Shown here: piece after piece, positions 1 through 64,000 of the stretch
Numbering within the stretch: the stretch's first letter is position 1
Layout of the letters: every line of letters begins with the position of its first letter
IMG/VR virus record: IMGVR_UViG_3300020187_000022
Coordinates: 1 to 64,000 of that record
DNA: 64,000 nucleotides
From: a virus
Direction: 5' to 3' (one strand)
Made by a program: the position numbers and the translations under genes
Notes under the pieces: generated by a model
Seen by the model: the letters and a program-made list of their open reading frames with translations, nothing else
What the model was told of the DNA's origin: nothing
Database searches by the model: none

Positions 1-352
1 AACAATGGAAAATAACCGGTCATTCCTATCTATCTGCTCTTCAGCTGCTCCTTTCAGTCGCTTCTGTCTGCTCCCAAGCTAATAATTGCAGTTACTTGCT
101 TAATTGTTTATTAAAAAGTAATTTATATTCAAGTGTGTGTGACAAAATGAATATGACCTCTCATATACCACATATTACCACTTTCTACCACTCAAATAAA
201 TATCATCACCCTTATTATTATATATAGCTAACACCAAGACGAGTGTAACTAATACTCACGTTATTGCAACAAGAGTATATGTTGTCTCTCTCTCTATAGG
301 AATAGTATCATATTACCCGCAATATTGCAATCACCACTAAATTTAAAACCAC
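1..352. other. Non-coding left edge
   Basis: I see no supported gene here. The first 90 bases are visibly more GC-rich than the rest and strongly C/T-biased on the plus strand. One minus-strand frame is open from about 80 out of the left edge but has no start codon, so it could be the end of something outside the window or chance. Further right are short inverted repeats: GAGT/ACTC around 241-256 and CAACA/TGTTG around 268-285. A clear Bacteroidetes promoter for the gene at 353 is not visible, though the leader just before it is A-rich, as in most starts of this phage. Confidence 0.5.
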
Positions 353-634
353 ATGCAAAGAACAATAATTCTTAAACCACAATCCATTATGCAATACAAG
401 TCTATGATAGGCGTAGTATTGTACAATGAAGATGACATACTAACATTTAGTACTGGTCATAAGATATATCGTATCAAAGAAAAAGACTTAACGCATCCAT
501 TAAATGATCTAATAGAAAAAACGTTTGATCGTAATGATGATCTTAAGCACTTGGCTATTGAACATGATATAATAGAAGTACAACAAAGAGATAGTATAGA
601 AACTTATCTATCTTATGTAAAAACTTATAATTAA
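353..634 (+). CDS. Hypothetical protein, 93 aa
   Basis: I do not recognise this protein. It starts at ATG 353 behind an A-rich leader ending AAAACCAC, the same style of leader as its neighbours. It is mixed-charge, without a signal peptide or membrane segment. The second half is rich in Asp, Glu, Lys and Ile and probably folds as a small cytoplasmic alpha/beta protein. It is the first gene of the plus-strand run, followed after 21 nt by a membrane protein. Its position at the head of the block suggests an early, host-directed role, but nothing in the sequence shows one. Confidence 0.6.
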   Translation: MQRTIILKPQSIMQYKSMIGVVLYNEDDILTFSTGHKIYRIKEKDLTHPLNDLIEKTFDRNDDLKHLAIEHDIIEVQQRDSIETYLSYVKTYN

Positions 635-655
635 ATCCACTAAATTAAAACCATC

Positions 656-988
656 ATGAAAAAAATATTAAAGTACATCGTTAAGCTTCTATTCGTAATA
701 GTATTACCAGTAGTTGTATCAGTATCTAGTATCTATTTAGTTATAACCAATTGGGAACATACACCCTTAATGGTTATGGTTGCGTTGAGTATAATAACAC
801 TGTTGACTCTATTCAATGCTTTCTTCTATAGTGCCGTATTAAGCACTACTAAGTTATTACCACAGATTACATTTGAAACCGGTTTAGTAATAGGCTTTTG
901 TATCGCTTATGATAGAAACGCTATGAGACCTACAGTAACAATTGTAATACCTTTTGTAATAATTGAAGTACAACCAAGAAGAAAATAA
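656..988 (+). CDS. Small multi-pass membrane protein, 110 aa
   Basis: The protein has a Lys-rich start, then a strong hydrophobic segment at about residues 9-31, a second at about 37-62, and further hydrophobic stretches at about 70-86 and 92-104. It ends in Arg-Arg-Lys. This suggests an inner-membrane protein with two to four passes. No catalytic motif is visible and I do not recognise the family. It starts at ATG 656 in an A-rich leader. Roles such as superinfection exclusion are possible in this position but are not shown. Confidence 0.6.
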   Translation: MKKILKYIVKLLFVIVLPVVVSVSSIYLVITNWEHTPLMVMVALSIITLLTLFNAFFYSAVLSTTKLLPQITFETGLVIGFCIAYDRNAMRPTVTIVIPFVIIEVQPRRK

Positions 989-1160
989 AAAGTATCACCA
1001 GTGACCCACTAACAATACCAGTAATATTATATCTATAATAACAATAGATATTAAGGCTAAGAAACAATGGTTATTTAGTGGTAACCGAAGACAGATTTGA
1101 GTAGCTCGTAATGGTCTAATACATTACACTACTCTATCTTGTCTTTATAAATCTAATCAA

Positions 1161-1292
1161 ATGAAAAAAAAACTTGTTTACCTAATGCTACTGTTATTTA
1201 CTACAGGGCTATTACTACAATCTTGTTCATCATCACGTCAATGTACATCTAAAGCTACAAATAGAGGTGGTGGTTATTATATCAATAGATAA
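1161..1292 (+). CDS. Micro-lipoprotein, 43 aa
   Basis: This short frame begins ATG-AAA-AAA-AAA and encodes a classical lipoprotein signal: a positively charged start, a Leu-rich core at about residues 5-19, and a lipobox-like LLQSC with Cys at residue 22. The mature part is only about 22 residues, rich in Ser, Arg and Gly, with a second Cys. It would be lipidated and anchored in a membrane facing the periplasm. Position in a tightly packed early block and an A-rich leader favour a real gene. The role is unknown; a superinfection-exclusion lipoprotein is one possibility. Confidence 0.6.
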   Translation: MKKKLVYLMLLLFTTGLLLQSCSSSRQCTSKATNRGGGYYINR

Positions 1293-1304
1293 ATCCAATT
1301 TAAA

Positions 1305-1841
1305 ATGAAAACAAAAACATACACTATAGCCCAAGACTCAATTAAAGACGTTTTAAGCACCTTAATTGATTCTGAGGGTCTAGGAAACTGGAAGAATTGC
1401 AAACACATCATTGACTTACTAATATCGCTTCCTGAGCATTCTGTAAGTGCATTAATAACTCTTGTGTTGGCAAAGAAAGAACGTGAGCCATTAAAAATGG
1501 GTGATCATGTAACTTTTAAACCATCGTCATACTCTTCGCATTATGATAGAGATGTGATGATTGACAAAAAACTAATGAGTGAAGACGGTTATGTCTATGG
1601 TATTGTAAATTCAGACGGTTCATGGAGTACTGATGGGGAATTTAATCCTTACTACGGTACTATGAAAATACAAGTCTATGTCTGGTCAGATGATACTGTA
1701 ATTACTCAAGAAGAAACAGTTAATACTTTTGATTTAAAGACCATTAGTAAATCTGACTTACCAAAGTTTAATGACAAAAGTCATTTAGAATTCTTTGAAG
1801 AGATCATAGAAGACCCTAACCAAACTAAAATAGATATATAA
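1305..1841 (+). CDS. Hypothetical protein with SH3/KOW-like middle, 178 aa
   Basis: The first 60 residues look helical. Residues about 65-120 begin LKMGDHVTFKP and alternate short strands, as small beta-barrel (SH3/KOW-like) domains of phage proteins do. The C-terminus is acidic. No catalytic residues stand out and I cannot name a family. It starts at ATG 1305, 12 nt after the micro-lipoprotein, and its stop codon shares one base with the start of the next gene, so the two are probably translationally coupled. Confidence 0.55.
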   Translation: MKTKTYTIAQDSIKDVLSTLIDSEGLGNWKNCKHIIDLLISLPEHSVSALITLVLAKKEREPLKMGDHVTFKPSSYSSHYDRDVMIDKKLMSEDGYVYGIVNSDGSWSTDGEFNPYYGTMKIQVYVWSDDTVITQEETVNTFDLKTISKSDLPKFNDKSHLEFFEEIIEDPNQTKIDI

Positions 1842-2059
1842 TGGCAAAAATTAGCATGGAGCTACTTACACGTGAATATAAAAACTATTTAAAAGTTAAA
1901 CATTCTATAGATAAAACACCTAATGGTAAAATGACTTACTTCGGTAAAGAAATGAACAGGAGGTATCTATTTGAAGATGATGTACTGGATGATGAGAAAG
2001 ATCATAACCGTGCATTGATGATAATCATGAGAGATCATATTGAAAGATCCGTCAAGTAA
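1841..2059 (+). CDS. Hypothetical small basic/acidic protein, 72 aa
   Basis: A short soluble protein, unrecognised. The first half is rich in Lys and aromatic residues, and the second is highly charged with an Asp/Glu cluster followed by a helix. The start overlaps the previous stop (TAATG), and the winged-helix gene begins 20 nt before this gene's end, so it sits inside a coupled mini-operon. No cysteine clusters, signal peptide or membrane segment are visible. Confidence 0.5.
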   Translation: MAKISMELLTREYKNYLKVKHSIDKTPNGKMTYFGKEMNRRYLFEDDVLDDEKDHNRALMIIMRDHIERSVK

Positions 2060-2297
2060 ATATAGATATGGTATAGTATCGCGTGATATTATATTAGCTC
2101 CAGACATTACACTGCAGGCCAAAGCATTATATTCAGCTTTAGCATGTTATGCAAACAATGAAAGAACTTGTTTTCCTTCTATATCAACACTGTCCAATGA
2201 CTTAAATGTTAGTGAAAGCACTATCAAAAGATTGATAAAAGAACTGAAAGCAAAGAATTTCATCAAAAGGATAGGTAGAAAATTGCTAATACAATGA
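2040..2297 (+). CDS. Winged-helix (HTH_36-like) DNA-binding protein, 85 aa
   Basis: The protein matches the pattern of HTH_36 replication-initiator-type winged helices: a leader with YGIVSRDIIL, then a helix in which LQAKALYSALACYAN precedes CFPSISTLSNDL, then NVSESTIKRLIKELKAKNFI as the recognition helix. It ends shortly after the wing, so it is a lone DNA-binding domain without the C-terminal part of longer relatives. No in-frame ATG lies near the front; the best start is TTG 2040, overlapping the upstream gene by 20 nt. It is probably a transcription regulator or origin-binding factor acting early. The fold is fairly clear, the target unknown. Confidence 0.7.
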   Translation: MKDPSSKYRYGIVSRDIILAPDITLQAKALYSALACYANNERTCFPSISTLSNDLNVSESTIKRLIKELKAKNFIKRIGRKLLIQ

Positions 2298-2381
2298 AAC
2301 GTTAGCTATATATATGCTTATTAAATTAAGTATTTAAGCAAATCATTTATCTATTAAACCAGTTAGGGCTGTAATTTTATT

Positions 2382-2389
2382 TATTTTTG
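2382..2389 (+). promoter_or_regulatory. Candidate -7 promoter box TATTTTTG
   Basis: TATTTTTG fits the Bacteroidetes -7 consensus TAnnTTTG and lies 22 nt before the start at 2412. Upstream at 2363-2366 is TTAG rather than a clean -33 TTTG. A small inverted repeat (GTTAG/CTAAC, 2389-2403) follows at the expected transcription start. It would separate the acidic protein gene from the 353-2297 group. Confidence 0.4.
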
Positions 2390-2411
2390 TTAGAGTTACT
2401 AACATAATAAA

Positions 2412-2684
2412 ATGATCATACAGTTACCCAATGGTAGAATAGTTGAGTGTTCAATAGAACAATATTTGTCTCTTTCAGATCAAGAGGTAAATGATCTTAA
2501 CGGCTTAAGTACTTCATATACCAAAGAAGTGGGTGATCCCTTTTACAATAAGTTTTCAGGAAAGTCTGTATTAGAGACAGATCCTGAGATATTAGAGTCT
2601 GTCCAAGAATATGAACCAGGACTTGATGAAATAGAAGCTTATGAAAAACTGGAAGACCCGTATTTTCACTCGGATGATGTCTAA
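2412..2684 (+). CDS. Hypothetical acidic protein, 90 aa
   Basis: This is a small, strongly acidic protein with no recognised family. It begins with a short beta-like stretch (residues 1-14) and continues into a region rich in Glu, Asp and Tyr. No cysteines, membrane segment or catalytic signature is seen beyond the acidity. It has its own candidate promoter just upstream and is followed after 44 nt by another protein with a very acidic tail. Small acidic phage proteins sometimes mimic DNA or bind host polymerase, but that is only analogy here. Confidence 0.5.
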   Translation: MIIQLPNGRIVECSIEQYLSLSDQEVNDLNGLSTSYTKEVGDPFYNKFSGKSVLETDPEILESVQEYEPGLDEIEAYEKLEDPYFHSDDV

Positions 2685-2728
2685 TAGATAGGCACTCCAA
2701 TCATTTATTAATTTCAAAATAATTTATT

Positions 2729-3298
2729 ATGCAAAGTAAAGTAAACATCCTTGCGGATGACATGGGAAATGTTGTACGCCAATCTAGCTCAAATCCAGAA
2801 TTCGGTCACGTAAGACTACAACAAACCAGAGTAACATTTGGTAATGGAGGTTGGGTTAAAAAATCAAACATCAGCACATTATTACACGGTAAACTAGAAG
2901 ACCTAAAAGAATTAGGACTAGAAGCTATGGATTCAATACCAGGTAAAATTGTTATTAAAGAATCTTTAGAGCCATTTAGTAAGAATGACCCTGATAGAGA
3001 TTACAAAAAAGCTGGTGAAACAGGCATCATATGTGCTGTTGACGGACAACCTATTTATAGGAAAACATTCTTTGTAGCAGATGCTACCGCAGAGGATGTA
3101 TTAATTGCACACAATAATGGTCAAGACATTAAGGATGCAAATAGTTCTGAAACAAGCAACGCAGCAGATGTTAAAGTATCTGCCGCAGAAGCATTTGGCT
3201 TTGAAGATCCAGAGAAAAAATCAGATGACAATACAGAAATTGTTGCTGAGGAAGTAGTTGAAGAAGAAGTTCTTGAAGAAGAAACTTTTGAACTATAA
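2729..3298 (+). CDS. Hypothetical protein with SSB-like acidic tail, 189 aa
   Basis: Residues 1-125 form a probable globular beta-rich domain; residues about 130-165 are an Ala/Ser/Asp linker; the last 25 residues are almost all Glu, Val and Ala and end in FEL. A globular domain, flexible linker and acidic tip with a terminal aromatic residue is the layout of single-stranded DNA-binding proteins such as T7 gp2.5, but I see no sequence match to one. A second acidic-tailed protein at 11420 sits in the recombination block and is the better SSB candidate. A non-DNA role is equally possible. Confidence 0.5.
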   Translation: MQSKVNILADDMGNVVRQSSSNPEFGHVRLQQTRVTFGNGGWVKKSNISTLLHGKLEDLKELGLEAMDSIPGKIVIKESLEPFSKNDPDRDYKKAGETGIICAVDGQPIYRKTFFVADATAEDVLIAHNNGQDIKDANSSETSNAADVKVSAAEAFGFEDPEKKSDDNTEIVAEEVVEEEVLEEETFEL

Positions 3299-3312
3299 CT
3301 AAAATTCTAAAG

Positions 3313-3376
3313 AATGCGTGAGGTTTCCCTATAGGGAATTAATTACTGATGGGTACATGCAGTAGCCTCTCTCATT
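3313..3376 (+). ncRNA. Candidate three-way-junction structured RNA leader
   Basis: The region between the stop at 3298 and the start at 3421 folds on inspection into three stems. P1 pairs 3313-3323 with 3366-3376 (9 of 11 pairs, with four consecutive pairs next to the junction). P2 pairs 3325-3329 with 3334-3338 around a TATA loop. P3 pairs 3344-3348 with 3360-3364 and continues as ATG/CAT around loop GGTA, with one bulged G. Junction strands are T, TTAAT and G. It sits 44 nt before the next start. It does not match the cores of hammerhead, purine, THF or preQ1 RNAs as I know them. It may be a cis-regulatory leader or a free RNA; energy and covariation were not computed. Confidence 0.45.
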
Positions 3377-3420
3377 TTATATCTTATACTAATCTCTAAA
3401 CTCATAAAACCACATGTCAT

Positions 3421-3963
3421 ATGCTATCTCAAGAACAAATCAACCAGCTAAAACAAAAAGAAAGTCAAAACTTACTATCTCAACGACTGCAACGTTACCA
3501 CTATTATGGAATATTGGAAGAATACCAATTACATCCAGCCTCAATAATTAATTCATTTGAATATAAAAAGTTAAATCCTTATCAGCACTTCTTATTTAAG
3601 AGAGTGTTACATGGGCTTAATGTTTATACAAAAGATGAAGTTGCTAAGTTACATTGGGATAAGAAGAGGAGAATATCTAAAGTTTGGAAAAGATCTCAAA
3701 GAGAAATCAATGCATGGAAACAAATGATAACTAATAAAAGAGTTAATGGATTCTTTGCAAGAACTTTTACAGGTCCTGCTATGGAATTTATTATATCAGT
3801 TCCATGTGATGAGGTCTTAGAAGACTACCACAACAAGTTGACTTTCAAAGAGTTAAATATAGAGTATGAAGATGTAATATTATTGTTTATGTCTAAAGGT
3901 CTATTACCTAAAAACTATTTAACTTTGAAACCTAATGCTAATCAACAAGCCTTACAAGGATGA
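3421..3963 (+). CDS. Hypothetical basic, helical protein, 180 aa
   Basis: I do not recognise this protein. It is Lys/Arg/Gln-rich and mostly helical, with a basic central segment (residues about 78-110) that could bind nucleic acid and a more hydrophobic, acidic C-terminal third. It starts at ATG 3421, downstream of the three-way-junction RNA. An alternative ATG at 3414 is in another frame that closes quickly. Its end overlaps the HNH gene start (ATGA), so the two are likely co-expressed, and a helper role for that nuclease is conceivable but unproven. Confidence 0.55.
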   Translation: MLSQEQINQLKQKESQNLLSQRLQRYHYYGILEEYQLHPASIINSFEYKKLNPYQHFLFKRVLHGLNVYTKDEVAKLHWDKKRRISKVWKRSQREINAWKQMITNKRVNGFFARTFTGPAMEFIISVPCDEVLEDYHNKLTFKELNIEYEDVILLFMSKGLLPKNYLTLKPNANQQALQG

Positions 3964-4364
3964 TTGAACAAAAGAAGAAACTATGTAACAATTGCAATAC
4001 TGAGCAGTTCATTTGGAAGAATGATAAAGGCAGCCGGTATTGCAAGAGTTGCTGGTACAAATCAAAAGGTCCAACTGCTAAGCCGTTAAACAAGAAGAGG
4101 ATAAACCCTAAATCTAAGAAGATGCAGATCTTAGACTTAGCTTATTCTAAGTTAAGGCGTAAGTTTATGGAAGAGAATCCAATGTGTGAAGCTGCATTAC
4201 ATTGTTGTAATGGAGGAGCAACTGATGTTCATCATAAAAAAGGACGTGGGCAATACCATTTAGCAGTTAGTACTTGGCTATCAGTATGTAGACCGTGTCA
4301 TAATTATATAGAAGAGCATCCTGAAGAGGCTATAGAATTAGGTTTTTCTGAAAAAAGGATTTAA
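3960..4364 (+). CDS. HNH endonuclease-like zinc protein, 134 aa
   Basis: The N-terminus has a zinc-knuckle pattern (CNNCN at residues 9-13, then CKSCW). The C-terminal half has the HNH-like arrangement: a Cys pair (CEAALHCC), VHHKKGRG with two adjacent His, then CRPCHNYIEEHP with a Cys-x2-Cys-His. This matches small phage HNH proteins and the NinG group, which nick or resolve DNA and sometimes act at packaging or recombination. It overlaps the upstream gene by 4 nt and is followed by tRNA-Arg. A freestanding homing-type nuclease is an alternative; a replication or recombination role fits the context better. Confidence 0.7.
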   Translation: MIEQKKKLCNNCNTEQFIWKNDKGSRYCKSCWYKSKGPTAKPLNKKRINPKSKKMQILDLAYSKLRRKFMEENPMCEAALHCCNGGATDVHHKKGRGQYHLAVSTWLSVCRPCHNYIEEHPEEAIELGFSEKRI

Positions 4365-4382
4365 GTTTAATTTATAAGATCA

Positions 4383-4456
4383 GGTCCTATAGCTCAAATG
4401 GATAGAGCAACAGCCTTCTAAGCTGTAGGTTCAAGGTTCGAGTCCTTGTGGGATCA
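4383..4456 (+). tRNA. tRNA-Arg (anticodon UCU)
   Basis: A full cloverleaf is visible: acceptor 4383-4389 with 4449-4455 (two wobble pairs), D arm GCTC/GAGC, anticodon stem ACAGC/GCTGT around loop CTTCTAA with anticodon TCT at 4417-4419, and T arm CAAGG/CCTTG around TTCGAGT. The discriminator is A4456 and CCA is not fully encoded. It reads AGA, which is abundant in these AT-rich genes, so it probably supplements the host pool. It lies alone between the HNH gene and the helicase. Confidence 0.9.
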
Positions 4457-4475
4457 CCTTTAACACCAAAGAGAA

Positions 4476-4592
4476 ATGAAACAAAATAAAAAAGATAGGT
4501 TACTTAAGATAGTAGCTTGGACAATCATTTTATCAATAACAATAATACTATGGCAAAAAATACTTCTGAAACTATTTCCAATAGAAATGTAA
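4476..4592 (+). CDS. Possible small single-pass membrane peptide, 38 aa
   Basis: An ATG frame right after the tRNA encodes a Lys-rich start followed by one strong hydrophobic segment (about residues 11-26). It overlaps the start of the helicase gene by 43 nt, more than usual here. The leader ttaacaccaaagagaa closely resembles the leader of the membrane protein at 30674, which argues for translation. It could equally be a leader peptide coupling translation to the helicase gene. Confidence 0.35.
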   Translation: MKQNKKDRLLKIVAWTIILSITIILWQKILLKLFPIEM

Positions 4593-5665
4593 TACAAAAT
4601 CAAGCACTTGAAGTAGCAAAAGCACATAAGAGATGTGGATTGGGTATATCTATGGGTGTAGGTAAAACAAGAATTGCAATACAACACTTACAATATTGTT
4701 ATAATCCATTAGTAGAAGCTTTAGTTGTTATACCCAAACATTCAGTAGCGCAAGCTTGGATAGATGAGTTAGGAAAGTTAAACTTGCAAGATTTAATTAA
4801 ACATATAACGTTTACTACTTACATATCACTAAAGAAACATAATCCAAATAACTATGATATAGTCTATTTAGATGAGTGTCATAGTTTATTGGAAAGCCAT
4901 GAAATCTTTTTATCACAGTTTACTGGTAAGATATTAGGATTGACAGGTACTCCACCGAAAGATGATTTCTCTAGTAAAGCAGTAATGGTAAATAAATATT
5001 GCCCTATTAAATATAGGTTTACTGTAGATCAAGCAACAGACTCTAACATCTTAAATAATTATAGAATTATAGTTCATCAGTTAGAACTATCTAAGAAACC
5101 TACGTTGAAGAAGACTAAGAAGAATGGTGGCTACTGGTATACAACTGAACTTAAAGATTATAATTATGTAAGCTCAAGAGTTGCAGAGGCTCAATCACCC
5201 AAACAAAAGCAGTTCGCTGCTATTATGAGGATGAGAGCATTGATGGAATATAGTACTAAAGAGCTATATGTTAAGTCATTAGTGACTAAACTAAGATCTA
5301 AATGTATTATATTTGCAAATACCCAAAAACAAGCAGATAAGCTGTGCAAGCATAGCTATCATTCTGGTAATAAATTGTCTGAAGATAATTTAGAATTGTT
5401 TTCTGATGGTAGAATAGATCAGCTATCATGCGTCTTACAGCTGTCAGAAGGTATAAGTATACCAAACTTAAAAGAAGGTATTATTATGCATGCATATGGT
5501 AATGAAAGAAAGTCCTCACAGAGGATTGGAAGGCTTCTAAGGTTAAACCCTTCAGATACTGCAACATGCCATATACTGTGCTATAAAGGCACACAGGATG
5601 AAGTCTGGGTTGAAAAAGCCCTTAAAGACTTTGATACAACTAAAATTAAATACTATAAACCTTAA
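4550..5665 (+). CDS. Superfamily 2 helicase/translocase, 371 aa
   Basis: A compact SF2 motor of the SNF2/SSL2 kind that moves on nucleic acid using ATP. Motifs in order, from the chosen start: Walker A GVGKT (36-40), motif II DECH (108-111), motif III LTGTPP (131-136), and near the C-terminus QRIGRLLR as motif VI with the arginine finger. An upstream TTG at 4517 extends the frame by 11 residues, but ATG 4550 in an A-rich leader is preferred. Related helicases are standard in crAss-like replication modules, where they may remodel forks or assist recombination. No extra domain is attached. Confidence 0.85.
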   Translation: MAKNTSETISNRNVIQNQALEVAKAHKRCGLGISMGVGKTRIAIQHLQYCYNPLVEALVVIPKHSVAQAWIDELGKLNLQDLIKHITFTTYISLKKHNPNNYDIVYLDECHSLLESHEIFLSQFTGKILGLTGTPPKDDFSSKAVMVNKYCPIKYRFTVDQATDSNILNNYRIIVHQLELSKKPTLKKTKKNGGYWYTTELKDYNYVSSRVAEAQSPKQKQFAAIMRMRALMEYSTKELYVKSLVTKLRSKCIIFANTQKQADKLCKHSYHSGNKLSEDNLELFSDGRIDQLSCVLQLSEGISIPNLKEGIIMHAYGNERKSSQRIGRLLRLNPSDTATCHILCYKGTQDEVWVEKALKDFDTTKIKYYKP

Positions 5666-5677
5666 AAAATCAAAATC

Positions 5678-5845
5678 ATGGAAACATTAATTATTATCTT
5701 ATGCACCACCATAGCACTATGTGGAATCTTTATTTCTTATTTAGTAGGAAAAAACAATGGAGCTAAAGAAATCAAAGCCACTTTAAATAGCATGACTATA
5801 AGACAAATGATAGCTAATAAGAGAGATGAATTTAAATCTATATAG
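5678..5845 (+). CDS. Small single-pass membrane protein, 55 aa
   Basis: An ATG frame 12 nt after the helicase gene encodes a hydrophobic N-terminal segment of about 20 residues (3-24) followed by a Lys/Arg-rich, probably cytoplasmic helix. It lacks a lipobox and a clear cleavage site, so it is a membrane-anchored micro-protein with its tail inside the cell or along the membrane. The next gene starts 2 nt after its stop, so it belongs to the run of small genes. Function unknown. Confidence 0.55.
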   Translation: METLIIILCTTIALCGIFISYLVGKNNGAKEIKATLNSMTIRQMIANKRDEFKSI

Positions 5846-5847
5846 CT

Positions 5848-6087
5848 ATGGGACGCATGAAAGAATTATTTATAGAGAAACAAGAAGAACTAGAATACCG
5901 TGGCGTTCATGACTCTATGATACACAGTTATGCTAGAAAAGCAATAGAAGAATATATAGAAGAAGGTGATACACCTTGTCCTAACTGTAACATGCCAACT
6001 TTGTTACGCAATGAATCAAATGCTAAGTGCACTGAGTGTGCTCAAGAGTTTGTTTATGTTGACGGAGGAGCACTAAGATTTTTGTGA
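5848..6087 (+). CDS. Zinc-ribbon protein, 79 aa
   Basis: The first half is a charged helix. Residues about 43-69 form a zinc ribbon with CPNC and, 16 residues on, CTEC, followed by aromatic beta strands. Such ribbons bind nucleic acid or act as protein adaptors in phage regulators and transcription factors. It sits in a chain of small genes with 1-4 nt gaps or overlaps. No enzyme domain is attached; the zinc site is clear, the partner unknown. Confidence 0.65.
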   Translation: MGRMKELFIEKQEELEYRGVHDSMIHSYARKAIEEYIEEGDTPCPNCNMPTLLRNESNAKCTECAQEFVYVDGGALRFL

Positions 6088-6088
6088 T

Positions 6089-6328
6089 ATGGAATTTATA
6101 ACAAACACAGGAGAAACAGTAGAAGTAGAATATACTTATGATCCAGGTGAACCAGACCAATGGTATGATTCCAACGGAGATCCAGGTACACCGGGTTATG
6201 GACCATCAGCAGATATAAAGCATGTTTGGTATACTAATACGGATGTTAATGGTAATCAAGTTACTGTAGACGTACAACACTTATTAGAAGAAGACATAGA
6301 AGAAAAGATTTTAGAACGTCATGAGTGA
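6089..6328 (+). CDS. Hypothetical acidic protein, 79 aa
   Basis: A small acidic, Gly/Pro/Tyr-rich protein in its first half, with a helical Glu-rich end. I do not recognise it. It starts at ATG 6089 one base after the previous stop region and overlaps the next start by 8 nt, so it is translated with its neighbours. No Cys, signal peptide or membrane segment is seen. Confidence 0.5.
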   Translation: MEFITNTGETVEVEYTYDPGEPDQWYDSNGDPGTPGYGPSADIKHVWYTNTDVNGNQVTVDVQHLLEEDIEEKILERHE

Positions 6329-6461
6329 AAAAATAGTAAAAATAGTTAATAACACAACTTATGTTTTTATGAATGGTCAGTGGTTTAATGAGAAGTCTAA
6401 TGTAGAATTAGATCCTCATGATCCGGACTATCGTGTAGCATGGGATATAAAACCAATATAA
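6321..6461 (+). CDS. Hypothetical micro-protein, 46 aa
   Basis: A 46-residue frame beginning at ATG 6321 within the end of the previous gene. It reads as a short beta hairpin (KIVKIVNNTTYVFMNGQW) followed by an acidic tail rich in Asp and Pro. Tight 8-nt overlap upstream and a 1-nt gap downstream support translation. The role is unknown. Confidence 0.5.
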   Translation: MSEKIVKIVNNTTYVFMNGQWFNEKSNVELDPHDPDYRVAWDIKPI

Positions 6462-6462
6462 A

Positions 6463-6618
6463 ATGGCAAAGAAAAAAAAGAAAGTTAGACAGTATAGAAG
6501 TAATCAAGGTAGATCACCTGAGAAAATGGAAAAGATTTACAAGGGTTGCTTTTGGATAATAGTAATAGCTCTATCTTGTGTAGCAAGTGCGGGTATATAT
6601 AATTTATTGTCTTTATGA
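6463..6618 (+). CDS. Small single-pass membrane protein, 51 aa
   Basis: The N-terminal 25 residues are extremely basic (a run of Lys near the start), followed by a hydrophobic segment at about residues 29-48. By the positive-inside rule the basic end stays in the cytoplasm. Its stop overlaps the next start (ATGA), so it is probably coupled to the 127-residue protein that follows. Function unknown. Confidence 0.55.
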   Translation: MAKKKKKVRQYRSNQGRSPEKMEKIYKGCFWIIVIALSCVASAGIYNLLSL

Positions 6619-6998
6619 AAGATAACTTATTTGTAAAAGCATCAATTAAGAACGGTGAACTACATTTCCCTATAAAAGCAGTGGGCACTAGGTTTAAGAA
6701 GTTCTTAAATCAATTACCTGATGATTCTAAATTAGAAATATTTATAGGAATTGGTGGTGATAAAGGTAGTAACCCACAATTAGCCAGGATACATGCTATG
6801 ATTAGAGAAATAGCACAAGAAATTGGCTACACATTTGTAGAAGCCAAATTAGAAGTAAAAAGAGCCGCCGGCTTATGTTTTGTAAGAGACAGACAAGAGT
6901 ATTGTAAGTCTTTTGCAGATTGTGACAAAGATGAATTAAATCTTGCAATACAAGCATGTGTGGAAATAGGAAACTTTAATGGTATGAATCTAAGATAA
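6615..6998 (+). CDS. Possible NinB-like recombination protein, 127 aa
   Basis: Residues 1-45 are beta-rich with a basic FKKFL helix. Residues about 57-127 contain ARIHAMIREIAQEIGY, a basic stretch, and a C-terminal DKDELNLAIQACVEI helix. This layout recalls phage NinB/Orf-type recombination mediators, which bind single-stranded DNA and help load annealing proteins, but identity is too low for more than a suggestion. It closes the first gene run and its stop touches the stop of the minus-strand gene at 6999. Confidence 0.4.
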   Translation: MKDNLFVKASIKNGELHFPIKAVGTRFKKFLNQLPDDSKLEIFIGIGGDKGSNPQLARIHAMIREIAQEIGYTFVEAKLEVKRAAGLCFVRDRQEYCKSFADCDKDELNLAIQACVEIGNFNGMNLR

Positions 6999-7427
6999 CT
7001 ATTTAACTATAGTCATTTTAGCATTTATATCCTTAATTTTTTCTGATACATCTGATCCTTTCTGGATCATCTTGGCAAGTTCTTCTAAGTCAGCTTTAGT
7101 TGCTGTAGTTTCTGTTTTAACTTCTAAGTTTTGCTGTTGAGCTAAATACTTAAATAGCTGAATTAAGGAAAACAAAGTGTATATATCAGCCTCAAACTCA
7201 TCTAAAGGTACTTGCTCTTGCTCATCTAATGGTAATTTAGCTTGAGAAACAATTTTCTCAAACTTAGCAAAGATACCTGGCAGTTCAGCACCTCTTTCAC
7301 TGTTTTGAATAATCATTTTATTAGTGATTCTTTCTAAACCATGTATATATGCAGGATTAATTTCTATACCTGTAATGTTCTTGGTAAAATCATATGTAAC
7401 TCGTGAATGCAGTTCTTGGTCAGCCAT
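6999..7427 (-). CDS. Orphan minus-strand protein, 142 aa
   Basis: The only gene on this strand inside the replication half. I choose ATG 7427 (protein starting MADQELHS) over an upstream start because the upstream extension runs into the candidate promoter. The protein is soluble, with a small domain (1-60), a charged middle and a C-terminal region with coiled-coil character from about 85 to 142. No catalytic motif is visible. Its stop abuts the stop of the plus gene at 6998, and it has its own promoter-like box. Being transcribed against the operon suggests independent timing, for example late or virion-related expression. Confidence 0.6.
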   Translation of the reverse strand: MADQELHSRVTYDFTKNITGIEINPAYIHGLERITNKMIIQNSERGAELPGIFAKFEKIVSQAKLPLDEQEQVPLDEFEADIYTLFSLIQLFKYLAQQQNLEVKTETTATKADLEELAKMIQKGSDVSEKIKDINAKMTIVK

Positions 7428-7444
7428 AATAATTAATTTAATAA

Positions 7445-7466
7445 CAAATATACTATAATTTACTAA
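7445..7466 (-). promoter_or_regulatory. Candidate promoter for the orphan gene
   Basis: On the minus strand TATATTTG (7445-7452) fits TAnnTTTG and stands 17 nt before the start at 7427. TTAGTAAAT (7458-7466) precedes it. The same TTAGTAA word is found near 24886, 29276 and 61768, also upstream of a TTTG. Confidence 0.4.
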
Positions 7467-7470
7467 AAAA

Positions 7471-8151
7471 ATGGATATAGACATCAATATATTAAGAGAT
7501 AATTTAAATAATAAACTGGAAAACAGTGGTTGGGACCGAATGCTTTCACCATATGTAAATGGATTAAGTTTTGATTATATAATGGAAAAACTACGTGACA
7601 GTGTAGAACAAGGTAGGCGCTTTACTCCTAGGTTTAAAGATGTGTTTAATGGTTTTTATGAATGTCCTTATGATGACTTAAAGGTTGTTATTGTAGGACA
7701 AGATCCTTATCCGCAGCTTGGCGTTGCAGATGGAATTGCATTTAGTTGCAGTAGAAAAGGTAAAGCTGAAAAGTCATTACAATATATACTTAAAGCTCTT
7801 GAAGATAAGGATGGAGATGTAGATTTAAGACGTTGGTCTAATCAAGGCGTGCTCTTAATTAATACAGCATTTACATGTGAGATAAACAAAATTGGTTCTC
7901 ATTATGGTATATGGAAATCTTTTACAGAACATGTCTTTGACAATATCAATAGGCATAACCCAAATACAATATTTATATTGATGGGTAAGAAAGCAGAAGC
8001 ATGGCAAACTTTACTTCCTAACTGTAAAATTTTAAAATGTCCTCATCCAGCATCTGCTGCATATAGAGGAGGAGAATGGGATTGCAATGATGTATTTAAC
8101 AAAGCAAACACAATGTTAATTAAGCAAGATAAAACTTGTATAAACTGGTAA
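7471..8151 (+). CDS. ung: Uracil-DNA glycosylase (family 1-like), 226 aa
   Basis: Removes uracil from DNA, leaving an abasic site. The water-activating loop is GQDPYP (76-81) followed by DGIAFSC, where E. coli Ung has GQDPYH and HGLAFSV. The Asp is kept, but the His/Pro positions differ. A central VLLINTAFT strand and a C-terminal CPHPASAAYRGG loop, equivalent to the HPSPLSxYRG DNA-intercalation loop, are present. Length is normal for the family. UDG genes occur in crAss-like replication modules, where they may protect AT-rich genomes or support replication. It starts at ATG 7471, divergent from the orphan gene. Confidence 0.9.
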   Translation: MDIDINILRDNLNNKLENSGWDRMLSPYVNGLSFDYIMEKLRDSVEQGRRFTPRFKDVFNGFYECPYDDLKVVIVGQDPYPQLGVADGIAFSCSRKGKAEKSLQYILKALEDKDGDVDLRRWSNQGVLLINTAFTCEINKIGSHYGIWKSFTEHVFDNINRHNPNTIFILMGKKAEAWQTLLPNCKILKCPHPASAAYRGGEWDCNDVFNKANTMLIKQDKTCINW

Positions 8152-8166
8152 TAATGGGTATATTTG
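8136..8166 (+). promoter_or_regulatory. Bacteroidetes-type promoter before the replication operon
   Basis: TTG at 8136-8138, a 20-nt spacer and TATATTTG at 8159-8166 match the Bacteroidetes -33/-7 promoter arrangement. The predicted start is near 8173 and the gene begins at 8188. The -7 box lies inside a small inverted repeat (GGGTA/TACCC, 8156-8171) that could be an operator. It would drive the DnaA-like, helicase and Sak4 genes. Confidence 0.55.
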
Positions 8167-8187
8167 TTACCCCGTAATAGTAATTAA

Positions 8188-8697
8188 ATGGTTGACACTC
8201 AAAAGATTAAGCAAAAAGCTCAGATAGAGCGCTTTAAAAAAAGATTTTACAGAGAGCATGATATAAAGTTGTTTGTATTGACTCCTGCAATTTCTAAATC
8301 TAATTTAACTCTATCAATGTATAAGCAATTAACTATGCTTGCTGTTGTTGAAGAACACCCTAAGTATGCAAAGTATAATTTCAAAACTAAATCAAGAGAG
8401 CGTGACTTTATATTGTATATCCAGGCAATGAGTTTCTTAGCCAGTAAAGATGGTTATTCTAAAACTTCTATTGGAAAAGCAATTTATAGAAACCATGCTA
8501 CAGTTATAAACTCTTGTAGAATAATTAATAATGGTATAGAAACCAGAGATAAAAAAATCTGTACAATACTGCAGAATTTACAAACTAAAATAGATACATA
8601 TGTGGGAACTGTTGCAAAAAATATTGAAAGAAAAGATGACACCAAACCAGTGTCTGATCCTATTTGGGATGAAGCAAGGCGTTTCATCAACAGCTAG
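8188..8697 (+). CDS. DnaA domain-IV-like DNA-binding protein, 169 aa
   Basis: Residues about 72-120 follow the pattern of DnaA domain IV, the helix-turn-helix that reads DnaA boxes: ILYIQAMSFLAS, then SKTSIGKAIYRNHATVINSC, matching the family signature (iG..fgRdHtTVi.A). The ATPase domain III of DnaA is absent; the N-terminal 70 residues are basic and the C-terminus charged. It stands first in the operon with the putative loader and DnaB-type helicase, so it may mark the phage origin. Regulation of host DnaA-box genes is an alternative. Domain call fairly sure, role inferred. Confidence 0.65.
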   Translation: MVDTQKIKQKAQIERFKKRFYREHDIKLFVLTPAISKSNLTLSMYKQLTMLAVVEEHPKYAKYNFKTKSRERDFILYIQAMSFLASKDGYSKTSIGKAIYRNHATVINSCRIINNGIETRDKKICTILQNLQTKIDTYVGTVAKNIERKDDTKPVSDPIWDEARRFINS

Positions 8698-9190
8698 TAG
8701 TAAATTAGATAAAGACATATTGGTTTCTAATGGATTTTTAATATTTGAAAAGGATACATATAAGTTAACACCAAGCGCAAAAGCGTTCTGTGCTAAGCTT
8801 GACAATTATTTTATTAAAGCAAAGAAGAAGACTGATATTCAGCTAATGGGTAAAAACTTCTCTGAGCAAATAAATGCATATAGAGAAACATTTCCTAATA
8901 CTAGACTACCTAGCGGTAAGCCTGCAAGAGTAAATGTAAAAATGTTATCAGAATCATTTAGATGGTTCTTTGAAACATATGATTATGAATGGCCTGATGT
9001 TATAAAAGCAACTAAGATGTATGTAAATGAATACCGGGATGCAGAGTATATGTATATGCAGACCAGTCAATACTTTATATGCAAGCAAGATAAGCATAAA
9101 GTTAAGTCTTCTACTTTAGCTGACTATTGTGACATGATTAGAGATGGAATTGATACAGAAGAAAAAACTTTTAAAGAAAAGGTAGTATAA
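8636..9190 (+). CDS. Hypothetical protein, possible helicase loader, 184 aa
   Basis: I prefer ATG 8636 over ATG 8600, since the family-like start MTPNQ begins there. The first 60 residues resemble a small winged helix (NQCLILFGMKQG, later YKLTPSAKAF). The rest is helical with many aromatic residues (FRWFFETYDYEW). It overlaps the DnaA-like gene by 62 nt and shares its stop with the helicase start (TAATG). A winged-helix plus helical protein just before a DnaB-type helicase is where phages often encode a loader, but no loader family match is visible. Confidence 0.5.
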   Translation: MTPNQCLILFGMKQGVSSTASSKLDKDILVSNGFLIFEKDTYKLTPSAKAFCAKLDNYFIKAKKKTDIQLMGKNFSEQINAYRETFPNTRLPSGKPARVNVKMLSESFRWFFETYDYEWPDVIKATKMYVNEYRDAEYMYMQTSQYFICKQDKHKVKSSTLADYCDMIRDGIDTEEKTFKEKVV

Positions 9191-10146
9191 TGGGTAAAAC
9201 TGATAAATCATGGGTAGGACAACATGCTGCATTTAGCGAAGCATTAAAATATATGAACGCTAGGCAAAAGGGTGAAGAGAAATCTATATACACACCTTGG
9301 CCTAAGTTTAATGATGCTGCTACTGATGGTTTAGAATGGAATACTCTAACTGTTATTGGTGGTAGGCCTGGTTCAGGTAAAACATTAATCAAAGATCAAA
9401 TCATTAGAGAGTCATTTGCACTTAACCCTCATGATGAGTTTAGAGTATTAGAATTTCAATTTGAGATGGTGGGTAGAACCTCAGCAATCAGAGAATTTAG
9501 TTCTATGACTGGTAAAACATATAAGGAATTGTGTAGTGCAGGTAGTATTTTACAACCGGAAGTATTGAATAAGTGTTTAATGTATGCCAAGGAAAGAGTT
9601 AAGAATCCTGTAGATATAATTAGCACGCCCTTAACTGTAAATCAAATGCGTGAGCAAATTGACATGTATATGAATTTACATAAAGGTAAGAAGACAATTG
9701 TAACACTTGATCATACAATGTTAGTCAAGAGAGCACCTTATCAAAATAACACATTAGATATGATGTTTGAGTTAGGTGAGTTTTTTACACAATGTAAAAG
9801 GGATTATCCCATTCTGTTTATTGCTTTATCACAATTAAACAGAAACATAGATAGTCCAGAGAGAGCAATTGACGGTAAGTATGGTAACTATATATTAGAA
9901 TCAGATATTTTTGGTTCAGATGCAATGTTACAGCATGCGGATATGCTAATAGGTATTAACAGGCCAGCTAAGCAAAAGATTAGATACTATGGTCCTGATA
10001 GGTATATTATAGAAGATGACAAGACGTTAGTTTTACATTTTCTAAAAGCAAGAAATGGTGATGCTAGAATGAGTTTCTTTAAAGCTAAGTTTGAACAGAT
10101 GAAGATTGAAGAAATGCTAACACCATCACAACAAGAAAGAAGATAA
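9190..10146 (+). CDS. dnaB: Replicative DnaB-type helicase, 318 aa
   Basis: Ring helicase that unwinds DNA ahead of the fork. Only the RecA-like C-terminal motor is present: Walker A GGRPGSGKT (57-65), a Walker B-type strand ending in LDHTMLV, and the DnaB motif LSQLNR followed by a Met/Asp-rich stretch. The usual N-terminal primase-binding domain of DnaB (about 150 residues) is missing, as in several phage helicases. It is encoded between the possible loader and the recombination pair, in the operon led by the DnaA-like gene. Confidence 0.85.
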   Translation: MGKTDKSWVGQHAAFSEALKYMNARQKGEEKSIYTPWPKFNDAATDGLEWNTLTVIGGRPGSGKTLIKDQIIRESFALNPHDEFRVLEFQFEMVGRTSAIREFSSMTGKTYKELCSAGSILQPEVLNKCLMYAKERVKNPVDIISTPLTVNQMREQIDMYMNLHKGKKTIVTLDHTMLVKRAPYQNNTLDMMFELGEFFTQCKRDYPILFIALSQLNRNIDSPERAIDGKYGNYILESDIFGSDAMLQHADMLIGINRPAKQKIRYYGPDRYIIEDDKTLVLHFLKARNGDARMSFFKAKFEQMKIEEMLTPSQQERR

Positions 10147-10165
10147 ACACTTAAAAAATTAATTA

Positions 10166-10708
10166 ATGGCAATATCAACTGCAGAGCGTAAAAAAAGAGT
10201 CTCTGATTTAAGAGAGTTGCATGAAGATTACTTTCAAACAGAAGGTAAGATTAATGCATTATACATACCTAAGATGGCATACAGGCCTTCTGGTAAGGAT
10301 GAGTTACACGTAAGCTTTTTTCCTAGTGAATTAGAGAAAGAAGAAGATATATATACAGAGTTTGTAAGTATAGACTATGTAAGTGAAGATTCAAAGAGAA
10401 CGTTATATCTTTTGCATTATAACCCACACTGGAAATCAGAGTATGAACTTGTAACTTCTAACTCAGGATTTCAAAGACATATGATTCCTGTAAGTGAGTT
10501 AAAAGTAGTTAATGATATAGTTACTGCTCCTGCAAAACCAAAGTTCTCTACTAAATCTGTAAAGAGTGAAACATCTAGTAATATTGCTGATGTATTTAAT
10601 ATTGCTGACCCAGAAGCAACACCGTCTTCAGACTTAGTTAACAAATTGGAAGAAATTAATCAAACCTTGATAACCTTAACCAAAGTAATTAATAAATTTA
10701 ATAAATAG
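10166..10708 (+). CDS. Hypothetical protein, 180 aa
   Basis: Unrecognised. Residues 1-115 are mixed alpha/beta with many charged and aromatic residues. Residues about 118-150 look like a flexible Ser/Ala/Pro linker, and the last 30 residues form an amphipathic helix with regular Leu/Ile spacing, possibly an oligomerisation helix. It lies between the helicase and the Sak4-like ATPase, with a 2-nt gap to the latter, so it may act in replication or recombination. No catalytic motif is seen. Confidence 0.5.
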   Translation: MAISTAERKKRVSDLRELHEDYFQTEGKINALYIPKMAYRPSGKDELHVSFFPSELEKEEDIYTEFVSIDYVSEDSKRTLYLLHYNPHWKSEYELVTSNSGFQRHMIPVSELKVVNDIVTAPAKPKFSTKSVKSETSSNIADVFNIADPEATPSSDLVNKLEEINQTLITLTKVINKFNK

Positions 10709-10710
10709 AT

Positions 10711-11394
10711 ATGGCGCAAAGTGTATTAGTCATAGCAGATTCAGGAACTGGAAAATCCACTGCTATTAGAAATTTAAATCCAGATGAAACTTTTATCATA
10801 AACATTGCTAATAAACCATTACCCTTTAAAGGTTGGAAGAAAAACTATACTTTAATTAGTAAAGAAAATCCTAAAGGTAATTTAGCATCAGCTTCTTCTG
10901 CTATAGGCATTATGAAAGCTATAAAACATGTAGATGAGAAAATGCCTGCAATCAAAACTCTAGTAGTTGATGACTGGCAATATATGAGCTCCTTTGAGTA
11001 TTTTGATAGAGCTAATGAGAAAGGTTATGATAAGTTTACTCAAATTGCGGCTAATCTTGCCCAGGTGGCTAAGATGCCTAAAGATTTAAGAGATGACTTA
11101 ACTGTAATTTTCTTAACTCATTCGGAAGATTCAACAGATTTAAATGGAAATAGAAAGGTTAAAGCAAAAACTATAGGTAAAATGATAGACAATACTTTGA
11201 CTTTAGAAGGCTTATTTTCAATTGTGTTATTTGGTAAAGTAAATAAAAATGATGATGGTGAACTTGAATATGGTTTTGAAACTCAAAACAATGGAGAGAA
11301 CACATGTAAATCACCTCAAGGTATGTTTGAAGAACGCTTCATCCCAAACAACCTACAGTATGTAAAAGACTGTATGAAAAAATATGAAGAATAA
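10711..11394 (+). CDS. Sak4-like RecA-fold ATPase, 227 aa
   Basis: A compact ATPase of the AAA_24/Sak4 type, relatives of RecA that anneal single strands in phage recombination. Walker A is ADSGTGKS (9-16) at the very N-terminus, the Walker B strand is TLVVDD (83-88), and a sensor-like strand reads VIFLTHSE. Length matches the family. The next gene is a putative SSB, and Sak4 proteins are known to work with a cognate SSB, so the pair is probably the annealing module. A general phage nucleotide-binding protein is the fallback label. Confidence 0.75.
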   Translation: MAQSVLVIADSGTGKSTAIRNLNPDETFIINIANKPLPFKGWKKNYTLISKENPKGNLASASSAIGIMKAIKHVDEKMPAIKTLVVDDWQYMSSFEYFDRANEKGYDKFTQIAANLAQVAKMPKDLRDDLTVIFLTHSEDSTDLNGNRKVKAKTIGKMIDNTLTLEGLFSIVLFGKVNKNDDGELEYGFETQNNGENTCKSPQGMFEERFIPNNLQYVKDCMKKYEE

Positions 11395-11419
11395 TTAATA
11401 AATTAATAAAACAAAAATT

Positions 11420-12094
11420 ATGTTAAGTACCAGTGGAATGTCAGCCGGAAGCGGTAAAGAAAAACCAGTAATTGGACCAGGAAATCAAGTTGTTAAAATC
11501 AACTCAATCACATTTGATGTAACGCCATATGCTGCGGATGCATTTAATATTATGTTACATGTAGAATCAGAACCTATAGAAGGAGAATTTCAAGGTTTCT
11601 TATTAGATCCTAATAATCCAAATAGTCCGCGTTATGCAGGCCAAGTAGGAAGAGTAAGATTTTCTCAGTATGCATATAAAGATGCTATCTTACCAAACGG
11701 TAATGAAATCAGTAGAGACACTGAAGTTATGAAAGCAATGATTTTTCTTTCAGAGCAAATTGGTAAGAGAACTGAGTTAGATGCTATTCAAGCAAATACT
11801 ATTGAAGAATTTATGCTTAAATGTAATACTGTATTATCAGGACCTACATATGTAAATGTTTGTTTAGGTACCCGTGAGTGGGAAAACAAAGATGGTTACA
11901 TAAATAATGATCTTTACTTACCAAAGCTAAGCAAAGCGGGAATTCCTCTTGAAGCTTTAGGTGTAGAAAATTCTAGATTAATTACATATAATGTAAATGA
12001 TAAGAATCACTACAGACCTGTTATAGTTAAAGAAGTACCAGCAACAAATGCATTTGAACCAGCTCCAGCATCAGGTGATGATTTTGATTTGTAA
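11420..12094 (+). CDS. ssb: Putative single-stranded DNA-binding protein, 224 aa
   Basis: Residues about 15-160 look like an OB-type beta-barrel (it begins VVKINSITFDV, later VGRVRFSQYAY). The C-terminus is an Ala/Pro linker ending in the acidic tip GDDFDL, which resembles the tip used by bacterial SSBs to recruit partners. It directly follows the Sak4-like gene and precedes a terminator-like hairpin and the primase. I cannot see a strict match to E. coli SSB, so the call rests on tail, fold pattern and neighbours. Confidence 0.65.
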   Translation: MLSTSGMSAGSGKEKPVIGPGNQVVKINSITFDVTPYAADAFNIMLHVESEPIEGEFQGFLLDPNNPNSPRYAGQVGRVRFSQYAYKDAILPNGNEISRDTEVMKAMIFLSEQIGKRTELDAIQANTIEEFMLKCNTVLSGPTYVNVCLGTREWENKDGYINNDLYLPKLSKAGIPLEALGVENSRLITYNVNDKNHYRPVIVKEVPATNAFEPAPASGDDFDL

Positions 12095-12111
12095 ATCAAT
12101 ATAATAATATT

Positions 12112-12145
12112 AAGAGGGGGTGATCTAGGTTGTCCCCTTTTTTTT
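12112..12145 (+). terminator. Intrinsic terminator-like hairpin before the primase
   Basis: Stem AAGAGGGG (12113-12120) pairs with CCCCTTTT (12134-12141) around a 13-nt loop and runs into a T tract to 12145. It ends only 18 nt before the primase start at 12163, leaving no room for a full promoter in between. It may act as an attenuator rather than a hard stop. Confidence 0.7.
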
Positions 12146-12162
12146 ATTTAATTTTAGCCTTT

Positions 12163-13140
12163 ATGTTTAACACAAAAAATTTAGTATTAGATGAACAAGA
12201 TATACCCAGTTATTGGGTATTTCAGTATTATTTAAATCTGTCTGAGCCGTTGACGGGTCAGGATATAAAGCTAACATCTATATTTAATCCAAATGAGAAG
12301 ACACCAAGTTTCTGTATATATGTAGATAAGAAGATTAGACAATATAAGTTTAAAGATTTTTCTACAGGAAGAAACGGTAATAAAGTTGATTTGGTAAAGA
12401 TGCTATTTAATATAGAGTATCCAGAAGCTGCTAGAAGAATAGTAAAGGATTATAATTTGCATGTAAAGACTAATGGTTTTGAAGAAGTAAAATTTAAGCC
12501 AGAAGCAAAATGGAAAGTAGACTTTATTAAGACAAGGCCTTGGAATGAAACTGATGGTAAATATTGGTTGTCATTTAGAATAGGTATGTCTATATTATCA
12601 GAATATAATGTAAAACCTATTGAGTATTATAATTTAGTTAAAGAAGATAAGAATAAAGTAGAATCTCTTACTATAAAAAATGCATGTCTTTACGGTTATT
12701 TTGATAAATCAGGTGAAGTATTTAAGATATACCAGCCTACCAGTAGCAAGCATAAATTTCACAAAGTAAAAAAATATCTTCAAGGTTATGATCAACTTAA
12801 GTTTGACAAGCCATATTTAGTAATATGTTCTTCTCTTAAAGATGCATTGTGCTTGAAGAGTATGGGTTATAATATAGAAGTATTAGCTCCTGATAGTGAA
12901 AATACAATGATAAAAGCTTATGTAATAGAGCATTTAAAAAAGAAGTACAAAAAAGTAATAACTCTCTTTGATAATGATGAGGCTGGCCTCAAGGCTGTTG
13001 AAAGATATGCTAATGCATATAAGATTAACGGTTTTGTACCAACTATATGCAAAGACATATCAGACGCTATGAAGTTACATGGTTTTGATAAGGTTCATGC
13101 AATGCTAAAGCCATTATTGAAAGAAACATTAAATAAATAA
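12163..13140 (+). CDS. DnaG-type TOPRIM primase, 325 aa
   Basis: Makes RNA primers for replication. The N-terminal part has the primase-core pattern around residues 40-75 (SIFNPNEKTPSFCIY, then KFKDFSTGRNGNKVDLVKM), without the Cys/His zinc ribbon usual in DnaG. The TOPRIM domain has the second acidic motif DNDEAG (270-275). At the first motif the usual EG is replaced: VICSSLKDAL with Ser at 223-224. From memory other Bacteroidetes phage primases also vary here. ATG 12163 is chosen because the upstream extension would read through the hairpin. It works with the DnaB-type helicase and family B polymerase. Confidence 0.75.
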   Translation: MFNTKNLVLDEQDIPSYWVFQYYLNLSEPLTGQDIKLTSIFNPNEKTPSFCIYVDKKIRQYKFKDFSTGRNGNKVDLVKMLFNIEYPEAARRIVKDYNLHVKTNGFEEVKFKPEAKWKVDFIKTRPWNETDGKYWLSFRIGMSILSEYNVKPIEYYNLVKEDKNKVESLTIKNACLYGYFDKSGEVFKIYQPTSSKHKFHKVKKYLQGYDQLKFDKPYLVICSSLKDALCLKSMGYNIEVLAPDSENTMIKAYVIEHLKKKYKKVITLFDNDEAGLKAVERYANAYKINGFVPTICKDISDAMKLHGFDKVHAMLKPLLKETLNK

Positions 13141-13142
13141 AT

Positions 13143-13250
13143 ATGATAGAAGCAATAGGTTGGCTAGCAATAGCCGTAGTAGTAATGATAGTTGGAAAAG
13201 CAGTGGCTAAAAAGTTATGGCCAGAAGACTGGAATAATGATGTATTTTAA
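13143..13250 (+). CDS. Small membrane micro-protein, 35 aa
   Basis: ATG 13143, two bases after the primase stop, opens a frame with one hydrophobic segment (residues about 4-19) and a short basic then acidic tail. It ends one base before the next start at 13252. The tight fit on both sides supports a translated micro-gene. The role is unknown. Confidence 0.5.
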   Translation: MIEAIGWLAIAVVVMIVGKAVAKKLWPEDWNNDVF

Positions 13251-13251
13251 T

Positions 13252-13461
13252 ATGGAATTACATAACGTACCTAGAAATAGTAGAATAAGAGTAATTACTC
13301 AAGATAAAGTACCGCCCGGAGCTCCGCCCGTTGATGAAGGAGAAGAACTTAACTTTAGATCTATAGATGGAATGTATAGTTACTGTACCAGAGATAATGG
13401 TGAAGTAGTACATTTAGTAGCATGGACTGAAGTAGAAATAATAAAAGACTATGTCAAATAA
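13252..13461 (+). CDS. Hypothetical protein, 69 aa
   Basis: A small soluble beta-rich protein with a Gly/Pro-rich loop (VPPGAPPVDEG). I prefer ATG 13252 because it follows the micro-gene stop directly; in-frame upstream starts exist at 13237 and 13192. It overlaps the RusA-like gene by 11 nt. Its strand-rich pattern could be a small SH3/OB-like barrel; no function is assigned. Confidence 0.5.
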   Translation: MELHNVPRNSRIRVITQDKVPPGAPPVDEGEELNFRSIDGMYSYCTRDNGEVVHLVAWTEVEIIKDYVK

Positions 13462-13843
13462 AAGATGGTTTATACCAGGATCAGTTCCAAGTAGTAAGAA
13501 TGGCCGTAGATGGACAGGTAAATACTTTATAGCTAGTAAAGCTGTAATGAACTATAGAAAGATTGCTAAAGATTATTATGCAAAATATGCAGATGATTTT
13601 AAAGCTGAGCTTGCTAAACATTCATTACCAGCAAAAATATCTTTTACATTTGTTAGAGGATCTCGTCACAAGTTTGACTATATAAACCCTGCACAAACGG
13701 TACAGGATGATATGGTTAAAGCAGGATGGATTGAAGATGACAATGCAGAATTTATTTTACCCGTCTTTATTCAATATACTTATGATAAAGAAAAACCAGG
13801 TGTTTATATTGAAATATTAAATAATGAACAAGATAACAATTGA
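13451..13843 (+). CDS. rusA: RusA-like Holliday junction resolvase, 130 aa
   Basis: Cleaves four-way DNA junctions as a dimer. It starts PGSVPSSKNG, as RusA proteins do, and has the acidic metal site in order: KFDYINPAQTVQDDMVKAG, where E. coli RusA has DIDN...DAL, then WIEDDNAE. Length is typical (about 120-130 residues). The second half of the DxDN motif reads FDYIN, so one Asp position is shifted or replaced. Product branches would come from replication or from the Sak4-like annealing system encoded nearby. Confidence 0.8.
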   Translation: MSNKRWFIPGSVPSSKNGRRWTGKYFIASKAVMNYRKIAKDYYAKYADDFKAELAKHSLPAKISFTFVRGSRHKFDYINPAQTVQDDMVKAGWIEDDNAEFILPVFIQYTYDKEKPGVYIEILNNEQDNN

Positions 13844-14126
13844 TGATTTTTTTACAATTAGGGCCTTGTTAAATGGTTCCTATGAAGATTTTCAAATTGC
13901 TATTTCCAATTTAGATAATTTAAAATTTGCTGATAAACGCATAGTTGACTTATTGTTAGCTAAATCTTTATCATTGGAGAAAAGAAGTAAGTTTATAAAT
14001 TGCGGTACTGTAGAAGTTAAAGTTCGTGATCCCTTATTAATAGGTATTAATCTTTTTAACTATATACAAGACCATGGTAATAGTAAATTGTACAAACAAA
14101 TACTTTATAGAATAATGAATACTTAA
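13824..14126 (+). CDS. Hypothetical helical protein, 100 aa
   Basis: Unrecognised small helical protein rich in Leu, Ile and Asn. It overlaps the RusA-like gene by 20 nt and ends 4 nt before the VWA/peptidase-like gene. Its repeated short helices could form a small bundle. No Cys, signal peptide or catalytic motif is visible. Confidence 0.5.
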   Translation: MNKITIDDFFTIRALLNGSYEDFQIAISNLDNLKFADKRIVDLLLAKSLSLEKRSKFINCGTVEVKVRDPLLIGINLFNYIQDHGNSKLYKQILYRIMNT

Positions 14127-14130
14127 AGAA

Positions 14131-15291
14131 ATGAATAACATACAAGACTTAGTTGCTAAAACAACTAAAGAATTAATTTTGACAGAGCCTTTTTATGGGC
14201 TCTTTTTAATTGGTATCAATAAGAAGTTTACTGATCAAATTCCTACAGCAGGAGTTAGTAAAAATGGTATTGGTATGCAGTTGACTATAAACCCTGAGTT
14301 TTATACAAACTTAAATGATTTACACCGGCTTGGTTTAATTAAACATGAATTGTTACATATAGCTTTTGGTCATCTGTTGATGAGAGATCTATATAGTAAT
14401 CATAAACTGTTTAACATAGCAGCTGATTTAGAAATCAATCAATACATAGACAGCAGTAAATTACCTGAAGGCGGTTTATTATTATCTAGCTTTCCAGAAT
14501 TAAATCTTCCTAAAAAGGCAGGGACAAAAGTTTATTATAATCTTTTAGAACAAGCACAGGAAGACGGAACATCTCCTTCATTAGATAGCCTGATGAATAA
14601 GATGGATGGTGAATCTCAATATTGTCATGGTACATGGGATGAGTTTGATGAATTATCTGAACCGGATAAGAAACTTTTGGAAAAGCAAGTTGAGCACCAG
14701 TTGAAAGATGCTGCTGAAACTACAGTTAAAAGACAGGGTAATATACCAGGTGAGTTTAAGGACATAATAGAAAGATTGTTTCATGTAGAGCCAGCTAAAT
14801 TTGATTGGAAAAGTTATTTAAAAAGATTTGTTGGTAATTCTAGTGTAGTATATACTAAAAAGCTGAGACGTAAATACAATAAGCGTTATGCTGCTAACCC
14901 AGGTCTTAAGATTAAATTTAAGAATCATATTCTTGTTGGTGTTGACACTAGTGGATCTGTAAATAATGAAGAGCTAAAAGAATTTTTTAGTGAGCTTGCA
15001 CATATGAGCAAGACGGGTCATAAAATTACTGTTGCACAATGTGATACTAGTTTAAGAACAGTAGAAGAATTCAATCCAAAGAAAGATTGGGAAATACACG
15101 GTCGTGGTGGGACATCATTCCAACCAGTTATTGATCATTATAATGAAAAAGGGTCATACACGGCACTTATATACCTAACAGATGGTGAAGCTTATGCACC
15201 AGATAACTGTCCTAAAAACACATTGTGGTGTTTAAGTAGTATATCTGAAATAAATAATGAGTTACCAGGACTAGTAATAAAATTAAATTAA
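14131..15291 (+). CDS. VWA-like/metallopeptidase-like protein (DUF2201 type), 386 aa
   Basis: Residues 60-85 carry KHELLHIAFGHLL with a zincin motif HELLH at 72-76. The C-terminal third is a von Willebrand A-like domain with MIDAS residues DTSGS at 272-276 and a later IYLTDGEA strand. This two-part layout matches DUF2201-type proteins, which are encoded next to MoxR-type ATPases, exactly as here (6-nt gap). Such pairs act as chaperones that insert metals or remodel complexes. What it matures in the phage is not shown; the virion zincins, RNR or DNA proteins could be clients. Confidence 0.75.
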   Translation: MNNIQDLVAKTTKELILTEPFYGLFLIGINKKFTDQIPTAGVSKNGIGMQLTINPEFYTNLNDLHRLGLIKHELLHIAFGHLLMRDLYSNHKLFNIAADLEINQYIDSSKLPEGGLLLSSFPELNLPKKAGTKVYYNLLEQAQEDGTSPSLDSLMNKMDGESQYCHGTWDEFDELSEPDKKLLEKQVEHQLKDAAETTVKRQGNIPGEFKDIIERLFHVEPAKFDWKSYLKRFVGNSSVVYTKKLRRKYNKRYAANPGLKIKFKNHILVGVDTSGSVNNEELKEFFSELAHMSKTGHKITVAQCDTSLRTVEEFNPKKDWEIHGRGGTSFQPVIDHYNEKGSYTALIYLTDGEAYAPDNCPKNTLWCLSSISEINNELPGLVIKLN

Positions 15292-15296
15292 TAAAG

Positions 15297-16565
15297 ATGG
15301 CACAAGTAAATTTAAATGTAACAGAATTAAAAGGGTTTGTAAATCACATAATTACAAACAACAGGTACCTACAGGCTAATGGAAAAAGCCCTGTATCTGT
15401 AGAAGTAGTAGGGGAATCAGGTATTGGAAAGACTTCAACAATTGTAGAATTAGCTGAAGAAAACAAATTAAAATTTGTAAAACTAAACTTAGCTCAGATA
15501 GAAGAGCTTGGTGATTTAGTAGGATTTCCCGTCCGTCAGTTTCAGATGTATAAAGAAAAGACTGTAACGCCTAAAAAGTTAGATGATTTAACTTATACAG
15601 CAGCACAAAGATCTGCCGCCGCAGCTGATTTAGCTAAAATGACACCCGTTACTAAAAAAGTAGGTATGTGGGTTGATGAGTTAGCAGTGCAAGAGTATCT
15701 TAAGAATGGATACAAGATGACCGGTAAAAATAGAATGTCTTACTGTGCTCCTGAATGGATTGCAGATGCAAAGGCCGGTGGTATCTTATTACTGGATGAC
15801 TGGAACCGTGCAGATACAAGATTTATTCAAGCAGTTATGGAATTGATTGATAGACAATCTTATATATCGTGGACATTACCAAAAGATTGGCACATAATGT
15901 TAACAGCAAACCCTGATAACGGTGACTATATGGTTAACTCTGTGGATTCAGCACAGAAAACTAGATACGTGACCGCAAACCTCAAGTTTGATGTTGATGT
16001 GTGGGCACAATGGGCAGAAGGTGCAGGAATTGATACTAGATGTATTAACTTTCTGTTACTTCACCCTGAACTAGTAACACAAGAAACTAATGCAAGATCT
16101 ATTACAACGTTTTTTAACTCTATCTCTAGTTTTGATAGCTTTGAAAATAACTTATCACTAATCCAAATGATTGGTGAGGGTTCTGTAGGAGATGCGTTTG
16201 CTTCTATGTTTACTACATTTATTAATAACAAACTGGATAAACTAGTTACTCCAAAGGATTTGTTGACTCATGAAAATGAATCATATATCTTAGGAGAGCT
16301 GAGAAGTTGTATTGGTGATGATGATTCATATCGTGCAGATATTGCATCAACGCTAGCAACACGTTTAGCTAACTTTTCTGTTGTTTACTCTAAGGAGAAG
16401 ACAGTTAATCAAAAAATTACTGATAGGTTGATAAGTTTATGTACAAAAGATTATTTTACTAATGATCTTAAGTATTTAATTGTACGTACAATCTTTAATG
16501 GTAATAAGCAAAAGTTTAACAAGATGATGATGAATCCAGAGATCATTAAAATGACAATGAAATAA
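15297..16565 (+). CDS. MoxR-type AAA+ ATPase, 422 aa
   Basis: Walker A is GESGIGKT (39-46); Walker B lies in GGILLLDDWNRAD around residues 160-175; a sensor region follows with MLTANPDNGDY. These are the features of MoxR/RavA-type AAA+ ATPases, which remodel proteins together with a VWA partner. The upstream VWA-like/metallopeptidase-like gene supplies that partner. The C-terminal 150 residues are helical and may contact the partner. The sequence shows a protein chaperone; an alternative as packaging or helicase ATPase does not fit the VWA neighbour. Confidence 0.8.
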   Translation: MAQVNLNVTELKGFVNHIITNNRYLQANGKSPVSVEVVGESGIGKTSTIVELAEENKLKFVKLNLAQIEELGDLVGFPVRQFQMYKEKTVTPKKLDDLTYTAAQRSAAAADLAKMTPVTKKVGMWVDELAVQEYLKNGYKMTGKNRMSYCAPEWIADAKAGGILLLDDWNRADTRFIQAVMELIDRQSYISWTLPKDWHIMLTANPDNGDYMVNSVDSAQKTRYVTANLKFDVDVWAQWAEGAGIDTRCINFLLLHPELVTQETNARSITTFFNSISSFDSFENNLSLIQMIGEGSVGDAFASMFTTFINNKLDKLVTPKDLLTHENESYILGELRSCIGDDDSYRADIASTLATRLANFSVVYSKEKTVNQKITDRLISLCTKDYFTNDLKYLIVRTIFNGNKQKFNKMMMNPEIIKMTMK

Positions 16566-16566
16566 T

Positions 16567-17616
16567 ATGGCAAATAAATCAGTATATCAAAATTATGATA
16601 CTGATGCATTAAACCACTTTGATTTAGCAGCAGCTCCTTTGTATGGAGTTGTTGCTGGATCTATTGTGGAAGATGTATTAGTTACTCAAGACAAAACAAC
16701 ATATGAAAATATAGAGCGCATATTAAGTGTTCCTAATGAATCAGATATTACATTTAAAACCAAGAAGAAAGCTTTTATATTACCTAAGTGTAGTGTATCT
16801 CAAGATAGATTAAAAGCAGCTCTTAAAGAACACGGTATAACTGTAACTAATGATTATGAAAAAGCAGATTTAATAATTGGTCATGAAGATATATCTTATA
16901 ATTATCAAAACGGAGAAAATATACTAACTAGTATAATGCTTTGCAAGCTTTGGAATTATGAAACAACAAACGGTTCTGGCTTAGCTAATAGTAATACACA
17001 TATAGGCACACTATTATCTCATCATAAGAATGCAGTAGTAGTTACACAAAAAATTACTGATGTAATAAGATACTATGATTTAGATATAGAAACTAACCTT
17101 TATGATTCTTGGATGATAACAGGTATGGCTATAAATTTAGCATATAGAATTCATTCTGGTTTAGCTGGAGTAATAGATCCTGAAACCGTATTGCATAGTT
17201 CTGCAAACAAAATGGTAATGGATGAGTCTTTACTAAAAGATCTTAAGACACAATTAAATGCATATGGTGATGATAAAGCTTTGGCTCTTAAAATTATACC
17301 TACAATAGATTATACAAAAAACTATCACTTATTGTGGCAGTTTGCTCAAGATTGTAGTATGATAACTTATGCTGATAACAAGGATAAAGATTTAAAGTAT
17401 TGGATTAAAATTTCCAGGTTTAATTTGTTTGAAAGAAAGAGTGCACAAGGAATGATACTTTGGTTAGAAGAGAATAAAAAACTTTGTAATACAACTTTTA
17501 GATATTTAGAGCCCATAGTAAGAAAGGAAATAAGTATTAATAATAGAGATCTTTATACATTTAAGGTTGCTGTTAAAAAAGAGTATCAAAAATATTTAAC
17601 AAAAGAAAAAATATGA
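16567..17616 (+). CDS. Conserved hypothetical protein, first of two paralogues, 349 aa
   Basis: A large soluble protein I do not recognise. It shares a layout with the next gene: a strand ending in an IL/RYPK-type stretch, then K/R-rich helix, then a KADLII-type strand (residues about 75-105 here), and later a LALKIIP-type helix followed by an aromatic-rich segment and a basic helix. It follows the MoxR-type ATPase directly and overlaps the paralogue by 4 nt. Fold resembles alternating alpha/beta (Rossmann-like) in its middle, but no nucleotide loop is visible. Confidence 0.55.
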   Translation: MANKSVYQNYDTDALNHFDLAAAPLYGVVAGSIVEDVLVTQDKTTYENIERILSVPNESDITFKTKKKAFILPKCSVSQDRLKAALKEHGITVTNDYEKADLIIGHEDISYNYQNGENILTSIMLCKLWNYETTNGSGLANSNTHIGTLLSHHKNAVVVTQKITDVIRYYDLDIETNLYDSWMITGMAINLAYRIHSGLAGVIDPETVLHSSANKMVMDESLLKDLKTQLNAYGDDKALALKIIPTIDYTKNYHLLWQFAQDCSMITYADNKDKDLKYWIKISRFNLFERKSAQGMILWLEENKKLCNTTFRYLEPIVRKEISINNRDLYTFKVAVKKEYQKYLTKEKI

Positions 17617-18782
17617 AATCAAAATATACAATATCAATAGATGTTAATCCTGAAGAAATTAATGGACACGTTCCAGAATATAGAGTAACTGGGAATAGGA
17701 TCAGTTGTAATGATACTGATTCAAAATGGTTATCTTCTACAGACAATTGGAATATAACAAATAAGGATTTGATTGGTTTAGGATTTAAGAATTTTAGTTT
17801 AGATACTGAAGATAACATTGATTTACAGGATAAGAAACTATATAGATATCCTAAGTTAGATCTACCCAGACAAAAGGTAGATTTACTTAAAGATAAATTT
17901 AATTGTAAAGTTATACGTGATCGTAAGAAAGCAGATATACATGTAATATCTTTTAAGTTTTTAGATGATCTTATAACAACAGATTGGGGAAGTAGTATAG
18001 ATTTTTCTTCAGCATTTCAACTGTTTAAATTTATGAAAACAGAAAATCTAATAACTCCTTGTGGTTTAGATAAAGTAAAAGAAATTGTTTCTGAGATACC
18101 CCATGACTCTAAGATTGTTTTACAGATTCGCTACTATAATAGAAGAAATGATCAAAAATCTGATGACATACATACCCTAATAAGGGATTATACTGATTCT
18201 ATAAACACAAAAAATCAGTATAATAGAGATTATGTAGTAAAAACACCTGCGGTTCCTATTTATAATAGTATTTTAAATTGTCAAGCTCAAATTGTTACAG
18301 ATATTGATATTTGTAATATAATTGATCAGGACCTAGCAGTGTTAGATACAAGTCAATATAAGACTATTCACTCTATGATTATTAGTAATGACATAGATAA
18401 TAGAAGTTTAGCTTTAGAAATGTTATCTAATTGCAATATTAATAAATCCTTTGATGTAGTATCTAGTTTATACTATTGGAATTGGGACTGGTTAAAATCC
18501 ACTAACAATTGGAATACTGTTAACGTAAAGGCATTTAGAAAAAGAATGAAGTCATATGAAGGTGGTCGTTGTACTACATCAATATATTCATTTAATAATT
18601 ACATTCAGAAGCTTATAGATGATAATAAACTTACGCAATATGCAGTAGATGAAACTAGAAAAAAGTTACATTCTACATTATTAGATAGTTTAATTGGTAA
18701 AGGCTCTGATGTTTTTAAAGTAGACCTTGACTCTTTACACCTTTCAGAAAATTTAAATAACAAAATTTTAATAAATGATTAG
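17613..18782 (+). CDS. Conserved hypothetical protein, second paralogue, 389 aa
   Basis: Similar in order to its neighbour: YPKLDLPRQKVDLL, then CKVIRDRKKADIHVI, and later RSLALEMLSNCNI followed by aromatic residues (YYWNWDWLK). It begins in an ATGA overlap and ends overlapping the nuclease gene by 8 nt. The N-terminal 70 residues are an extension absent from the first copy. Duplicate genes in tandem suggest a heterodimer or divided roles. No catalytic motif recognised. Confidence 0.55.
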   Translation: MKSKYTISIDVNPEEINGHVPEYRVTGNRISCNDTDSKWLSSTDNWNITNKDLIGLGFKNFSLDTEDNIDLQDKKLYRYPKLDLPRQKVDLLKDKFNCKVIRDRKKADIHVISFKFLDDLITTDWGSSIDFSSAFQLFKFMKTENLITPCGLDKVKEIVSEIPHDSKIVLQIRYYNRRNDQKSDDIHTLIRDYTDSINTKNQYNRDYVVKTPAVPIYNSILNCQAQIVTDIDICNIIDQDLAVLDTSQYKTIHSMIISNDIDNRSLALEMLSNCNINKSFDVVSSLYYWNWDWLKSTNNWNTVNVKAFRKRMKSYEGGRCTTSIYSFNNYIQKLIDDNKLTQYAVDETRKKLHSTLLDSLIGKGSDVFKVDLDSLHLSENLNNKILIND

Positions 18783-19764
18783 AAATAAAGAAAAGGAAGA
18801 TCTGTTTTATGCAAAGAAAGATTTTTGCTTTAGCTATTCTTCCTTAAACAAATTATTGTTTTCACCATCCTTATTTTATAAGGAATATATATTATTTGAC
18901 CGTGAGGTTAGAACAGATAAGCATTTAGTAGAAGGTAAACTTGTACATTGTTTATTGTTTGAACCTGAAAACGTTAAGGAGAAGTTTAGTATAACACCAG
19001 GTAAAGCACCTTCTGATAGTGTAAGAAAAGTACTAAAAGACATGTCTTTACATACTGATGCAAAAAAGTTATTTGATGTTCCATCTGAAATAGTATTGAG
19101 TTCACTTAAAGAAATGAATTTGTATCAGTCTCTTAAGACAGATGAGCAGCGCATTGTTAAGATTATAAAAGATGAGTTTGAACCTTACTGGGAATTCTTA
19201 TCTAATACTAATGTAGATGTTATTGATCAAGATACTTTAACAAAGTGTGAAGAGAAGGTAGAAGCTATCAGAGAAAACAAGGATGTTCTTGCTTTATTTG
19301 AGCAGCAGCAAAGTGATTTTGAATTAGATCCTATAGAAACACATGCAGAGAAGTACTTAAAGTCTGAGTTAAAAGATAAGGACTTTGGCCTGCATGGTTA
19401 TATAGATTTCTATAAGATAGATCATGAAAAGTTTGAGGTAACAATTTGTGACCTTAAAACAACAAGCAAAACAATCTCTGACTTTAAAGACACTGTGGAC
19501 TTTTATAATTACTGGTTGCAAGCTGCTATTTATATGAAGTTAGTTTATGACACACTAGGTGAAAATGCTGAGAAATATACAATAACGTTTAAATTTGTAG
19601 TAATTGATACATACAAACAAGTGTATGTATTTGATGTAACTCAGGAGACTATGGATGCATGGGTATCTGGTTTAGAAGGTGTTATAAAAGTAGGTGCTCA
19701 TCATTATGATAAAAGAAATTATCAATTACCTTATGATTTCTTGACAGGAAACATTAAATTGTAG
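18775..19764 (+). CDS. PD-(D/E)XK exonuclease, RecB/RecE/Cas4-like, 329 aa
   Basis: The C-terminal half holds the nuclease signature: GYIDFY, then TICDLKTTSK with D-x-K, then a QxxxY-type WLQAAIYMK helix. The N-terminal half has YSSLNKLLFSPSLFYKEYIL, typical of phage RecE/Cas4-like proteins in which the initial aromatic/Ser stretch binds DNA. Such enzymes resect double-strand ends to single strands for annealing. With the Sak4-like ATPase, SSB candidate and resolvase it completes a recombination pathway. Confidence 0.8.
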   Translation: MIRNKEKEDLFYAKKDFCFSYSSLNKLLFSPSLFYKEYILFDREVRTDKHLVEGKLVHCLLFEPENVKEKFSITPGKAPSDSVRKVLKDMSLHTDAKKLFDVPSEIVLSSLKEMNLYQSLKTDEQRIVKIIKDEFEPYWEFLSNTNVDVIDQDTLTKCEEKVEAIRENKDVLALFEQQQSDFELDPIETHAEKYLKSELKDKDFGLHGYIDFYKIDHEKFEVTICDLKTTSKTISDFKDTVDFYNYWLQAAIYMKLVYDTLGENAEKYTITFKFVVIDTYKQVYVFDVTQETMDAWVSGLEGVIKVGAHHYDKRNYQLPYDFLTGNIKL

Positions 19765-19765
19765 T

Positions 19766-20344
19766 ATGAGTGATGTATATACAGATTATTTTCAGAAGAG
19801 TAAAGTGTTTCTTTATCCTCTGTTGAAATTAAAAAAAGGTATTAAATATGTTCCTATACAAACTTATGTTTGTTGGGAGCATGTTTATACTTCTGGAGAA
19901 TACAAATTACTATGTGAATACCATGCTAAATCAGGAAAAGGATTTAAAGAATTTTGTGATAGATATTTAACGTGTCATATATTCTTTGAAAAACACTTAG
20001 ATATTGGAGAAAACAAACATATTTTTATATTCAATTTATCTCCTCATAAAAATGATTTTGTTAGGTTTTTAAATGGTAAATATTCTCAATTTAGTCTTGA
20101 CAGTAAATTAACAATATTAGATTTTTTTAATTCATCAGGTAAGATGTTAAACTATGTACAATCTTTCTTATCTCCAGATAGTGCACATGAAGATTATGCT
20201 GTTGCATTTGGTGTAGATAAAGAATTAATTGAAGAAATCTATGAAGTGTGTAGCTTACCAGATATGGAAAAAGAAACATTTCATAAAGATAATGAAATAT
20301 TAAATTGTCTATTAACAAAGAACTCCATATATTTGGAAAAATAA
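19766..20344 (+). CDS. Hypothetical protein, 192 aa
   Basis: Unrecognised. Rich in Phe, Tyr and Lys, with several Cys scattered in the first half (residues about 37, 50, 64 and 70). It has no signal peptide. The second half appears helical and acidic. It follows the nuclease gene after 1 nt and may be a partner. A tight cluster of metal-binding Cys is not obvious. Confidence 0.5.
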   Translation: MSDVYTDYFQKSKVFLYPLLKLKKGIKYVPIQTYVCWEHVYTSGEYKLLCEYHAKSGKGFKEFCDRYLTCHIFFEKHLDIGENKHIFIFNLSPHKNDFVRFLNGKYSQFSLDSKLTILDFFNSSGKMLNYVQSFLSPDSAHEDYAVAFGVDKELIEEIYEVCSLPDMEKETFHKDNEILNCLLTKNSIYLEK

Positions 20345-20354
20345 AAAAACAATT

Positions 20355-20774
20355 ATGTCACAAACTATTGGACAAAATATGATGTTAGTAAATTCTAGTT
20401 TTAGAAATGCTAAATCATTTACATTAATTCCTGTGAGCAACGACTCACCATACGTAGAAGCTATGTTTGACCCAACGTCAAGTATTTTAGCTGTAATTAG
20501 TAAGGTTATGAAACAATCTTACCATATGGTTCCTAAATTAGATGATGAAGGGCAACCTATAAGATTAAAAAATCCTAATCAACAAACTGGTAAAACAGTT
20601 AAAGAAGAAAGAAGATTGGTTGACACCTTTTCTGAGTTTTATTTATCTGACAGACAAGATATTGAAACATTTATTCACATGTTTGCAGTTAATGCTGCTA
20701 GTTTTGACTTAGAGGAATTTTTTGTAGACTTACAAGAAACAAAAGTATCTAAACTTATATTACCTGGGCAATAG
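20355..20774 (+). CDS. Hypothetical protein, 139 aa
   Basis: A soluble protein with a beta-rich first half (SFTLIPVSNDSPYVEAMF) and a helical, acidic second half. I cannot name it. A terminator-like hairpin lies 37 nt after its stop, so it is the last gene of this transcriptional segment if the hairpin works. It lies between nuclease and polymerase genes, suggesting an accessory role in replication. Confidence 0.5.
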   Translation: MSQTIGQNMMLVNSSFRNAKSFTLIPVSNDSPYVEAMFDPTSSILAVISKVMKQSYHMVPKLDDEGQPIRLKNPNQQTGKTVKEERRLVDTFSEFYLSDRQDIETFIHMFAVNAASFDLEEFFVDLQETKVSKLILPGQ

Positions 20775-20810
20775 TTTTGAGAGAATAACACCTTATTGCC
20801 AATAAAAAGA

Positions 20811-20836
20811 AAACCTCATTGACGTGGGGTTTTTTT
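20811..20836 (+). terminator. Intrinsic terminator-like hairpin
   Basis: AAACCTCA (20811-20818) pairs with TGGGGTTT (20825-20832) with one G-T pair, loop TTGACG, followed by T residues to 20836. The next start codon is at 20858, only 22 nt away, which leaves no obvious promoter in between. Confidence 0.75.
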
Positions 20837-20857
20837 GGCTAAAAAAACTAGAAAAAC

Positions 20858-21190
20858 ATGGTAAAATTAAGTGATTCAGAAATAATGGATATAAATATCC
20901 TATTTGCTATGACCAAATGCATGGGTGAACTTGCACACGGGTTACAGTATATACATACGCAACAAGTCAAACAAAAAATAAAACATGTTATTAGAACAGT
21001 TGACTTATATGAAAAGGAAATAGATAAGAAGTTAGAGCGTCAAGGATCTCAAGAAGCAGTAGAAAGCATCTATGATAGTATTATGGATTTAATATTGGAA
21101 GCTAAAGTAGTAGCACTTAAAAATTACAAAGATGGAAACACTATTACAAATGAGGGAGAGAATAATGGCCATAGCTCTGAAAAAACATAA
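20858..21190 (+). CDS. Hypothetical helical protein, 110 aa
   Basis: An all-helical charged protein with a likely coiled-coil region at about residues 35-75. The C-terminal 20 residues look disordered. It starts right after a terminator-like hairpin and overlaps the next micro-gene by 26 nt. A DNA-polymerase accessory or structural role is possible; nothing decisive is visible. Confidence 0.55.
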   Translation: MVKLSDSEIMDINILFAMTKCMGELAHGLQYIHTQQVKQKIKHVIRTVDLYEKEIDKKLERQGSQEAVESIYDSIMDLILEAKVVALKNYKDGNTITNEGENNGHSSEKT

Positions 21191-21284
21191 GACTATAAGA
21201 GGCGCTGCAAAAGCTTTAGGTATTAACGAAAGAACACTACACACATTTAAAGACAAGATCAATTATAAAAAGCACAAAGAATGA
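21165..21284 (+). CDS. Fis-type helix-turn-helix micro-protein, 39 aa
   Basis: The frame opens at ATG 21165 and is almost nothing but a Fis/NtrC-type helix-turn-helix: TIRGAAKALGINERTLHTF. This resembles the GN.t.AA..LGi.R.tLy pattern of response-regulator tails. It would bind DNA, probably as a dimer, although it lacks the dimer helices of full Fis. The stop shares ATGA with the DNA polymerase start, so translation of the two may be coupled. Confidence 0.6.
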   Translation: MAIALKKHKTIRGAAKALGINERTLHTFKDKINYKKHKE

Positions 21285-23272
21285 GACATTGGGTAATGGA
21301 TTATGAGACTTTAGCTAATTGTTTTACCGGTGTATTTGAACATTATAAAACTCAGGAAACTGAGATCTTTGTAATTCATGACCTGCAAAATGATTTAGTT
21401 AGTTTTATAAGTTTTCTTGAAGAAAACATAAATAATAAAGAGTGGCATATATCTTACAATGGATTAGCATTTGATGCACAGGTTACTCACTATATATTAG
21501 ATAATTACTATTTATGGAAAAACCTTGGTGGCTGTGAAGTAGCTGAGATAATTTATAAGTATGCACAACGTTGTATTCAAAAATCAAATAATAGAGAGTT
21601 TAGTGACTATCCACAGTGGAAAATGAGAATGGGTCAAATAGACATATTTAAAATGCACCACTGGGATAATATGGCTAAACGCTCTAGCTTGAAATGGATT
21701 CAGTATAGTATGGATTGGCAAAACATTATTGATATGCCTATTCATCACGAAACTTTAATTCATACACAGGCAGAGATTGATACAATATTAAAGTATTGTG
21801 TTAATGATGTTAAGTCAACTAAAGAAATATATAATAGATCTCATTCTCAAGTTAAGTTAAGAAAAGAACTTACTAAAGAGTATGGTATTAACTTGTATAG
21901 CGCATCTGAACCTCGTATAAGCAAAGAGATATTTGGCTATTTTCTTACAAAGAAGCTTAATATCCAAAAACGAGACCTTAAACAGATGAGGACTTACAGA
22001 AACACAATTAAAGTATCTGATATCATATTACCATACATCTCTTTCACATCTCCAGAGTTTAAAGTATTACTTGATAGGTTTAAATCTTTGGAAGTTGATG
22101 CTTTAAACTTAAAAGGTAGTTTTAAATATGCATTGGATTACAAAGATGTTAAGACTCATTTTGGTTTAGGTGGTGTTCATGGTGCCGCTAGCAAAGGTGT
22201 TTATGAGCCTGATGATGATATGATGATTATGTCTTCAGATGTAACTAGTTTTTATCCTAATCTTGCAATTAAGAACCAGTGGTCACCAGGACATTTTCCA
22301 AAGAAAGAATTCTGTGATCAATATGAATGGTTTTTTGAAGAGCGTAAGAAGATACCTAAGAGCAATCCAATGAACTATGTATATAAGATTATACTTAATT
22401 CTACTTTTGGTCTTAGCAATGATGAAAAGAGCTTCTTCTATGATCCTGAGTTGTGTATGAGAATTACAATTAACGGTCAACTATCCTTAATGATGCTTTA
22501 TGAGCAGATTATGGAAAGAATTCCGGGTGCTATTGCTTTGTTACAAAACACAGATGGTGTAGAAACAATTATACCTAAAGCGTTTTATAATGAGTATATG
22601 ACTATTTGTGAGGAATGGGAAGATAAAACTAATCTTAACTTAGAACATGATCAATATCAGAAATTAATTTTAGGTGATGTAAATAATTACATTGGTATAA
22701 ATGATTGGATTAATGTTGACATTACTAAGTGGAGAGAAGTTAAAGAGAATCAGCCTCACTATCTATTTAAGGTAGAGAATGATAAGTTTAGCTTTGCTCC
22801 TGTTAAGTTAAAAGGACGTTTTGATTTTCATAACCTACAGCTTCATAAAAACAAATCTAAATTAGTTATACCAAAAGCAATTTATCATTATTTTGTACAT
22901 AATACTCTTCCTGAAGAATATTTAGAAACAAACAAAAACATACTTGATTATTGTATTGGTGGTAAATCTAAAGGAGATTGGAAACAAGTAGCTAGGAAAA
23001 TTAAAGATGGTGTTTATCATGAAGAAGATTTACAAAAAATTAATAGGTATTATATATCTAAAAATGGTGTAAAGATTGTAAAGGTTAACAAAACTGATCA
23101 AAGAGAAATACAATTAGAGGCTGGACGGTGGCTACAAGAAGTATTTAATGATATCAAAATTCAACCAAAATGGGAAAATTATGATATTGATAAAAAATAT
23201 TACTTAGAAGCAATAGAGCAAGAAATCAATGGTATAATAGATGTATCATCAAATCAATTAAAATTATTTTAA
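21281..23272 (+). CDS. Family B DNA polymerase, 663 aa
   Basis: Replicates the phage genome, with proofreading. Exonuclease motifs: DYE (D7, E9), YNGLAFDAQ and YCVNDVKSTKEIY. Polymerase motifs: A SDVTSFYP with D320, B KIILNSTFG with K369 and N373, C NTDGVE with D425 where the usual YxDTD has Asn (N423) in place of the first Asp. Motifs A and B lie only about 49 residues apart, shorter than in cellular family B enzymes. The C-terminal 200 residues should form the thumb. It begins in overlap with the Fis-like micro-gene. The crAss-like group is known to use either PolA or PolB. Confidence 0.88.
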   Translation: MRHWVMDYETLANCFTGVFEHYKTQETEIFVIHDLQNDLVSFISFLEENINNKEWHISYNGLAFDAQVTHYILDNYYLWKNLGGCEVAEIIYKYAQRCIQKSNNREFSDYPQWKMRMGQIDIFKMHHWDNMAKRSSLKWIQYSMDWQNIIDMPIHHETLIHTQAEIDTILKYCVNDVKSTKEIYNRSHSQVKLRKELTKEYGINLYSASEPRISKEIFGYFLTKKLNIQKRDLKQMRTYRNTIKVSDIILPYISFTSPEFKVLLDRFKSLEVDALNLKGSFKYALDYKDVKTHFGLGGVHGAASKGVYEPDDDMMIMSSDVTSFYPNLAIKNQWSPGHFPKKEFCDQYEWFFEERKKIPKSNPMNYVYKIILNSTFGLSNDEKSFFYDPELCMRITINGQLSLMMLYEQIMERIPGAIALLQNTDGVETIIPKAFYNEYMTICEEWEDKTNLNLEHDQYQKLILGDVNNYIGINDWINVDITKWREVKENQPHYLFKVENDKFSFAPVKLKGRFDFHNLQLHKNKSKLVIPKAIYHYFVHNTLPEEYLETNKNILDYCIGGKSKGDWKQVARKIKDGVYHEEDLQKINRYYISKNGVKIVKVNKTDQREIQLEAGRWLQEVFNDIKIQPKWENYDIDKKYYLEAIEQEINGIIDVSSNQLKLF

Positions 23273-23274
23273 AT

Positions 23275-23586
23275 ATGGATTATTTTGAATTAGAATGTGC
23301 AGTTGAAGAATGGGCACATGACAAAGGTATAATGTCTAAAGCTAGCCCTATGGCGCAAGCTTTGAAGACTTTAGAAGAATGTACAGAACTCTTAACTGCT
23401 ATCAATAATGGAGATAGAGATGAGATAGAAGATGCTATAGGTGATATAGTTGTAACATTAATCATCCAAGCTAAAATGCAAAACGTTTCATTAGAAAGAT
23501 GCTTAGAAAGCGCTTATAATGTTATTAGTAAACGCACAGGTAAAATGATCAACGGGCAATTTGTTAAAAATGATAACAATAGTTGA
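23275..23586 (+). CDS. MazG-like nucleotide pyrophosphohydrolase, 103 aa
   Basis: Has the MazG-type all-alpha signature: KTLEECTELLTAI for the ExxE pair, then RDEIEDAIGDIVVTL for the ExxD helix. These residues bind Mg and hydrolyse NTPs or dNTPs to monophosphates. It is one domain long, like many phage MazG-type proteins, which may trim the nucleotide pool or lower ppGpp. It sits two bases after the polymerase and overlaps the next gene by 17 nt. Confidence 0.8.
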   Translation: MDYFELECAVEEWAHDKGIMSKASPMAQALKTLEECTELLTAINNGDRDEIEDAIGDIVVTLIIQAKMQNVSLERCLESAYNVISKRTGKMINGQFVKNDNNS

Positions 23587-23908
23587 ATGGAAAAGTAAAC
23601 AACAATTTGAATCTAAAAAATTAGCTTCAGAATATTTTAAAATACCAGTATGGCTTATTAATAAAAGCATTAAAGGAAGATGTCAAGTGTCTTATGAAAA
23701 AGGCACTTACAGATTTCAAGAATCAAGAATTCAGACTGGTCTAACAAAAACATTAAATGTTAAAACTACAGATGTAATACCATTTGGTAAACATAAAGGT
23801 AAAAAACCTGAAGACGTACCATTAGGATATTTAATCTGGATGTATAAAAAAACAGATTGCCCAAGTTGTGTTTTAAAAGCATTAAAAGAAGTCAAAAACT
23901 TGTTTTAA
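23570..23908 (+). CDS. NUMOD-like plus DUF3820 protein, 112 aa
   Basis: ATG 23570 is preferred over an upstream TTG. Residues about 6-35 (SKQQFESKKLASEYFKIP) resemble NUMOD-type DNA-binding helices. Residues about 68-110 match DUF3820: PFGKHKGKKPEDVP, then YLIWMYKK. That domain is often found at the end of exonucleases or next to replication enzymes. It overlaps the MazG-like gene, so it is part of the polymerase group. The two-part layout is inferred from pattern only. Confidence 0.6.
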   Translation: MITIVEWKSKQQFESKKLASEYFKIPVWLINKSIKGRCQVSYEKGTYRFQESRIQTGLTKTLNVKTTDVIPFGKHKGKKPEDVPLGYLIWMYKKTDCPSCVLKALKEVKNLF

Positions 23909-23949
23909 TTGTTATAATGAATTACCTTTACACTTTAAAAGTTTAAACT

Positions 23950-24861
23950 ATGCGCTACAAAAGAGCAACAGAAACAACACAAGTTTATTTAGAAAATCAA
24001 CCCTTACCAAACCATGGTAAGAGCTATACAGTGGTATCACACAAACAAGTGATAGAGAACACAAAAAAATTATTGGAGGATAGTGGTTTTACTATCCGTA
24101 GAGAACTATATAGAGCAAACATGAATGCCCAAGTAGCACAGGGTATATATCATATTTATCCTACACAGTCAAATGTTGATAAAATCAACAATGAGTCTGA
24201 ATTAGGAATGATGTTTGCCTGGACAAACTCTTATGATAAGAGTACAAGATTTCAATGTGCAATTGGTGCATACGTAATGGTATGTAGTAATGGTATGATG
24301 TGTGGAGATATGATGAATTTTAAAAGAAAACATACAGGATCCGCAGTTCATGATATTTCAATGCAATTAAGCAATCAGATTAAAAGTGGTGAAAAGCATT
24401 ACACACGCATCTTAAATGATAGAGATTCATTAAAGAATGTTACATTAACAAATCGTCAGCAGTCTGAATTACTGGGACGTTTGTTTGCAGATGAAGAGAT
24501 TATAACATCTTCTCAAGTATCAATCATTAAAAAAGAAATGAAGAAGCCTTCTTTTAACTATGATTGTTCAGATGATAATGCTTGGGCTTTTTATAATCAT
24601 GTCACACATTCTTTAAAAGTGTCTCCACCAAGAGATTGGATGCAAGACAGTCAAAACTTTCATGATTTTATGATGAATGAAGTTGTAGCTAATCAACCTA
24701 TACCTGCTAATTCAGATTTCCAATGGGAAAATGTTGTGGTTAATAGTAATATTTCAGAAATTGATACGGAAGGTTTAGTTGATATTCAAGACCATGAGCT
24801 AATTGAAGTTGATGAAAATATTTCAGAGGGTCAATTACTGTATGAAGCATATACATCATAA
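23950..24861 (+). CDS. DUF932 (phage/plasmid-like) protein, 303 aa
   Basis: Matches the DUF932 pattern: a leader with SYTVVSHKQVIENTKKLL, then GMMFAWTNSYDKSTRF, and CSNGMMCG around residue 118-125. Members occur on phages and plasmids, usually near replication genes; the biochemical role is unknown. It is the last gene of the plus-strand half before the bidirectional terminator. A weak promoter-like stretch (TACCTTTA) lies in the 41-nt gap before it. Confidence 0.75.
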   Translation: MRYKRATETTQVYLENQPLPNHGKSYTVVSHKQVIENTKKLLEDSGFTIRRELYRANMNAQVAQGIYHIYPTQSNVDKINNESELGMMFAWTNSYDKSTRFQCAIGAYVMVCSNGMMCGDMMNFKRKHTGSAVHDISMQLSNQIKSGEKHYTRILNDRDSLKNVTLTNRQQSELLGRLFADEEIITSSQVSIIKKEMKKPSFNYDCSDDNAWAFYNHVTHSLKVSPPRDWMQDSQNFHDFMMNEVVANQPIPANSDFQWENVVVNSNISEIDTEGLVDIQDHELIEVDENISEGQLLYEAYTS

Positions 24862-24885
24862 CAGTTGATTATTATACTGCAAATA

Positions 24886-24914
24886 TTAGTAAGTATAGTA
24901 TTTGTATATCTTTG
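24886..24914 (+). promoter_or_regulatory. Candidate promoter in the convergent gap
   Basis: TTAGTAAGT (24886-24894), TTTGTATAT (24901-24909) and TATCTTTG (24907-24914, a TAnnTTTG match) stand together on the plus strand although no plus gene follows. The only downstream signal is the hairpin at 24949. The first two words are shared with the leaders at 29250 and 61736. Confidence 0.4.
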
Positions 24915-24919
24915 CATAT

Positions 24920-24982
24920 ATAAAAACCAAGAATAGCTATTAAAATAGAGAAGGGGTAGTTTTTACACCACCCCTTTTCATT
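24920..24982 (+). ncRNA. Candidate small RNA of about 60 nt
   Basis: A promoter-like box ends at 24914 and a strong hairpin with T tract ends near 24982; no start codon with a useful frame lies between. The 5' part contains the perfect 10-nt palindrome AATAGCTATT (24932-24941). This is what a short terminator-ended RNA would look like. It might also be an unused promoter next to the ordinary convergent terminator. Confidence 0.3.
24949..24982. terminator. Bidirectional intrinsic terminator
   Basis: AAGGGGT (24951-24957) pairs with ACCCCTT (24970-24976), flanked by T residues on the right and A-rich sequence on the left, so it can stop transcription in both directions. It separates the plus-strand DUF932 gene from the minus-strand fibre gene. 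Confidence 0.8.
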
Positions 24983-24998
24983 TTATTTTTAGTATTGT

Positions 24999-27236
24999 TT
25001 ATGAGTATATTCTTATTTCAAACATCACTCGTTGAAATTGTTGAATATTTGTATTTGTTACTGCATTATATACTTTGAATTGAACGTCATTAACGCTTAT
25101 ATCAAACAGTCTACCAAAATTATGATCACTTGCTACATCAACTCCAAAGTCAACATATAAACTATTTTTATCTACCCATGGTGTATTAGGAGTAATAAAA
25201 AACTCATCTTGTCCACCTGGTCCTGTAAATGCATAAGTTTTACCTGTATTGTTTTGTAAAATAACAGCACCCCAAGTACCACCTGAATAAGTCATATATC
25301 CTACAACAGTAGTATAACCAGCACCATATATTGTACCATTAGCAACTGCAGTAACTCTACCTTGTTGATCAACTGTTAAGTTTGCATTAGTATATGCACC
25401 CGGTGTTACAGCAGTGTTATCTAAGTCAACTGTTAATGTATCTGTTGCAGTTACTGTGGTTGTTAAACCAACACCACCGGCTATTAATGCTGTATTACCT
25501 GTAGCTATTGTTTCTGCAGTTCCGGTATCTCCAGCTAAATCCCAACCAGCATAAGCTGCTGATTGAGCAAAGTTAATTGTAGTTGGATTAGTAGTAGTAT
25601 CCATAGTAACTCCGGCGCCTGTAAACTCAAACATTCCTGATTCAGTATTACTACCTACTTTAATACTATTTACTGTATTAACTGATACTGCACTTATAGT
25701 TGTAGTTTTAACACCGCTTCCATCTGTATTAACTGATTGTGATAAACCACTACCAATAGTTACTTTATCAAACCAATATCCTTCTGCAGTATCTGCTGCG
25801 TCTATTTTAAACTTAGCATCAGCACCTGCAGCATAATCAGGAATGTTTAAAACTCCTGCCGCCAATGTTGCAGCACCAGAAGTACCTGTTGTTGTTAAAC
25901 TTGTAACTGTTGCAGCTGGTGTAGTTGCCCAAGCACCATCTTGTCTTAAGAACTGACCTGCTGTACCACCATTCAAATCTAATGAAATTGAAGGTGTTGT
26001 TGTTCCATCCACAACTGCTGCAGTAAAAGCTGCAATATCTGTGGTAAAATCAACAGATGTAACTGTTCCACCACCACCGGTAGCATAGTCTGGTATATTT
26101 AATACTCCTCCTACTAAAGTAGCTGCACCCGATGTTCCTGTAGTTGTTAAACTAGTAAAAGGAATTGCTGGGAATGTTACTAAAGCACCATCACCCGATA
26201 CATATTGACTACTAGCACCTTGCCAAGTAAAAGCAATAGCTGGCGTTGTAGTTGCAGTAGTAACACTAACTTGTAGTGCAGTACCATCAGTCGTTGAGCT
26301 TACACTTGAAACGGTATCGCCCCATAACAGTTGACTTGAACTATCAGAAATTAATATTTTACCTGCTGTACCTAAACTTGCAGCTGCATCTTTAATATAA
26401 CCTTGGAATTCTACTGAACTATTAAAAGTAGTTAAATCATCATCTGGATCTTGACCTATAGTTAAAACATGAACAGCACCTATATCCTCTTGAATCATTG
26501 TTACTGCAGCAGCATCACCTATTGAACCAGCACCAGTCCACATTGCCATGTGTTTAGTTGTTCCTGTACCGGTTACACCTACAGAAGCTGAAGACCAACT
26601 TGCCGTAGTTCCGTCTGATGTTAATACTTGTCCAGCTGTTCCTATAGCTAGTTCTTCTTTGACGTTTGCCGCACTACCTCTCCAAATACTTCCGTATGTA
26701 AGAGATACAACCGGGTCATCATCTGACCAAACAACTCTACCATCTGCTAAAGATCTTAGAATTCGGTTTGCTGCTCCCGCCGCAGTGCCTGCAGAATCAT
26801 GAATAACATTAAATAAAGATGTTTTATTTACTATGTCTCCTGATATTCCTAGATTTATATTTTTTGATAATATAGAATCTTCGTTAACTGTTAAGGCGCC
26901 TGTTATTGTTATTAAAGTATCTGTGCTATTTTGAGTTATGATACTATCCTTAAGGGCATCTAAAGAACATATTGCATCTTTCACAGTGTATACTGGTATC
27001 TTACCTTCTACACCGGAATTTTCAATAGTTACGGTTAAGTCTTGCCTTACATCACAAAAAAAATCCTGATACTTAATAGTAAAAGGTTCCATTTGTGCTA
27101 TATAACTAGAAGAAGTATTTATTCTACTAGTAGATGCTAGTTTTCCAAATTCAAAATAATCTCTATCTCTTTCAAGGGTAGTTTTTTTCTTATTTCTTTT
27201 TAATAACCCTAATATCTCTTGTATTAATATGCTCAT
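24999..27236 (-). CDS. Repeat-rich tail/head fibre protein, 745 aa
   Basis: Receptor-binding or fibre-type virion protein. The N-terminal 70 residues are charged and may attach to the particle. The middle is made of Gly/Thr/Ala-rich strands typical of trimeric beta-fibres, with repeated units: GTAGQVLTSDGTTASW, GTAGKILISD and GTAGQFLRQDGAW, and two copies of a TTTGTSGAATL...GVLNIPDYA unit. The last 100 residues lose the repeats and look like a globular tip. It is the last gene of the minus operon, next to a terminator. Fibre type is clear; tail versus head position is not. Confidence 0.8.
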   Translation of the reverse strand: MSILIQEILGLLKRNKKKTTLERDRDYFEFGKLASTSRINTSSSYIAQMEPFTIKYQDFFCDVRQDLTVTIENSGVEGKIPVYTVKDAICSLDALKDSIITQNSTDTLITITGALTVNEDSILSKNINLGISGDIVNKTSLFNVIHDSAGTAAGAANRILRSLADGRVVWSDDDPVVSLTYGSIWRGSAANVKEELAIGTAGQVLTSDGTTASWSSASVGVTGTGTTKHMAMWTGAGSIGDAAAVTMIQEDIGAVHVLTIGQDPDDDLTTFNSSVEFQGYIKDAAASLGTAGKILISDSSSQLLWGDTVSSVSSTTDGTALQVSVTTATTTPAIAFTWQGASSQYVSGDGALVTFPAIPFTSLTTTGTSGAATLVGGVLNIPDYATGGGGTVTSVDFTTDIAAFTAAVVDGTTTPSISLDLNGGTAGQFLRQDGAWATTPAATVTSLTTTGTSGAATLAAGVLNIPDYAAGADAKFKIDAADTAEGYWFDKVTIGSGLSQSVNTDGSGVKTTTISAVSVNTVNSIKVGSNTESGMFEFTGAGVTMDTTTNPTTINFAQSAAYAGWDLAGDTGTAETIATGNTALIAGGVGLTTTVTATDTLTVDLDNTAVTPGAYTNANLTVDQQGRVTAVANGTIYGAGYTTVVGYMTYSGGTWGAVILQNNTGKTYAFTGPGGQDEFFITPNTPWVDKNSLYVDFGVDVASDHNFGRLFDISVNDVQFKVYNAVTNTNIQQFQRVMFEIRIYS
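25825..26160 (-). repeat. Diverged internal repeats in the fibre gene
   Basis: Two copies of a stretch encoding SLTTTGTSGAATL, two variable residues, then GVLNIPDYA lie at about 25825-25910 and 26072-26160. The DNA has drifted while the protein is nearly the same, so the copies are old and selected. Flanking GTAGQ-type units repeat more loosely outside this span. Confidence 0.75.
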
Positions 27237-27239
27237 AAC

Positions 27240-27584
27240 TTATATATATAATGCAGCTACTGTAACCGATGCTACCGCTGAGTATTCTATTTCTATAGTA
27301 CCGTCTGTACTATTAAATGCTTCTGTTTCAAATGGACCTAAAAACCCTTCTTCGCCTGCACCAAGTATTAGTGTTGCTGTTTCTTTAACAAGTGTTCCTA
27401 ATAAAGGATCTACAACTGTTGTTATAACCGGAGTTACAGTTGAAGTAACAGACACACCACTTCCATTTTTAACATGAAAATATTGAATTCCTGTATTTAG
27501 TACTAAGTCTCCCGCTACTGCAGCAGCTGCGTAGACTGGCTTTAAACCAGATTGTGTAATTTGTTGTGCTGTTAATGTTGCCAT
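27240..27584 (-). CDS. Capsid decoration/stabilisation-like protein, 114 aa
   Basis: A small beta-sandwich-type protein: it starts MATLTAQQITQSGLKPVYAA and continues with alternating Val/Thr/Ile strands and few charges. This start (T.Q.It..Gl.p.y.aA) is known in phage head decoration or minor capsid proteins. It lies 3 nt upstream of the fibre gene, in the virion operon. A head-fibre base is an alternative. Confidence rests on pattern memory. Confidence 0.6.
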   Translation of the reverse strand: MATLTAQQITQSGLKPVYAAAAVAGDLVLNTGIQYFHVKNGSGVSVTSTVTPVITTVVDPLLGTLVKETATLILGAGEEGFLGPFETEAFNSTDGTIEIEYSAVASVTVAALYI

Positions 27585-27590
27585 ATCTTT

Positions 27591-27809
27591 TTATTTACAG
27601 TATCCGTTTTTAAAAGCTTCTGATTGAACAGGCTCTATAGCTCTTGTTGAAACTTGCTTAGCTTGAAAACCTTGTGAAGCTAGTCTTTCTCTAGTTGCAG
27701 TTGCAGTTGCGTTTTTCTTTGCTTGAATTTTAGCAGGTATACTAGTAGGATTATAATATCCATTAGCCACCTTTCCATCTCCCATAGGGAATGATACTTT
27801 TTTAGCCAT
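27591..27809 (-). CDS. Small basic virion-operon protein, 72 aa
   Basis: An unrecognised basic protein rich in Ala, Lys and Gln, with GDGKVANGYYNP near the front and a helical Ala/Arg middle. It contains no signal peptide. It sits between the decoration-like and Gly-rich small proteins in the operon, so it may be a minor virion component. Confidence 0.5.
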   Translation of the reverse strand: MAKKVSFPMGDGKVANGYYNPTSIPAKIQAKKNATATATRERLASQGFQAKQVSTRAIEPVQSEAFKNGYCK

Positions 27810-27811
27810 GA

Positions 27812-27997
27812 TTATTTCTTTTTAGAGTTTGATCCACCATACATCATTGGATCTAATACACTACCACCATTCATAAAACCCATAAGACCTCCGCCTTTAG
27901 CCATTGCTCTCATTCCTGCTTTTTGTGGAGTTATATCCCCATCTCCGGCACCCATAGTAGATCCACCACCGTTACCATATTTTTTTACATTTCTCAT
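27812..27997 (-). CDS. Small Gly-rich protein, 61 aa
   Basis: More than a quarter Gly, with Met and Lys: GNGGGSTMGAGDGD near the front, then AMAKGGGLMGFMNGG and MMYGGSNSKKK at the end. The K-x-GG words recur in neighbouring and distant virion proteins of this phage. It is likely a flexible peptide associated with the particle. No function can be assigned. Confidence 0.5.
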   Translation of the reverse strand: MRNVKKYGNGGGSTMGAGDGDITPQKAGMRAMAKGGGLMGFMNGGSVLDPMMYGGSNSKKK

Positions 27998-28002
27998 AAT
28001 TT

Positions 28003-28407
28003 CTAATTTTTATTGTTTTTTACTTTTTCTATTGATCTTCCACCAAAATAGGCACCAATTACTGTTATTAAAACTAACTGTAATAAATCAACCCACTTGT
28101 CTTCTACTATAAAATCTATAACTCCAGCGTCTATAAATACTAATATTACTGTTGATACAACTAAGAATACAAGAACCATAGGCCTCACATTTTTGCTGAG
28201 CCATGAATCTGAATTCATGTCTGAGGACCACCTTGAAGTTATTTCTTTTTCCATTTCAACTTCATGCTTAGCTATTAGCTCTTTTATTTTTAATTCAGCA
28301 GCAAGCTTCTCATCTTTTGATGTAATAAGTTCGTCTAAGACAGTACCTATCCCCTCAACTAATTTAGTTGCACCGCTTGAAAATAATCTTGTTATAAAGT
28401 TAGGCAT
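28003..28407 (-). CDS. Holin candidate (GTA_holin_3TM-like), 134 aa
   Basis: The first 60 residues form a charged amphipathic or coiled helix. Then come SWLSKNVRPMVLVFLVVSTV and further hydrophobic stretches at about residues 75-98 and 104-122, ending in a basic tail. The W-S-K-N-[IV]-R-P motif before the first membrane segment is the mark of the 3-TM holin family of phages and gene-transfer agents. It would permeabilise the inner membrane at lysis. The spanin-like pair at 32776-33483 is close by. Confidence 0.7.
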   Translation of the reverse strand: MPNFITRLFSSGATKLVEGIGTVLDELITSKDEKLAAELKIKELIAKHEVEMEKEITSRWSSDMNSDSWLSKNVRPMVLVFLVVSTVILVFIDAGVIDFIVEDKWVDLLQLVLITVIGAYFGGRSIEKVKNNKN

Positions 28408-28412
28408 ATCTT

Positions 28413-28724
28413 TTATTTACCGCTATATGTATTATGTGTACCACCACCTAGTTTATATGCTTGTTTAGTTTCTTTACCTGTTTCAGCATTGCGTGCTAAT
28501 CTTTTAGCATTACCACCTTTTCTCATTTTTTCAGTAACAGAACCAAACATCATTTGATCAAGCTCTCCACCAGTTCTCATTAATAACTTAGACTGTTGTC
28601 TAGTTAATTTTTGAGAAGGCATTGAACCTCCACGTTTAAAATATCCCATATCCTTAACTACTCCGGGTGCTTTCTTTTTTAAAGCAGCCAAACCTGGCTG
28701 TGATTTCGGATTAATCTTTTTCAT
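28413..28724 (-). CDS. Small basic protein with GG words, 103 aa
   Basis: Very basic, with FKRGGS, MRTGGEL, MRKGGN and YKLGGGT spaced along the chain. No membrane segment, no Cys. It belongs to the virion operon just upstream of the holin candidate. The GG words are shared with the large virion proteins and could be docking or cleavage signals. The function is unknown. Confidence 0.5.
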   Translation of the reverse strand: MKKINPKSQPGLAALKKKAPGVVKDMGYFKRGGSMPSQKLTRQQSKLLMRTGGELDQMMFGSVTEKMRKGGNAKRLARNAETGKETKQAYKLGGGTHNTYSGK

Positions 28725-28734
28725 AATTTAATAT

Positions 28735-28881
28735 TTAAAAATCTAAAGTAAATGTTACAAAGAACAAATAAACTTTTACAGTTGTATAATTATATTTCTC
28801 ATCAGGAAACATTGTTTCCCATCCTAAAGCAAATCTATCGTGAGGCCAATGAAAAGCTATCTCTAATTCCCAGTTCCCCAT
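28735..28881 (-). CDS. Aromatic-rich micro-protein, 48 aa
   Basis: A compact protein with GWE in the middle (FALGWETMFP) and a strand-rich end (VYLFFVTFTLDF). Short proteins of this kind occur in virion regions of other Bacteroidetes phages, from memory. Its start overlaps the stop of the next-upstream gene by one base (TAATG), which strongly supports coupling. Function unknown. Confidence 0.6.
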   Translation of the reverse strand: MGNWELEIAFHWPHDRFALGWETMFPDEKYNYTTVKVYLFFVTFTLDF

Positions 28882-28982
28882 TAAAGAACAGATTTAGTTT
28901 TGCTACATAAACCTTGACGGCAATATTTTAAACAAACTTTACCCTTAGTAATCCATTGTATTAATAAGCAGACTTGTTTCAT
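28881..28982 (-). CDS. Cys-containing micro-protein, 33 aa
   Basis: The frame starts in an ATGA overlap with the gene upstream and ends in a TAATG overlap with the one downstream. It encodes four Cys (residues about 5, 17, 21 and 27) among basic and hydrophobic residues. The double overlap makes a chance frame unlikely. It might bind a metal or form disulphides in the periplasm, but there is no signal peptide. Confidence 0.5.
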   Translation of the reverse strand: MKQVCLLIQWITKGKVCLKYCRQGLCSKTKSVL

Positions 28983-29230
28983 TTTACTGATTTTTTTCTA
29001 CCTTTTCTAGATTTACCCTTAATTGCATCATCAATATCTCCAAGTTGATTACCAACTTCTTTTATTGCTCTCCCTACATCTTGTAACTCTTTGGAGGTTA
29101 GTTTATACCTTTTTTTGATTTCTTTTAATGTAGCTACAGCCTTTTCATCTAAAGAAGTTCTTGACCATATAGCTCTCCAATAATCTTGAAGGCTGTAAGT
29201 CCATATTACATTTATGATTTTTTTAAACAT
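28979..29230 (-). CDS. Small basic helical protein, 83 aa
   Basis: First gene of the minus-strand virion/lysis operon. Residues 1-20 are aromatic and moderately hydrophobic (FKKIINVIWTY), followed by an amphipathic helix and a very basic tail (KGKSRKGRKK). Similar small proteins with an aromatic N-terminus and a basic end occur in crAss-like phages, as far as I recall. A membrane-surface or nucleic-acid-binding role is possible. Confidence 0.55.
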   Translation of the reverse strand: MFKKIINVIWTYSLQDYWRAIWSRTSLDEKAVATLKEIKKRYKLTSKELQDVGRAIKEVGNQLGDIDDAIKGKSRKGRKKSVK

Positions 29231-29249
29231 CTTTTCTATTATTAATGTG

Positions 29250-29282
29250 TATACTATTAATATACAAATAAAGATTTACTAA
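29250..29282 (-). promoter_or_regulatory. Candidate late-type promoter for the fibre/holin operon
   Basis: On the minus strand TTAGTAAAT is followed after 5 nt by TTTGTATAT and then TAATAGTATA. The 23 bases at 29250-29272 match 61736-61758 at 22 positions. Both copies precede the first gene of a minus-strand operon, so this is probably a phage-specific promoter or operator. Confidence 0.5.
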
Positions 29283-29295
29283 CTCAAATAATTCT

Positions 29296-29303
29296 TATAT
29301 TTG
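29296..29303 (+). promoter_or_regulatory. Candidate -7 box TATATTTG for the nrd island
   Basis: TATATTTG matches TAnnTTTG and lies on the plus strand back to back with the minus promoter at 29250. A TTTAC word about 19 nt upstream is a poor -33 element. Transcription would start near 29310, giving a 75-nt leader before 29385. Confidence 0.4.
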
Positions 29304-29384
29304 TTGTCTTACTGGTAAAATCTGTATATATATAATATACAAAATTTTTACTTAAATATCTAAAAATTACAAAATTATCTAATT

Positions 29385-29573
29385 ATGAATAAAATTAACC
29401 CCGTTGTTTTTAAAAATAAATTTTCATTGCAAATACTACCTACTGAAACGCTATTAGGCATTAAGACAGTTAATTGTGAAGTACTTTGTGAAGATGATAT
29501 CTATCGTCCTATAGTGGGATTTGAAATAGGTTTAATATTTTTTACTTTTTCATATGTAAATATGTCTATTTAA
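29385..29573 (+). CDS. Hypothetical protein, 62 aa
   Basis: A small protein with a strand-rich layout and two Cys (about 27-34), ending in a hydrophobic stretch (GLIFFTFSYVNM). It is followed by a strong terminator-like hairpin and then nrdB. It might be a leader ORF whose translation influences the hairpin, or an independent small gene. Not recognised. Confidence 0.45.
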   Translation: MNKINPVVFKNKFSLQILPTETLLGIKTVNCEVLCEDDIYRPIVGFEIGLIFFTFSYVNMSI

Positions 29574-29619
29574 ACTTTTTAATTAGGTATATTTTTTTTA
29601 AATTATATATACGTCTCCC

Positions 29620-29653
29620 AGCTGCATTTCTTTAAATATGAATGCAGCTTTTT
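29620..29653 (+). terminator. Terminator-like hairpin in front of nrdB
   Basis: AGCTGCATT (29620-29628) pairs perfectly with AATGCAGCT (29641-29649) and is followed by a T tract to 29653. The nrdB start at 29673 is 20 nt away. It either ends the 62-residue gene's transcript or attenuates the RNR genes. Confidence 0.75.
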
Positions 29654-29672
29654 AATCTATAATATTACTTGC

Positions 29673-30653
29673 ATGAACAAAAACATTTTTAAGTCTAGAG
29701 AAAATATATTACCCTATGAGTACCCGCAGTTATTAGCATACAAAGATGCAATAAGACACTCATATTGGATAGATACAGAGTTTAACTTTACTGAAGATAT
29801 ACAAGACTTTAAAGTAACTATAGACCCAAAACAAAGGGATATCATTAAAAAAACAATGCTTGCTATTGCACAAATAGAAGTAAACGTTAAAACATTTTGG
29901 GCAGACATGTATAAACGAATGCCAATTACTGAAGTTGGTGATGTAGGAATGACATTTGCAGAATCTGAAGTGAGACACAAAGATGCTTATGCTAGATTAC
30001 TTAGAATTCTTGGTCTTGAAAAAGAATTTCAAAATGTGATTGAGGTGCCGGCCATTGCGGGAAGGTTAAAGTACTTAAAGAAGTACCTGGATGGTACACG
30101 CTCAAGAGATGATAAGATGTATACTAAATCAGTATTGCTTTTTTCTTTGTTTATTGAGCATGTAAGTTTATTTAGTCAATTTTTAATTATGATGTCTTTT
30201 AATAAAGAGCTAAATTTGTTAAAAGGTATATCTAATGTTGTAGAAGCAACATCAAAAGAAGAAGAGATCCATGGTAACTTTGGAGCTGAAATTATTAATA
30301 TTATTAAAAAAGAGAACCCTGAATGGTTTGATGAAGAGTTTAAAGAACTAATTTATTCTGCTTGTAAAAAAGCTTATACTGCTGAGTGTGGTATACTAGA
30401 TTGGATCTTTGAAAAAGGTGAACTAAAATTTCTATCTAAGGAAACTATTCAGAACTTTATAAAAAACAGATTTAATAATTCTTTAGAAAAGATAGGTATG
30501 AAGTCAACCTTTGAAGTTGACAAACAACTATTAGAATCAACTGAGTGGTTTGATGTAGAGATTACAGCAACCAAAGAAGGAGACTTCTTTTACAAGAAGA
30601 GTGTTGATTATAATAAAAAAAGTAAGTCTATTACAGAAGATGATCTTTTTTAA
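29673..30653 (+). CDS. nrdB: Ribonucleotide reductase class I small subunit, 326 aa
   Basis: Generates the radical used by NrdA to turn ribonucleotides into deoxyribonucleotides. Diiron ligands in order: Glu at about 69, E99 and H102 in ESEVRH, and a second ExxH in KEEEIHGNF. The probable radical Tyr is Y106, four residues after H102, as in E. coli (H118, Y122). Class I enzymes need oxygen, so the host is probably aerobic. It is followed by a membrane micro-gene and nrdA. Length is normal for a short phage NrdB. Confidence 0.92.
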   Translation: MNKNIFKSRENILPYEYPQLLAYKDAIRHSYWIDTEFNFTEDIQDFKVTIDPKQRDIIKKTMLAIAQIEVNVKTFWADMYKRMPITEVGDVGMTFAESEVRHKDAYARLLRILGLEKEFQNVIEVPAIAGRLKYLKKYLDGTRSRDDKMYTKSVLLFSLFIEHVSLFSQFLIMMSFNKELNLLKGISNVVEATSKEEEIHGNFGAEIINIIKKENPEWFDEEFKELIYSACKKAYTAECGILDWIFEKGELKFLSKETIQNFIKNRFNNSLEKIGMKSTFEVDKQLLESTEWFDVEITATKEGDFFYKKSVDYNKKSKSITEDDLF

Positions 30654-30673
30654 ATCTTTAACACCAAAAAAAG

Positions 30674-30865
30674 ATGAAGTTTATAAAATTTTTTCTTATA
30701 TGGTATAGTCAGCAAATGGCTATACCTTTTTGGATAATTGGTCATGTGCATTTACACTTTGCTACTTGGCACAACTTTTATGAATACGCACTGTCTATTT
30801 TTTTACACTTAATGGTGGCTATAGGCTTTTGGATTGATTGGAAACAAAACGGAAATAAAAACTAA
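30674..30865 (+). CDS. Small aromatic membrane protein, 63 aa
   Basis: Two hydrophobic segments (about residues 3-23 and 39-56) with many Trp, Phe and His. It lies between nrdB and nrdA, with a leader (ttaacaccaaaaaaag) almost the same as that at 4476. The family is unknown. Small membrane proteins around phage RNR genes are common, but their role is not known. Confidence 0.55.
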   Translation: MKFIKFFLIWYSQQMAIPFWIIGHVHLHFATWHNFYEYALSIFLHLMVAIGFWIDWKQNGNKN

Positions 30866-30871
30866 AACAAT

Positions 30872-32497
30872 ATGGAATACAAAAAATACTATTGGTTAAA
30901 TGAAGACAGTAGAACTTTCTTATCAAGAGGATATATAACAGAATCACCAGAGCAAAGAATTAAAGACATTGCAAATAAAGCAGAAAAGTATTTAAATATA
31001 AAAGGTTTTGCAGAAAAGTTTGAGGGTTATATGTCAAAAGGATATTACTCTTTATCTACACCGGTATGGATTAACTTTGGTAAGCAAAAGGGTTTACCCA
31101 TTAGCTGTTACGGATCTAATATAGATGATAACTTAGATAGTATCCTGAATGCTGGTCGTGAAATTGGAATGATGTCTAAGTATGGAGGTGGAACTTCTGC
31201 TTACTTAGGAAACATTAGAGCAAGAGGAACAGAAATATCTACAGGCGGTTTTGCAGATGGACCAGTTCATTATGCTAAGATATATGACACTGTGGTGGAT
31301 GTATGTAAACAATCTGAAGCTAGACGAGGAGCATGCGCAGCATACTTACCTGTAGAGCACTCTGATATTTTAGAGTTTTTAGACATTGGTACGGATGGTA
31401 ATCCTATTCAAAATCTTCAATATGGTGTTACAGTTGGTAATGCCTGGATGGAAGAGATGAAAGCCGGAGACAAAAACAAACGTAAAGTTTGGGCTAAGAT
31501 TATTCAAAACAGAAGTGAGATTGGATTTCCATACATAATGTTTAAAGATAACTCTAATAACAACTCTCCTTATAAAGAGATTGGTATGGAGATCACGGCT
31601 TCAAACTTATGTTCTGAGATTCAACTTCCTACAGATAGCTATAACTCTTTTGTATGTTGTTTAGGATCTATTAACTTATTACACTGGGACGAGATAAAAG
31701 AAACTGACGCAATTGAAACATATGTATATTTCTTAAATGCAGTGATGGATGAATTCATTATTAAGTCTGAGACTATGCCCGGTATGAAAAGAGCATTTAA
31801 CTTTGCTGAAAAACATAGAGCAATTGGCCTTGGTGTATTAGGTTACCATTCATTATTTCAATCAAAGCTTCTTGAGTTTGACTCACTACAAGCTAAAGGA
31901 TTAAACAGTGAGATATTTAGAACTCTTAAAGATAGAAGTGAGATTGCTTCTAGAGAGTTGCATAATGAGTATGGATATACATCTCTAAGAGAAGGGTATG
32001 CTAATACTACTCTTATGGCTATTGCTCCTACCAAGTCTAGTTCATTTATACACGGTGCTGTATCTATGGGTATAGAACCTATTAAATCTAACTACTTTAT
32101 TAAAGATCTTGCTAAGTCTAAAACAGTATATAAAAATCCGTTTTTAGAAGCTGAACTAGAAAAGTATGATTTAAATAACAGTAAGACCTGGCAGTCTATA
32201 CTTAAGAAAGATGGAAGTGTACAACATTTAGATTTTCCTAGTAAAGGAGTGTTCAAGTCTTTTGTTGAGATATCTCCTAAAGAGATTGTATTGCAAGCTG
32301 CTCAAAGACAAAAGTATATTGACCAGTCACAGTCATTAAACTTAATGATTGACCCATCTGTCTCAGCTAAAGATATTAATAAGTTGTATATGTATGCCTG
32401 GGAAGAAGGAGTTAAAACTTTATACTATCAGTTTAGTAAAAGTAGTGCACAGGATTTTGCACGTAATATATTAGAATGCTCAAGTTGTGAAGGATGA
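30872..32497 (+). CDS. nrdA: Ribonucleotide reductase class I large subunit, short form, 541 aa
   Basis: Catalytic subunit of RNR. Active-site Cys C79 in ISCYG, the N245-x-C247-x-E249 motif in NLCSE, the paired Cys in FVCCLGS, radical-transfer tyrosines in TLYYQFS, and C-terminal redox pair C536/C539. All key residues are present. At 541 residues it is about 200 shorter than E. coli NrdA and begins close to the catalytic barrel, so the N-terminal ATP-cone that shuts the enzyme off with dATP is missing. Its stop overlaps the next start (ATGA). Confidence 0.93.
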   Translation: MEYKKYYWLNEDSRTFLSRGYITESPEQRIKDIANKAEKYLNIKGFAEKFEGYMSKGYYSLSTPVWINFGKQKGLPISCYGSNIDDNLDSILNAGREIGMMSKYGGGTSAYLGNIRARGTEISTGGFADGPVHYAKIYDTVVDVCKQSEARRGACAAYLPVEHSDILEFLDIGTDGNPIQNLQYGVTVGNAWMEEMKAGDKNKRKVWAKIIQNRSEIGFPYIMFKDNSNNNSPYKEIGMEITASNLCSEIQLPTDSYNSFVCCLGSINLLHWDEIKETDAIETYVYFLNAVMDEFIIKSETMPGMKRAFNFAEKHRAIGLGVLGYHSLFQSKLLEFDSLQAKGLNSEIFRTLKDRSEIASRELHNEYGYTSLREGYANTTLMAIAPTKSSSFIHGAVSMGIEPIKSNYFIKDLAKSKTVYKNPFLEAELEKYDLNNSKTWQSILKKDGSVQHLDFPSKGVFKSFVEISPKEIVLQAAQRQKYIDQSQSLNLMIDPSVSAKDINKLYMYAWEEGVKTLYYQFSKSSAQDFARNILECSSCEG

Positions 32498-32766
32498 TAA
32501 AAGATTTTAAAGTTTGGTGGAAAAGATTGCTAAAGCAAATGGTAAGGGATAGAAGATTATCCCCTGCTGAACGCTTAGGAACAAGAGTGGGTTACATGGG
32601 TGTAGGTTTTTTAATCTGCGCCCAATGGACCCTTGAGCCAGTATTATTTATAGTTGGTTTTATTTGTGTATTGATTCAAGTATCAATTCGTAGACAATGG
32701 AATTTAGTAGCTCTTCAACTTAATGGTTTACTAGCTTGGCTAATACATTTTATTATGGGCCTATAA
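32494..32766 (+). CDS. Small membrane protein downstream of nrdA, 90 aa
   Basis: A basic first third (KVWWKRLLKQMVRDRR) followed by two hydrophobic segments at about 34-60 and 74-88. Coupled to nrdA by a 4-nt overlap. It ends 9 nt before the convergent spanin-like gene. No function visible; topology suggests the basic end is inside the cell. Confidence 0.55.
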   Translation: MIKDFKVWWKRLLKQMVRDRRLSPAERLGTRVGYMGVGFLICAQWTLEPVLFIVGFICVLIQVSIRRQWNLVALQLNGLLAWLIHFIMGL

Positions 32767-32775
32767 TAGTGATTG

Positions 32776-33087
32776 TTATTTTCTAAGCAAGCTTTGATTT
32801 TCTTTTTTTAAGTAGTCAACTTCTACTCTAAGGGCGTGAACTTCCGCAACTAGGTCTAAAACCTGCTGCCTTAATATATCCTTTTCTTTACCACTACTTT
32901 CTAATAAGTCTTCTAGGTTGGTAACCCTAGTTTTTAAATCATTTCTATATTGCACACCCTCATTGTTTTGTAATTCAAATCTTTTTTCTTCTATATTAGA
33001 TTTTAGTTTAGCTTCAAAATATCTCCAAATAGAAGCGGAGCCTAAAACGCCTATAACAGCTAATATTATTTGCAGAAAATTGTCCAT
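32776..33087 (-). CDS. Putative i-spanin (inner-membrane coiled-coil protein), 103 aa
   Basis: One N-terminal membrane segment (residues about 4-20), then a long heptad-rich charged helix to the end. This is the layout of an Rz-type inner spanin, with the coiled coil in the periplasm. It follows a lipoprotein gene (33121-33483) in the same direction, as expected for a two-gene spanin system that fuses inner and outer membrane at the end of lysis. A TM-coiled-coil family of unknown role occurs in Bacteroidetes phages, so the call is by architecture. Confidence 0.5.
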   Translation of the reverse strand: MDNFLQIILAVIGVLGSASIWRYFEAKLKSNIEEKRFELQNNEGVQYRNDLKTRVTNLEDLLESSGKEKDILRQQVLDLVAEVHALRVEVDYLKKENQSLLRK

Positions 33088-33120
33088 TGTGTATTATTTA
33101 TTGTTGTGCAACCAATCATA

Positions 33121-33483
33121 TTAATTTTTTTTAATTTTTGGCAATTGTTTGATTATAACAGGTTTAACTATAGGTTTAATTCGGGGTTTTGTTATTGGTT
33201 TTGTATGCATTACAGGTGGAACATAAGAATTTCTTATATTTATATTTGGAACAATGTAATTATTCCAATTTCTATATTGCCAGTTTTGTCTATAATGATA
33301 TCTAAAAGGGTCATCCTGACGAAGTATTCTAAATTTAAAGTCTCTGACTGGAACAGCAAGAGTATCACCTTTCTCTGTTATTGTTAAAATACTTTTAATC
33401 TTATAACTAGTAGATATATTATATGTACCGCAAGATGAAAATGTTGCTAGTAATAATATTAATAAAATGAATAGTTTTTTCAT
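33121..33483 (-). CDS. Putative o-spanin lipoprotein, 120 aa
   Basis: The protein begins with a lipoprotein signal: basic start, Leu-rich core and lipobox FSSC with Cys at about 18. The mature part has a beta-rich domain and, from about residue 90, a Pro/Lys-rich tail with repeated KPI/KPV units. A Pro-rich lipoprotein beside a TM-coiled-coil gene resembles the Rz1/Rz outer/inner spanin pair. An unrelated virion or exclusion lipoprotein is the alternative. A weak promoter-like repeat precedes it. Confidence 0.5.
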   Translation of the reverse strand: MKKLFILLILLLATFSSCGTYNISTSYKIKSILTITEKGDTLAVPVRDFKFRILRQDDPFRYHYRQNWQYRNWNNYIVPNINIRNSYVPPVMHTKPITKPRIKPIVKPVIIKQLPKIKKN

Positions 33484-33510
33484 AACTGTTAGAGTGTGAC
33501 TTTAAACCCT

Positions 33511-33526
33511 ATATAATAATATACAC
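33511..33526 (-). promoter_or_regulatory. Weak match to the minus-operon leader motif
   Basis: GTGTATATTATTATAT on the minus strand resembles the TTTGTATATTAATA core of the leaders at 29250 and 61736. It lies after the terminator at 33550 and 28 nt before the lipoprotein start, where a promoter is needed. The AT-rich content makes chance similarity possible. Confidence 0.3.
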
Positions 33527-33549
33527 TATTTATATGGTATATAAAAAGA

Positions 33550-33577
33550 AAACTCCCTAGAATTACCTAGAGAGTTT
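33550..33577 (-). terminator. Terminator of the giant virion operon
   Basis: AAACTCCCTAG pairs with CTAGAGAGTTT (10 of 11 pairs) around loop AATTAC. On the minus strand it is followed by a T-rich run (33543-33550 as A on plus). It lies 6 nt after the stop of the 1943-residue gene, ending the operon that runs from about 61736. Confidence 0.8.
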
Positions 33578-33583
33578 AAACTT

Positions 33584-36500
33584 TTAATTAGCTAAAAACT
33601 TTTGTTCTTTTATTAAATTTTCCCATTTCTGTATACTATATAAAATAGGCATGGCATCTCGCCAAGCTTTGTTAACTTTTAGTTGACCTTTATTAGGTTT
33701 ATTTTGATAAACATATTCTGAGTCAGCATAAAAACCATCTTTACCTTTAATTATATATCCGGCTGGTGTCCAGAAACTTAACTTTAAAGCTTCTCCTAAA
33801 TTACCCAATGCTTTAGCAGAGACAATAGGTGACTTCGCCATTTGAAACATTTGTACAGGATCAATAAACAAAACAAGTTCTTTATAAAGTCTATCACCCT
33901 GGTACCTTGCCAAGTGTTTAAGTCTTTTTTTCGTATCATCATCATCAGCATCACCTGCTAAAACACTATCCATTATTGTATTTATTAAACTTACAGTCAT
34001 CATAATGCTTATTTCACCCATCGTTCTATAGACTCCAAAGAGTTTATTGGATGCTCTTTGTTCTGCAAATCCACCACCTTGATCAGCTGTAACCTTTTTA
34101 AAACCTTCACCGAACTTTCTTATATCTCTATTACCGGCCCAGATCTGTTGTTTAGAATACGCTAAGAATTTCCAAAAGGATTTATACCTACCTTCCATCC
34201 AACCTAAGTTTTCATCAAAGTACTCTCCTTGAAATCTAGCTCTAATTGCGGGTGCAACCCATTTGTGAAACTGTGCTGCTAAATTACCTAATGTATAACT
34301 TTGTATAACCATTCTATCTTCTGCAGCATAGTTACCATGGATTTGTTTATTTACTTCACGCACTTTATTTCTAAAAGCATATCTCCATTTATCAGTATAC
34401 TCTTCTATTGTACCATCTTTGTTTATTACTTTTGTAAACCCTTCAGGTAATGACAGCTCATGGGTTTGACCATTAAACTGCATTGCATCATATAATGATA
34501 ATGTTTCACCAGTACTCTCATTAAGTACATCTGTATCCATTAGCATTGCTATACCAACTTTAGTTTGTACATTATATTCTGCAGCATCTTGCATAACATA
34601 ACCCCAAGCTTTAAATCTTGACCATAAACTTTTTGTATCATTTTTTCTAGATGATTCACGTATGTCTGTTGAGTCATCCATCATTCTAAATAAATCTACA
34701 AAAGCTTCATACTTATTGTTAGCTTTATCAGGATCATAATCTGATTTGTTTAAACCCAGTAAACCTAACGTAGCAATGTCTGCTATATCACCAACACCAC
34801 TACCTGTTCTTTGTATAATACCAGGTAGAGCTGTAACATTATACTCTTTACTTGCTCTAAAATAACTCTTCTTAGTAAAAAATCTACTACCCAACATTTC
34901 TATATTGTTGTTGATTCTACCCATCAAGTAGTTATTAAAGTTACCAAAAGGGTTAAACGCTACATATGCTAAAGAAGATTGTGATATTAATGCATTTGCA
35001 AACTTATCAAAAAATCCTTGGCTTACCAATTCATTGTCATAGTATACCATTGACATATATGCTTGCGCTCTTTTAAGCACGTTAGACTCTCCAGATGTTT
35101 CTTTAGTAAAACCTACTTTTTTTAGTATACCCGTTGATGTACGCCCAAGTAAAGTTGTGTTTTTATCTGAAGGACTGTATTCTTTATTTGTTATAACTCT
35201 TATTATTGCTGCTAAAGTATCTTCTATTTCACCCATTACTTCGTAATGCTCAGCCATAGCACTAAACTTCAATAAACTTGATCCTAAATCAGAACTTATT
35301 TCACCTACAGATGGTTGTATTCTTAATTTAGCAAGCCTTCCTTCAAGAACAGCTTTATCAGCTTTATATCTTTCCGGTGCCATCCTTCCTTTTTTATATA
35401 TATTTTCAAGATCTACAAGTTCCGCTTCTACTGCTTCTAGTGCACCATCTACTCTTGGACTTCCTGTAAAACCTACAGGCATAGAGTTTATAAAGTTTCC
35501 GTTTTCATCAAGCAAAACAGTTTTTTGCGTTGCTGTTTCAGTGACTAAGTTTTTAACTGATCTAACTGTACCAGCAAACATTTTGGTAAAGAATCCAGAT
35601 TTATTTTTTATATCATCTAATAAAGTATCCCTTACCAAAGGCACCTTACCTAACATTTGTTGTCTTGTATTATCAGGAAGCTTTGCTAATAATTCTTTTT
35701 CATAGTATTGTATATAAATTTCATAGAATTCTCTCTGTGCAATTGATAAAGCATCTGTTTTAGTTGGATCAAATATAGCCTTGTATTTCTCACTACGCAT
35801 GTCTTGCCCTAGTGTTCCATCTTCATTTATTGTAAATGGATTTGCAACTCTATACTTAACTTTAGGAAATAACCCTTTTGCATTTTTTTCTATTACACCT
35901 GTAGGATTACCATCTACATCATTTTCTGCTTTATTGTATCTAGTAGTGTCAAAGTATTTTAAAATAAATTGATCGTACTCCGCATCTTTAACTCCAATTT
36001 TTCTTTGCCACTTACCGTAAGTACCATTACTCACCCATGTTTCCCACTTTCGTCTTTCTTGTAAAAACTCATCTGTGTATCTGTGATATTCTCCATCTAT
36101 TCTATTACCATTCTCATCAGATCTTTCAGCTCTCCAAAAATTTGAGTTTGCTCTTTTCTTTAAAGCTAAGTCAATATTATAATCTATATCTTCTTTTTTT
36201 GCTTTTAGAATGTCTTTAACATCTCTATACTGATACATATGACCATTGACATCTATTAAAGCTTGTCTTAATTCAAATTGTTTATCAGAATACAATCCTC
36301 CAATTTCTTTTACATAAGTACCTGCACGCTTTCCTTCTGAGTCAAAGTCAAGCATAAAGTCATATATTTGATTTTTACTTCTACCATCAAGCTTTAGCAA
36401 TTTATTAGCAGCTGTGCTCAATACATTTTCTCTAAAAGCAATTTTATCTAAAAGGATTTGTTTTTGTTCTTTATATATTTTATCAATTACTGCAAGTAAA

Positions 36501-39415
36501 GTATCATCTTGAGTAGCTAGATCTCTAGTTAATAAATCTCCTGTACTAATATCATTACCTATTGTAAGTTCATCTATTAAATCTTGCTCAGTAAAACCTC
36601 CTTCAATACCAAACTTTTTGTTAGATCTGTTTTTGACTACTTCCTTAACAAAATTAAATATAGCATCATTTACAAGACCTTCTCGCCCTGCTTTTAATAC
36701 ACTACCTCCAACAAGTTTATTTCGTTCTAGTAGTAATTTAAATACTAATGTTTGTTGTGTTGCATTTAAATCTGGTGATTCACTAATATTATATAAGATT
36801 TCATAAGCAGATATAAACCTGTTAAAATTTAAAACATAACTAATAAATTCTCGTTTTGAAACGTTATTTGGATCAGATATATATGCAGTAAACTCTCTAA
36901 TTTGTTTTAGAGCATCACTTAATAATGCAGAATATACTTTTGATTGCTCGTTAGGACCTTTATTCATCCCTTGATTAATGTATGCTAAGGTTCTAATTTG
37001 ATAATCTCTTTGTTCTTTTTCAGTCTTATTAGTAAATACTGTTTTACCCTTAGAGTTTGCTGTTAATGCTTCTTGCATTGCAACAGAATAATTTTCTAAT
37101 GTTGCATAAATAGCATTCACTTCACGCTGAGGTTTAGCCTCTACTGTGGTTTTTGTTTGAGATTTTGCATTAGGATCTTGATCTCCTCTGTATGAAGAGT
37201 TTTCTTGATTCTTAATAGCAGCATCCATTTTTTGCTTATTAAGATTATCTTTTGTAGATGGGATAAGCATATCTACATAGCGTCTGTTTTCACTTGGTAG
37301 AGTTTCTGTATGATCATAACTCCCTTCAAAATTCCAAGTACCTAAGTACTTTTGTTCTTTCCCTTTACCTTTTATATCAACTTTGATATGGAATGTAGAA
37401 GCAGACATATCACCTTCAGAAACAGTGTATCCCATATTTTCAAACATTCTTCTATATAGATTTACTTGTAGATTGTGTTGAGCATTTGTAGAAAGTCTAT
37501 CTACTCCTTTTTGTTTTAGTTTACTATCAGCGGGTAATTCCCACGTTTTTCCTTCGTACCTAGTTTCTTCTCTAAAACCTGTTGCAGTAGGTTTTTTATA
37601 TGTTTCAAGAATAGAATTTTTACTTGTTTTTAAATCTACTATTCTAATACTACCATCTGTTTCTATAATAATTAAATCTGCTGTACCAGCTATTTTTGTA
37701 GCTTTATCAAATACAATTACTTGAGATAAAGCAATACTACCAGGTGGCATTAAATCATTAATTATCACACCCATATCTTTAAATGCTTGTCTTGCCTGTT
37801 CTTCATTAAGAATTTTCATGTCTTTTATTATATCATCAAAATTCTCAAATGCTACAATAGCATCGGCTATGCGGTCAAGGTCATTACCCAGATCTAAATT
37901 TAATTCAACAGACTCAAGCTTTTCAGTATCTAATCTTTTACCCTCTTTAATCTTTTCATTCCATTCCTTAACAGCATCCTTACGTTTTTGACCAGTCAAG
38001 TTTTTGATAGCTTCTGCTTTAGCAATTTTAGCTTCACCCTCCTTATTGGTAAGCTGACCTTTTATTGCTGTAGTAGCTGATGTATATACCTCGCCATTAA
38101 GTATATCCATATAAGTATGAGACTTCTCATCAAACACCATGATGGTATCTGATTCATTTGCATTAGCAGCACTTACAGATAATGTTTCTAGTGGTTTACC
38201 CGGAGCATGTTTAGCCACATGCATAAGTTTGTCCACTATTTCTTTTTGTATACCATTTGCAGAATCTTTAGCTTTGTCTATAACCCTTTGCTTTTCGGGG
38301 CTTAAAGAATACTTTACTCTTATATCTTTACGGATATTAAGATCAAAGTTTATTGCTTCTGTATTTAAAAGTTTTGCAATGTCACTAAACGTTGCAGTAG
38401 AACTAATTTGAGAAATAGGTATGGATCCTCCCGTTATTAGTTCGTGAAAATTATTGATTACTGATTTTAACCACTCCAATGCTTCTTTAACTAAATTAAC
38501 AAAAGAAGTTGTAGGTTTTGTTTCATATTCTTTTTTGAAGTGTCTAGCTAGAGCTTGAGTTACTATCTCCATATCTCTGTCTTGATTGCTAAACCTTTGG
38601 CTAGAACTGTATGCAGCTTTAATACCTTCTACCATTTCTGGGAAGTTATTTTTTGCTTCAGAAAGTAAGCCATTATATAATGTAGGATTCTCGTTTTGTA
38701 TAGCATCTGTAAATGGATGTAATACTTCTTCTATAGCAATTTCATTTGTTACTCTACCCTTAACTAATATTACACGTCCTTGATAATAAAATGAATTTAC
38801 ATTATTAAAGCTTGAATCTTTTACTCTCTTTGATTTAGGAATGAGAGCATGCAGCTTTTTTGCTTCCTTAACACTTAAAACATTAATTGTTAACTGAGGA
38901 AATAGTTTACTAAGATGTGTTATAACAGAAACAGCTCTTGTTTGATCCCATGCTCGTGTTTTAGGAAGCATGTCTTTAGGTGTAATAACTTTAGGATCTA
39001 TGCTTATATATCTAGTTAACGGATTTATAGCTTGAGTTCTTGTAACAACATTTTGTGGTATATTATTTATTTTAAGATACTGACTAATTAAGTTATCATG
39101 ATATTTAAAAGCAGCTTTACTTGCTTGCCAATCACCTTTGAAGGTTCTTTTAACCATCATTCTGCCACCAAAGCTTACAATGTACCCTTTATCTTGTAAA
39201 TTTTTTAATACACTTTCACCAAAAGATTTTTGTTTTAATGCGTAAGCTAACTTAGATTTTTTAGTATACTCTGCAGCTTCTGTTACAGTAGGAAATGCAT
39301 CACTATCTTTAGTTTTTTGCCAAAGGTTAATTACGTTATTTGTTGCTATTTCAGTTTTATACACTGATTGCAACGCTTTATATTCCGCTGTATTTTTGTT
39401 AGGACACTTAGCCAT
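33584..39415 (-). CDS. Giant virion protein with embedded PD-(D/E)XK nuclease, 1943 aa
   Basis: Last gene of the virion operon. Residues about 215-300 resemble a zincin domain in which the motif reads EEVLHPF (E229-H233), so the first zinc His is replaced. Residues about 430-690 hold a RecB/Cas4-type nuclease: SHTYMDILNGEVYTS, GTADLII with D580, RIVDLKTSK with D594 and K596, and LQVNLYRRM as QxxxY. The remaining 1200 residues are largely helical, like ejected internal proteins of podoviruses. A nuclease delivered with the genome could trim DNA ends or cut host DNA. Nuclease motifs are clear; virion location is inferred from operon and size. Confidence 0.75.
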   Translation of the reverse strand: MAKCPNKNTAEYKALQSVYKTEIATNNVINLWQKTKDSDAFPTVTEAAEYTKKSKLAYALKQKSFGESVLKNLQDKGYIVSFGGRMMVKRTFKGDWQASKAAFKYHDNLISQYLKINNIPQNVVTRTQAINPLTRYISIDPKVITPKDMLPKTRAWDQTRAVSVITHLSKLFPQLTINVLSVKEAKKLHALIPKSKRVKDSSFNNVNSFYYQGRVILVKGRVTNEIAIEEVLHPFTDAIQNENPTLYNGLLSEAKNNFPEMVEGIKAAYSSSQRFSNQDRDMEIVTQALARHFKKEYETKPTTSFVNLVKEALEWLKSVINNFHELITGGSIPISQISSTATFSDIAKLLNTEAINFDLNIRKDIRVKYSLSPEKQRVIDKAKDSANGIQKEIVDKLMHVAKHAPGKPLETLSVSAANANESDTIMVFDEKSHTYMDILNGEVYTSATTAIKGQLTNKEGEAKIAKAEAIKNLTGQKRKDAVKEWNEKIKEGKRLDTEKLESVELNLDLGNDLDRIADAIVAFENFDDIIKDMKILNEEQARQAFKDMGVIINDLMPPGSIALSQVIVFDKATKIAGTADLIIIETDGSIRIVDLKTSKNSILETYKKPTATGFREETRYEGKTWELPADSKLKQKGVDRLSTNAQHNLQVNLYRRMFENMGYTVSEGDMSASTFHIKVDIKGKGKEQKYLGTWNFEGSYDHTETLPSENRRYVDMLIPSTKDNLNKQKMDAAIKNQENSSYRGDQDPNAKSQTKTTVEAKPQREVNAIYATLENYSVAMQEALTANSKGKTVFTNKTEKEQRDYQIRTLAYINQGMNKGPNEQSKVYSALLSDALKQIREFTAYISDPNNVSKREFISYVLNFNRFISAYEILYNISESPDLNATQQTLVFKLLLERNKLVGGSVLKAGREGLVNDAIFNFVKEVVKNRSNKKFGIEGGFTEQDLIDELTIGNDISTGDLLTRDLATQDDTLLAVIDKIYKEQKQILLDKIAFRENVLSTAANKLLKLDGRSKNQIYDFMLDFDSEGKRAGTYVKEIGGLYSDKQFELRQALIDVNGHMYQYRDVKDILKAKKEDIDYNIDLALKKRANSNFWRAERSDENGNRIDGEYHRYTDEFLQERRKWETWVSNGTYGKWQRKIGVKDAEYDQFILKYFDTTRYNKAENDVDGNPTGVIEKNAKGLFPKVKYRVANPFTINEDGTLGQDMRSEKYKAIFDPTKTDALSIAQREFYEIYIQYYEKELLAKLPDNTRQQMLGKVPLVRDTLLDDIKNKSGFFTKMFAGTVRSVKNLVTETATQKTVLLDENGNFINSMPVGFTGSPRVDGALEAVEAELVDLENIYKKGRMAPERYKADKAVLEGRLAKLRIQPSVGEISSDLGSSLLKFSAMAEHYEVMGEIEDTLAAIIRVITNKEYSPSDKNTTLLGRTSTGILKKVGFTKETSGESNVLKRAQAYMSMVYYDNELVSQGFFDKFANALISQSSLAYVAFNPFGNFNNYLMGRINNNIEMLGSRFFTKKSYFRASKEYNVTALPGIIQRTGSGVGDIADIATLGLLGLNKSDYDPDKANNKYEAFVDLFRMMDDSTDIRESSRKNDTKSLWSRFKAWGYVMQDAAEYNVQTKVGIAMLMDTDVLNESTGETLSLYDAMQFNGQTHELSLPEGFTKVINKDGTIEEYTDKWRYAFRNKVREVNKQIHGNYAAEDRMVIQSYTLGNLAAQFHKWVAPAIRARFQGEYFDENLGWMEGRYKSFWKFLAYSKQQIWAGNRDIRKFGEGFKKVTADQGGGFAEQRASNKLFGVYRTMGEISIMMTVSLINTIMDSVLAGDADDDDTKKRLKHLARYQGDRLYKELVLFIDPVQMFQMAKSPIVSAKALGNLGEALKLSFWTPAGYIIKGKDGFYADSEYVYQNKPNKGQLKVNKAWRDAMPILYSIQKWENLIKEQKFLAN

Positions 39416-39427
39416 AGTTTATTATTG

Positions 39428-42400
39428 TTATAGTATACAATTATTTATTTCATCCATGAAAACTTCTTCAGAAGTCATTTCATCTGTTGGTATATAAGTA
39501 CCCTCATTAAAAGCCTTAATCATTTTACTGAAAGGATATAATTTTTGCTCACGCAATTTAGCCTTTTTTTCTGGGAAAGGTTCTATTTGCTCTTCCCAAT
39601 ATACTTCTAATGCAACGTTTACATCTGTTAAATCTGCTTCAAGCTCAAGCTGTAAGTCTGATTGTAATTGTGCAGCTCCTTCCATTTCTAAGCTTTCAAC
39701 TTCACTAGTTTGTTGTGCTGGTATTGTACCGCCTTCCATAACATCTATTTGTAGTAAAGCAACTATCGTAGCTCTGGCTTCAATATCTATTTTATCTTGA
39801 GTTAGAAGATCTCTTCCGTTTTTCCAATAAACAGACTTATCATTATTGTTTATATGATCTTGTTCATGTAAAACTAAAAATGTATTTATTAGTTTATTAC
39901 TACTTAACAGATTTGTAATTCTATCCATAGACCAACCTTGAGCAGCAACAGCTTCTAAAACTTTTGCTTTTTGTTTAGATGTTATACCGCCTTCTTGTCC
40001 GGTAAAGTAATCAAAGAACTTAGCTCTACCATCTTCGCCTTCTACAGGGTTTAATGTTATTGTAGTTCCGTTTGTGCTTGCATACCTTATAGACTCATCT
40101 TGATTTTGTAACTGTCTGTTAATTTTATATTCTGGAATTTCTAAACTTCTAGTGGGTGCTGCTATTTTAGGTTCTATTTCTGAAATATCTTTACCGTCAA
40201 GTTTAACAGATGTGTTAACCCCAACCTCTACTTCAACAGAACCGTTTCTTAATACTTCCTCTAATGCAGCAGTTTGCTCAGCTTCTAATGAATCATAATC
40301 TATTTGTTCATCTTGATTATATACTCCATCAAGATTAGTATCACTACCATAGTTTTTCTCTTTAACACTCTCTCTTACTTCTTGGTAAGTTGGTCTTTCA
40401 CCAAACATAAAACCAATACCATTTTGCTGATTTGATCCGTATGTTTCTGCTTTATTAAAGACCCTAACGCTTTCATTGCTTTTTTCTCCATCTACTTTAA
40501 ATGTTACATATGTATCATTACCCATTGCATCTATAGATCTGTATCTTGCATATTCTAAATCGCTTGCTTCAGGATTATTATTTAATGAAACAGTTAAAAT
40601 ACCATCCGATATACTAACACCTTTAGATTTTGAATTAAATGTATTTAATAACGAGTTGCTAATATTAGATTCTAAATAACCACTTACAAATTCTTTAGAA
40701 AGTTCTTCTTTAGTTAAACCAAACACCTCTTTCATTTTTATATCAGAGCCATCACGTAAAGCAATGTTTGCTGTTTGTATATGACTTAAGTACCCGTTCA
40801 TTATAAAGGGGCTCACAGCATCCATCAAAGTACCATAAGTTAATTGTAGACCATCTTTAACCATCATATAGTTAATTATAGCTAAAGCACTATCGCGCAT
40901 AGTTGCTGAGCCATATAACTTAGCAAAAGATGTCTGTAAATCTATTTTTTGTAATTTGTTTAAGCTTCTAAATGTATTTGCTTCTACAAGATTTAAACCT
41001 GTATTATTATCTTTATTTGTATAAGCATTTGTAACAGCAAAAGTTTCTAAAAAGAAATTATCTTTTCCTATATCAGTTGCTCTCATATCCTCAACTAACT
41101 TATCTATAGATTGTAAATCAGAAGGATAAATAAATTCATTACTTAATGTTGCAATGTTTTGCCCTTTTGTTTGATAAGCTTTGATTGTTATGTATGAGAG
41201 TAAATCTCTTGATATCTTTGCTTCTACTTCCTCATCATAACCACTTGACTCTGTATCTACATTTGTTAAAATTTTGTCCATTATATTTTTAAACTCTGGA
41301 CTTGCGCTTAAAAATGTAGAAGGTAATAACTCTGTACGAACCTCATTGAAAATTTCTAAATACTTAGCTTGCCATGTGTCTTTTAAATATATACTAGATA
41401 AATCCATTATCGCTTTAGGATCTAGCAACTTATCTATTTGATTAGACTTTTTGTTAATTGCAGCCATGTCTTTTCCTAAACCTTGTGTTAAGTTAGAAAC
41501 AGCACCCATATTAGCTGTAAATTTACTAACTGTATTACCAGCCTTAAACAATTTAAGTATGGAGAATAAAGTTTGTTCATCTACTTCATTTGGTAATTTA
41601 ATTGAATTTATTAATAATTCGTTTGTTACAGAAAGAGCCTTAAACTTTTTACCCTCTGGGTTCAAACTTTCAAGCATGTTGTCTACTAAAGTATCTACTC
41701 CAGGGTCCATCTTTTCCTTCTTGTTTAATGCTTCATTATAAATTTCTTGTATAATAGGATTGTTTATTAGAAGTAAAGAAGTATTAATAGGAACACCTAA
41801 TGCTGTTAGATTACCAACTAAACCTAATGCAGATTTATTTAAACCAAGTTTAGCAACCAACCTTTCTTTTGCATTATCTGTAGCCATAGTAATCAAAGAA
41901 GAAATGATATCTTGTTTTCTAAGACCTTTTTTTGTTTTAGATAACTTTTCTCTAAGAACACCGAAGTCATTATAAGTAATACCATTAATTACAATACTAG
42001 GAGCATTGCTTTTTAATTTTATTTTGTATTCAGTTAATAAACTTAAATACTGATTAGGTAAAACAATTGCACCAATAGCAGCGCCCTTGTTAGCCTTAAA
42101 GGCTTTTATCTTACCTAGTATATTGTCAATATCAATATTATCTTCTCTTGATCTTTCAGTCAAAGGAGATATACCATTTTCTAGTTTGGTAATTTCTTGT
42201 AATACTTTCCATTCATCTTCAAGTATATCTAGTGCAGCAGCTGTATAAGAAATTGGAGTCTCTTCTGTAGTAGATTCTGTAACACCTCTGTTACCCATTA
42301 ATGCATATTTGTAATCTAAAATGTCATTATTTAATGCAGCTACATATGGTTCTCCGTTTTTCTTTTTATAAGTAATATATTGTTGTTTAGATATAGGAAG

Positions 42401-45400
42401 ACCTAACATCTCTAGTGCAATAATTGCATCTTGATATTCTTTTCCTAAAGCATCGCTTACAACTAATACAGAAGAGTTGCTAACTTTTATAGCTTGGTCA
42501 TCTTGTTTATACAAGCTTAGTGCTTCATTATAGATAGAACCTTTTTTTGCTACTTGATTTTTTACATACTCTATATAATCGTTGTATTGACCCTGCTCAG
42601 TAGTAGCTTTACCATACTCAATAAAGTTTTTATCTTTTACATACCATTCTTTAATTTGACTGTATACTTTATCTATATCAAAATCCGCTCCTGATATTTC
42701 AACAAGCTCTCTGGCAAACATAGCAACAGATCCGTATACAGCAGGTAAGAAGTCTACATATTTAGTATTAATTGTAGAATGATTATCTTGAGATGGGATA
42801 CGTATTGCAAACATCTTTGATACAACATCTGGAATTAATTCATTAGTGTTTTCTATTAAATCCATTACATCAGCAAAATGAGAAGGCATCATCATTTCAG
42901 TATATCTCTCTCCTGTTTCTTTACCCTTGCTATCATATGCTTTAACACCAGCTCTTAGACGATCTTGTATTACTACAAATCCTCCTTTTGGTATTTTAAC
43001 CTCAGACCAAGTTGGCTCAGCATTAGTGTCTAATCCGTTTGTTGGATCAACTAAAGCCGGTTTATTTTTCATTTTATTCCAAACACCTTCTCTAATTATT
43101 TCTGAACGTTCTGGAATACCATTGCTATCAAAGCTATATACTTTTCTATATACGCCTACACCAAAGTCAGAAACTAAAGCTAAAGAATGACCAGGTAACT
43201 TTTCTGATAAACTACCCTTACTTAAATATGTTAAGAATAATCCTTCAAATTTATTTACAGTTATAGGATTGTTTAAATCATATTGCTGTTCTCCATTTAC
43301 AGTATTAAAAAATTCTAGTAAATTACTGCTTGATTCTGATGCTTTTAAACCTGCCTGAGCATATCTTAAAAATGCTGTTAAGTTAGGAGTAATCTTATTT
43401 TGTTTAACTGACACTTTTAACTCATCCATTAAACCTACACTACCATCTTTCTTTTTAAATGTATAAACTAAATTTCTTTTGTTCTTAAATTTAAGCTCAA
43501 CTCTTTTTCCAGTAGCTTTATTATATTCTTTTCTGATTTGACCTACTGTTAAACCTAGCGCTTCTACATATACATTATCTTTTTGTTCTGATGTTATAAT
43601 GTTTTTAATTTGTGTAGGATCAACAATTTCTAATTTGTTAGATGGCATCTCTACTTGCAACCCTAAATTTTTAGCACTTAGCTCAGAAGGACTGTTTGTA
43701 AAATCATTTGTATTTTCTAATTCACTTAAAGATATAACATCTTGCTTAAGCATTTTATATGCACTCAATGGTGCTGCTATAGCAATTGATTCACTCTTTG
43801 CTTCTTCTGCTTCTAACTTCATTCTTAAGTTATGCAGTTTCATCATATTAGGTTTAGCTTCCCATATTGGTGTTTGACCTTCTTCAGCAATGTTATTTGA
43901 TGTAAGCTGTGGTATTAATGGGAAAGCAGACATTTTAATAAATGTTCTACCATCTGCATATACTAACTTTCTTGAATTTAGCATAGCTCCATTTTGCACA
44001 AAACCATTTTCACCAAATATTTCTTCTGAAGTAATATCTTCACCCCGTTCTACTCTATCTAGTAAAGCAGCTTGCATTGGCGTAAGTTTTCCAAAGCCAA
44101 ATTCAGTATACCTTAAACCTTTTGTAGTATAATATAATTGAGCATCTGCTTCTTCAATGTTTTTGTTTGTGCCTAATGAAGATTTACCAATAGGTTCTTC
44201 TAATACAAATCCACTTACTTTATCAACTATATGATTAACACCTAACTCTGGTGCTGTTATAGCACTATAAGCACTAACCGTTGCTGCATTTTGTGCTTTT
44301 GCTCTTTTAATTGCATCTACACCATTCTTTAAAGTTACTGCTTGGTCACCTAATAATATTTCGTTTAATGCTTTTGTATTAACCCAATCATTAAAAAAGA
44401 TTTGTTTCAGGTTATGATCAGCATCATCAATTAGGTTTAACATCTCAGCACTTTCTTCAAAGTTAGCGGATATATCTAAACCATTTTTTATACTATTACT
44501 AATTTCTTGATTTAAATTTAAAGTTACTAACTCAGATTTAAATTCAGCAAATTGATCTTCTAATATGTTATTAAGTTCAGATTTAAACTGATCTCTTGTC
44601 ATGTTAATCTCATCAAGAGCTTGATCTAAAGTTATATCCCCTCCTCTATTAGCTATTTGTTCTAGTTCTGTTTTAACTTGTGGTGATAATAATAACTGAG
44701 AGTTATGAAGTTTAAAAGCTCTTCCATCATTATCTTGGTTATAACCTACTATACTTCTTTCTGTTTTTGTTTCAACGTTTCTTTCTCTTTTGATACGGTT
44801 GAACTCTGTTTCAATAGAGTCAAGGTAAATATTTAATGTCTCATCTGTTATAGTAGTAATACCATTAGATGTTTCTACTGCTCTTAAGACAGGCATGTAA
44901 GCCATATCACCTGTGTTAGATGATTCCAATACTCTTAATAATATAGGTGCTAGTGCAGTTTTTACTTCTTCATTTTCTGCATTATTAAAGTATTCTACAA
45001 AATCAACTCTTCCGGATTTTGTATTAACTAATGCGGTGTATGAGTTTATTAAAGTTAAAGCAAATTCTTGAGGAGTAAAATTACCATAAGTAGATCTTGA
45101 ACTTACACCTGATATATTTGCATTAATTTCTTCTTCTGTTTTGTTTATTTTACCTACTGCAGAACCGGCAAATCTTAAAATCTTTTGTCTTTGATCCGCA
45201 CTTAATTGTACAAAGGCATCACTATTTAAAAGATAATTGTTTTCTAAATAAGGAAACTGTGCTTTCAAACCTTCTAATTGATCCAGATCATTTAATTTTT
45301 GAATAGCTTTTAAATGATATGTAGGTTTCTGATGTGCATAAACTAAATTACCTTCAGCATTTTTGAATACAGACAAACCAATTGTTTCATCAAAAGGAGC

Positions 45401-48400
45401 ATTTCTAATTGCCATATTTCTAAGTCTAGAATTCATACCTCCTTCACTGTATAAGTCAACACCAGTTTGGATTAACTTTAGCATTTCTACAAAGTCTTCA
45501 GATATAACAGCAGACTCGTTAGAGTTTGCATTAATAAGTGCTTTTTGTTTTACAGTTAATACACTAACAGGTTTGGCAGAAACTATACTAAATGCAATAA
45601 ATTGTCTACTTAATTTAATACCAATCAGCTCAGATAAAGCTTCTTGATATTTTTTAGATTCTTCTGTTAAACTTTTATTGGTAATTTTTTTATTTGAAGA
45701 AAGTAAACTTTGTAAATCATCTAATGTATTTTCAGTTCTAGTTTTAACTGCAGATTCAGATTTAATTATTTTATCTTTTTGAGTCCAAGCTTGTGCCCAC
45801 CTGGTTACCTGAGAATTTACATCATCTCTTTGCGCGGCAGAATACATTAATACATTACCCGCATTATCACGTTGAGTAAATAAATAATCTACTCTAAAGT
45901 TTTCAAAAGCTTTTGTAAATGCTTGAAACAGCTGTGGATTTTTAATCTCTAAAGGTAATGGACTATCTGATAATAATGTTTCAACACTTACTCCAATAGA
46001 AGAGAGTAGTTTACTTACAACAGCACCTGTTTCTAAATTATCTTGACCAAAGAAATACATGTTTTGTAACATGGCTTTTGGATTTTCAATATTTTTAACA
46101 GACTTTAATAAACCATTATATACATCTACAAAATCTACAGGTACTATAAGCGTTTCTCCTGATACCAACTCAGCATTACCAAAGTAATCTGTTGCTTCTT
46201 TAGTTGTAGTTGCTATAAAAGCTCTAATGTCTTTAGGTGTAGACTGAATACCACCTACCATAGAGGCATCTTTACCCCATTCATCTATACCTCTTAATCC
46301 AATAGAATTCTCCATTGTTTCTTGATTGTACTCTTCTTCTCCAACTTGACTATCTATTACATTTAATAAATTGAAAACTTGATCTTTAATTATACCGGGT
46401 GATTCATCAAGTGCTATACTTACTTGATCTAGTAGTTCTATTTCTCTTTCTGATTTGTTTGCATATCTTTGATCAGCAGAATTATATAACTCATAAAAAT
46501 CATCCATTACACTATTTAAAATGTCAGATTTTTTAAGTAGAGGATCTGTATTTTTATATGATCTGTTTAAATACATTGCCGCTATACTTCTAATTAAAGG
46601 ATCAGCTACATCATTATCTACATATAAAAATCCTTTTCTAACAACATCTTTTGTGCTTCCATCTGGTTGTAAAACTTCAGTTATTTCTTCCGTCTCGTCA
46701 TATGGTAATAAAGCGTTAGCTTCTAATGTAACACCCGCTTGACTAGTAAATTGATTAACTACTGGTGTAGATGAATAGTACTTACCTGAATCTATATTTT
46801 CAAACAGAGTATTTAAATCATTTTTACTATAAGACTTAAAAACAGATTCTATCCATTCCAAAATTCTAGTAAATAATGATTTTACTTCTGAAGATGTGTT
46901 AGTGTTTTTAGGACCTGTTTTAAATAACTCAAACTGATCTGCTAAATACTCTTCATAGTATTCTTGTTCTAATCTAGCGTCACTCATATTTGTATATGTG
47001 TTAGCTGAACGTCTAAATATTTCTAATTCCTTCTTCAGACTTTTACCTTCTGATCTAAGTTTTGCTCTCACTTCTTTTCTAGCAATACCCAAATACTTAG
47101 TTATTTCTACATCTGATAATAGCATTCTAAATACACCATGAAAAGCTTCATGATATCTGAATGGGGAATTAGCTCCGGTATAAATTGTACCATTGATTGT
47201 TTTACCACCAGCAATATTATTCAAGTTTAATACAAAAGCACCAACTCTTTCACCACCTGCTTTTAAATTATCCCCTAATAAAGTAATATCCTCAATACTT
47301 ATAAAGTCAGGTAAGTTTTCTTCAGCCCATAACATAAAAGTATCTATGTCTTCTACATCTGTAATAGATAGAGAGCTTAGTATTTTATTAGCAGAACTCA
47401 TTATAGCAACTTTTTTTGCTAAAAGCTTTTGATACTCTTCGCTTTCTCTTAGAGCTTTTGATTGTTCTTTTCTACTTTTACCTTCTTGCAATTTTGCTTT
47501 TAAGGCTTTGATTTCAGCTTTTACTTTAACCAGCGGAGAATCTTTTACTTCTACTGCTTTGTCAATAACAACTTCTTCAACAGGTTCTTCTGTTGTTGGT
47601 ACTACTTCAGCAGCACGATCTTCAGCAGAAGTGCTTTGAGTTGTATTATAAGCTGCTTGTTCTGCTCCAGGATCTGCAAACAATTGAAGTGAAGAAGGGC
47701 TTGTAACTGATTTGATTACATTAGTAGTTGTTAGTTCTAATAGTTGTCCAATAGATGCATTTCTAGGAAATGATGATGTAAAGTTTTTAGCACTCAAAGA
47801 TATTTTCTGGTCGCTAATTGTTTTATTATCATTAAATTCTTGTATGAAATCATTTATTTTTTTAGGATTAAGTATTCCCTCATCCATTATAGTATCCTTA
47901 CTTAACCTAACTGTTTCCAAACGGTTTTCATTTACAGATACTTGTAATTCTATTTTACCCCATGGACTAACTTGCAAAGAAATATTAACACCTGGGTTAT
48001 TTGTAATAAACAATTTTTCATTTAATGCTTTATTCCAAACTCGTAGAGCTTTTAATTCTTTGGATCCTTTTTTAAGTTGTGTGCCTGCACCTTTAGGTAA
48101 TTGACCTATAACTTTTTGAGCTTGTGCAATTGTTTCAAGCATTAACTCATCAAAGTTTAATGGTTCAGCTGCTAAATTAACTAAGCTATATGTTCCATTA
48201 GGCATTAACACAACGGCCATATACCCATCAGTACCATTTAACATTTCCTCATACCTATAACCTAGTGAAGCCTGCACCTTATTTAACAGTTCACGTCTTG
48301 CGGTGCCTTCTAAATTTGTCACACCAGTAACTGTTCTTGGTTGACCCTTTAAACTTTTTTCAAGTTTATATATTAAATAGTTACCGTCTTCATCAGCACG

Positions 48401-51400
48401 GTTATAATCTAATTGATTTAAAGTTCTTGTAGAACTATTATCATAATCTGTTTTTCCTAATTGTAAATTAAAAGATATGTCATTAGGTAAGTCACTTACT
48501 TTAAGTGTAATAGTTTCTCCTGAGATTTCATCATAGAATAAACCATTCAAGGTGTTAGTTAAAACCTGACTAGTAGCAAAATTCTTTTTAATTAATTCTA
48601 ATGCTTGTTGTGCAGTAAGTTCCTTTTGCAAGTACTCCGGCAATCTAATTAAATTATTTGCTTGATCAATTGTAAAATTGTTAGGTTTTAGTTCTACACC
48701 ATTAGCTTCAAAATAAAAGTTTTCTGTATTAATAAAACCAAATATACCTTGAGCATCTGTGCTAGGATCAATCCCTGCAACTGATAAGGCTTTATTTATC
48801 TTACCCAGTATACTTGGATCGCTTGTCTTAATTCCAATTATATATTTTGATTGTATTTTTTGTATATACTTATTAGGTTGATTTCCAGGATATACATATA
48901 ATCCTTTTTGTTTACCAGCTTCAGGATCTAATGTAATAACAAGTTCAAGATTTTTAATTTCATCTTGCGTTAAAGCAGATATAATAGCATTGTATCTATT
49001 TACACCCTCTTGATATGTTTCAGTAAACTGACCTTTATCATTTTTGTTTCTATAACCATAAGGAGTAACTGGTTCTGACACATCTAATCTAGATACATCA
49101 TCTGCAAGAATATCCATGTCTATCTTTTGTAGATCATAAAAACCTTTAAATGCTCCAGGTTTTACATATACTAAAAACTCTTTCTTTGCATCAAATGACA
49201 AATCACTTTTATCATTTGGAATCAAAGTTAAATTTTTACCTTCTAAAATTTTATTAGGCTTACTTAAGATTTTATATTCAATAAGGTTACCTTCCTTGTC
49301 TTTCTTATATACAAGACCCCCGGTATTTAATGTTTCACCATCATATACAAACTCACCCGCACTACCATAATCTTTTTCAAGATTTACTAATATTTTTCTA
49401 GCATCTTCTGGATCTGTAAATAATCCAATACTTTCTCCATATTCTTCTAGTAACTCTAAACCTACTGGTTCTTTAGTTTTTGAATCTATAATAGTATATG
49501 ACTCTATAGGATTACCGTCAGGATCAGGATATGTTTCAGTTATTATTGAAAAGTTAGGACCAGCTTGGAATACAGTTTGAGATGAGTTGCCTTGAAAGCT
49601 CTCGCCTTCTGCTTCCATCAGTACTGTTTGCCCTGTAATATCAGATAATGATACATTAAGTTTTTGTAATACATCGGATACAAGGTTATTTTGTAAACCA
49701 TTATCAGATGATAACCAATTAATAAATAATGTATCATCTAATTTTTGTTCTTCTGTAAGTAAATTGTTTGGGTTTATTAATTTATCATTAGCAATCCATA
49801 TATTTTTTAGTGCAGAAAATGCATTTCTGAAATTCTTGGCGGATTCACTATTAATCCATTCTGAATAAGGAAGTGTCTTACTATTGATTTGCCCTGCTTG
49901 ATAATTTTTATACTGTATTAAAAGTAAATCTTTATATACATCAGAATTAGACGGCGCTATTTCTTCTTCAATACCAAGTTCTTCTAAAGAGGCATTCACT
50001 TCTTCTCTATTAGCTGCTTCTATCTCTGCTTCTACTTTACTAATCTCAGCCGCTTCAGTCTCCTGAGCTTCTTTTTTACTAGTAGCATTATATACTTCTA
50101 GCAAACCTTGTATCTCAGCATATAACAAAGGGTTAACAGCTTCTGTTATTTGACCGTTCTTATTATAGAACTCATCTAAAAATATAGTTGACCCTGTAAG
50201 TAAAAATGCCTTGGCTTTTTCAGGAGCTATAATTACATTTCCATTATCTAAACCAGCTATCTGATTTACTAATTCGTTTTTCTTGTTTACTTCAGCGTAT
50301 TCTTCAAGCACCGCTTTAAAGTCATCAGACAAATTTTCAAAGGCATTAGTAAATACTTGATTTTGTCTTTCAAAAATTTCATTAAACCTTTCAGGATTAT
50401 TTAAATACTCTATAGTTTTATCATAGGTCTTAGCTCTTCCCTTTAAAGCTTTGTAATCAACTATATCTTTTAGTGCTTCTCTTATTGCTTCTTTGTTTGC
50501 AAAAGTACCTTTACTATTAGCTAAATATTTTACATAGTTTTCAAATTCAGGTAATAGTTTATTGGATACTTTTGATTTATTAAATGAACCATCTTTATTT
50601 AAATTTTTGGGATCACTTAAAATAACTTCTAATGCAATTAATCTTTCTTTTTTATCAGTCTTATCTTTTATTATTTTTTTATTTTGTTCTGTATCACCTG
50701 TCAATACAGATAACTCAGCCTCTAAATTTGATAACTCTTGATTTATACTATCTTTATCTAATAAAACAGTAATATCACTTGCTGCCATATCTTTAAATAA
50801 AGGATCTGACGCTAACGTTTGATAAATACTATTTGATCTTTCTAAAGCTCTATCAAACCCATCCTTTGTAAACATATACAAATAGTTTGCATGAGCCCAA
50901 GCTGCTTCTTTAATTGCTTCTTGTTGATATTCTTTAGTTCCTTTTTTAAATTGTTGTCTATCAAAAGGATTAGGAAAATCATCTTTCCTATTATTGTAAT
51001 CATTCTCAGTTTTTTCAATCTGATTAATCATACTTTGAAAACGCTCTCTTGCTTTTCCGCTTTCTACTTCTTTCTTACTAGCAAATCCGGCATCAATAAG
51101 TTCTTGATCACTTAGTTTATTATAATCTTCTAATTGATTTTGAAATATCTGTCCACCCCCAGTACTTAAGACTGTATATATTTGTTGAAATTTACCAAAG
51201 TCTTTTGCATCAATAAAACCAAATCTATCATCTGCATAGTTAGACTGAGTAAGTTCACCAGCTACTTGCTTTTGAATTAAAAAGTTTAATTTTGCAGGAT
51301 CCCATAATTGTGATGGATCTTCAGCTTGTTGATTCCAAGCTTCATTATATGACTTTACAACATTTTTAACCCAATTTTCTTGAGCTTCATTTTGTTGAGC

Positions 51401-53260
51401 GTAAGCTGCTTTTGCTTCAGCACTTCCATACTTTCCTTTAGCTGCTCTGTATGTAGCGGGTATTCCTTGGAAAAATAATTTTTGTGGTCCTTGTACAATA
51501 CCACCCATTAAGAAACCAGACATAAATGTTTCAAAACCCTGAGAACTAAACTGTGAACTTACTGCAGAATGTATTGATTGTTTATAAAGATCATATCCAC
51601 CCGCTGTTGGATCAGTAAATACATTTTTATAATAATCATTTGTTGCTCCAGAAATAGCTTCTTGTCCAATTTCTTGAAACCCTTCCGCAAAGTTAGCAGA
51701 AAAGAATCTTAAACTTGCACCTGCTAATTTTCTAGTATTACCTTTTATTCCAGCAGAACTAACTCTGTTAAGTAATCCTGTAAAACCTGTACCTGCATCT
51801 TCAAATACATTTAATAGTTTTTTACCATCTTTACCAATACCTTTACTTTTTTGTATTATTCTTCTACCAATACCAGTTACTTTTTCATTAGCTAATCTGG
51901 CAAATGATTTATTAAAGCCACCAAAAGCATTGCCTAATACAATTTGATTACTTAGAAAAATTAAAGGTGCATTAGCAAGAAGAGTATCAAAACTAGCTTT
52001 AGTAGCATTATCTTGTATTGACTCTAATTGCAAAGATGTTACAGGATCTCCTAAGTTTTTACTTGATTGTATAGCAAGGTTTTCATTAATCCTTTGGTTA
52101 TAAACCATACCTGCTTCCAAACTACTTTCAGCTAAAGCAAGATTTAATGATCTCAAATCTTTATAAAATCCACCAAAAGTTTTACTGGCCTTGGCCATGT
52201 TGCTTAAATTTTGAGCACCATTTTGAGCAGTCTTTAAAGATCTTATTGCAGCTACTGTTTCTGGTGCAAATACTTTTCCTATAAACTTACCGCCTGTTGT
52301 AAAGCCATTATACACATCTCTTGCTCCATCTACGTTTCTTGCAGCTGTTAACATTTTTTTTGTTGCTGCAGCTATTCTTGTTACTCCAAAACTGTTTGCA
52401 ATAGTTTTACCAAGTCTCACTGTATTTGTTGCAGTTCTAGCTACAAGCGCAGCATCAGATACAGGATTTAAACCACCTTGTAAACCAGCAGCTGCCGCTA
52501 ATGCTATTTCTTCTGCAGCTATACTACCTATAATACCAAATGTATACCCGGCATTTAAAAATAAATTAGTTGTAAATCCTGCACCACCACCTCTTGTTGA
52601 GCTGGCTCTAGCCATTATATCTTCAAACTCTCTAGCTGATTTTAAATCAGGACCAAAAGGATCACCTAAGTTTCTATATACACTTTTAAAACCAACAGCT
52701 GCTAAACTAGCAAGACCACCAAGTGTTCTTGATGCAGCATCCCACTCAGTAGAATTAGTGTTATAATACTCTTCATTATTTGCATAAGGAGAAAAACCTA
52801 ACTCAGCATACATAGGATGATTATAATAACGCATAAAGTTAGATTGCTTTATACTAGAAACTTGAGGTGCAACGGTACCTATACCATTAGCAGGTCCCAT
52901 GTTTTCTTGATTTTGTATAGCATCAAGTCTTTGGTCAAGCATTCTATTAACCCCACCAATTCCATTTATAGTTGGTGGTGTTTTTTGACTTAGAGGATCA
53001 TATGTATTTGTTGCAACAGAAGGGCGTGGCGCACCCATATTAGCCAAGGCACTTATACCATATTTATTTGCTAATGGAGCACTGGCTTGAAGTTGTTGTA
53101 TCTCTGATACATCGGCCATGTCAACATATTCATCATATTCAGGCGTATCAAACATTTCCTCAACAGGAGTAAAAGATTGCTCCTTATCAATTACACTAGC
53201 TGAAGTTTCATTTTGTGCAATTGCATTATCTAAAGTTGTATTATCCAATTGATCTTCCAT
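39428..53260 (-). CDS. Giant virion RNA polymerase polyprotein, 4610 aa
   Basis: One uninterrupted frame. The RNAP beta-prime active site is GADFDID at D3526, D3528 and D3530, preceded by RIPSQDNH with R3487. This mirrors the RAPTLH...NADFDGD order in cellular beta-prime, and DFDID is the variant known in crAss-like virion RNAP (phi14:2 gp66, about 2180 aa). The N-terminal 600 residues are Ala/Gly-rich and amphipathic. A zincin motif HEAFH lies at 2037-2041 with a Glu-rich helix about 65 residues on; a second, HEQDH (4465-4469) with E4494, is near the C-terminus. The protein is twice the length of gp66, so it may be processed by its own peptidases. Confidence 0.85.
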   Translation of the reverse strand: MEDQLDNTTLDNAIAQNETSASVIDKEQSFTPVEEMFDTPEYDEYVDMADVSEIQQLQASAPLANKYGISALANMGAPRPSVATNTYDPLSQKTPPTINGIGGVNRMLDQRLDAIQNQENMGPANGIGTVAPQVSSIKQSNFMRYYNHPMYAELGFSPYANNEEYYNTNSTEWDAASRTLGGLASLAAVGFKSVYRNLGDPFGPDLKSAREFEDIMARASSTRGGGAGFTTNLFLNAGYTFGIIGSIAAEEIALAAAAGLQGGLNPVSDAALVARTATNTVRLGKTIANSFGVTRIAAATKKMLTAARNVDGARDVYNGFTTGGKFIGKVFAPETVAAIRSLKTAQNGAQNLSNMAKASKTFGGFYKDLRSLNLALAESSLEAGMVYNQRINENLAIQSSKNLGDPVTSLQLESIQDNATKASFDTLLANAPLIFLSNQIVLGNAFGGFNKSFARLANEKVTGIGRRIIQKSKGIGKDGKKLLNVFEDAGTGFTGLLNRVSSAGIKGNTRKLAGASLRFFSANFAEGFQEIGQEAISGATNDYYKNVFTDPTAGGYDLYKQSIHSAVSSQFSSQGFETFMSGFLMGGIVQGPQKLFFQGIPATYRAAKGKYGSAEAKAAYAQQNEAQENWVKNVVKSYNEAWNQQAEDPSQLWDPAKLNFLIQKQVAGELTQSNYADDRFGFIDAKDFGKFQQIYTVLSTGGGQIFQNQLEDYNKLSDQELIDAGFASKKEVESGKARERFQSMINQIEKTENDYNNRKDDFPNPFDRQQFKKGTKEYQQEAIKEAAWAHANYLYMFTKDGFDRALERSNSIYQTLASDPLFKDMAASDITVLLDKDSINQELSNLEAELSVLTGDTEQNKKIIKDKTDKKERLIALEVILSDPKNLNKDGSFNKSKVSNKLLPEFENYVKYLANSKGTFANKEAIREALKDIVDYKALKGRAKTYDKTIEYLNNPERFNEIFERQNQVFTNAFENLSDDFKAVLEEYAEVNKKNELVNQIAGLDNGNVIIAPEKAKAFLLTGSTIFLDEFYNKNGQITEAVNPLLYAEIQGLLEVYNATSKKEAQETEAAEISKVEAEIEAANREEVNASLEELGIEEEIAPSNSDVYKDLLLIQYKNYQAGQINSKTLPYSEWINSESAKNFRNAFSALKNIWIANDKLINPNNLLTEEQKLDDTLFINWLSSDNGLQNNLVSDVLQKLNVSLSDITGQTVLMEAEGESFQGNSSQTVFQAGPNFSIITETYPDPDGNPIESYTIIDSKTKEPVGLELLEEYGESIGLFTDPEDARKILVNLEKDYGSAGEFVYDGETLNTGGLVYKKDKEGNLIEYKILSKPNKILEGKNLTLIPNDKSDLSFDAKKEFLVYVKPGAFKGFYDLQKIDMDILADDVSRLDVSEPVTPYGYRNKNDKGQFTETYQEGVNRYNAIISALTQDEIKNLELVITLDPEAGKQKGLYVYPGNQPNKYIQKIQSKYIIGIKTSDPSILGKINKALSVAGIDPSTDAQGIFGFINTENFYFEANGVELKPNNFTIDQANNLIRLPEYLQKELTAQQALELIKKNFATSQVLTNTLNGLFYDEISGETITLKVSDLPNDISFNLQLGKTDYDNSSTRTLNQLDYNRADEDGNYLIYKLEKSLKGQPRTVTGVTNLEGTARRELLNKVQASLGYRYEEMLNGTDGYMAVVLMPNGTYSLVNLAAEPLNFDELMLETIAQAQKVIGQLPKGAGTQLKKGSKELKALRVWNKALNEKLFITNNPGVNISLQVSPWGKIELQVSVNENRLETVRLSKDTIMDEGILNPKKINDFIQEFNDNKTISDQKISLSAKNFTSSFPRNASIGQLLELTTTNVIKSVTSPSSLQLFADPGAEQAAYNTTQSTSAEDRAAEVVPTTEEPVEEVVIDKAVEVKDSPLVKVKAEIKALKAKLQEGKSRKEQSKALRESEEYQKLLAKKVAIMSSANKILSSLSITDVEDIDTFMLWAEENLPDFISIEDITLLGDNLKAGGERVGAFVLNLNNIAGGKTINGTIYTGANSPFRYHEAFHGVFRMLLSDVEITKYLGIARKEVRAKLRSEGKSLKKELEIFRRSANTYTNMSDARLEQEYYEEYLADQFELFKTGPKNTNTSSEVKSLFTRILEWIESVFKSYSKNDLNTLFENIDSGKYYSSTPVVNQFTSQAGVTLEANALLPYDETEEITEVLQPDGSTKDVVRKGFLYVDNDVADPLIRSIAAMYLNRSYKNTDPLLKKSDILNSVMDDFYELYNSADQRYANKSEREIELLDQVSIALDESPGIIKDQVFNLLNVIDSQVGEEEYNQETMENSIGLRGIDEWGKDASMVGGIQSTPKDIRAFIATTTKEATDYFGNAELVSGETLIVPVDFVDVYNGLLKSVKNIENPKAMLQNMYFFGQDNLETGAVVSKLLSSIGVSVETLLSDSPLPLEIKNPQLFQAFTKAFENFRVDYLFTQRDNAGNVLMYSAAQRDDVNSQVTRWAQAWTQKDKIIKSESAVKTRTENTLDDLQSLLSSNKKITNKSLTEESKKYQEALSELIGIKLSRQFIAFSIVSAKPVSVLTVKQKALINANSNESAVISEDFVEMLKLIQTGVDLYSEGGMNSRLRNMAIRNAPFDETIGLSVFKNAEGNLVYAHQKPTYHLKAIQKLNDLDQLEGLKAQFPYLENNYLLNSDAFVQLSADQRQKILRFAGSAVGKINKTEEEINANISGVSSRSTYGNFTPQEFALTLINSYTALVNTKSGRVDFVEYFNNAENEEVKTALAPILLRVLESSNTGDMAYMPVLRAVETSNGITTITDETLNIYLDSIETEFNRIKRERNVETKTERSIVGYNQDNDGRAFKLHNSQLLLSPQVKTELEQIANRGGDITLDQALDEINMTRDQFKSELNNILEDQFAEFKSELVTLNLNQEISNSIKNGLDISANFEESAEMLNLIDDADHNLKQIFFNDWVNTKALNEILLGDQAVTLKNGVDAIKRAKAQNAATVSAYSAITAPELGVNHIVDKVSGFVLEEPIGKSSLGTNKNIEEADAQLYYTTKGLRYTEFGFGKLTPMQAALLDRVERGEDITSEEIFGENGFVQNGAMLNSRKLVYADGRTFIKMSAFPLIPQLTSNNIAEEGQTPIWEAKPNMMKLHNLRMKLEAEEAKSESIAIAAPLSAYKMLKQDVISLSELENTNDFTNSPSELSAKNLGLQVEMPSNKLEIVDPTQIKNIITSEQKDNVYVEALGLTVGQIRKEYNKATGKRVELKFKNKRNLVYTFKKKDGSVGLMDELKVSVKQNKITPNLTAFLRYAQAGLKASESSSNLLEFFNTVNGEQQYDLNNPITVNKFEGLFLTYLSKGSLSEKLPGHSLALVSDFGVGVYRKVYSFDSNGIPERSEIIREGVWNKMKNKPALVDPTNGLDTNAEPTWSEVKIPKGGFVVIQDRLRAGVKAYDSKGKETGERYTEMMMPSHFADVMDLIENTNELIPDVVSKMFAIRIPSQDNHSTINTKYVDFLPAVYGSVAMFARELVEISGADFDIDKVYSQIKEWYVKDKNFIEYGKATTEQGQYNDYIEYVKNQVAKKGSIYNEALSLYKQDDQAIKVSNSSVLVVSDALGKEYQDAIIALEMLGLPISKQQYITYKKKNGEPYVAALNNDILDYKYALMGNRGVTESTTEETPISYTAAALDILEDEWKVLQEITKLENGISPLTERSREDNIDIDNILGKIKAFKANKGAAIGAIVLPNQYLSLLTEYKIKLKSNAPSIVINGITYNDFGVLREKLSKTKKGLRKQDIISSLITMATDNAKERLVAKLGLNKSALGLVGNLTALGVPINTSLLLINNPIIQEIYNEALNKKEKMDPGVDTLVDNMLESLNPEGKKFKALSVTNELLINSIKLPNEVDEQTLFSILKLFKAGNTVSKFTANMGAVSNLTQGLGKDMAAINKKSNQIDKLLDPKAIMDLSSIYLKDTWQAKYLEIFNEVRTELLPSTFLSASPEFKNIMDKILTNVDTESSGYDEEVEAKISRDLLSYITIKAYQTKGQNIATLSNEFIYPSDLQSIDKLVEDMRATDIGKDNFFLETFAVTNAYTNKDNNTGLNLVEANTFRSLNKLQKIDLQTSFAKLYGSATMRDSALAIINYMMVKDGLQLTYGTLMDAVSPFIMNGYLSHIQTANIALRDGSDIKMKEVFGLTKEELSKEFVSGYLESNISNSLLNTFNSKSKGVSISDGILTVSLNNNPEASDLEYARYRSIDAMGNDTYVTFKVDGEKSNESVRVFNKAETYGSNQQNGIGFMFGERPTYQEVRESVKEKNYGSDTNLDGVYNQDEQIDYDSLEAEQTAALEEVLRNGSVEVEVGVNTSVKLDGKDISEIEPKIAAPTRSLEIPEYKINRQLQNQDESIRYASTNGTTITLNPVEGEDGRAKFFDYFTGQEGGITSKQKAKVLEAVAAQGWSMDRITNLLSSNKLINTFLVLHEQDHINNNDKSVYWKNGRDLLTQDKIDIEARATIVALLQIDVMEGGTIPAQQTSEVESLEMEGAAQLQSDLQLELEADLTDVNVALEVYWEEQIEPFPEKKAKLREQKLYPFSKMIKAFNEGTYIPTDEMTSEEVFMDEINNCIL

Positions 53261-53290
53261 CTAAGGTAAAAATTTATTGATTTTATTATT

Positions 53291-56200
53291 TTACTTTTTG
53301 CCATTAACAGCAACATCTTTATTTTTTGCCTCTGTGTTTGCTTTCACTTGAAGCGCTATTAAGTTTTTTACCTCTTGTTCCATAGCTTCTAAAATACTCA
53401 TATTCCCCCCATATACAGAACCCATAGGATTTATATTAACTTGTCTAGACACAACACCTTTACTTACATAAGAACCACCAACACCATTAACAGATGGTTT
53501 GTATGCTTGTATTTCGTAGTTTAATGTATAGTTTTGAGAATTAATTTTTTGAAAAGAATAAGCACCTCCAGGATCAGCATTTGGGCCAGGTACATTTTTA
53601 GAATAATATCCATTACCTGCCTCAACTAAAGATGCAATTGCAGAGTTATTAGTCATTTGTTTATTACGAGAACCTTGGCTTATATCAACATCTTGATCAA
53701 ATGTAAATGTAATACCATTTTCCATAATCTTTTTTCTTATAGTTGGGGATAATCCAGCCCATTGACTGTCTCCACCGCCTCCTTTAACTTTGGAATCTTG
53801 CCAAGCGTCAGAAGGGAAAAACTTATATGCTGCTTTTGTTTTTTCCGGATTTTCTGGATCTCCAAATGTATTAGCATATACTATTTTACCTTTAGGAGTT
53901 TCTTTTATATTTGTTGAAACTTTACTATTACTTCTCATAGCATACCAGTCCATACCAAAATCATCAAGAACTGCTTGAGCAATAGGACCTTCTTCTTTTG
54001 CATTTTCTAATTCTGTAATATATAAAGTAGGTTTTGTTCCTTTAGCTAAACCTGATTTTATTTGATTTAACATATCCGCATATAACTGATCTCCTTTACC
54101 TTTAACCTCTGAGTTAATAGGAAGGCTTATGGCTGCATAATTTTGTATATCTGCAGTAGTACTACCAGCTCTTCTTTTTACACTATCATATGTTGCTACA
54201 TCTATTTCCCCAGCTCCTATATTTCCTTTAAGAACTTCATTCTGTTGTTCTTGTAATATTTCATAAGCTTCTTCAGCTTCATTCCTAACCTCACGCACAG
54301 ATATATTACGCACCTGCTTAGGCATATCTATAGGTCTATCACCCCTTATTTTTTGTACTGCTGGTCTACCGGTATCTTCTGTAGTATATTGTAACCCCGG
54401 TGCGTCCTTAATAAAGTAAGGTGTTTCACTGTTGAAAACACTTCTAACAACATTCATATCCTTTCTACCCATGGTTTTATTTACCATATAGTTTTCATCT
54501 GGTCCATTAAATCCAAAATTATCTATACCAGTTAAATCAGGGTTTTGTAATTTTCCTTGTCTTGCATTTTCTATAGCTCTATCTACATATTCTTTCTTAG
54601 TTAGCATTACCATTAAATCACTTTCACCCTTCTCCCATATATCACCAAATCCTGATTCTATTAGAGCTTGGGAATCTTCCAAGTCATTTCCTTTTAATAA
54701 CATTTTAGAATCTAAATAAGCCTCATATTGTTTTTTTGATGACGTTTTAAAATCCATATTAGAATTAGTAATAGAATTACTTGTTTGAGAAAATGCATCT
54801 AACAAAGGTTTATAATTACCAGAACTTGTAAAATCAATATTATTTTTTTTAAGAGCTTCGGGATCATTTAATGAAGACTCATAATTTTTCCATTGTTGTT
54901 CTATAACACTTCTATTAACATATGTTTTAACACCGTTTTCATCTTCTGTTTGTTGACTTAAAAAAGATCTTAAATTAGGTATAGACATGTTTTCAGTTAC
55001 TGTTTCGCCATCTTTTATATACTCAACAGGAATTATAACTTCTTCTGATCCTGCAGTTGCATTTAATTGTGTAGCAGCAGAAATAACATTATTAATTTGA
55101 CTTTCTAAATTTAATTGATCATCTTTTAATTTTGATTTAAGAGACATTTCATATACATCATCACCCTCTTGCCAAACAGTTGTTTCTGGCATTGTAAAAT
55201 CTGTTGTAGGATTACCTAATGCATCTAGAGTTGCATCGTTTGGATCACCTACTTCACCCTTTAACACCGCTAACTTATAAGCATCAGATGCTTTTTGTGC
55301 TTGTAAATCAAATGCTAAATTTCTTCTTTCTGTCAAAGTTGCAGAAAGTTTAGCCATATCATGTTCAAATTGTTTACTTTGCTTAGCATACTCATTAACT
55401 CTCATAGTAGACTCCATGTCACGCATACTAAATGCTTTAGCTGCTTTTAACATATCACCATGCATGTTAGTTAATTGTAGCAATTGATATGCCCTATTTA
55501 AATTACTTTCTAAATCTGGAGAACTAGTAGCAGCAACATCTCTGATTTTCATTCTATTTTGTAAACGAGCACTAGTAGCATCAAAGGCACTTTGAGCCTC
55601 TTTCATTATTTTTTCATCATCAGATCCAGGTATAATACCATTTGTTTGCTGATAATTACTCCACCTTACTGTTGACTTTTGTTGTTGAGCTAATTTTTTT
55701 GTACCGTCAGTAATATCTTTATTATTATTTGCTTCTATTCTTTTAATAGTTTCTACAGCCCAAGCATTCTGACCTTCTTCTACACTACTAAATGCTCCCG
55801 CAGCCATACCTTCTGCAGCAAAATCTCTTCCTGCTACATATGCTTGTGTACGATATGCATTTTGAACTCTTGGGTCATCTTGTAATCTTTCTTGTATCAT
55901 TGCTAATGCAGGACCAGTTACTGCTTCTCCATTAGTAGTAGTGATTATCCAATCTCCATTTACTTTTCCTTTAGTAATTGTACCATCTGCATTTACCACA
56001 TCGGGGTCTTTACCAAAGTGATCAAATTTCATTTTTAATGGAGGCTTCATTTCACTTAACATCTTGTCAGCCATCTTACCTAAATCTGCATCTGGAGTAT
56101 AACTATATAGTTTTGCATCTAAAGCTTGATCAGGACTCATGTTTATAAAGTCTTCCATTCTATATTGCAACTCCTTAACACCATCTGCCCACCATAAATC

Positions 56201-56602
56201 TCTTTGGTCAAAATCCACAGATGTTTGTAACCGGTTGGCGTATGACATTTGCTTTTGATAGTTGGCTGTTTTAACCATATCTTTAACAATTAACTTGTCT
56301 TCAAAGAATGGTGCAAATACAGCCTTTGCTGATTGAGCGTTTTGAGCTAAAGATAAATCCATACCCGCAATCTTTTCTAAAGAAGGAGCAAGGTTGTTTA
56401 CATATTGTTCTCTTTGTTCTGAAGTATCTTGTCTTGATAAACCTGCGTATACAACTTTATTATATACATCATTTGTTGCTTGCCAATTGGTATTATACTT
56501 ATCTTGTCGTGTATCAAGAACTGCAGACAAAAATTTATAGTCTGGTGTAAACGGCTTGATGTCCGGTAAATATTGTTCTGATCCTGGTACGTATGTTGCC
56601 AT
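53291..56602 (-). CDS. Large ejected/cargo-like virion protein, 1103 aa
   Basis: Begins MATYVPGSEQYLPDIKPFTPDY, a start that I recall from crAss-like phage internal or cargo proteins. The first 400 residues are helical with many Gln and Ala; the last third is beta-rich with Gly. No enzyme motif is visible. It sits just upstream of the RNAP polyprotein, 30 nt away, and is likely packed with it and injected. The name 'cargo' is by analogy. Confidence 0.65.
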   Translation of the reverse strand: MATYVPGSEQYLPDIKPFTPDYKFLSAVLDTRQDKYNTNWQATNDVYNKVVYAGLSRQDTSEQREQYVNNLAPSLEKIAGMDLSLAQNAQSAKAVFAPFFEDKLIVKDMVKTANYQKQMSYANRLQTSVDFDQRDLWWADGVKELQYRMEDFINMSPDQALDAKLYSYTPDADLGKMADKMLSEMKPPLKMKFDHFGKDPDVVNADGTITKGKVNGDWIITTTNGEAVTGPALAMIQERLQDDPRVQNAYRTQAYVAGRDFAAEGMAAGAFSSVEEGQNAWAVETIKRIEANNNKDITDGTKKLAQQQKSTVRWSNYQQTNGIIPGSDDEKIMKEAQSAFDATSARLQNRMKIRDVAATSSPDLESNLNRAYQLLQLTNMHGDMLKAAKAFSMRDMESTMRVNEYAKQSKQFEHDMAKLSATLTERRNLAFDLQAQKASDAYKLAVLKGEVGDPNDATLDALGNPTTDFTMPETTVWQEGDDVYEMSLKSKLKDDQLNLESQINNVISAATQLNATAGSEEVIIPVEYIKDGETVTENMSIPNLRSFLSQQTEDENGVKTYVNRSVIEQQWKNYESSLNDPEALKKNNIDFTSSGNYKPLLDAFSQTSNSITNSNMDFKTSSKKQYEAYLDSKMLLKGNDLEDSQALIESGFGDIWEKGESDLMVMLTKKEYVDRAIENARQGKLQNPDLTGIDNFGFNGPDENYMVNKTMGRKDMNVVRSVFNSETPYFIKDAPGLQYTTEDTGRPAVQKIRGDRPIDMPKQVRNISVREVRNEAEEAYEILQEQQNEVLKGNIGAGEIDVATYDSVKRRAGSTTADIQNYAAISLPINSEVKGKGDQLYADMLNQIKSGLAKGTKPTLYITELENAKEEGPIAQAVLDDFGMDWYAMRSNSKVSTNIKETPKGKIVYANTFGDPENPEKTKAAYKFFPSDAWQDSKVKGGGGDSQWAGLSPTIRKKIMENGITFTFDQDVDISQGSRNKQMTNNSAIASLVEAGNGYYSKNVPGPNADPGGAYSFQKINSQNYTLNYEIQAYKPSVNGVGGSYVSKGVVSRQVNINPMGSVYGGNMSILEAMEQEVKNLIALQVKANTEAKNKDVAVNGKK

Positions 56603-56661
56603 ATTATAAAATTACTAAAATTTGTTAAGTTTACAAAGGTAAATATTAAAACCTTTGAGGT

Positions 56662-59157
56662 TTATCCACCCATCTTACCTGTATAGAATGGCACTACCAT
56701 TCTCTTTATTTCTTTTCCTTTCTTTGCTACTGTTCTTCCTGATGCACCTCTACTTTTTAATTCAGCTTGACCCACTGTAGTTTGGTCATTAGGTTGTGTT
56801 CCTCCAATTCTACTTAGATAACCTTTGATTTCAGCTTCTGAAGGTGTTCTACCTAACCCCTTAGATAGTTCTGAGATGTCTTGGAAGTATTGTTCTTTTC
56901 TAGATTCTCTATCTGCAACACTACCTGTTTTTTTCAATGCATTAGGATTAGTAAAACCTACCATACCACCTGTCCTAGGATCAACAGCATAGTTGTCATA
57001 GGTTGTGTTTAGGTTAAATGTATTTGCTCTATTAGTTAAAGCAGCATTTTGTAATTTGGCATTTTGACCTATTCTCCAATTCTTAAAGTTGTCTGACGCT
57101 TGTAATACTTTTTGAGTATCATCATACTGCTTAACATTTCTGTTAGCTTCCAACTGATTAAACTGAGCATCCATTTGTCCTTGTATTGCAGCAAAACGAT
57201 TAGCAGTTCCAACATTTCTACTATTTGTTCTACCAATTGCAGCAGCATTAGCAGCAAGATTTTGACCTTGTATATTAGAATTAGCTACAGCTTGTGGTCC
57301 ACCTACGGCACCCAACGCGTTAGCCATTGTACCTGCAGAAGCATTATTTGCATTAACCGCACCTCTCCAATCATCAAACGTAGGACTAATAACTGTTCTT
57401 TGTACATCAGGTTGAAATGGTAGATATAAATTATCATCTATTAAACCAAGTGCAGTTAAGTTATTCTGATCTTGTTTCCACCACTCTGCTTTAGGTGGTG
57501 TATATTCTTCTGGTATAATTGTTTTTATTTCTTCACGTAGTTCTTCTTTAGGTTCTTCAGGAACTTCAGCATCTTTAAAAGTGAAAGGTCTTCTTGAAGA
57601 AGTCCAAGTTCCCATCTTACCATCATAACCTGTACCTACTCCTTTTTTAAATCCATAGTCTTTAATAAGAGCTTCAATTGCTGTAGCTTCATCTTCATCA
57701 GTAAACTCTTTTCCTACACGCTCACGCTCTGCTCTCATAGCAGCAACTTGTTCTGGTATACTTACTTCATTAAACCACTTTTGATATTTTTCAACTTCTG
57801 GATTTTTTTTATTACCGTATTTAGGTAAAGACTCTACCAAAGCATCTATCCCAGGATAGTTTGCATTGGCTTCTTTCCATCCTTCTAGATTTTGTGAAGC
57901 ACCACCAAATAATCCATTGTCTTGATATCCTTGTACGTCACTGTAGGTGCTTGAACCAACCCCGTCATCATTAAATGTTATTCCCCATTCATTAGTATAA
58001 CGATCTTGCATACTTTGATCAAATGCAACATTCTTACCTTTTTTGTTTTTCTTTTTATTATTGTTACCTGCAACTTCTTCTGTTACAACTTCTTCTTCCA
58101 CAACTTCTTCTGTGGCTGTAGGAGAATATGTTTCTTTTATACTTGCTAATATTTTATCTACTCCATCTAAACCATTTGCATTATAAGCATCTGTTAATTG
58201 TTTTATTAAAGCATCTTGTGTTTCTCTATTTAAAACACTTGGTGTAATATTATTAAGCAAGCTTTGAAAATCAGGCGAGCTATTACCAAAAGGATCAAAA
58301 GATCCATCTTGTGCTTGTGGTAGCACCTCTGCACCATACTTAGCCATTTCCTGTTGAGGCATTTGTTCTTGTTGATCTACTTGTGCCATCATTTGTTGAA
58401 GCATCATCATTTGCTCTTGTTGCTCCGGTGGTAATGAAGCCATCAATTTCATTTGTGCTTCTTCTCTTGTTATAGCTTCCATTTTGGCAGTAAATTCTAA
58501 TGGGTCAATTCCCTGTTGAACTAAATAAGGATGTGCTGCTAATGGCACACCATCTTCAAATTTCTTTTTAGATTCTTGTCCAAATGCAACTTTAGATAAA
58601 TTCATCATGTTTTTCTTAAGCATAAGCTCAGATGTAACAGCTTGAATCTTATCCGCAAATGGTGATTCTAAATGGGCATAGTAATCATTAAGTTCATATT
58701 TTTTAGATAGTTTAGCCGGTGTCATTTTTTTCTTAGTATTAATACCAAATTCTGCCAGCTCATCTTTTGTAAATTTCATTTTATCTGTATCAGAATAAAT
58801 AAATGATTGTTCAGGTAAAAACATTGGAACTCCACCAGCACTGTGCCTTGGTCCTGTAATGTTATATAATCCAAACTGCCCATCATTAGTTAAATCTGTT
58901 AATACAGTTTCTCCGCCTTCAGCTTCTATATTAGCTCTATCTCTAGGTACACTTGATAAGCTGTAACGTACATCTTTATCATCTGTGTTATTAAAGTTAG
59001 TATTACTATAGTACTCTTGTGGAGTTGTAACCAAACCATAATCAGCTTGATCACCGGTGTTAAGCATACCACCATGTCTCATAATTTTATCCTCAACGAT
59101 TTTACCTTTAACTAATTTAAATCCTTCAGGTAATTTATTTATTTTAATCTTTGCCAT
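56662..59157 (-). CDS. Large virion protein with GG words, 831 aa
   Basis: Residues about 75-130 hold EAEGGETV, ITGPRHSAGGVP and LPEQSFIYSD, a recurrent set in large Bacteroidetes phage proteins. A Gln/Met-rich helix follows (about 235-275), then an acidic Glu/Val stretch and a long Asn/Gln/Ala-rich region ending in a basic tail. A PQAQDG word lies around 290, close to PKAQ words in the next-upstream protein. No catalytic domain recognised; probably internal or portal-proximal. Confidence 0.65.
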   Translation of the reverse strand: MAKIKINKLPEGFKLVKGKIVEDKIMRHGGMLNTGDQADYGLVTTPQEYYSNTNFNNTDDKDVRYSLSSVPRDRANIEAEGGETVLTDLTNDGQFGLYNITGPRHSAGGVPMFLPEQSFIYSDTDKMKFTKDELAEFGINTKKKMTPAKLSKKYELNDYYAHLESPFADKIQAVTSELMLKKNMMNLSKVAFGQESKKKFEDGVPLAAHPYLVQQGIDPLEFTAKMEAITREEAQMKLMASLPPEQQEQMMMLQQMMAQVDQQEQMPQQEMAKYGAEVLPQAQDGSFDPFGNSSPDFQSLLNNITPSVLNRETQDALIKQLTDAYNANGLDGVDKILASIKETYSPTATEEVVEEEVVTEEVAGNNNKKKNKKGKNVAFDQSMQDRYTNEWGITFNDDGVGSSTYSDVQGYQDNGLFGGASQNLEGWKEANANYPGIDALVESLPKYGNKKNPEVEKYQKWFNEVSIPEQVAAMRAERERVGKEFTDEDEATAIEALIKDYGFKKGVGTGYDGKMGTWTSSRRPFTFKDAEVPEEPKEELREEIKTIIPEEYTPPKAEWWKQDQNNLTALGLIDDNLYLPFQPDVQRTVISPTFDDWRGAVNANNASAGTMANALGAVGGPQAVANSNIQGQNLAANAAAIGRTNSRNVGTANRFAAIQGQMDAQFNQLEANRNVKQYDDTQKVLQASDNFKNWRIGQNAKLQNAALTNRANTFNLNTTYDNYAVDPRTGGMVGFTNPNALKKTGSVADRESRKEQYFQDISELSKGLGRTPSEAEIKGYLSRIGGTQPNDQTTVGQAELKSRGASGRTVAKKGKEIKRMVVPFYTGKMGG

Positions 59158-59159
59158 AA

Positions 59160-61724
59160 TTATAATATTTCAATATCAGCTCCTGCTGCAATTAATTTTG
59201 CTAATAATAATGAATCAACTGTTGCCATTTCACCACCTTCTTTTGCTATACCCATATTGGTTCTTACTGTTCTTTGACCTTCACTACCAAATGTTCCTGT
59301 ATTAATATCCCACGCTCCTCTTTTAAGCATAGGGTTTTCTTTAGTAGCATATAAATTATCTGCAACCATATTGTTTCTATTATCAGCTTGTGCATCTTCA
59401 ATGGCTCTATCCTTAAAAAAGTTGTTTACAACTCTCGCTCCTTGTACTGCAAACTCAGAACCACCAGTATAACCTTTCATTCCGGGACTATCCATAAATC
59501 TATTAAAGCCACCCTGAAACTTATTTGTTCTTTTAACAGTAGGATCAGAAAATTCTACTTCTTCCTCTTCTTCTGGTAAAAAACTTTTTAAATTAAGTTC
59601 AGCTTGAGGAGTAAACATAGATTGTGTTTGTTGTTGTTGAGGTGTAGCTCCTAAACCAGGATTCTCGTTTAACAATTGAGCATCAGCTACAGCTTGAGTG
59701 TCATCCATATAATTGGTTTGACCTGATAGTAAACTTGAAAAATAATCTCCTTGGTTTTTTAATTGATCTTCAGTGAAATTAAAATCAAACATACCCAGAC
59801 CTATTTGAGCTTTTGGTAAACTACCTCCGTCTCTTAATTTATTTTTGTTGGTTTGAGTTTTTTGCCATTTATTATAACTTGTTGGATCTAAAGCTTTATG
59901 TTCTGCACTACCCACTTTGTAAGTTTTTTTCTTTCCAAATTTGTCTATTATAAAATCTTCTACATCATTAACTTTTTCTTTAACAAAGTCACTCGCTTTT
60001 GATATGAATTCTCCAGCTTCATTAACACCTTGTTGAATAAATGGCTTAGCTTCATTATATTTATCTTCAAAAAACTGTCCTGTTTTATTAAATATATTTT
60101 GTTTTGGTGTTTGATTTACTGGGGTAATTGAATTTGATTGAACACCCTTAAGGTAGTCTTGATATTGTTGTGGAGCGTTAGCACCCATTCTATTAAAAGA
60201 ATCTTGCTTTGCCCATTCCTTAAAACTTAATACTTTAGCATCCATAATACTTGGTTCTCTAGTAAGATCTACTTCAGTATCTGGAATTGTAGAATTTTCT
60301 AACAGCTCGCTTGTGTTACCTTTACCAAAAGTATTATAACCCATCATAGTATTGTACTCATTAGGATTATCTACTCCGGCCAAAGGATAACTTATTGCAC
60401 CTGTTACAGGATCAATACTTAATGTTGTTCCTTCTGGCATTCCATTAGCTGATGCATTACCATAATCTATAATTTGTTGCCTTGTATCAGCATCTATATC
60501 ATCAAAGTAATTAAAGTTTTTACCAAACTCATATGTAGAGTTACCTTCTTTTTTACCAATACCAAAAAAACCTTTTCTTTCTCCATATATATCATCGTTC
60601 AACTCTCTACTAGAAATTAAAGCATCATACTTTCCTGTTTCAGTATTGTAATTTAATCTTGAATTTTCATTTACATCATCCGTAAATGTTTGTAAATCTC
60701 TTAAACCCCCATTATTCTTTGATGCATTGTATAAATCTAAATTATCATACGCATATGTATTAGGATCATTAGGATCTGTTTCTATTTTATAATTATAGTA
60801 ATCACCTTTTTGTTGATTCCTTAATGCTCTTTTTCCTTTTGCATCTCTTAAAAATCCATCTCTTAAACCATCTTTATTTTTATCACCAGATCCCAACAAT
60901 TTATTGATACCTGTTCCTAATACTTGAAGTCCGTCAGTTAAACTAAAATTATTTCCTGATTCAAAAGCTAAAGGGTTTACATAGTTTGGTGCTGCAGTCC
61001 ATTCATCTCTTGCCTGCACTACTCCGTTAATAAAACGGTTACCTTTTTTATCTACTTCTAATCCTGTCTGTGCTTTAGGTGCATCATGCCCATAACCTGC
61101 TTCTTTAAGTCTAAGATGTGTTTCTATATCTTTAGCTCTTATCTTTCTATCACCTTTATACATAAAGTGTGGTTTAAAAGCTTTTTGTTCACCGCCTTCT
61201 TTTTTATTCCAACCTGCTGCATTCTTAGCAAAATTAGCCATCTTAACTACAGATGGGGGATATGCTTCTGTATTTGACATAACCTTATTAGCAGCTTCAG
61301 AAACACTCATACCACGAGCATCAGCCCATTTTGTAAACTTACCTTTGTTTTCTGGTTTGATTTCAATACCAGATTTTGCTTGTTGCATTTGAGACTCTTG
61401 AGTCATTGCTTCATTTCTAGCAATTTCTTGAGGATCTTGTGTTTGTTGTTCTGGAGATGCAGGTCCGGGAGGCTGCATCTTTTGTTGTACTTGTTCAAAC
61501 AAAGTAACAATATCTTCCTGCGCATAACCTACTTGCATAAAGACTTGAGCAATAGTTTCTTGATCAACTTGTTGATCTACTAAACTCATAACTACCTCAA
61601 CAGGATCTTCTCCATTATTAATAGACGTAGAAATAAATTCTGTAATTTGTTGTATAGCCGGATCTACTTGCTGACTTGCAGCTTGTCCACCCATTTGTTT
61701 TACACTTATTTTGTTTACTTTCAC
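59160..61724 (-). CDS. Large virion protein with helical KWADARGMS domain, 854 aa
   Basis: First gene after the conserved leader; starts with GTG 61724 (an ATG follows at residue 11). Residues about 20-90 are Gln-rich. Residues about 125-175 carry GKFTKWADARGMSVSEAANK, a small helical domain seen in other Bacteroidetes phage virion proteins. Two PKAQ(T/I)G words follow, and the end reads EGGEMATVDSLLLAK...GADIEIL, a C-terminal signature that also recurs in this group. The role is unknown; internal virion protein is the best label. Confidence 0.65.
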   Translation of the reverse strand: MKVNKISVKQMGGQAASQQVDPAIQQITEFISTSINNGEDPVEVVMSLVDQQVDQETIAQVFMQVGYAQEDIVTLFEQVQQKMQPPGPASPEQQTQDPQEIARNEAMTQESQMQQAKSGIEIKPENKGKFTKWADARGMSVSEAANKVMSNTEAYPPSVVKMANFAKNAAGWNKKEGGEQKAFKPHFMYKGDRKIRAKDIETHLRLKEAGYGHDAPKAQTGLEVDKKGNRFINGVVQARDEWTAAPNYVNPLAFESGNNFSLTDGLQVLGTGINKLLGSGDKNKDGLRDGFLRDAKGKRALRNQQKGDYYNYKIETDPNDPNTYAYDNLDLYNASKNNGGLRDLQTFTDDVNENSRLNYNTETGKYDALISSRELNDDIYGERKGFFGIGKKEGNSTYEFGKNFNYFDDIDADTRQQIIDYGNASANGMPEGTTLSIDPVTGAISYPLAGVDNPNEYNTMMGYNTFGKGNTSELLENSTIPDTEVDLTREPSIMDAKVLSFKEWAKQDSFNRMGANAPQQYQDYLKGVQSNSITPVNQTPKQNIFNKTGQFFEDKYNEAKPFIQQGVNEAGEFISKASDFVKEKVNDVEDFIIDKFGKKKTYKVGSAEHKALDPTSYNKWQKTQTNKNKLRDGGSLPKAQIGLGMFDFNFTEDQLKNQGDYFSSLLSGQTNYMDDTQAVADAQLLNENPGLGATPQQQQTQSMFTPQAELNLKSFLPEEEEEVEFSDPTVKRTNKFQGGFNRFMDSPGMKGYTGGSEFAVQGARVVNNFFKDRAIEDAQADNRNNMVADNLYATKENPMLKRGAWDINTGTFGSEGQRTVRTNMGIAKEGGEMATVDSLLLAKLIAAGADIEIL

Positions 61725-61735
61725 AACAGTTAATT

Positions 61736-61774
61736 TATATTATTAATATACAAATAAATCAAGAGACTTACTAA
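61736..61774 (-). promoter_or_regulatory. Candidate promoter of the giant virion operon
   Basis: On the minus strand TTAGTAAGT is followed after 11 nt by TTTGTATAT and TAATAATATA. Positions 61736-61758 match 29250-29272 at 22 of 23 bases. It lies between two minus-strand genes and just before the GTG at 61724, so transcription may start very close to the codon. Confidence 0.5.
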
Positions 61775-61790
61775 TTTTTAAGGTTTAACG

Positions 61791-64000
61791 TTACCCTATA
61801 ACATGTGTTAATACATAATTAGCGGGAGTCATTTGTTTAGCTTTTGCATCCTTATAGTGTAGTCTATTAAGTTTATCATATATCTTTTCAGCCTTAGATT
61901 CCATTTTACTACCTGTATAAACACCATTAATATAATTTTTATACATAATGTTATTTTCTATTTCACCACCTTTTTTTAACCTATCTAATTGTTCAAATTG
62001 CAAATATCGTGAATTACTTTTAACTCTACTTGAATAGTTAGATCTGTTATTCCATTTAGAAGGTAAGTTCTTCCACACATCTTTCTTCTCATCAGCTGTC
62101 AACTGTTCGTTATATCTAATACCTAATATTGTAGCAGTTGCAATTGCTGATTTTTGTGGATCTAAAAAATCTTTATTACTGATTATATCAAAGCCTTTTA
62201 ATGCAGTTTTTTCTTTATCATTTAGCTGACTCCAACGTATCTGAGTATATCCCACACTGTTGTTGTCACCTTGTACATCATACGTATCATATTTTGATAT
62301 AACATCAGGACTTGAACTACCTTGTCTGTCAAAATATTTGTTAGCAGCTCTTAACAAATTACCAGTACCACTATGTGTGTCACCAAAGTTTGACTCAGTA
62401 CCATATATACCAAAAGCTATTTTTGCTATTTGATTGTACACATCTCCTGGTATTTGTGCAGCTTGCATTATTTCTTTTTTATTTTTCTCTAATGCATTGA
62501 TGAAAGGTTTTGTTGTATTATTAAATTCTTCATCATCATTAAAATCAAAAGTAGAATACACTTTTTCTTCAAATAATTTTTTATCTAACTTTGCACGTAT
62601 AGGTTTATAAGATAAAGTAGAAGTACTATAGTTACCCCCTTGACCTTCTTGCTTATCACCTCTTAAATCTGTATACTCCAAGTAATCTTTTCTATTCTTA
62701 CTACTCATTCTCATCACAGCTTTACCATCTACTTGCTGAAATGAATTACCCTCATCCTCCGGTAATATAAATACAGGCGTACCCGTTGGTAGATTCATAT
62801 TATATAAAGCTTGTAAATCAGAACACTTACCATTAATACAACCGTTGGATGCACTATTGTTTTCAAGGTTGCCGTCATCAAAAAACTTATTTCTAAATCC
62901 AGGTGTACCATGTATAGATGTTCCTACTTGTATACCACTTTCATTCAACAAATTAAAAGATGGTGCATTTTGATATCTGTTCTCAGAAGTAGGAGCACTT
63001 TGATTTATAGTATAAATACCAGCACCTGTTGATCTGTTACCAGCCATCCAGTCTGTTTTATACTTACCTCCTCTTTTGTCAGCCGCAGTAGTTATACCAT
63101 CTTTATTATAATCTATTACATTTGTAACCGTTTGAGCATCTCCATCATTCGCACCCGTTAAAACTTCAAAATCCAAATCAACTTCATCACCTCTATATAA
63201 TTTTAGCCTTTGTGTTTTTTTATCAATTACAACATATGCTTGATTCGGGTTATTTAGTAACTGTGAATTTATAATAATATTTTCATCAGTAAGTTGATTT
63301 ACTTTGTCATTGTTTTTTTGAATATCATCTACACTATACCATGCCTCATCTTTTAATGGTTTTTCTTCTCTATAAGAATCCGGTAAGATTAATTCTTGAT
63401 TAACATTAATTTTATTTACATCTTGTATATTATTTAACTTAGCTAATTGAGTAACGGAAGTATTATACTTAGTTGCTAACTTTCCTAACGTATCACCAGA
63501 TTTAATTGTGTATCTGTTAAGCGTAGAGTCCTGTGATATTTCAGGTACAACTAATTCTTGATTTATATTAATCATGTTAGGGTCTGATATATCATTTAAC
63601 CTAACAAGTTCATCAACAGATGTTTTATATTTATTAGCAATTTTACCTAAGTTATCTCCAGCAGAAACTATGTATTTTTCACCACCTTCTTGAAATGTTT
63701 TATATCCATTCTTAATACCTTCTTTTCCTGCTGCTGTTTTACTTTCTAAAAAACTAGCTCTGTCTCCATCAGCCTCTACATTTTTATGACCCGTTAACCA
63801 TACGTCTAAAGAAGATATATTACCGTCTGCAAAATCTGAAAGCTTTGTTTTTGATTCAATTAAATTTGCTAAAAACAATGCATATTGATCTTCTGAAGAT
63901 AATTCATCAGCTGATTTAGCATTTACAATACTATCTTTTATAGTAAATCCTTTTGCATCTGCAACATTTTTATATCTTTTTAATGCTGTGTCAAATGACT
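61791..64000 (-). CDS. LysM-LysM-L,D-transpeptidase-lysozyme-like virion protein, partial
   Basis: The frame is open to the window edge, so the start lies beyond 64000. Reading inwards: two LysM modules (about 63679-63546 and 63520-63384) that bind peptidoglycan; a YkuD L,D-transpeptidase domain (about 63255-62765) with the catalytic HGT (His codon 62910-62912) and SNGCIN (Cys codon 62838-62840); then a lysozyme/transglycosylase-like domain with GTESNFG (Glu codon 62394-62396) and SVGYTQI. The end carries KKGGE and a basic helix. Such a protein would cut glycan strands and rework cross-links as DNA enters. Domain order is clear, activity inferred. Confidence 0.85.
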   Translation of the reverse strand, partial: SFDTALKRYKNVADAKGFTIKDSIVNAKSADELSSEDQYALFLANLIESKTKLSDFADGNISSLDVWLTGHKNVEADGDRASFLESKTAAGKEGIKNGYKTFQEGGEKYIVSAGDNLGKIANKYKTSVDELVRLNDISDPNMININQELVVPEISQDSTLNRYTIKSGDTLGKLATKYNTSVTQLAKLNNIQDVNKINVNQELILPDSYREEKPLKDEAWYSVDDIQKNNDKVNQLTDENIIINSQLLNNPNQAYVVIDKKTQRLKLYRGDEVDLDFEVLTGANDGDAQTVTNVIDYNKDGITTAADKRGGKYKTDWMAGNRSTGAGIYTINQSAPTSENRYQNAPSFNLLNESGIQVGTSIHGTPGFRNKFFDDGNLENNSASNGCINGKCSDLQALYNMNLPTGTPVFILPEDEGNSFQQVDGKAVMRMSSKNRKDYLEYTDLRGDKQEGQGGNYSTSTLSYKPIRAKLDKKLFEEKVYSTFDFNDDEEFNNTTKPFINALEKNKKEIMQAAQIPGDVYNQIAKIAFGIYGTESNFGDTHSGTGNLLRAANKYFDRQGSSSPDVISKYDTYDVQGDNNSVGYTQIRWSQLNDKEKTALKGFDIISNKDFLDPQKSAIATATILGIRYNEQLTADEKKDVWKNLPSKWNNRSNYSSRVKSNSRYLQFEQLDRLKKGGEIENNIMYKNYINGVYTGSKMESKAEKIYDKLNRLHYKDAKAKQMTPANYVLTHVIG

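Follow-up and report, generated by a model that had tools for sequence, protein, structure and literature searches.

Virion RNA polymerase blocks of crAss-like phages and their counterpart in the window

In the closest described systems, the crAss-like phages crAss001 and phi14:2, three large proteins, referred to here as A, B, and C, are encoded by separate genes: gp47 (A), gp50 (B, catalytic), and gp49 (C) in crAss001 and g067, g066, and g065, respectively, in phi14:2. All three crAss001 proteins have been detected in virions by mass spectrometry (PMC10172136), and the annotation of phi14:2 g065 to g067 is based on MS/MS. Elsewhere in the group the trio is partly fused: B is joined to C in Carjivirus, cr110_1, and Rudgehvirus, and A is joined to B in the Suoliviridae phages cr4_1 and cr55_1. 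According to a review, crAss RNA polymerase genes reach about 6000 aa (PMC10136315). Giant size and fusion are known traits of the group and are not new here; the protein described below is of a known crAss RNA polymerase kind, with an accessory domain added. Virion presence and early-promoter activity are known for its homologues only (PMC10172136; PMC10136315).

The locus lies in a 64,000-nucleotide stretch of DNA (the window) within a virus record of 68,335 bases. An open reading frame of 4610 codons runs uninterrupted from an ATG start (P0001, positions 39428 to 53260; this and all other window features given here lie on the minus strand). The gene that follows encodes a C protein (P0002, gp49/g065 class, 1943 aa, positions 33584 to 39415; blastp E = 2e-27 against crAss001 gp49), and large tail or cargo genes lie upstream, so that the transcription block is found beside tail genes. 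The first-pass annotation had described a single 4610-residue frame, and every motif that it named was recovered in place: an RxP motif (RIP, residues 3487 to 3489, positions 42794 to 42802) located 39 residues before the DFDID catalytic triad (residues 3526 to 3530, positions 42671 to 42685), and two HExxH sites, HEAFH at residue 2037 and HEQDH at residue 4465. From the composition of the chain, 0.005 HExxH sites are expected, and the two observed are therefore far beyond chance. By the same measure, DxDxD is expected 0.93 times and so carries little meaning by itself; the expectation for DFDID is 0.0025.

The proposal that the chain is a crAss-type virion RNA polymerase is supported by alignment. 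Residues 3422 to 3895 aligned with crAss001 gp50 (blastp, E = 2e-13) and residues 3482 to 4173 with phi14:2 gp66 (blastp, E = 2e-6), and residues 2798 to 3121 aligned weakly with gp66 residues 686 to 1039 (E = 0.003). As a single sequence the chain returned nothing useful from Pfam, PHROGs, or the PDB, and profiles alone worked. With a profile built from 40 relatives, the solved gp66 structure (6vr4) was the sole significant match (E = 2.3e-12), in two colinear stretches, from which we infer the presence of two double-psi beta-barrels. RxP and DFDxD were invariant in 10 of 10 aligned Crassvirales sequences, DFDID is invariant in the window's clade, and a C-terminal segment, GSNQQNGIGFMFGERPTY (positions 40385 to 40438; GSNQQxxIGFMFGxRPTY), is conserved in much of that clade. 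By homology, the B half is a member of the Crassvirales virion RNA polymerase class (gp66/gp50).

The chain had also been described as about twice as long as gp66. The lengths agree with this (4610 versus 2180 residues), but what makes up the additional half is another virion protein and not more polymerase: the length is doubled because the polymerase is fused in frame to a cargo protein of the gp47 class. The A part comprises residues 1 to about 2220 (positions 46601 to 53260). Its zincin region aligns with the C-terminal end of crAss001 gp47, and the approximate boundary was placed from how long A and B are in split relatives. The B part, assigned by homology, runs from about residue 2221 to the end (positions 39431 to 46600). 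Among the window's roughly 80 environmental relatives, such a fused A-B chain is the rule. The chain resembles gp66 and gp50 in its catalytic RxP and DFDxD region, its two colinear homologous stretches, and the virion location of homologues. Unlike these proteins, which have a cysteine at both ends of the split protein, it is fused to A, is without B's N-terminal cysteine, and carries the HEQDH domain as an insertion close to its C-terminal end. Closer in architecture are cr4_1 gp26 (4491 aa) and cr55_1 QOR58155 (4551 aa), which are A-B fusions with equal spacing (HEAFH at 2002 and 2001 and DFD[IV]D at 3433 and 3445, respectively) and have an adjacent C protein with an N-terminal cysteine, as in the window. 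They differ from the window in having no HEQDH domain and in the intact HExxH of their C proteins, and the sequences are weakly similar. As a separate observation, the polymerase gene is broken at the DFD triad in bajarodcaudo virus 1 (L110 9413-17596) and cr116_1 (L113 13095-23960), where the pieces are separated, in an intron-like arrangement, by a gene of the endonuclease type or another gene.

HExxH domains of the trio

The first-pass annotation had counted two possible zinc peptidases in the chain. For HEAFH (residues 2037 to 2041, positions 47138 to 47152), assignment as a metallopeptidase-type site is favored by conservation and homology. The motif lies in a zincin-like domain (residues 1978 to 2172, positions 46745 to 47329) conserved in 52 sequences. 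The H, E, and H of the motif and E2103-E2104 (positions 46949 to 46954), a candidate third zinc ligand, were invariant in 52 of 52, a set for most of which HEAFH was the sampling key. YHEAFH recurs near the C-terminal end of crAss001 gp47, Dulem41, and the Suoliviridae A parts, and Intestiviridae A proteins have HExxH, one of them being annotated as a zincin fusion. Both crAss001 gp47 and Carjivirus gp45 ("RNAP associated protein fused to zincin protease") resemble the window chain in having a zincin-like HExxH domain near the C-terminal end; these are separate proteins with a terminal cysteine, whereas the window domain is fused upstream of the polymerase and has no junction cysteine. The structural model of the HEAFH domain was without a confident beta-sheet and had no Foldseek match, and a profile of the domain matched Pro-Pro endopeptidase 6fpc weakly (E = 0.03). 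Conservation and homology support HEAFH as an old, invariant, metallopeptidase-like site that ends the gp47 part. A cysteine switch, in which a terminal cysteine caps the HEAFH zinc, was rejected because fused chains retain HEAFH without a junction cysteine.

HEQDH (residues 4465 to 4469, positions 39854 to 39868) lies in a domain roughly 140 residues long (residues 4370 to 4510, positions 39731 to 40153), and HEQ[DS]H is present in nine of nine aligned sequences of the domain. The downstream Glu that had been noted earlier is E4494 (positions 39779 to 39781), a candidate third zinc ligand in the next helix and likewise invariant (9/9). The model is confident (block means of pLDDT, 79 to 98 over the first 140 residues) and shows a small alpha/beta fold in the order strands, active helix, and Glu helix, placing HExxH and Glu on neighboring helices; a Foldseek search of the PDB found no match. 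The model matched only proteins of phage RNA polymerase blocks, namely the "ART-PolyVal-like" chain of cr116_1 (E = 1.4e-4) and, with a weaker E value, a podovirus "RNA polymerase." The cr116_1 chain is a polyvalent-type injected protein of which one domain matches, the functional link being by name only, and Pfam detected no ART domain in the window chain.

Most of the clade is without this domain: about nine contigs carry it. Its position varies: it follows the FMFGERPTY segment in L004 and L022 as in the window, precedes that segment in L005, and in L098 is embedded in the C-class protein. This variation argues for a mobile accessory module, and an ancestral domain was rejected on the same distribution. 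The L098 protein itself (L098 6666-14927, 2754 aa) has three HExxH motifs, including the mobile HEQDH at 519, and an ADP-ribosyltransferase-like YHGTG stretch comes after them. The C protein of the window has a degenerate zincin-like site, EEVLH (residues ~225 to 245, positions 38681 to 38743), in which the first His of HExxH is lost; its homologues in cr4_1, cr55_1, and phi14:2 keep HExxH. A PDDEXK-like nuclease stretch in the same protein (residues ~536 to 601, positions 37613 to 37810) matched Pfam weakly (E = 0.003, below the cut-off).

Cysteines at facing protein ends

The sole cysteine of the 4610-residue chain, C4608 (positions 39437 to 39439), is third from its end, and the sole cysteine of the C protein, its proposed partner C4 (positions 39404 to 39406), is at residue 4, so that the two occupy facing ends. 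Among complete ends in the window's clade, a cysteine was present among the chain's last 10 residues in 83 of 83 cases and among the first 10 residues of the next protein in 82 of 82. With all three proteins separate, as in crAss001 and phi14:2, cysteines occur at the C terminus of A, both ends of B, and the N terminus of C; in phi14:2 the facing residues are g067 C1797 and g066 C3 at one junction and g066 C2179 and g065 C3 at the other. With B fused to C, as in Carjivirus, A|B alone has the pair. Fused junctions have neither cysteine, and cysteines elsewhere in the trio are rare. The pattern holds with A on the opposite strand (crAss001, DAC15, cr116_1, and bajarodcaudo 1). The residues around the end cysteine vary across families and the cysteine is constant, encoded by TGT as well as TGC; many C-class proteins have an N-terminal CPN.

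This rule emerged post hoc from the window and a dozen genomes, was written down, and was then put to a wider test with ten additional annotated genomes, among which the annotated start or an intron had to be allowed for in crAss002, bajarodcaudo 1, and cr116_1, and with loci from three additional viral-collection scans. The final set comprised 238 nonredundant loci, with cysteines counted within about 10 residues of the protein end. At open junctions, a cysteine was found at 180 of 188 B ends, 173 of 176 C starts, 57 of 60 B starts, and 40 of 44 A ends; of the 180 positive B ends, 123 lie outside the clade of the window and were contributed by the later scans. At outer ends, the counts were 2/33 (B-C fusion ends), 1/156 (C ends), 6/60 (A-B fusion starts), and 1/14 (A starts). 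The 2 fusion ends, where a downstream C protein has its own cysteine, and the 6 fusion starts, which are B-like, look missorted by length rather than exceptional, although this re-sorting was made after the result had been seen. Considered as pairs, both cysteines were present at 173 B|C junctions, neither at 4, and one only at 4; the corresponding numbers for A|B were 47, 4, and 3. Fisher p-values for this joint presence disregard kinship and are descriptive only. One exception occurred among the ten genomes (the A-B chain of cr273_1/L238, with a cysteine 50 residues from its end), and four related Suoliviridae-type chain ends have no cysteine in the last 10 residues. No mention of the rule was found in the literature searched, a body that left the 2018 annotation and 2021 structure papers outside and that, on phage cysteines, consisted mostly of display-library work.

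The virion RNA polymerase of phage N4 (L115 4524-15026) belongs to a different, T7-like family. It is like the window chain in being giant, ejected, and purged of cysteines, with none in its 3500 residues or in two neighboring virion proteins; unlike the window chain, it is a single chain with no end cysteines. It carries one HELVH at 2228. In the window, three large proteins upstream of the polymerase gene (1103, 831, and 854 aa; positions 53291 to 61724, minus strand) contain no cysteine, unlike the window's replication proteins. Leptolyngbya phage Lbo-JY46 (L014 7355-20261) encodes a C-class relative of 2748 aa with two HExxH motifs and its sole cysteine at residue 4; the preceding gene encodes 1552 aa with its sole cysteine as the last residue, and no crAss-type DxDxD was seen in either protein.

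Proposed ejection of linked cargo and competing explanations

In crAss001, disulfides stabilize the tail, and cargo must unfold in the tail lumen (PMC10172136); the sections of that report consulted here discuss partial unfolding of cargo on its way through the tail and do not propose an inter-chain link. In the explanation that we favor, the 4610-residue chain is ejected virion cargo of a crAss-like phage, its B half being the early-gene RNA polymerase and its A half gp47-class cargo ending in a metallopeptidase-like domain. Facing cysteines would form an interchain disulfide, here joining C4608 of the A-B chain to C4 of the C protein, and the joined cargo would pass out of the capsid as an unbroken thread by way of the narrow tail. 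The host cytoplasm would then reduce the link and free the subunits. Gene fusion would be an alternative route to the same link, replacing the bond, and the cysteines would be missing at fused junctions for that reason. Both HExxH domains may be accessory cargo activities, with host or envelope proteins more probable targets than the chain itself. The position of the cysteines is what suggests the bond, and it counts against a disulfide that its formation would need to follow assembly and take place in the reducing environment of the cytoplasm. Cysteine purging may be common in ejected proteins, with terminal cysteines the exception. Separate cargo chains joined by disulfides and ejected as one train, with fusion as an equivalent, form the best explanation as a whole, and we judge its prospects of being right to be about even. 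We are slightly less confident in, and propose tentatively, the extension of this scheme to the Crassvirales at large, in which A-S-S-B-S-S-C, linked by paired terminal disulfides, is a single reducible thread of about 6000 to 7000 residues, fusion is interchangeable with the bond, and other cysteines are purged as protection.

The main rival is that the end cysteines are docking or metal-site (zinc) residues in a tail-into-head fit with no disulfide. The pairing rule needs end contact and nothing more, and the frequent CPN of the C class speaks for such a fit; however, the cysteine alone is constant across families while its flanks vary, unlike a docking peptide, single cysteines cannot by themselves fill a zinc site, and the rarity of other cysteines is expected if stray thiols are harmful. 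We consider docking a real contender, though clearly less probable than the disulfide. An independent packaging or modification tag at each end (e.g., for portal or membrane attachment), with pairing incidental, would suit an accessible cysteine a few residues from the end. This is improbable, given that the outer ends of the trio have no cysteine and that the residue is lost exactly at fused junctions and present at both ends of split B. A further possibility is that the cysteine codons are left behind by split inteins acting in protein trans-splicing or by a signal in the RNA where genes meet; crAss-like phages often contain inteins and introns (PMC7886860), and many junction genes are adjacent. 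We give this very little credence: the cysteine is mostly at residues 3 to 8 with no preceding His-Asn, and either codon is used. Split inteins were rejected because intein halves are absent from the ends, and an RNA-level or translation-coupling signal was rejected because an A encoded on the other strand still carries the cysteine.

The first-pass annotation had suggested a self-processing polyprotein, in which the HEAFH and HEQDH peptidases cut the chain or other cargo after entry. The invariance of HEAFH and E2103-E2104 in a domain near the A-B boundary, and the conserved Glu and confident model of the HEQDH domain, are what such a reading would draw on. We found no evidence of cleavage, and we regard self-processing as unlikely, if a shade less so than the tag. 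Split relatives hold the same parts as separate genes: the separate A of crAss001 and Dulem41 still has HEAFH with no A-B junction to cut, and phi14:2 g067 and the A of DAC15 are without any HExxH. The HEQDH domain, moreover, is missing in most of the clade and shifts among places and proteins. The end-cysteine pattern suggests that the parts stay joined. Provided that fusion stands in for the cysteine link, cleavage of the junction ahead of ejection, or in the course of it, would break the connection again.

The proposed disulfide-linked train addresses how several giant enzymes are pushed, in order and before the DNA, through a tail narrower than the folded proteins. A near-strict sequence rule here predicts which protein ends are joined, a prediction testable in cultured crAss001 and phi14:2. 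If true, it would represent a new way of delivering a multiprotein machine through a narrow pore and would provide a simple signature for ejected protein trios in unannotated phages.

Another frame in the window (positions 61791 to 63878, minus strand) runs past its edge; the actual open reading frame (L002 13456-17238) encodes 1260 aa, with LysM repeats, a YkuD L,D-transpeptidase domain, and a lysozyme-like part, and is probably a tail cell-wall enzyme. The gene next to it, outside the window, bears a by-eye likeness to the crAss stabilization protein.
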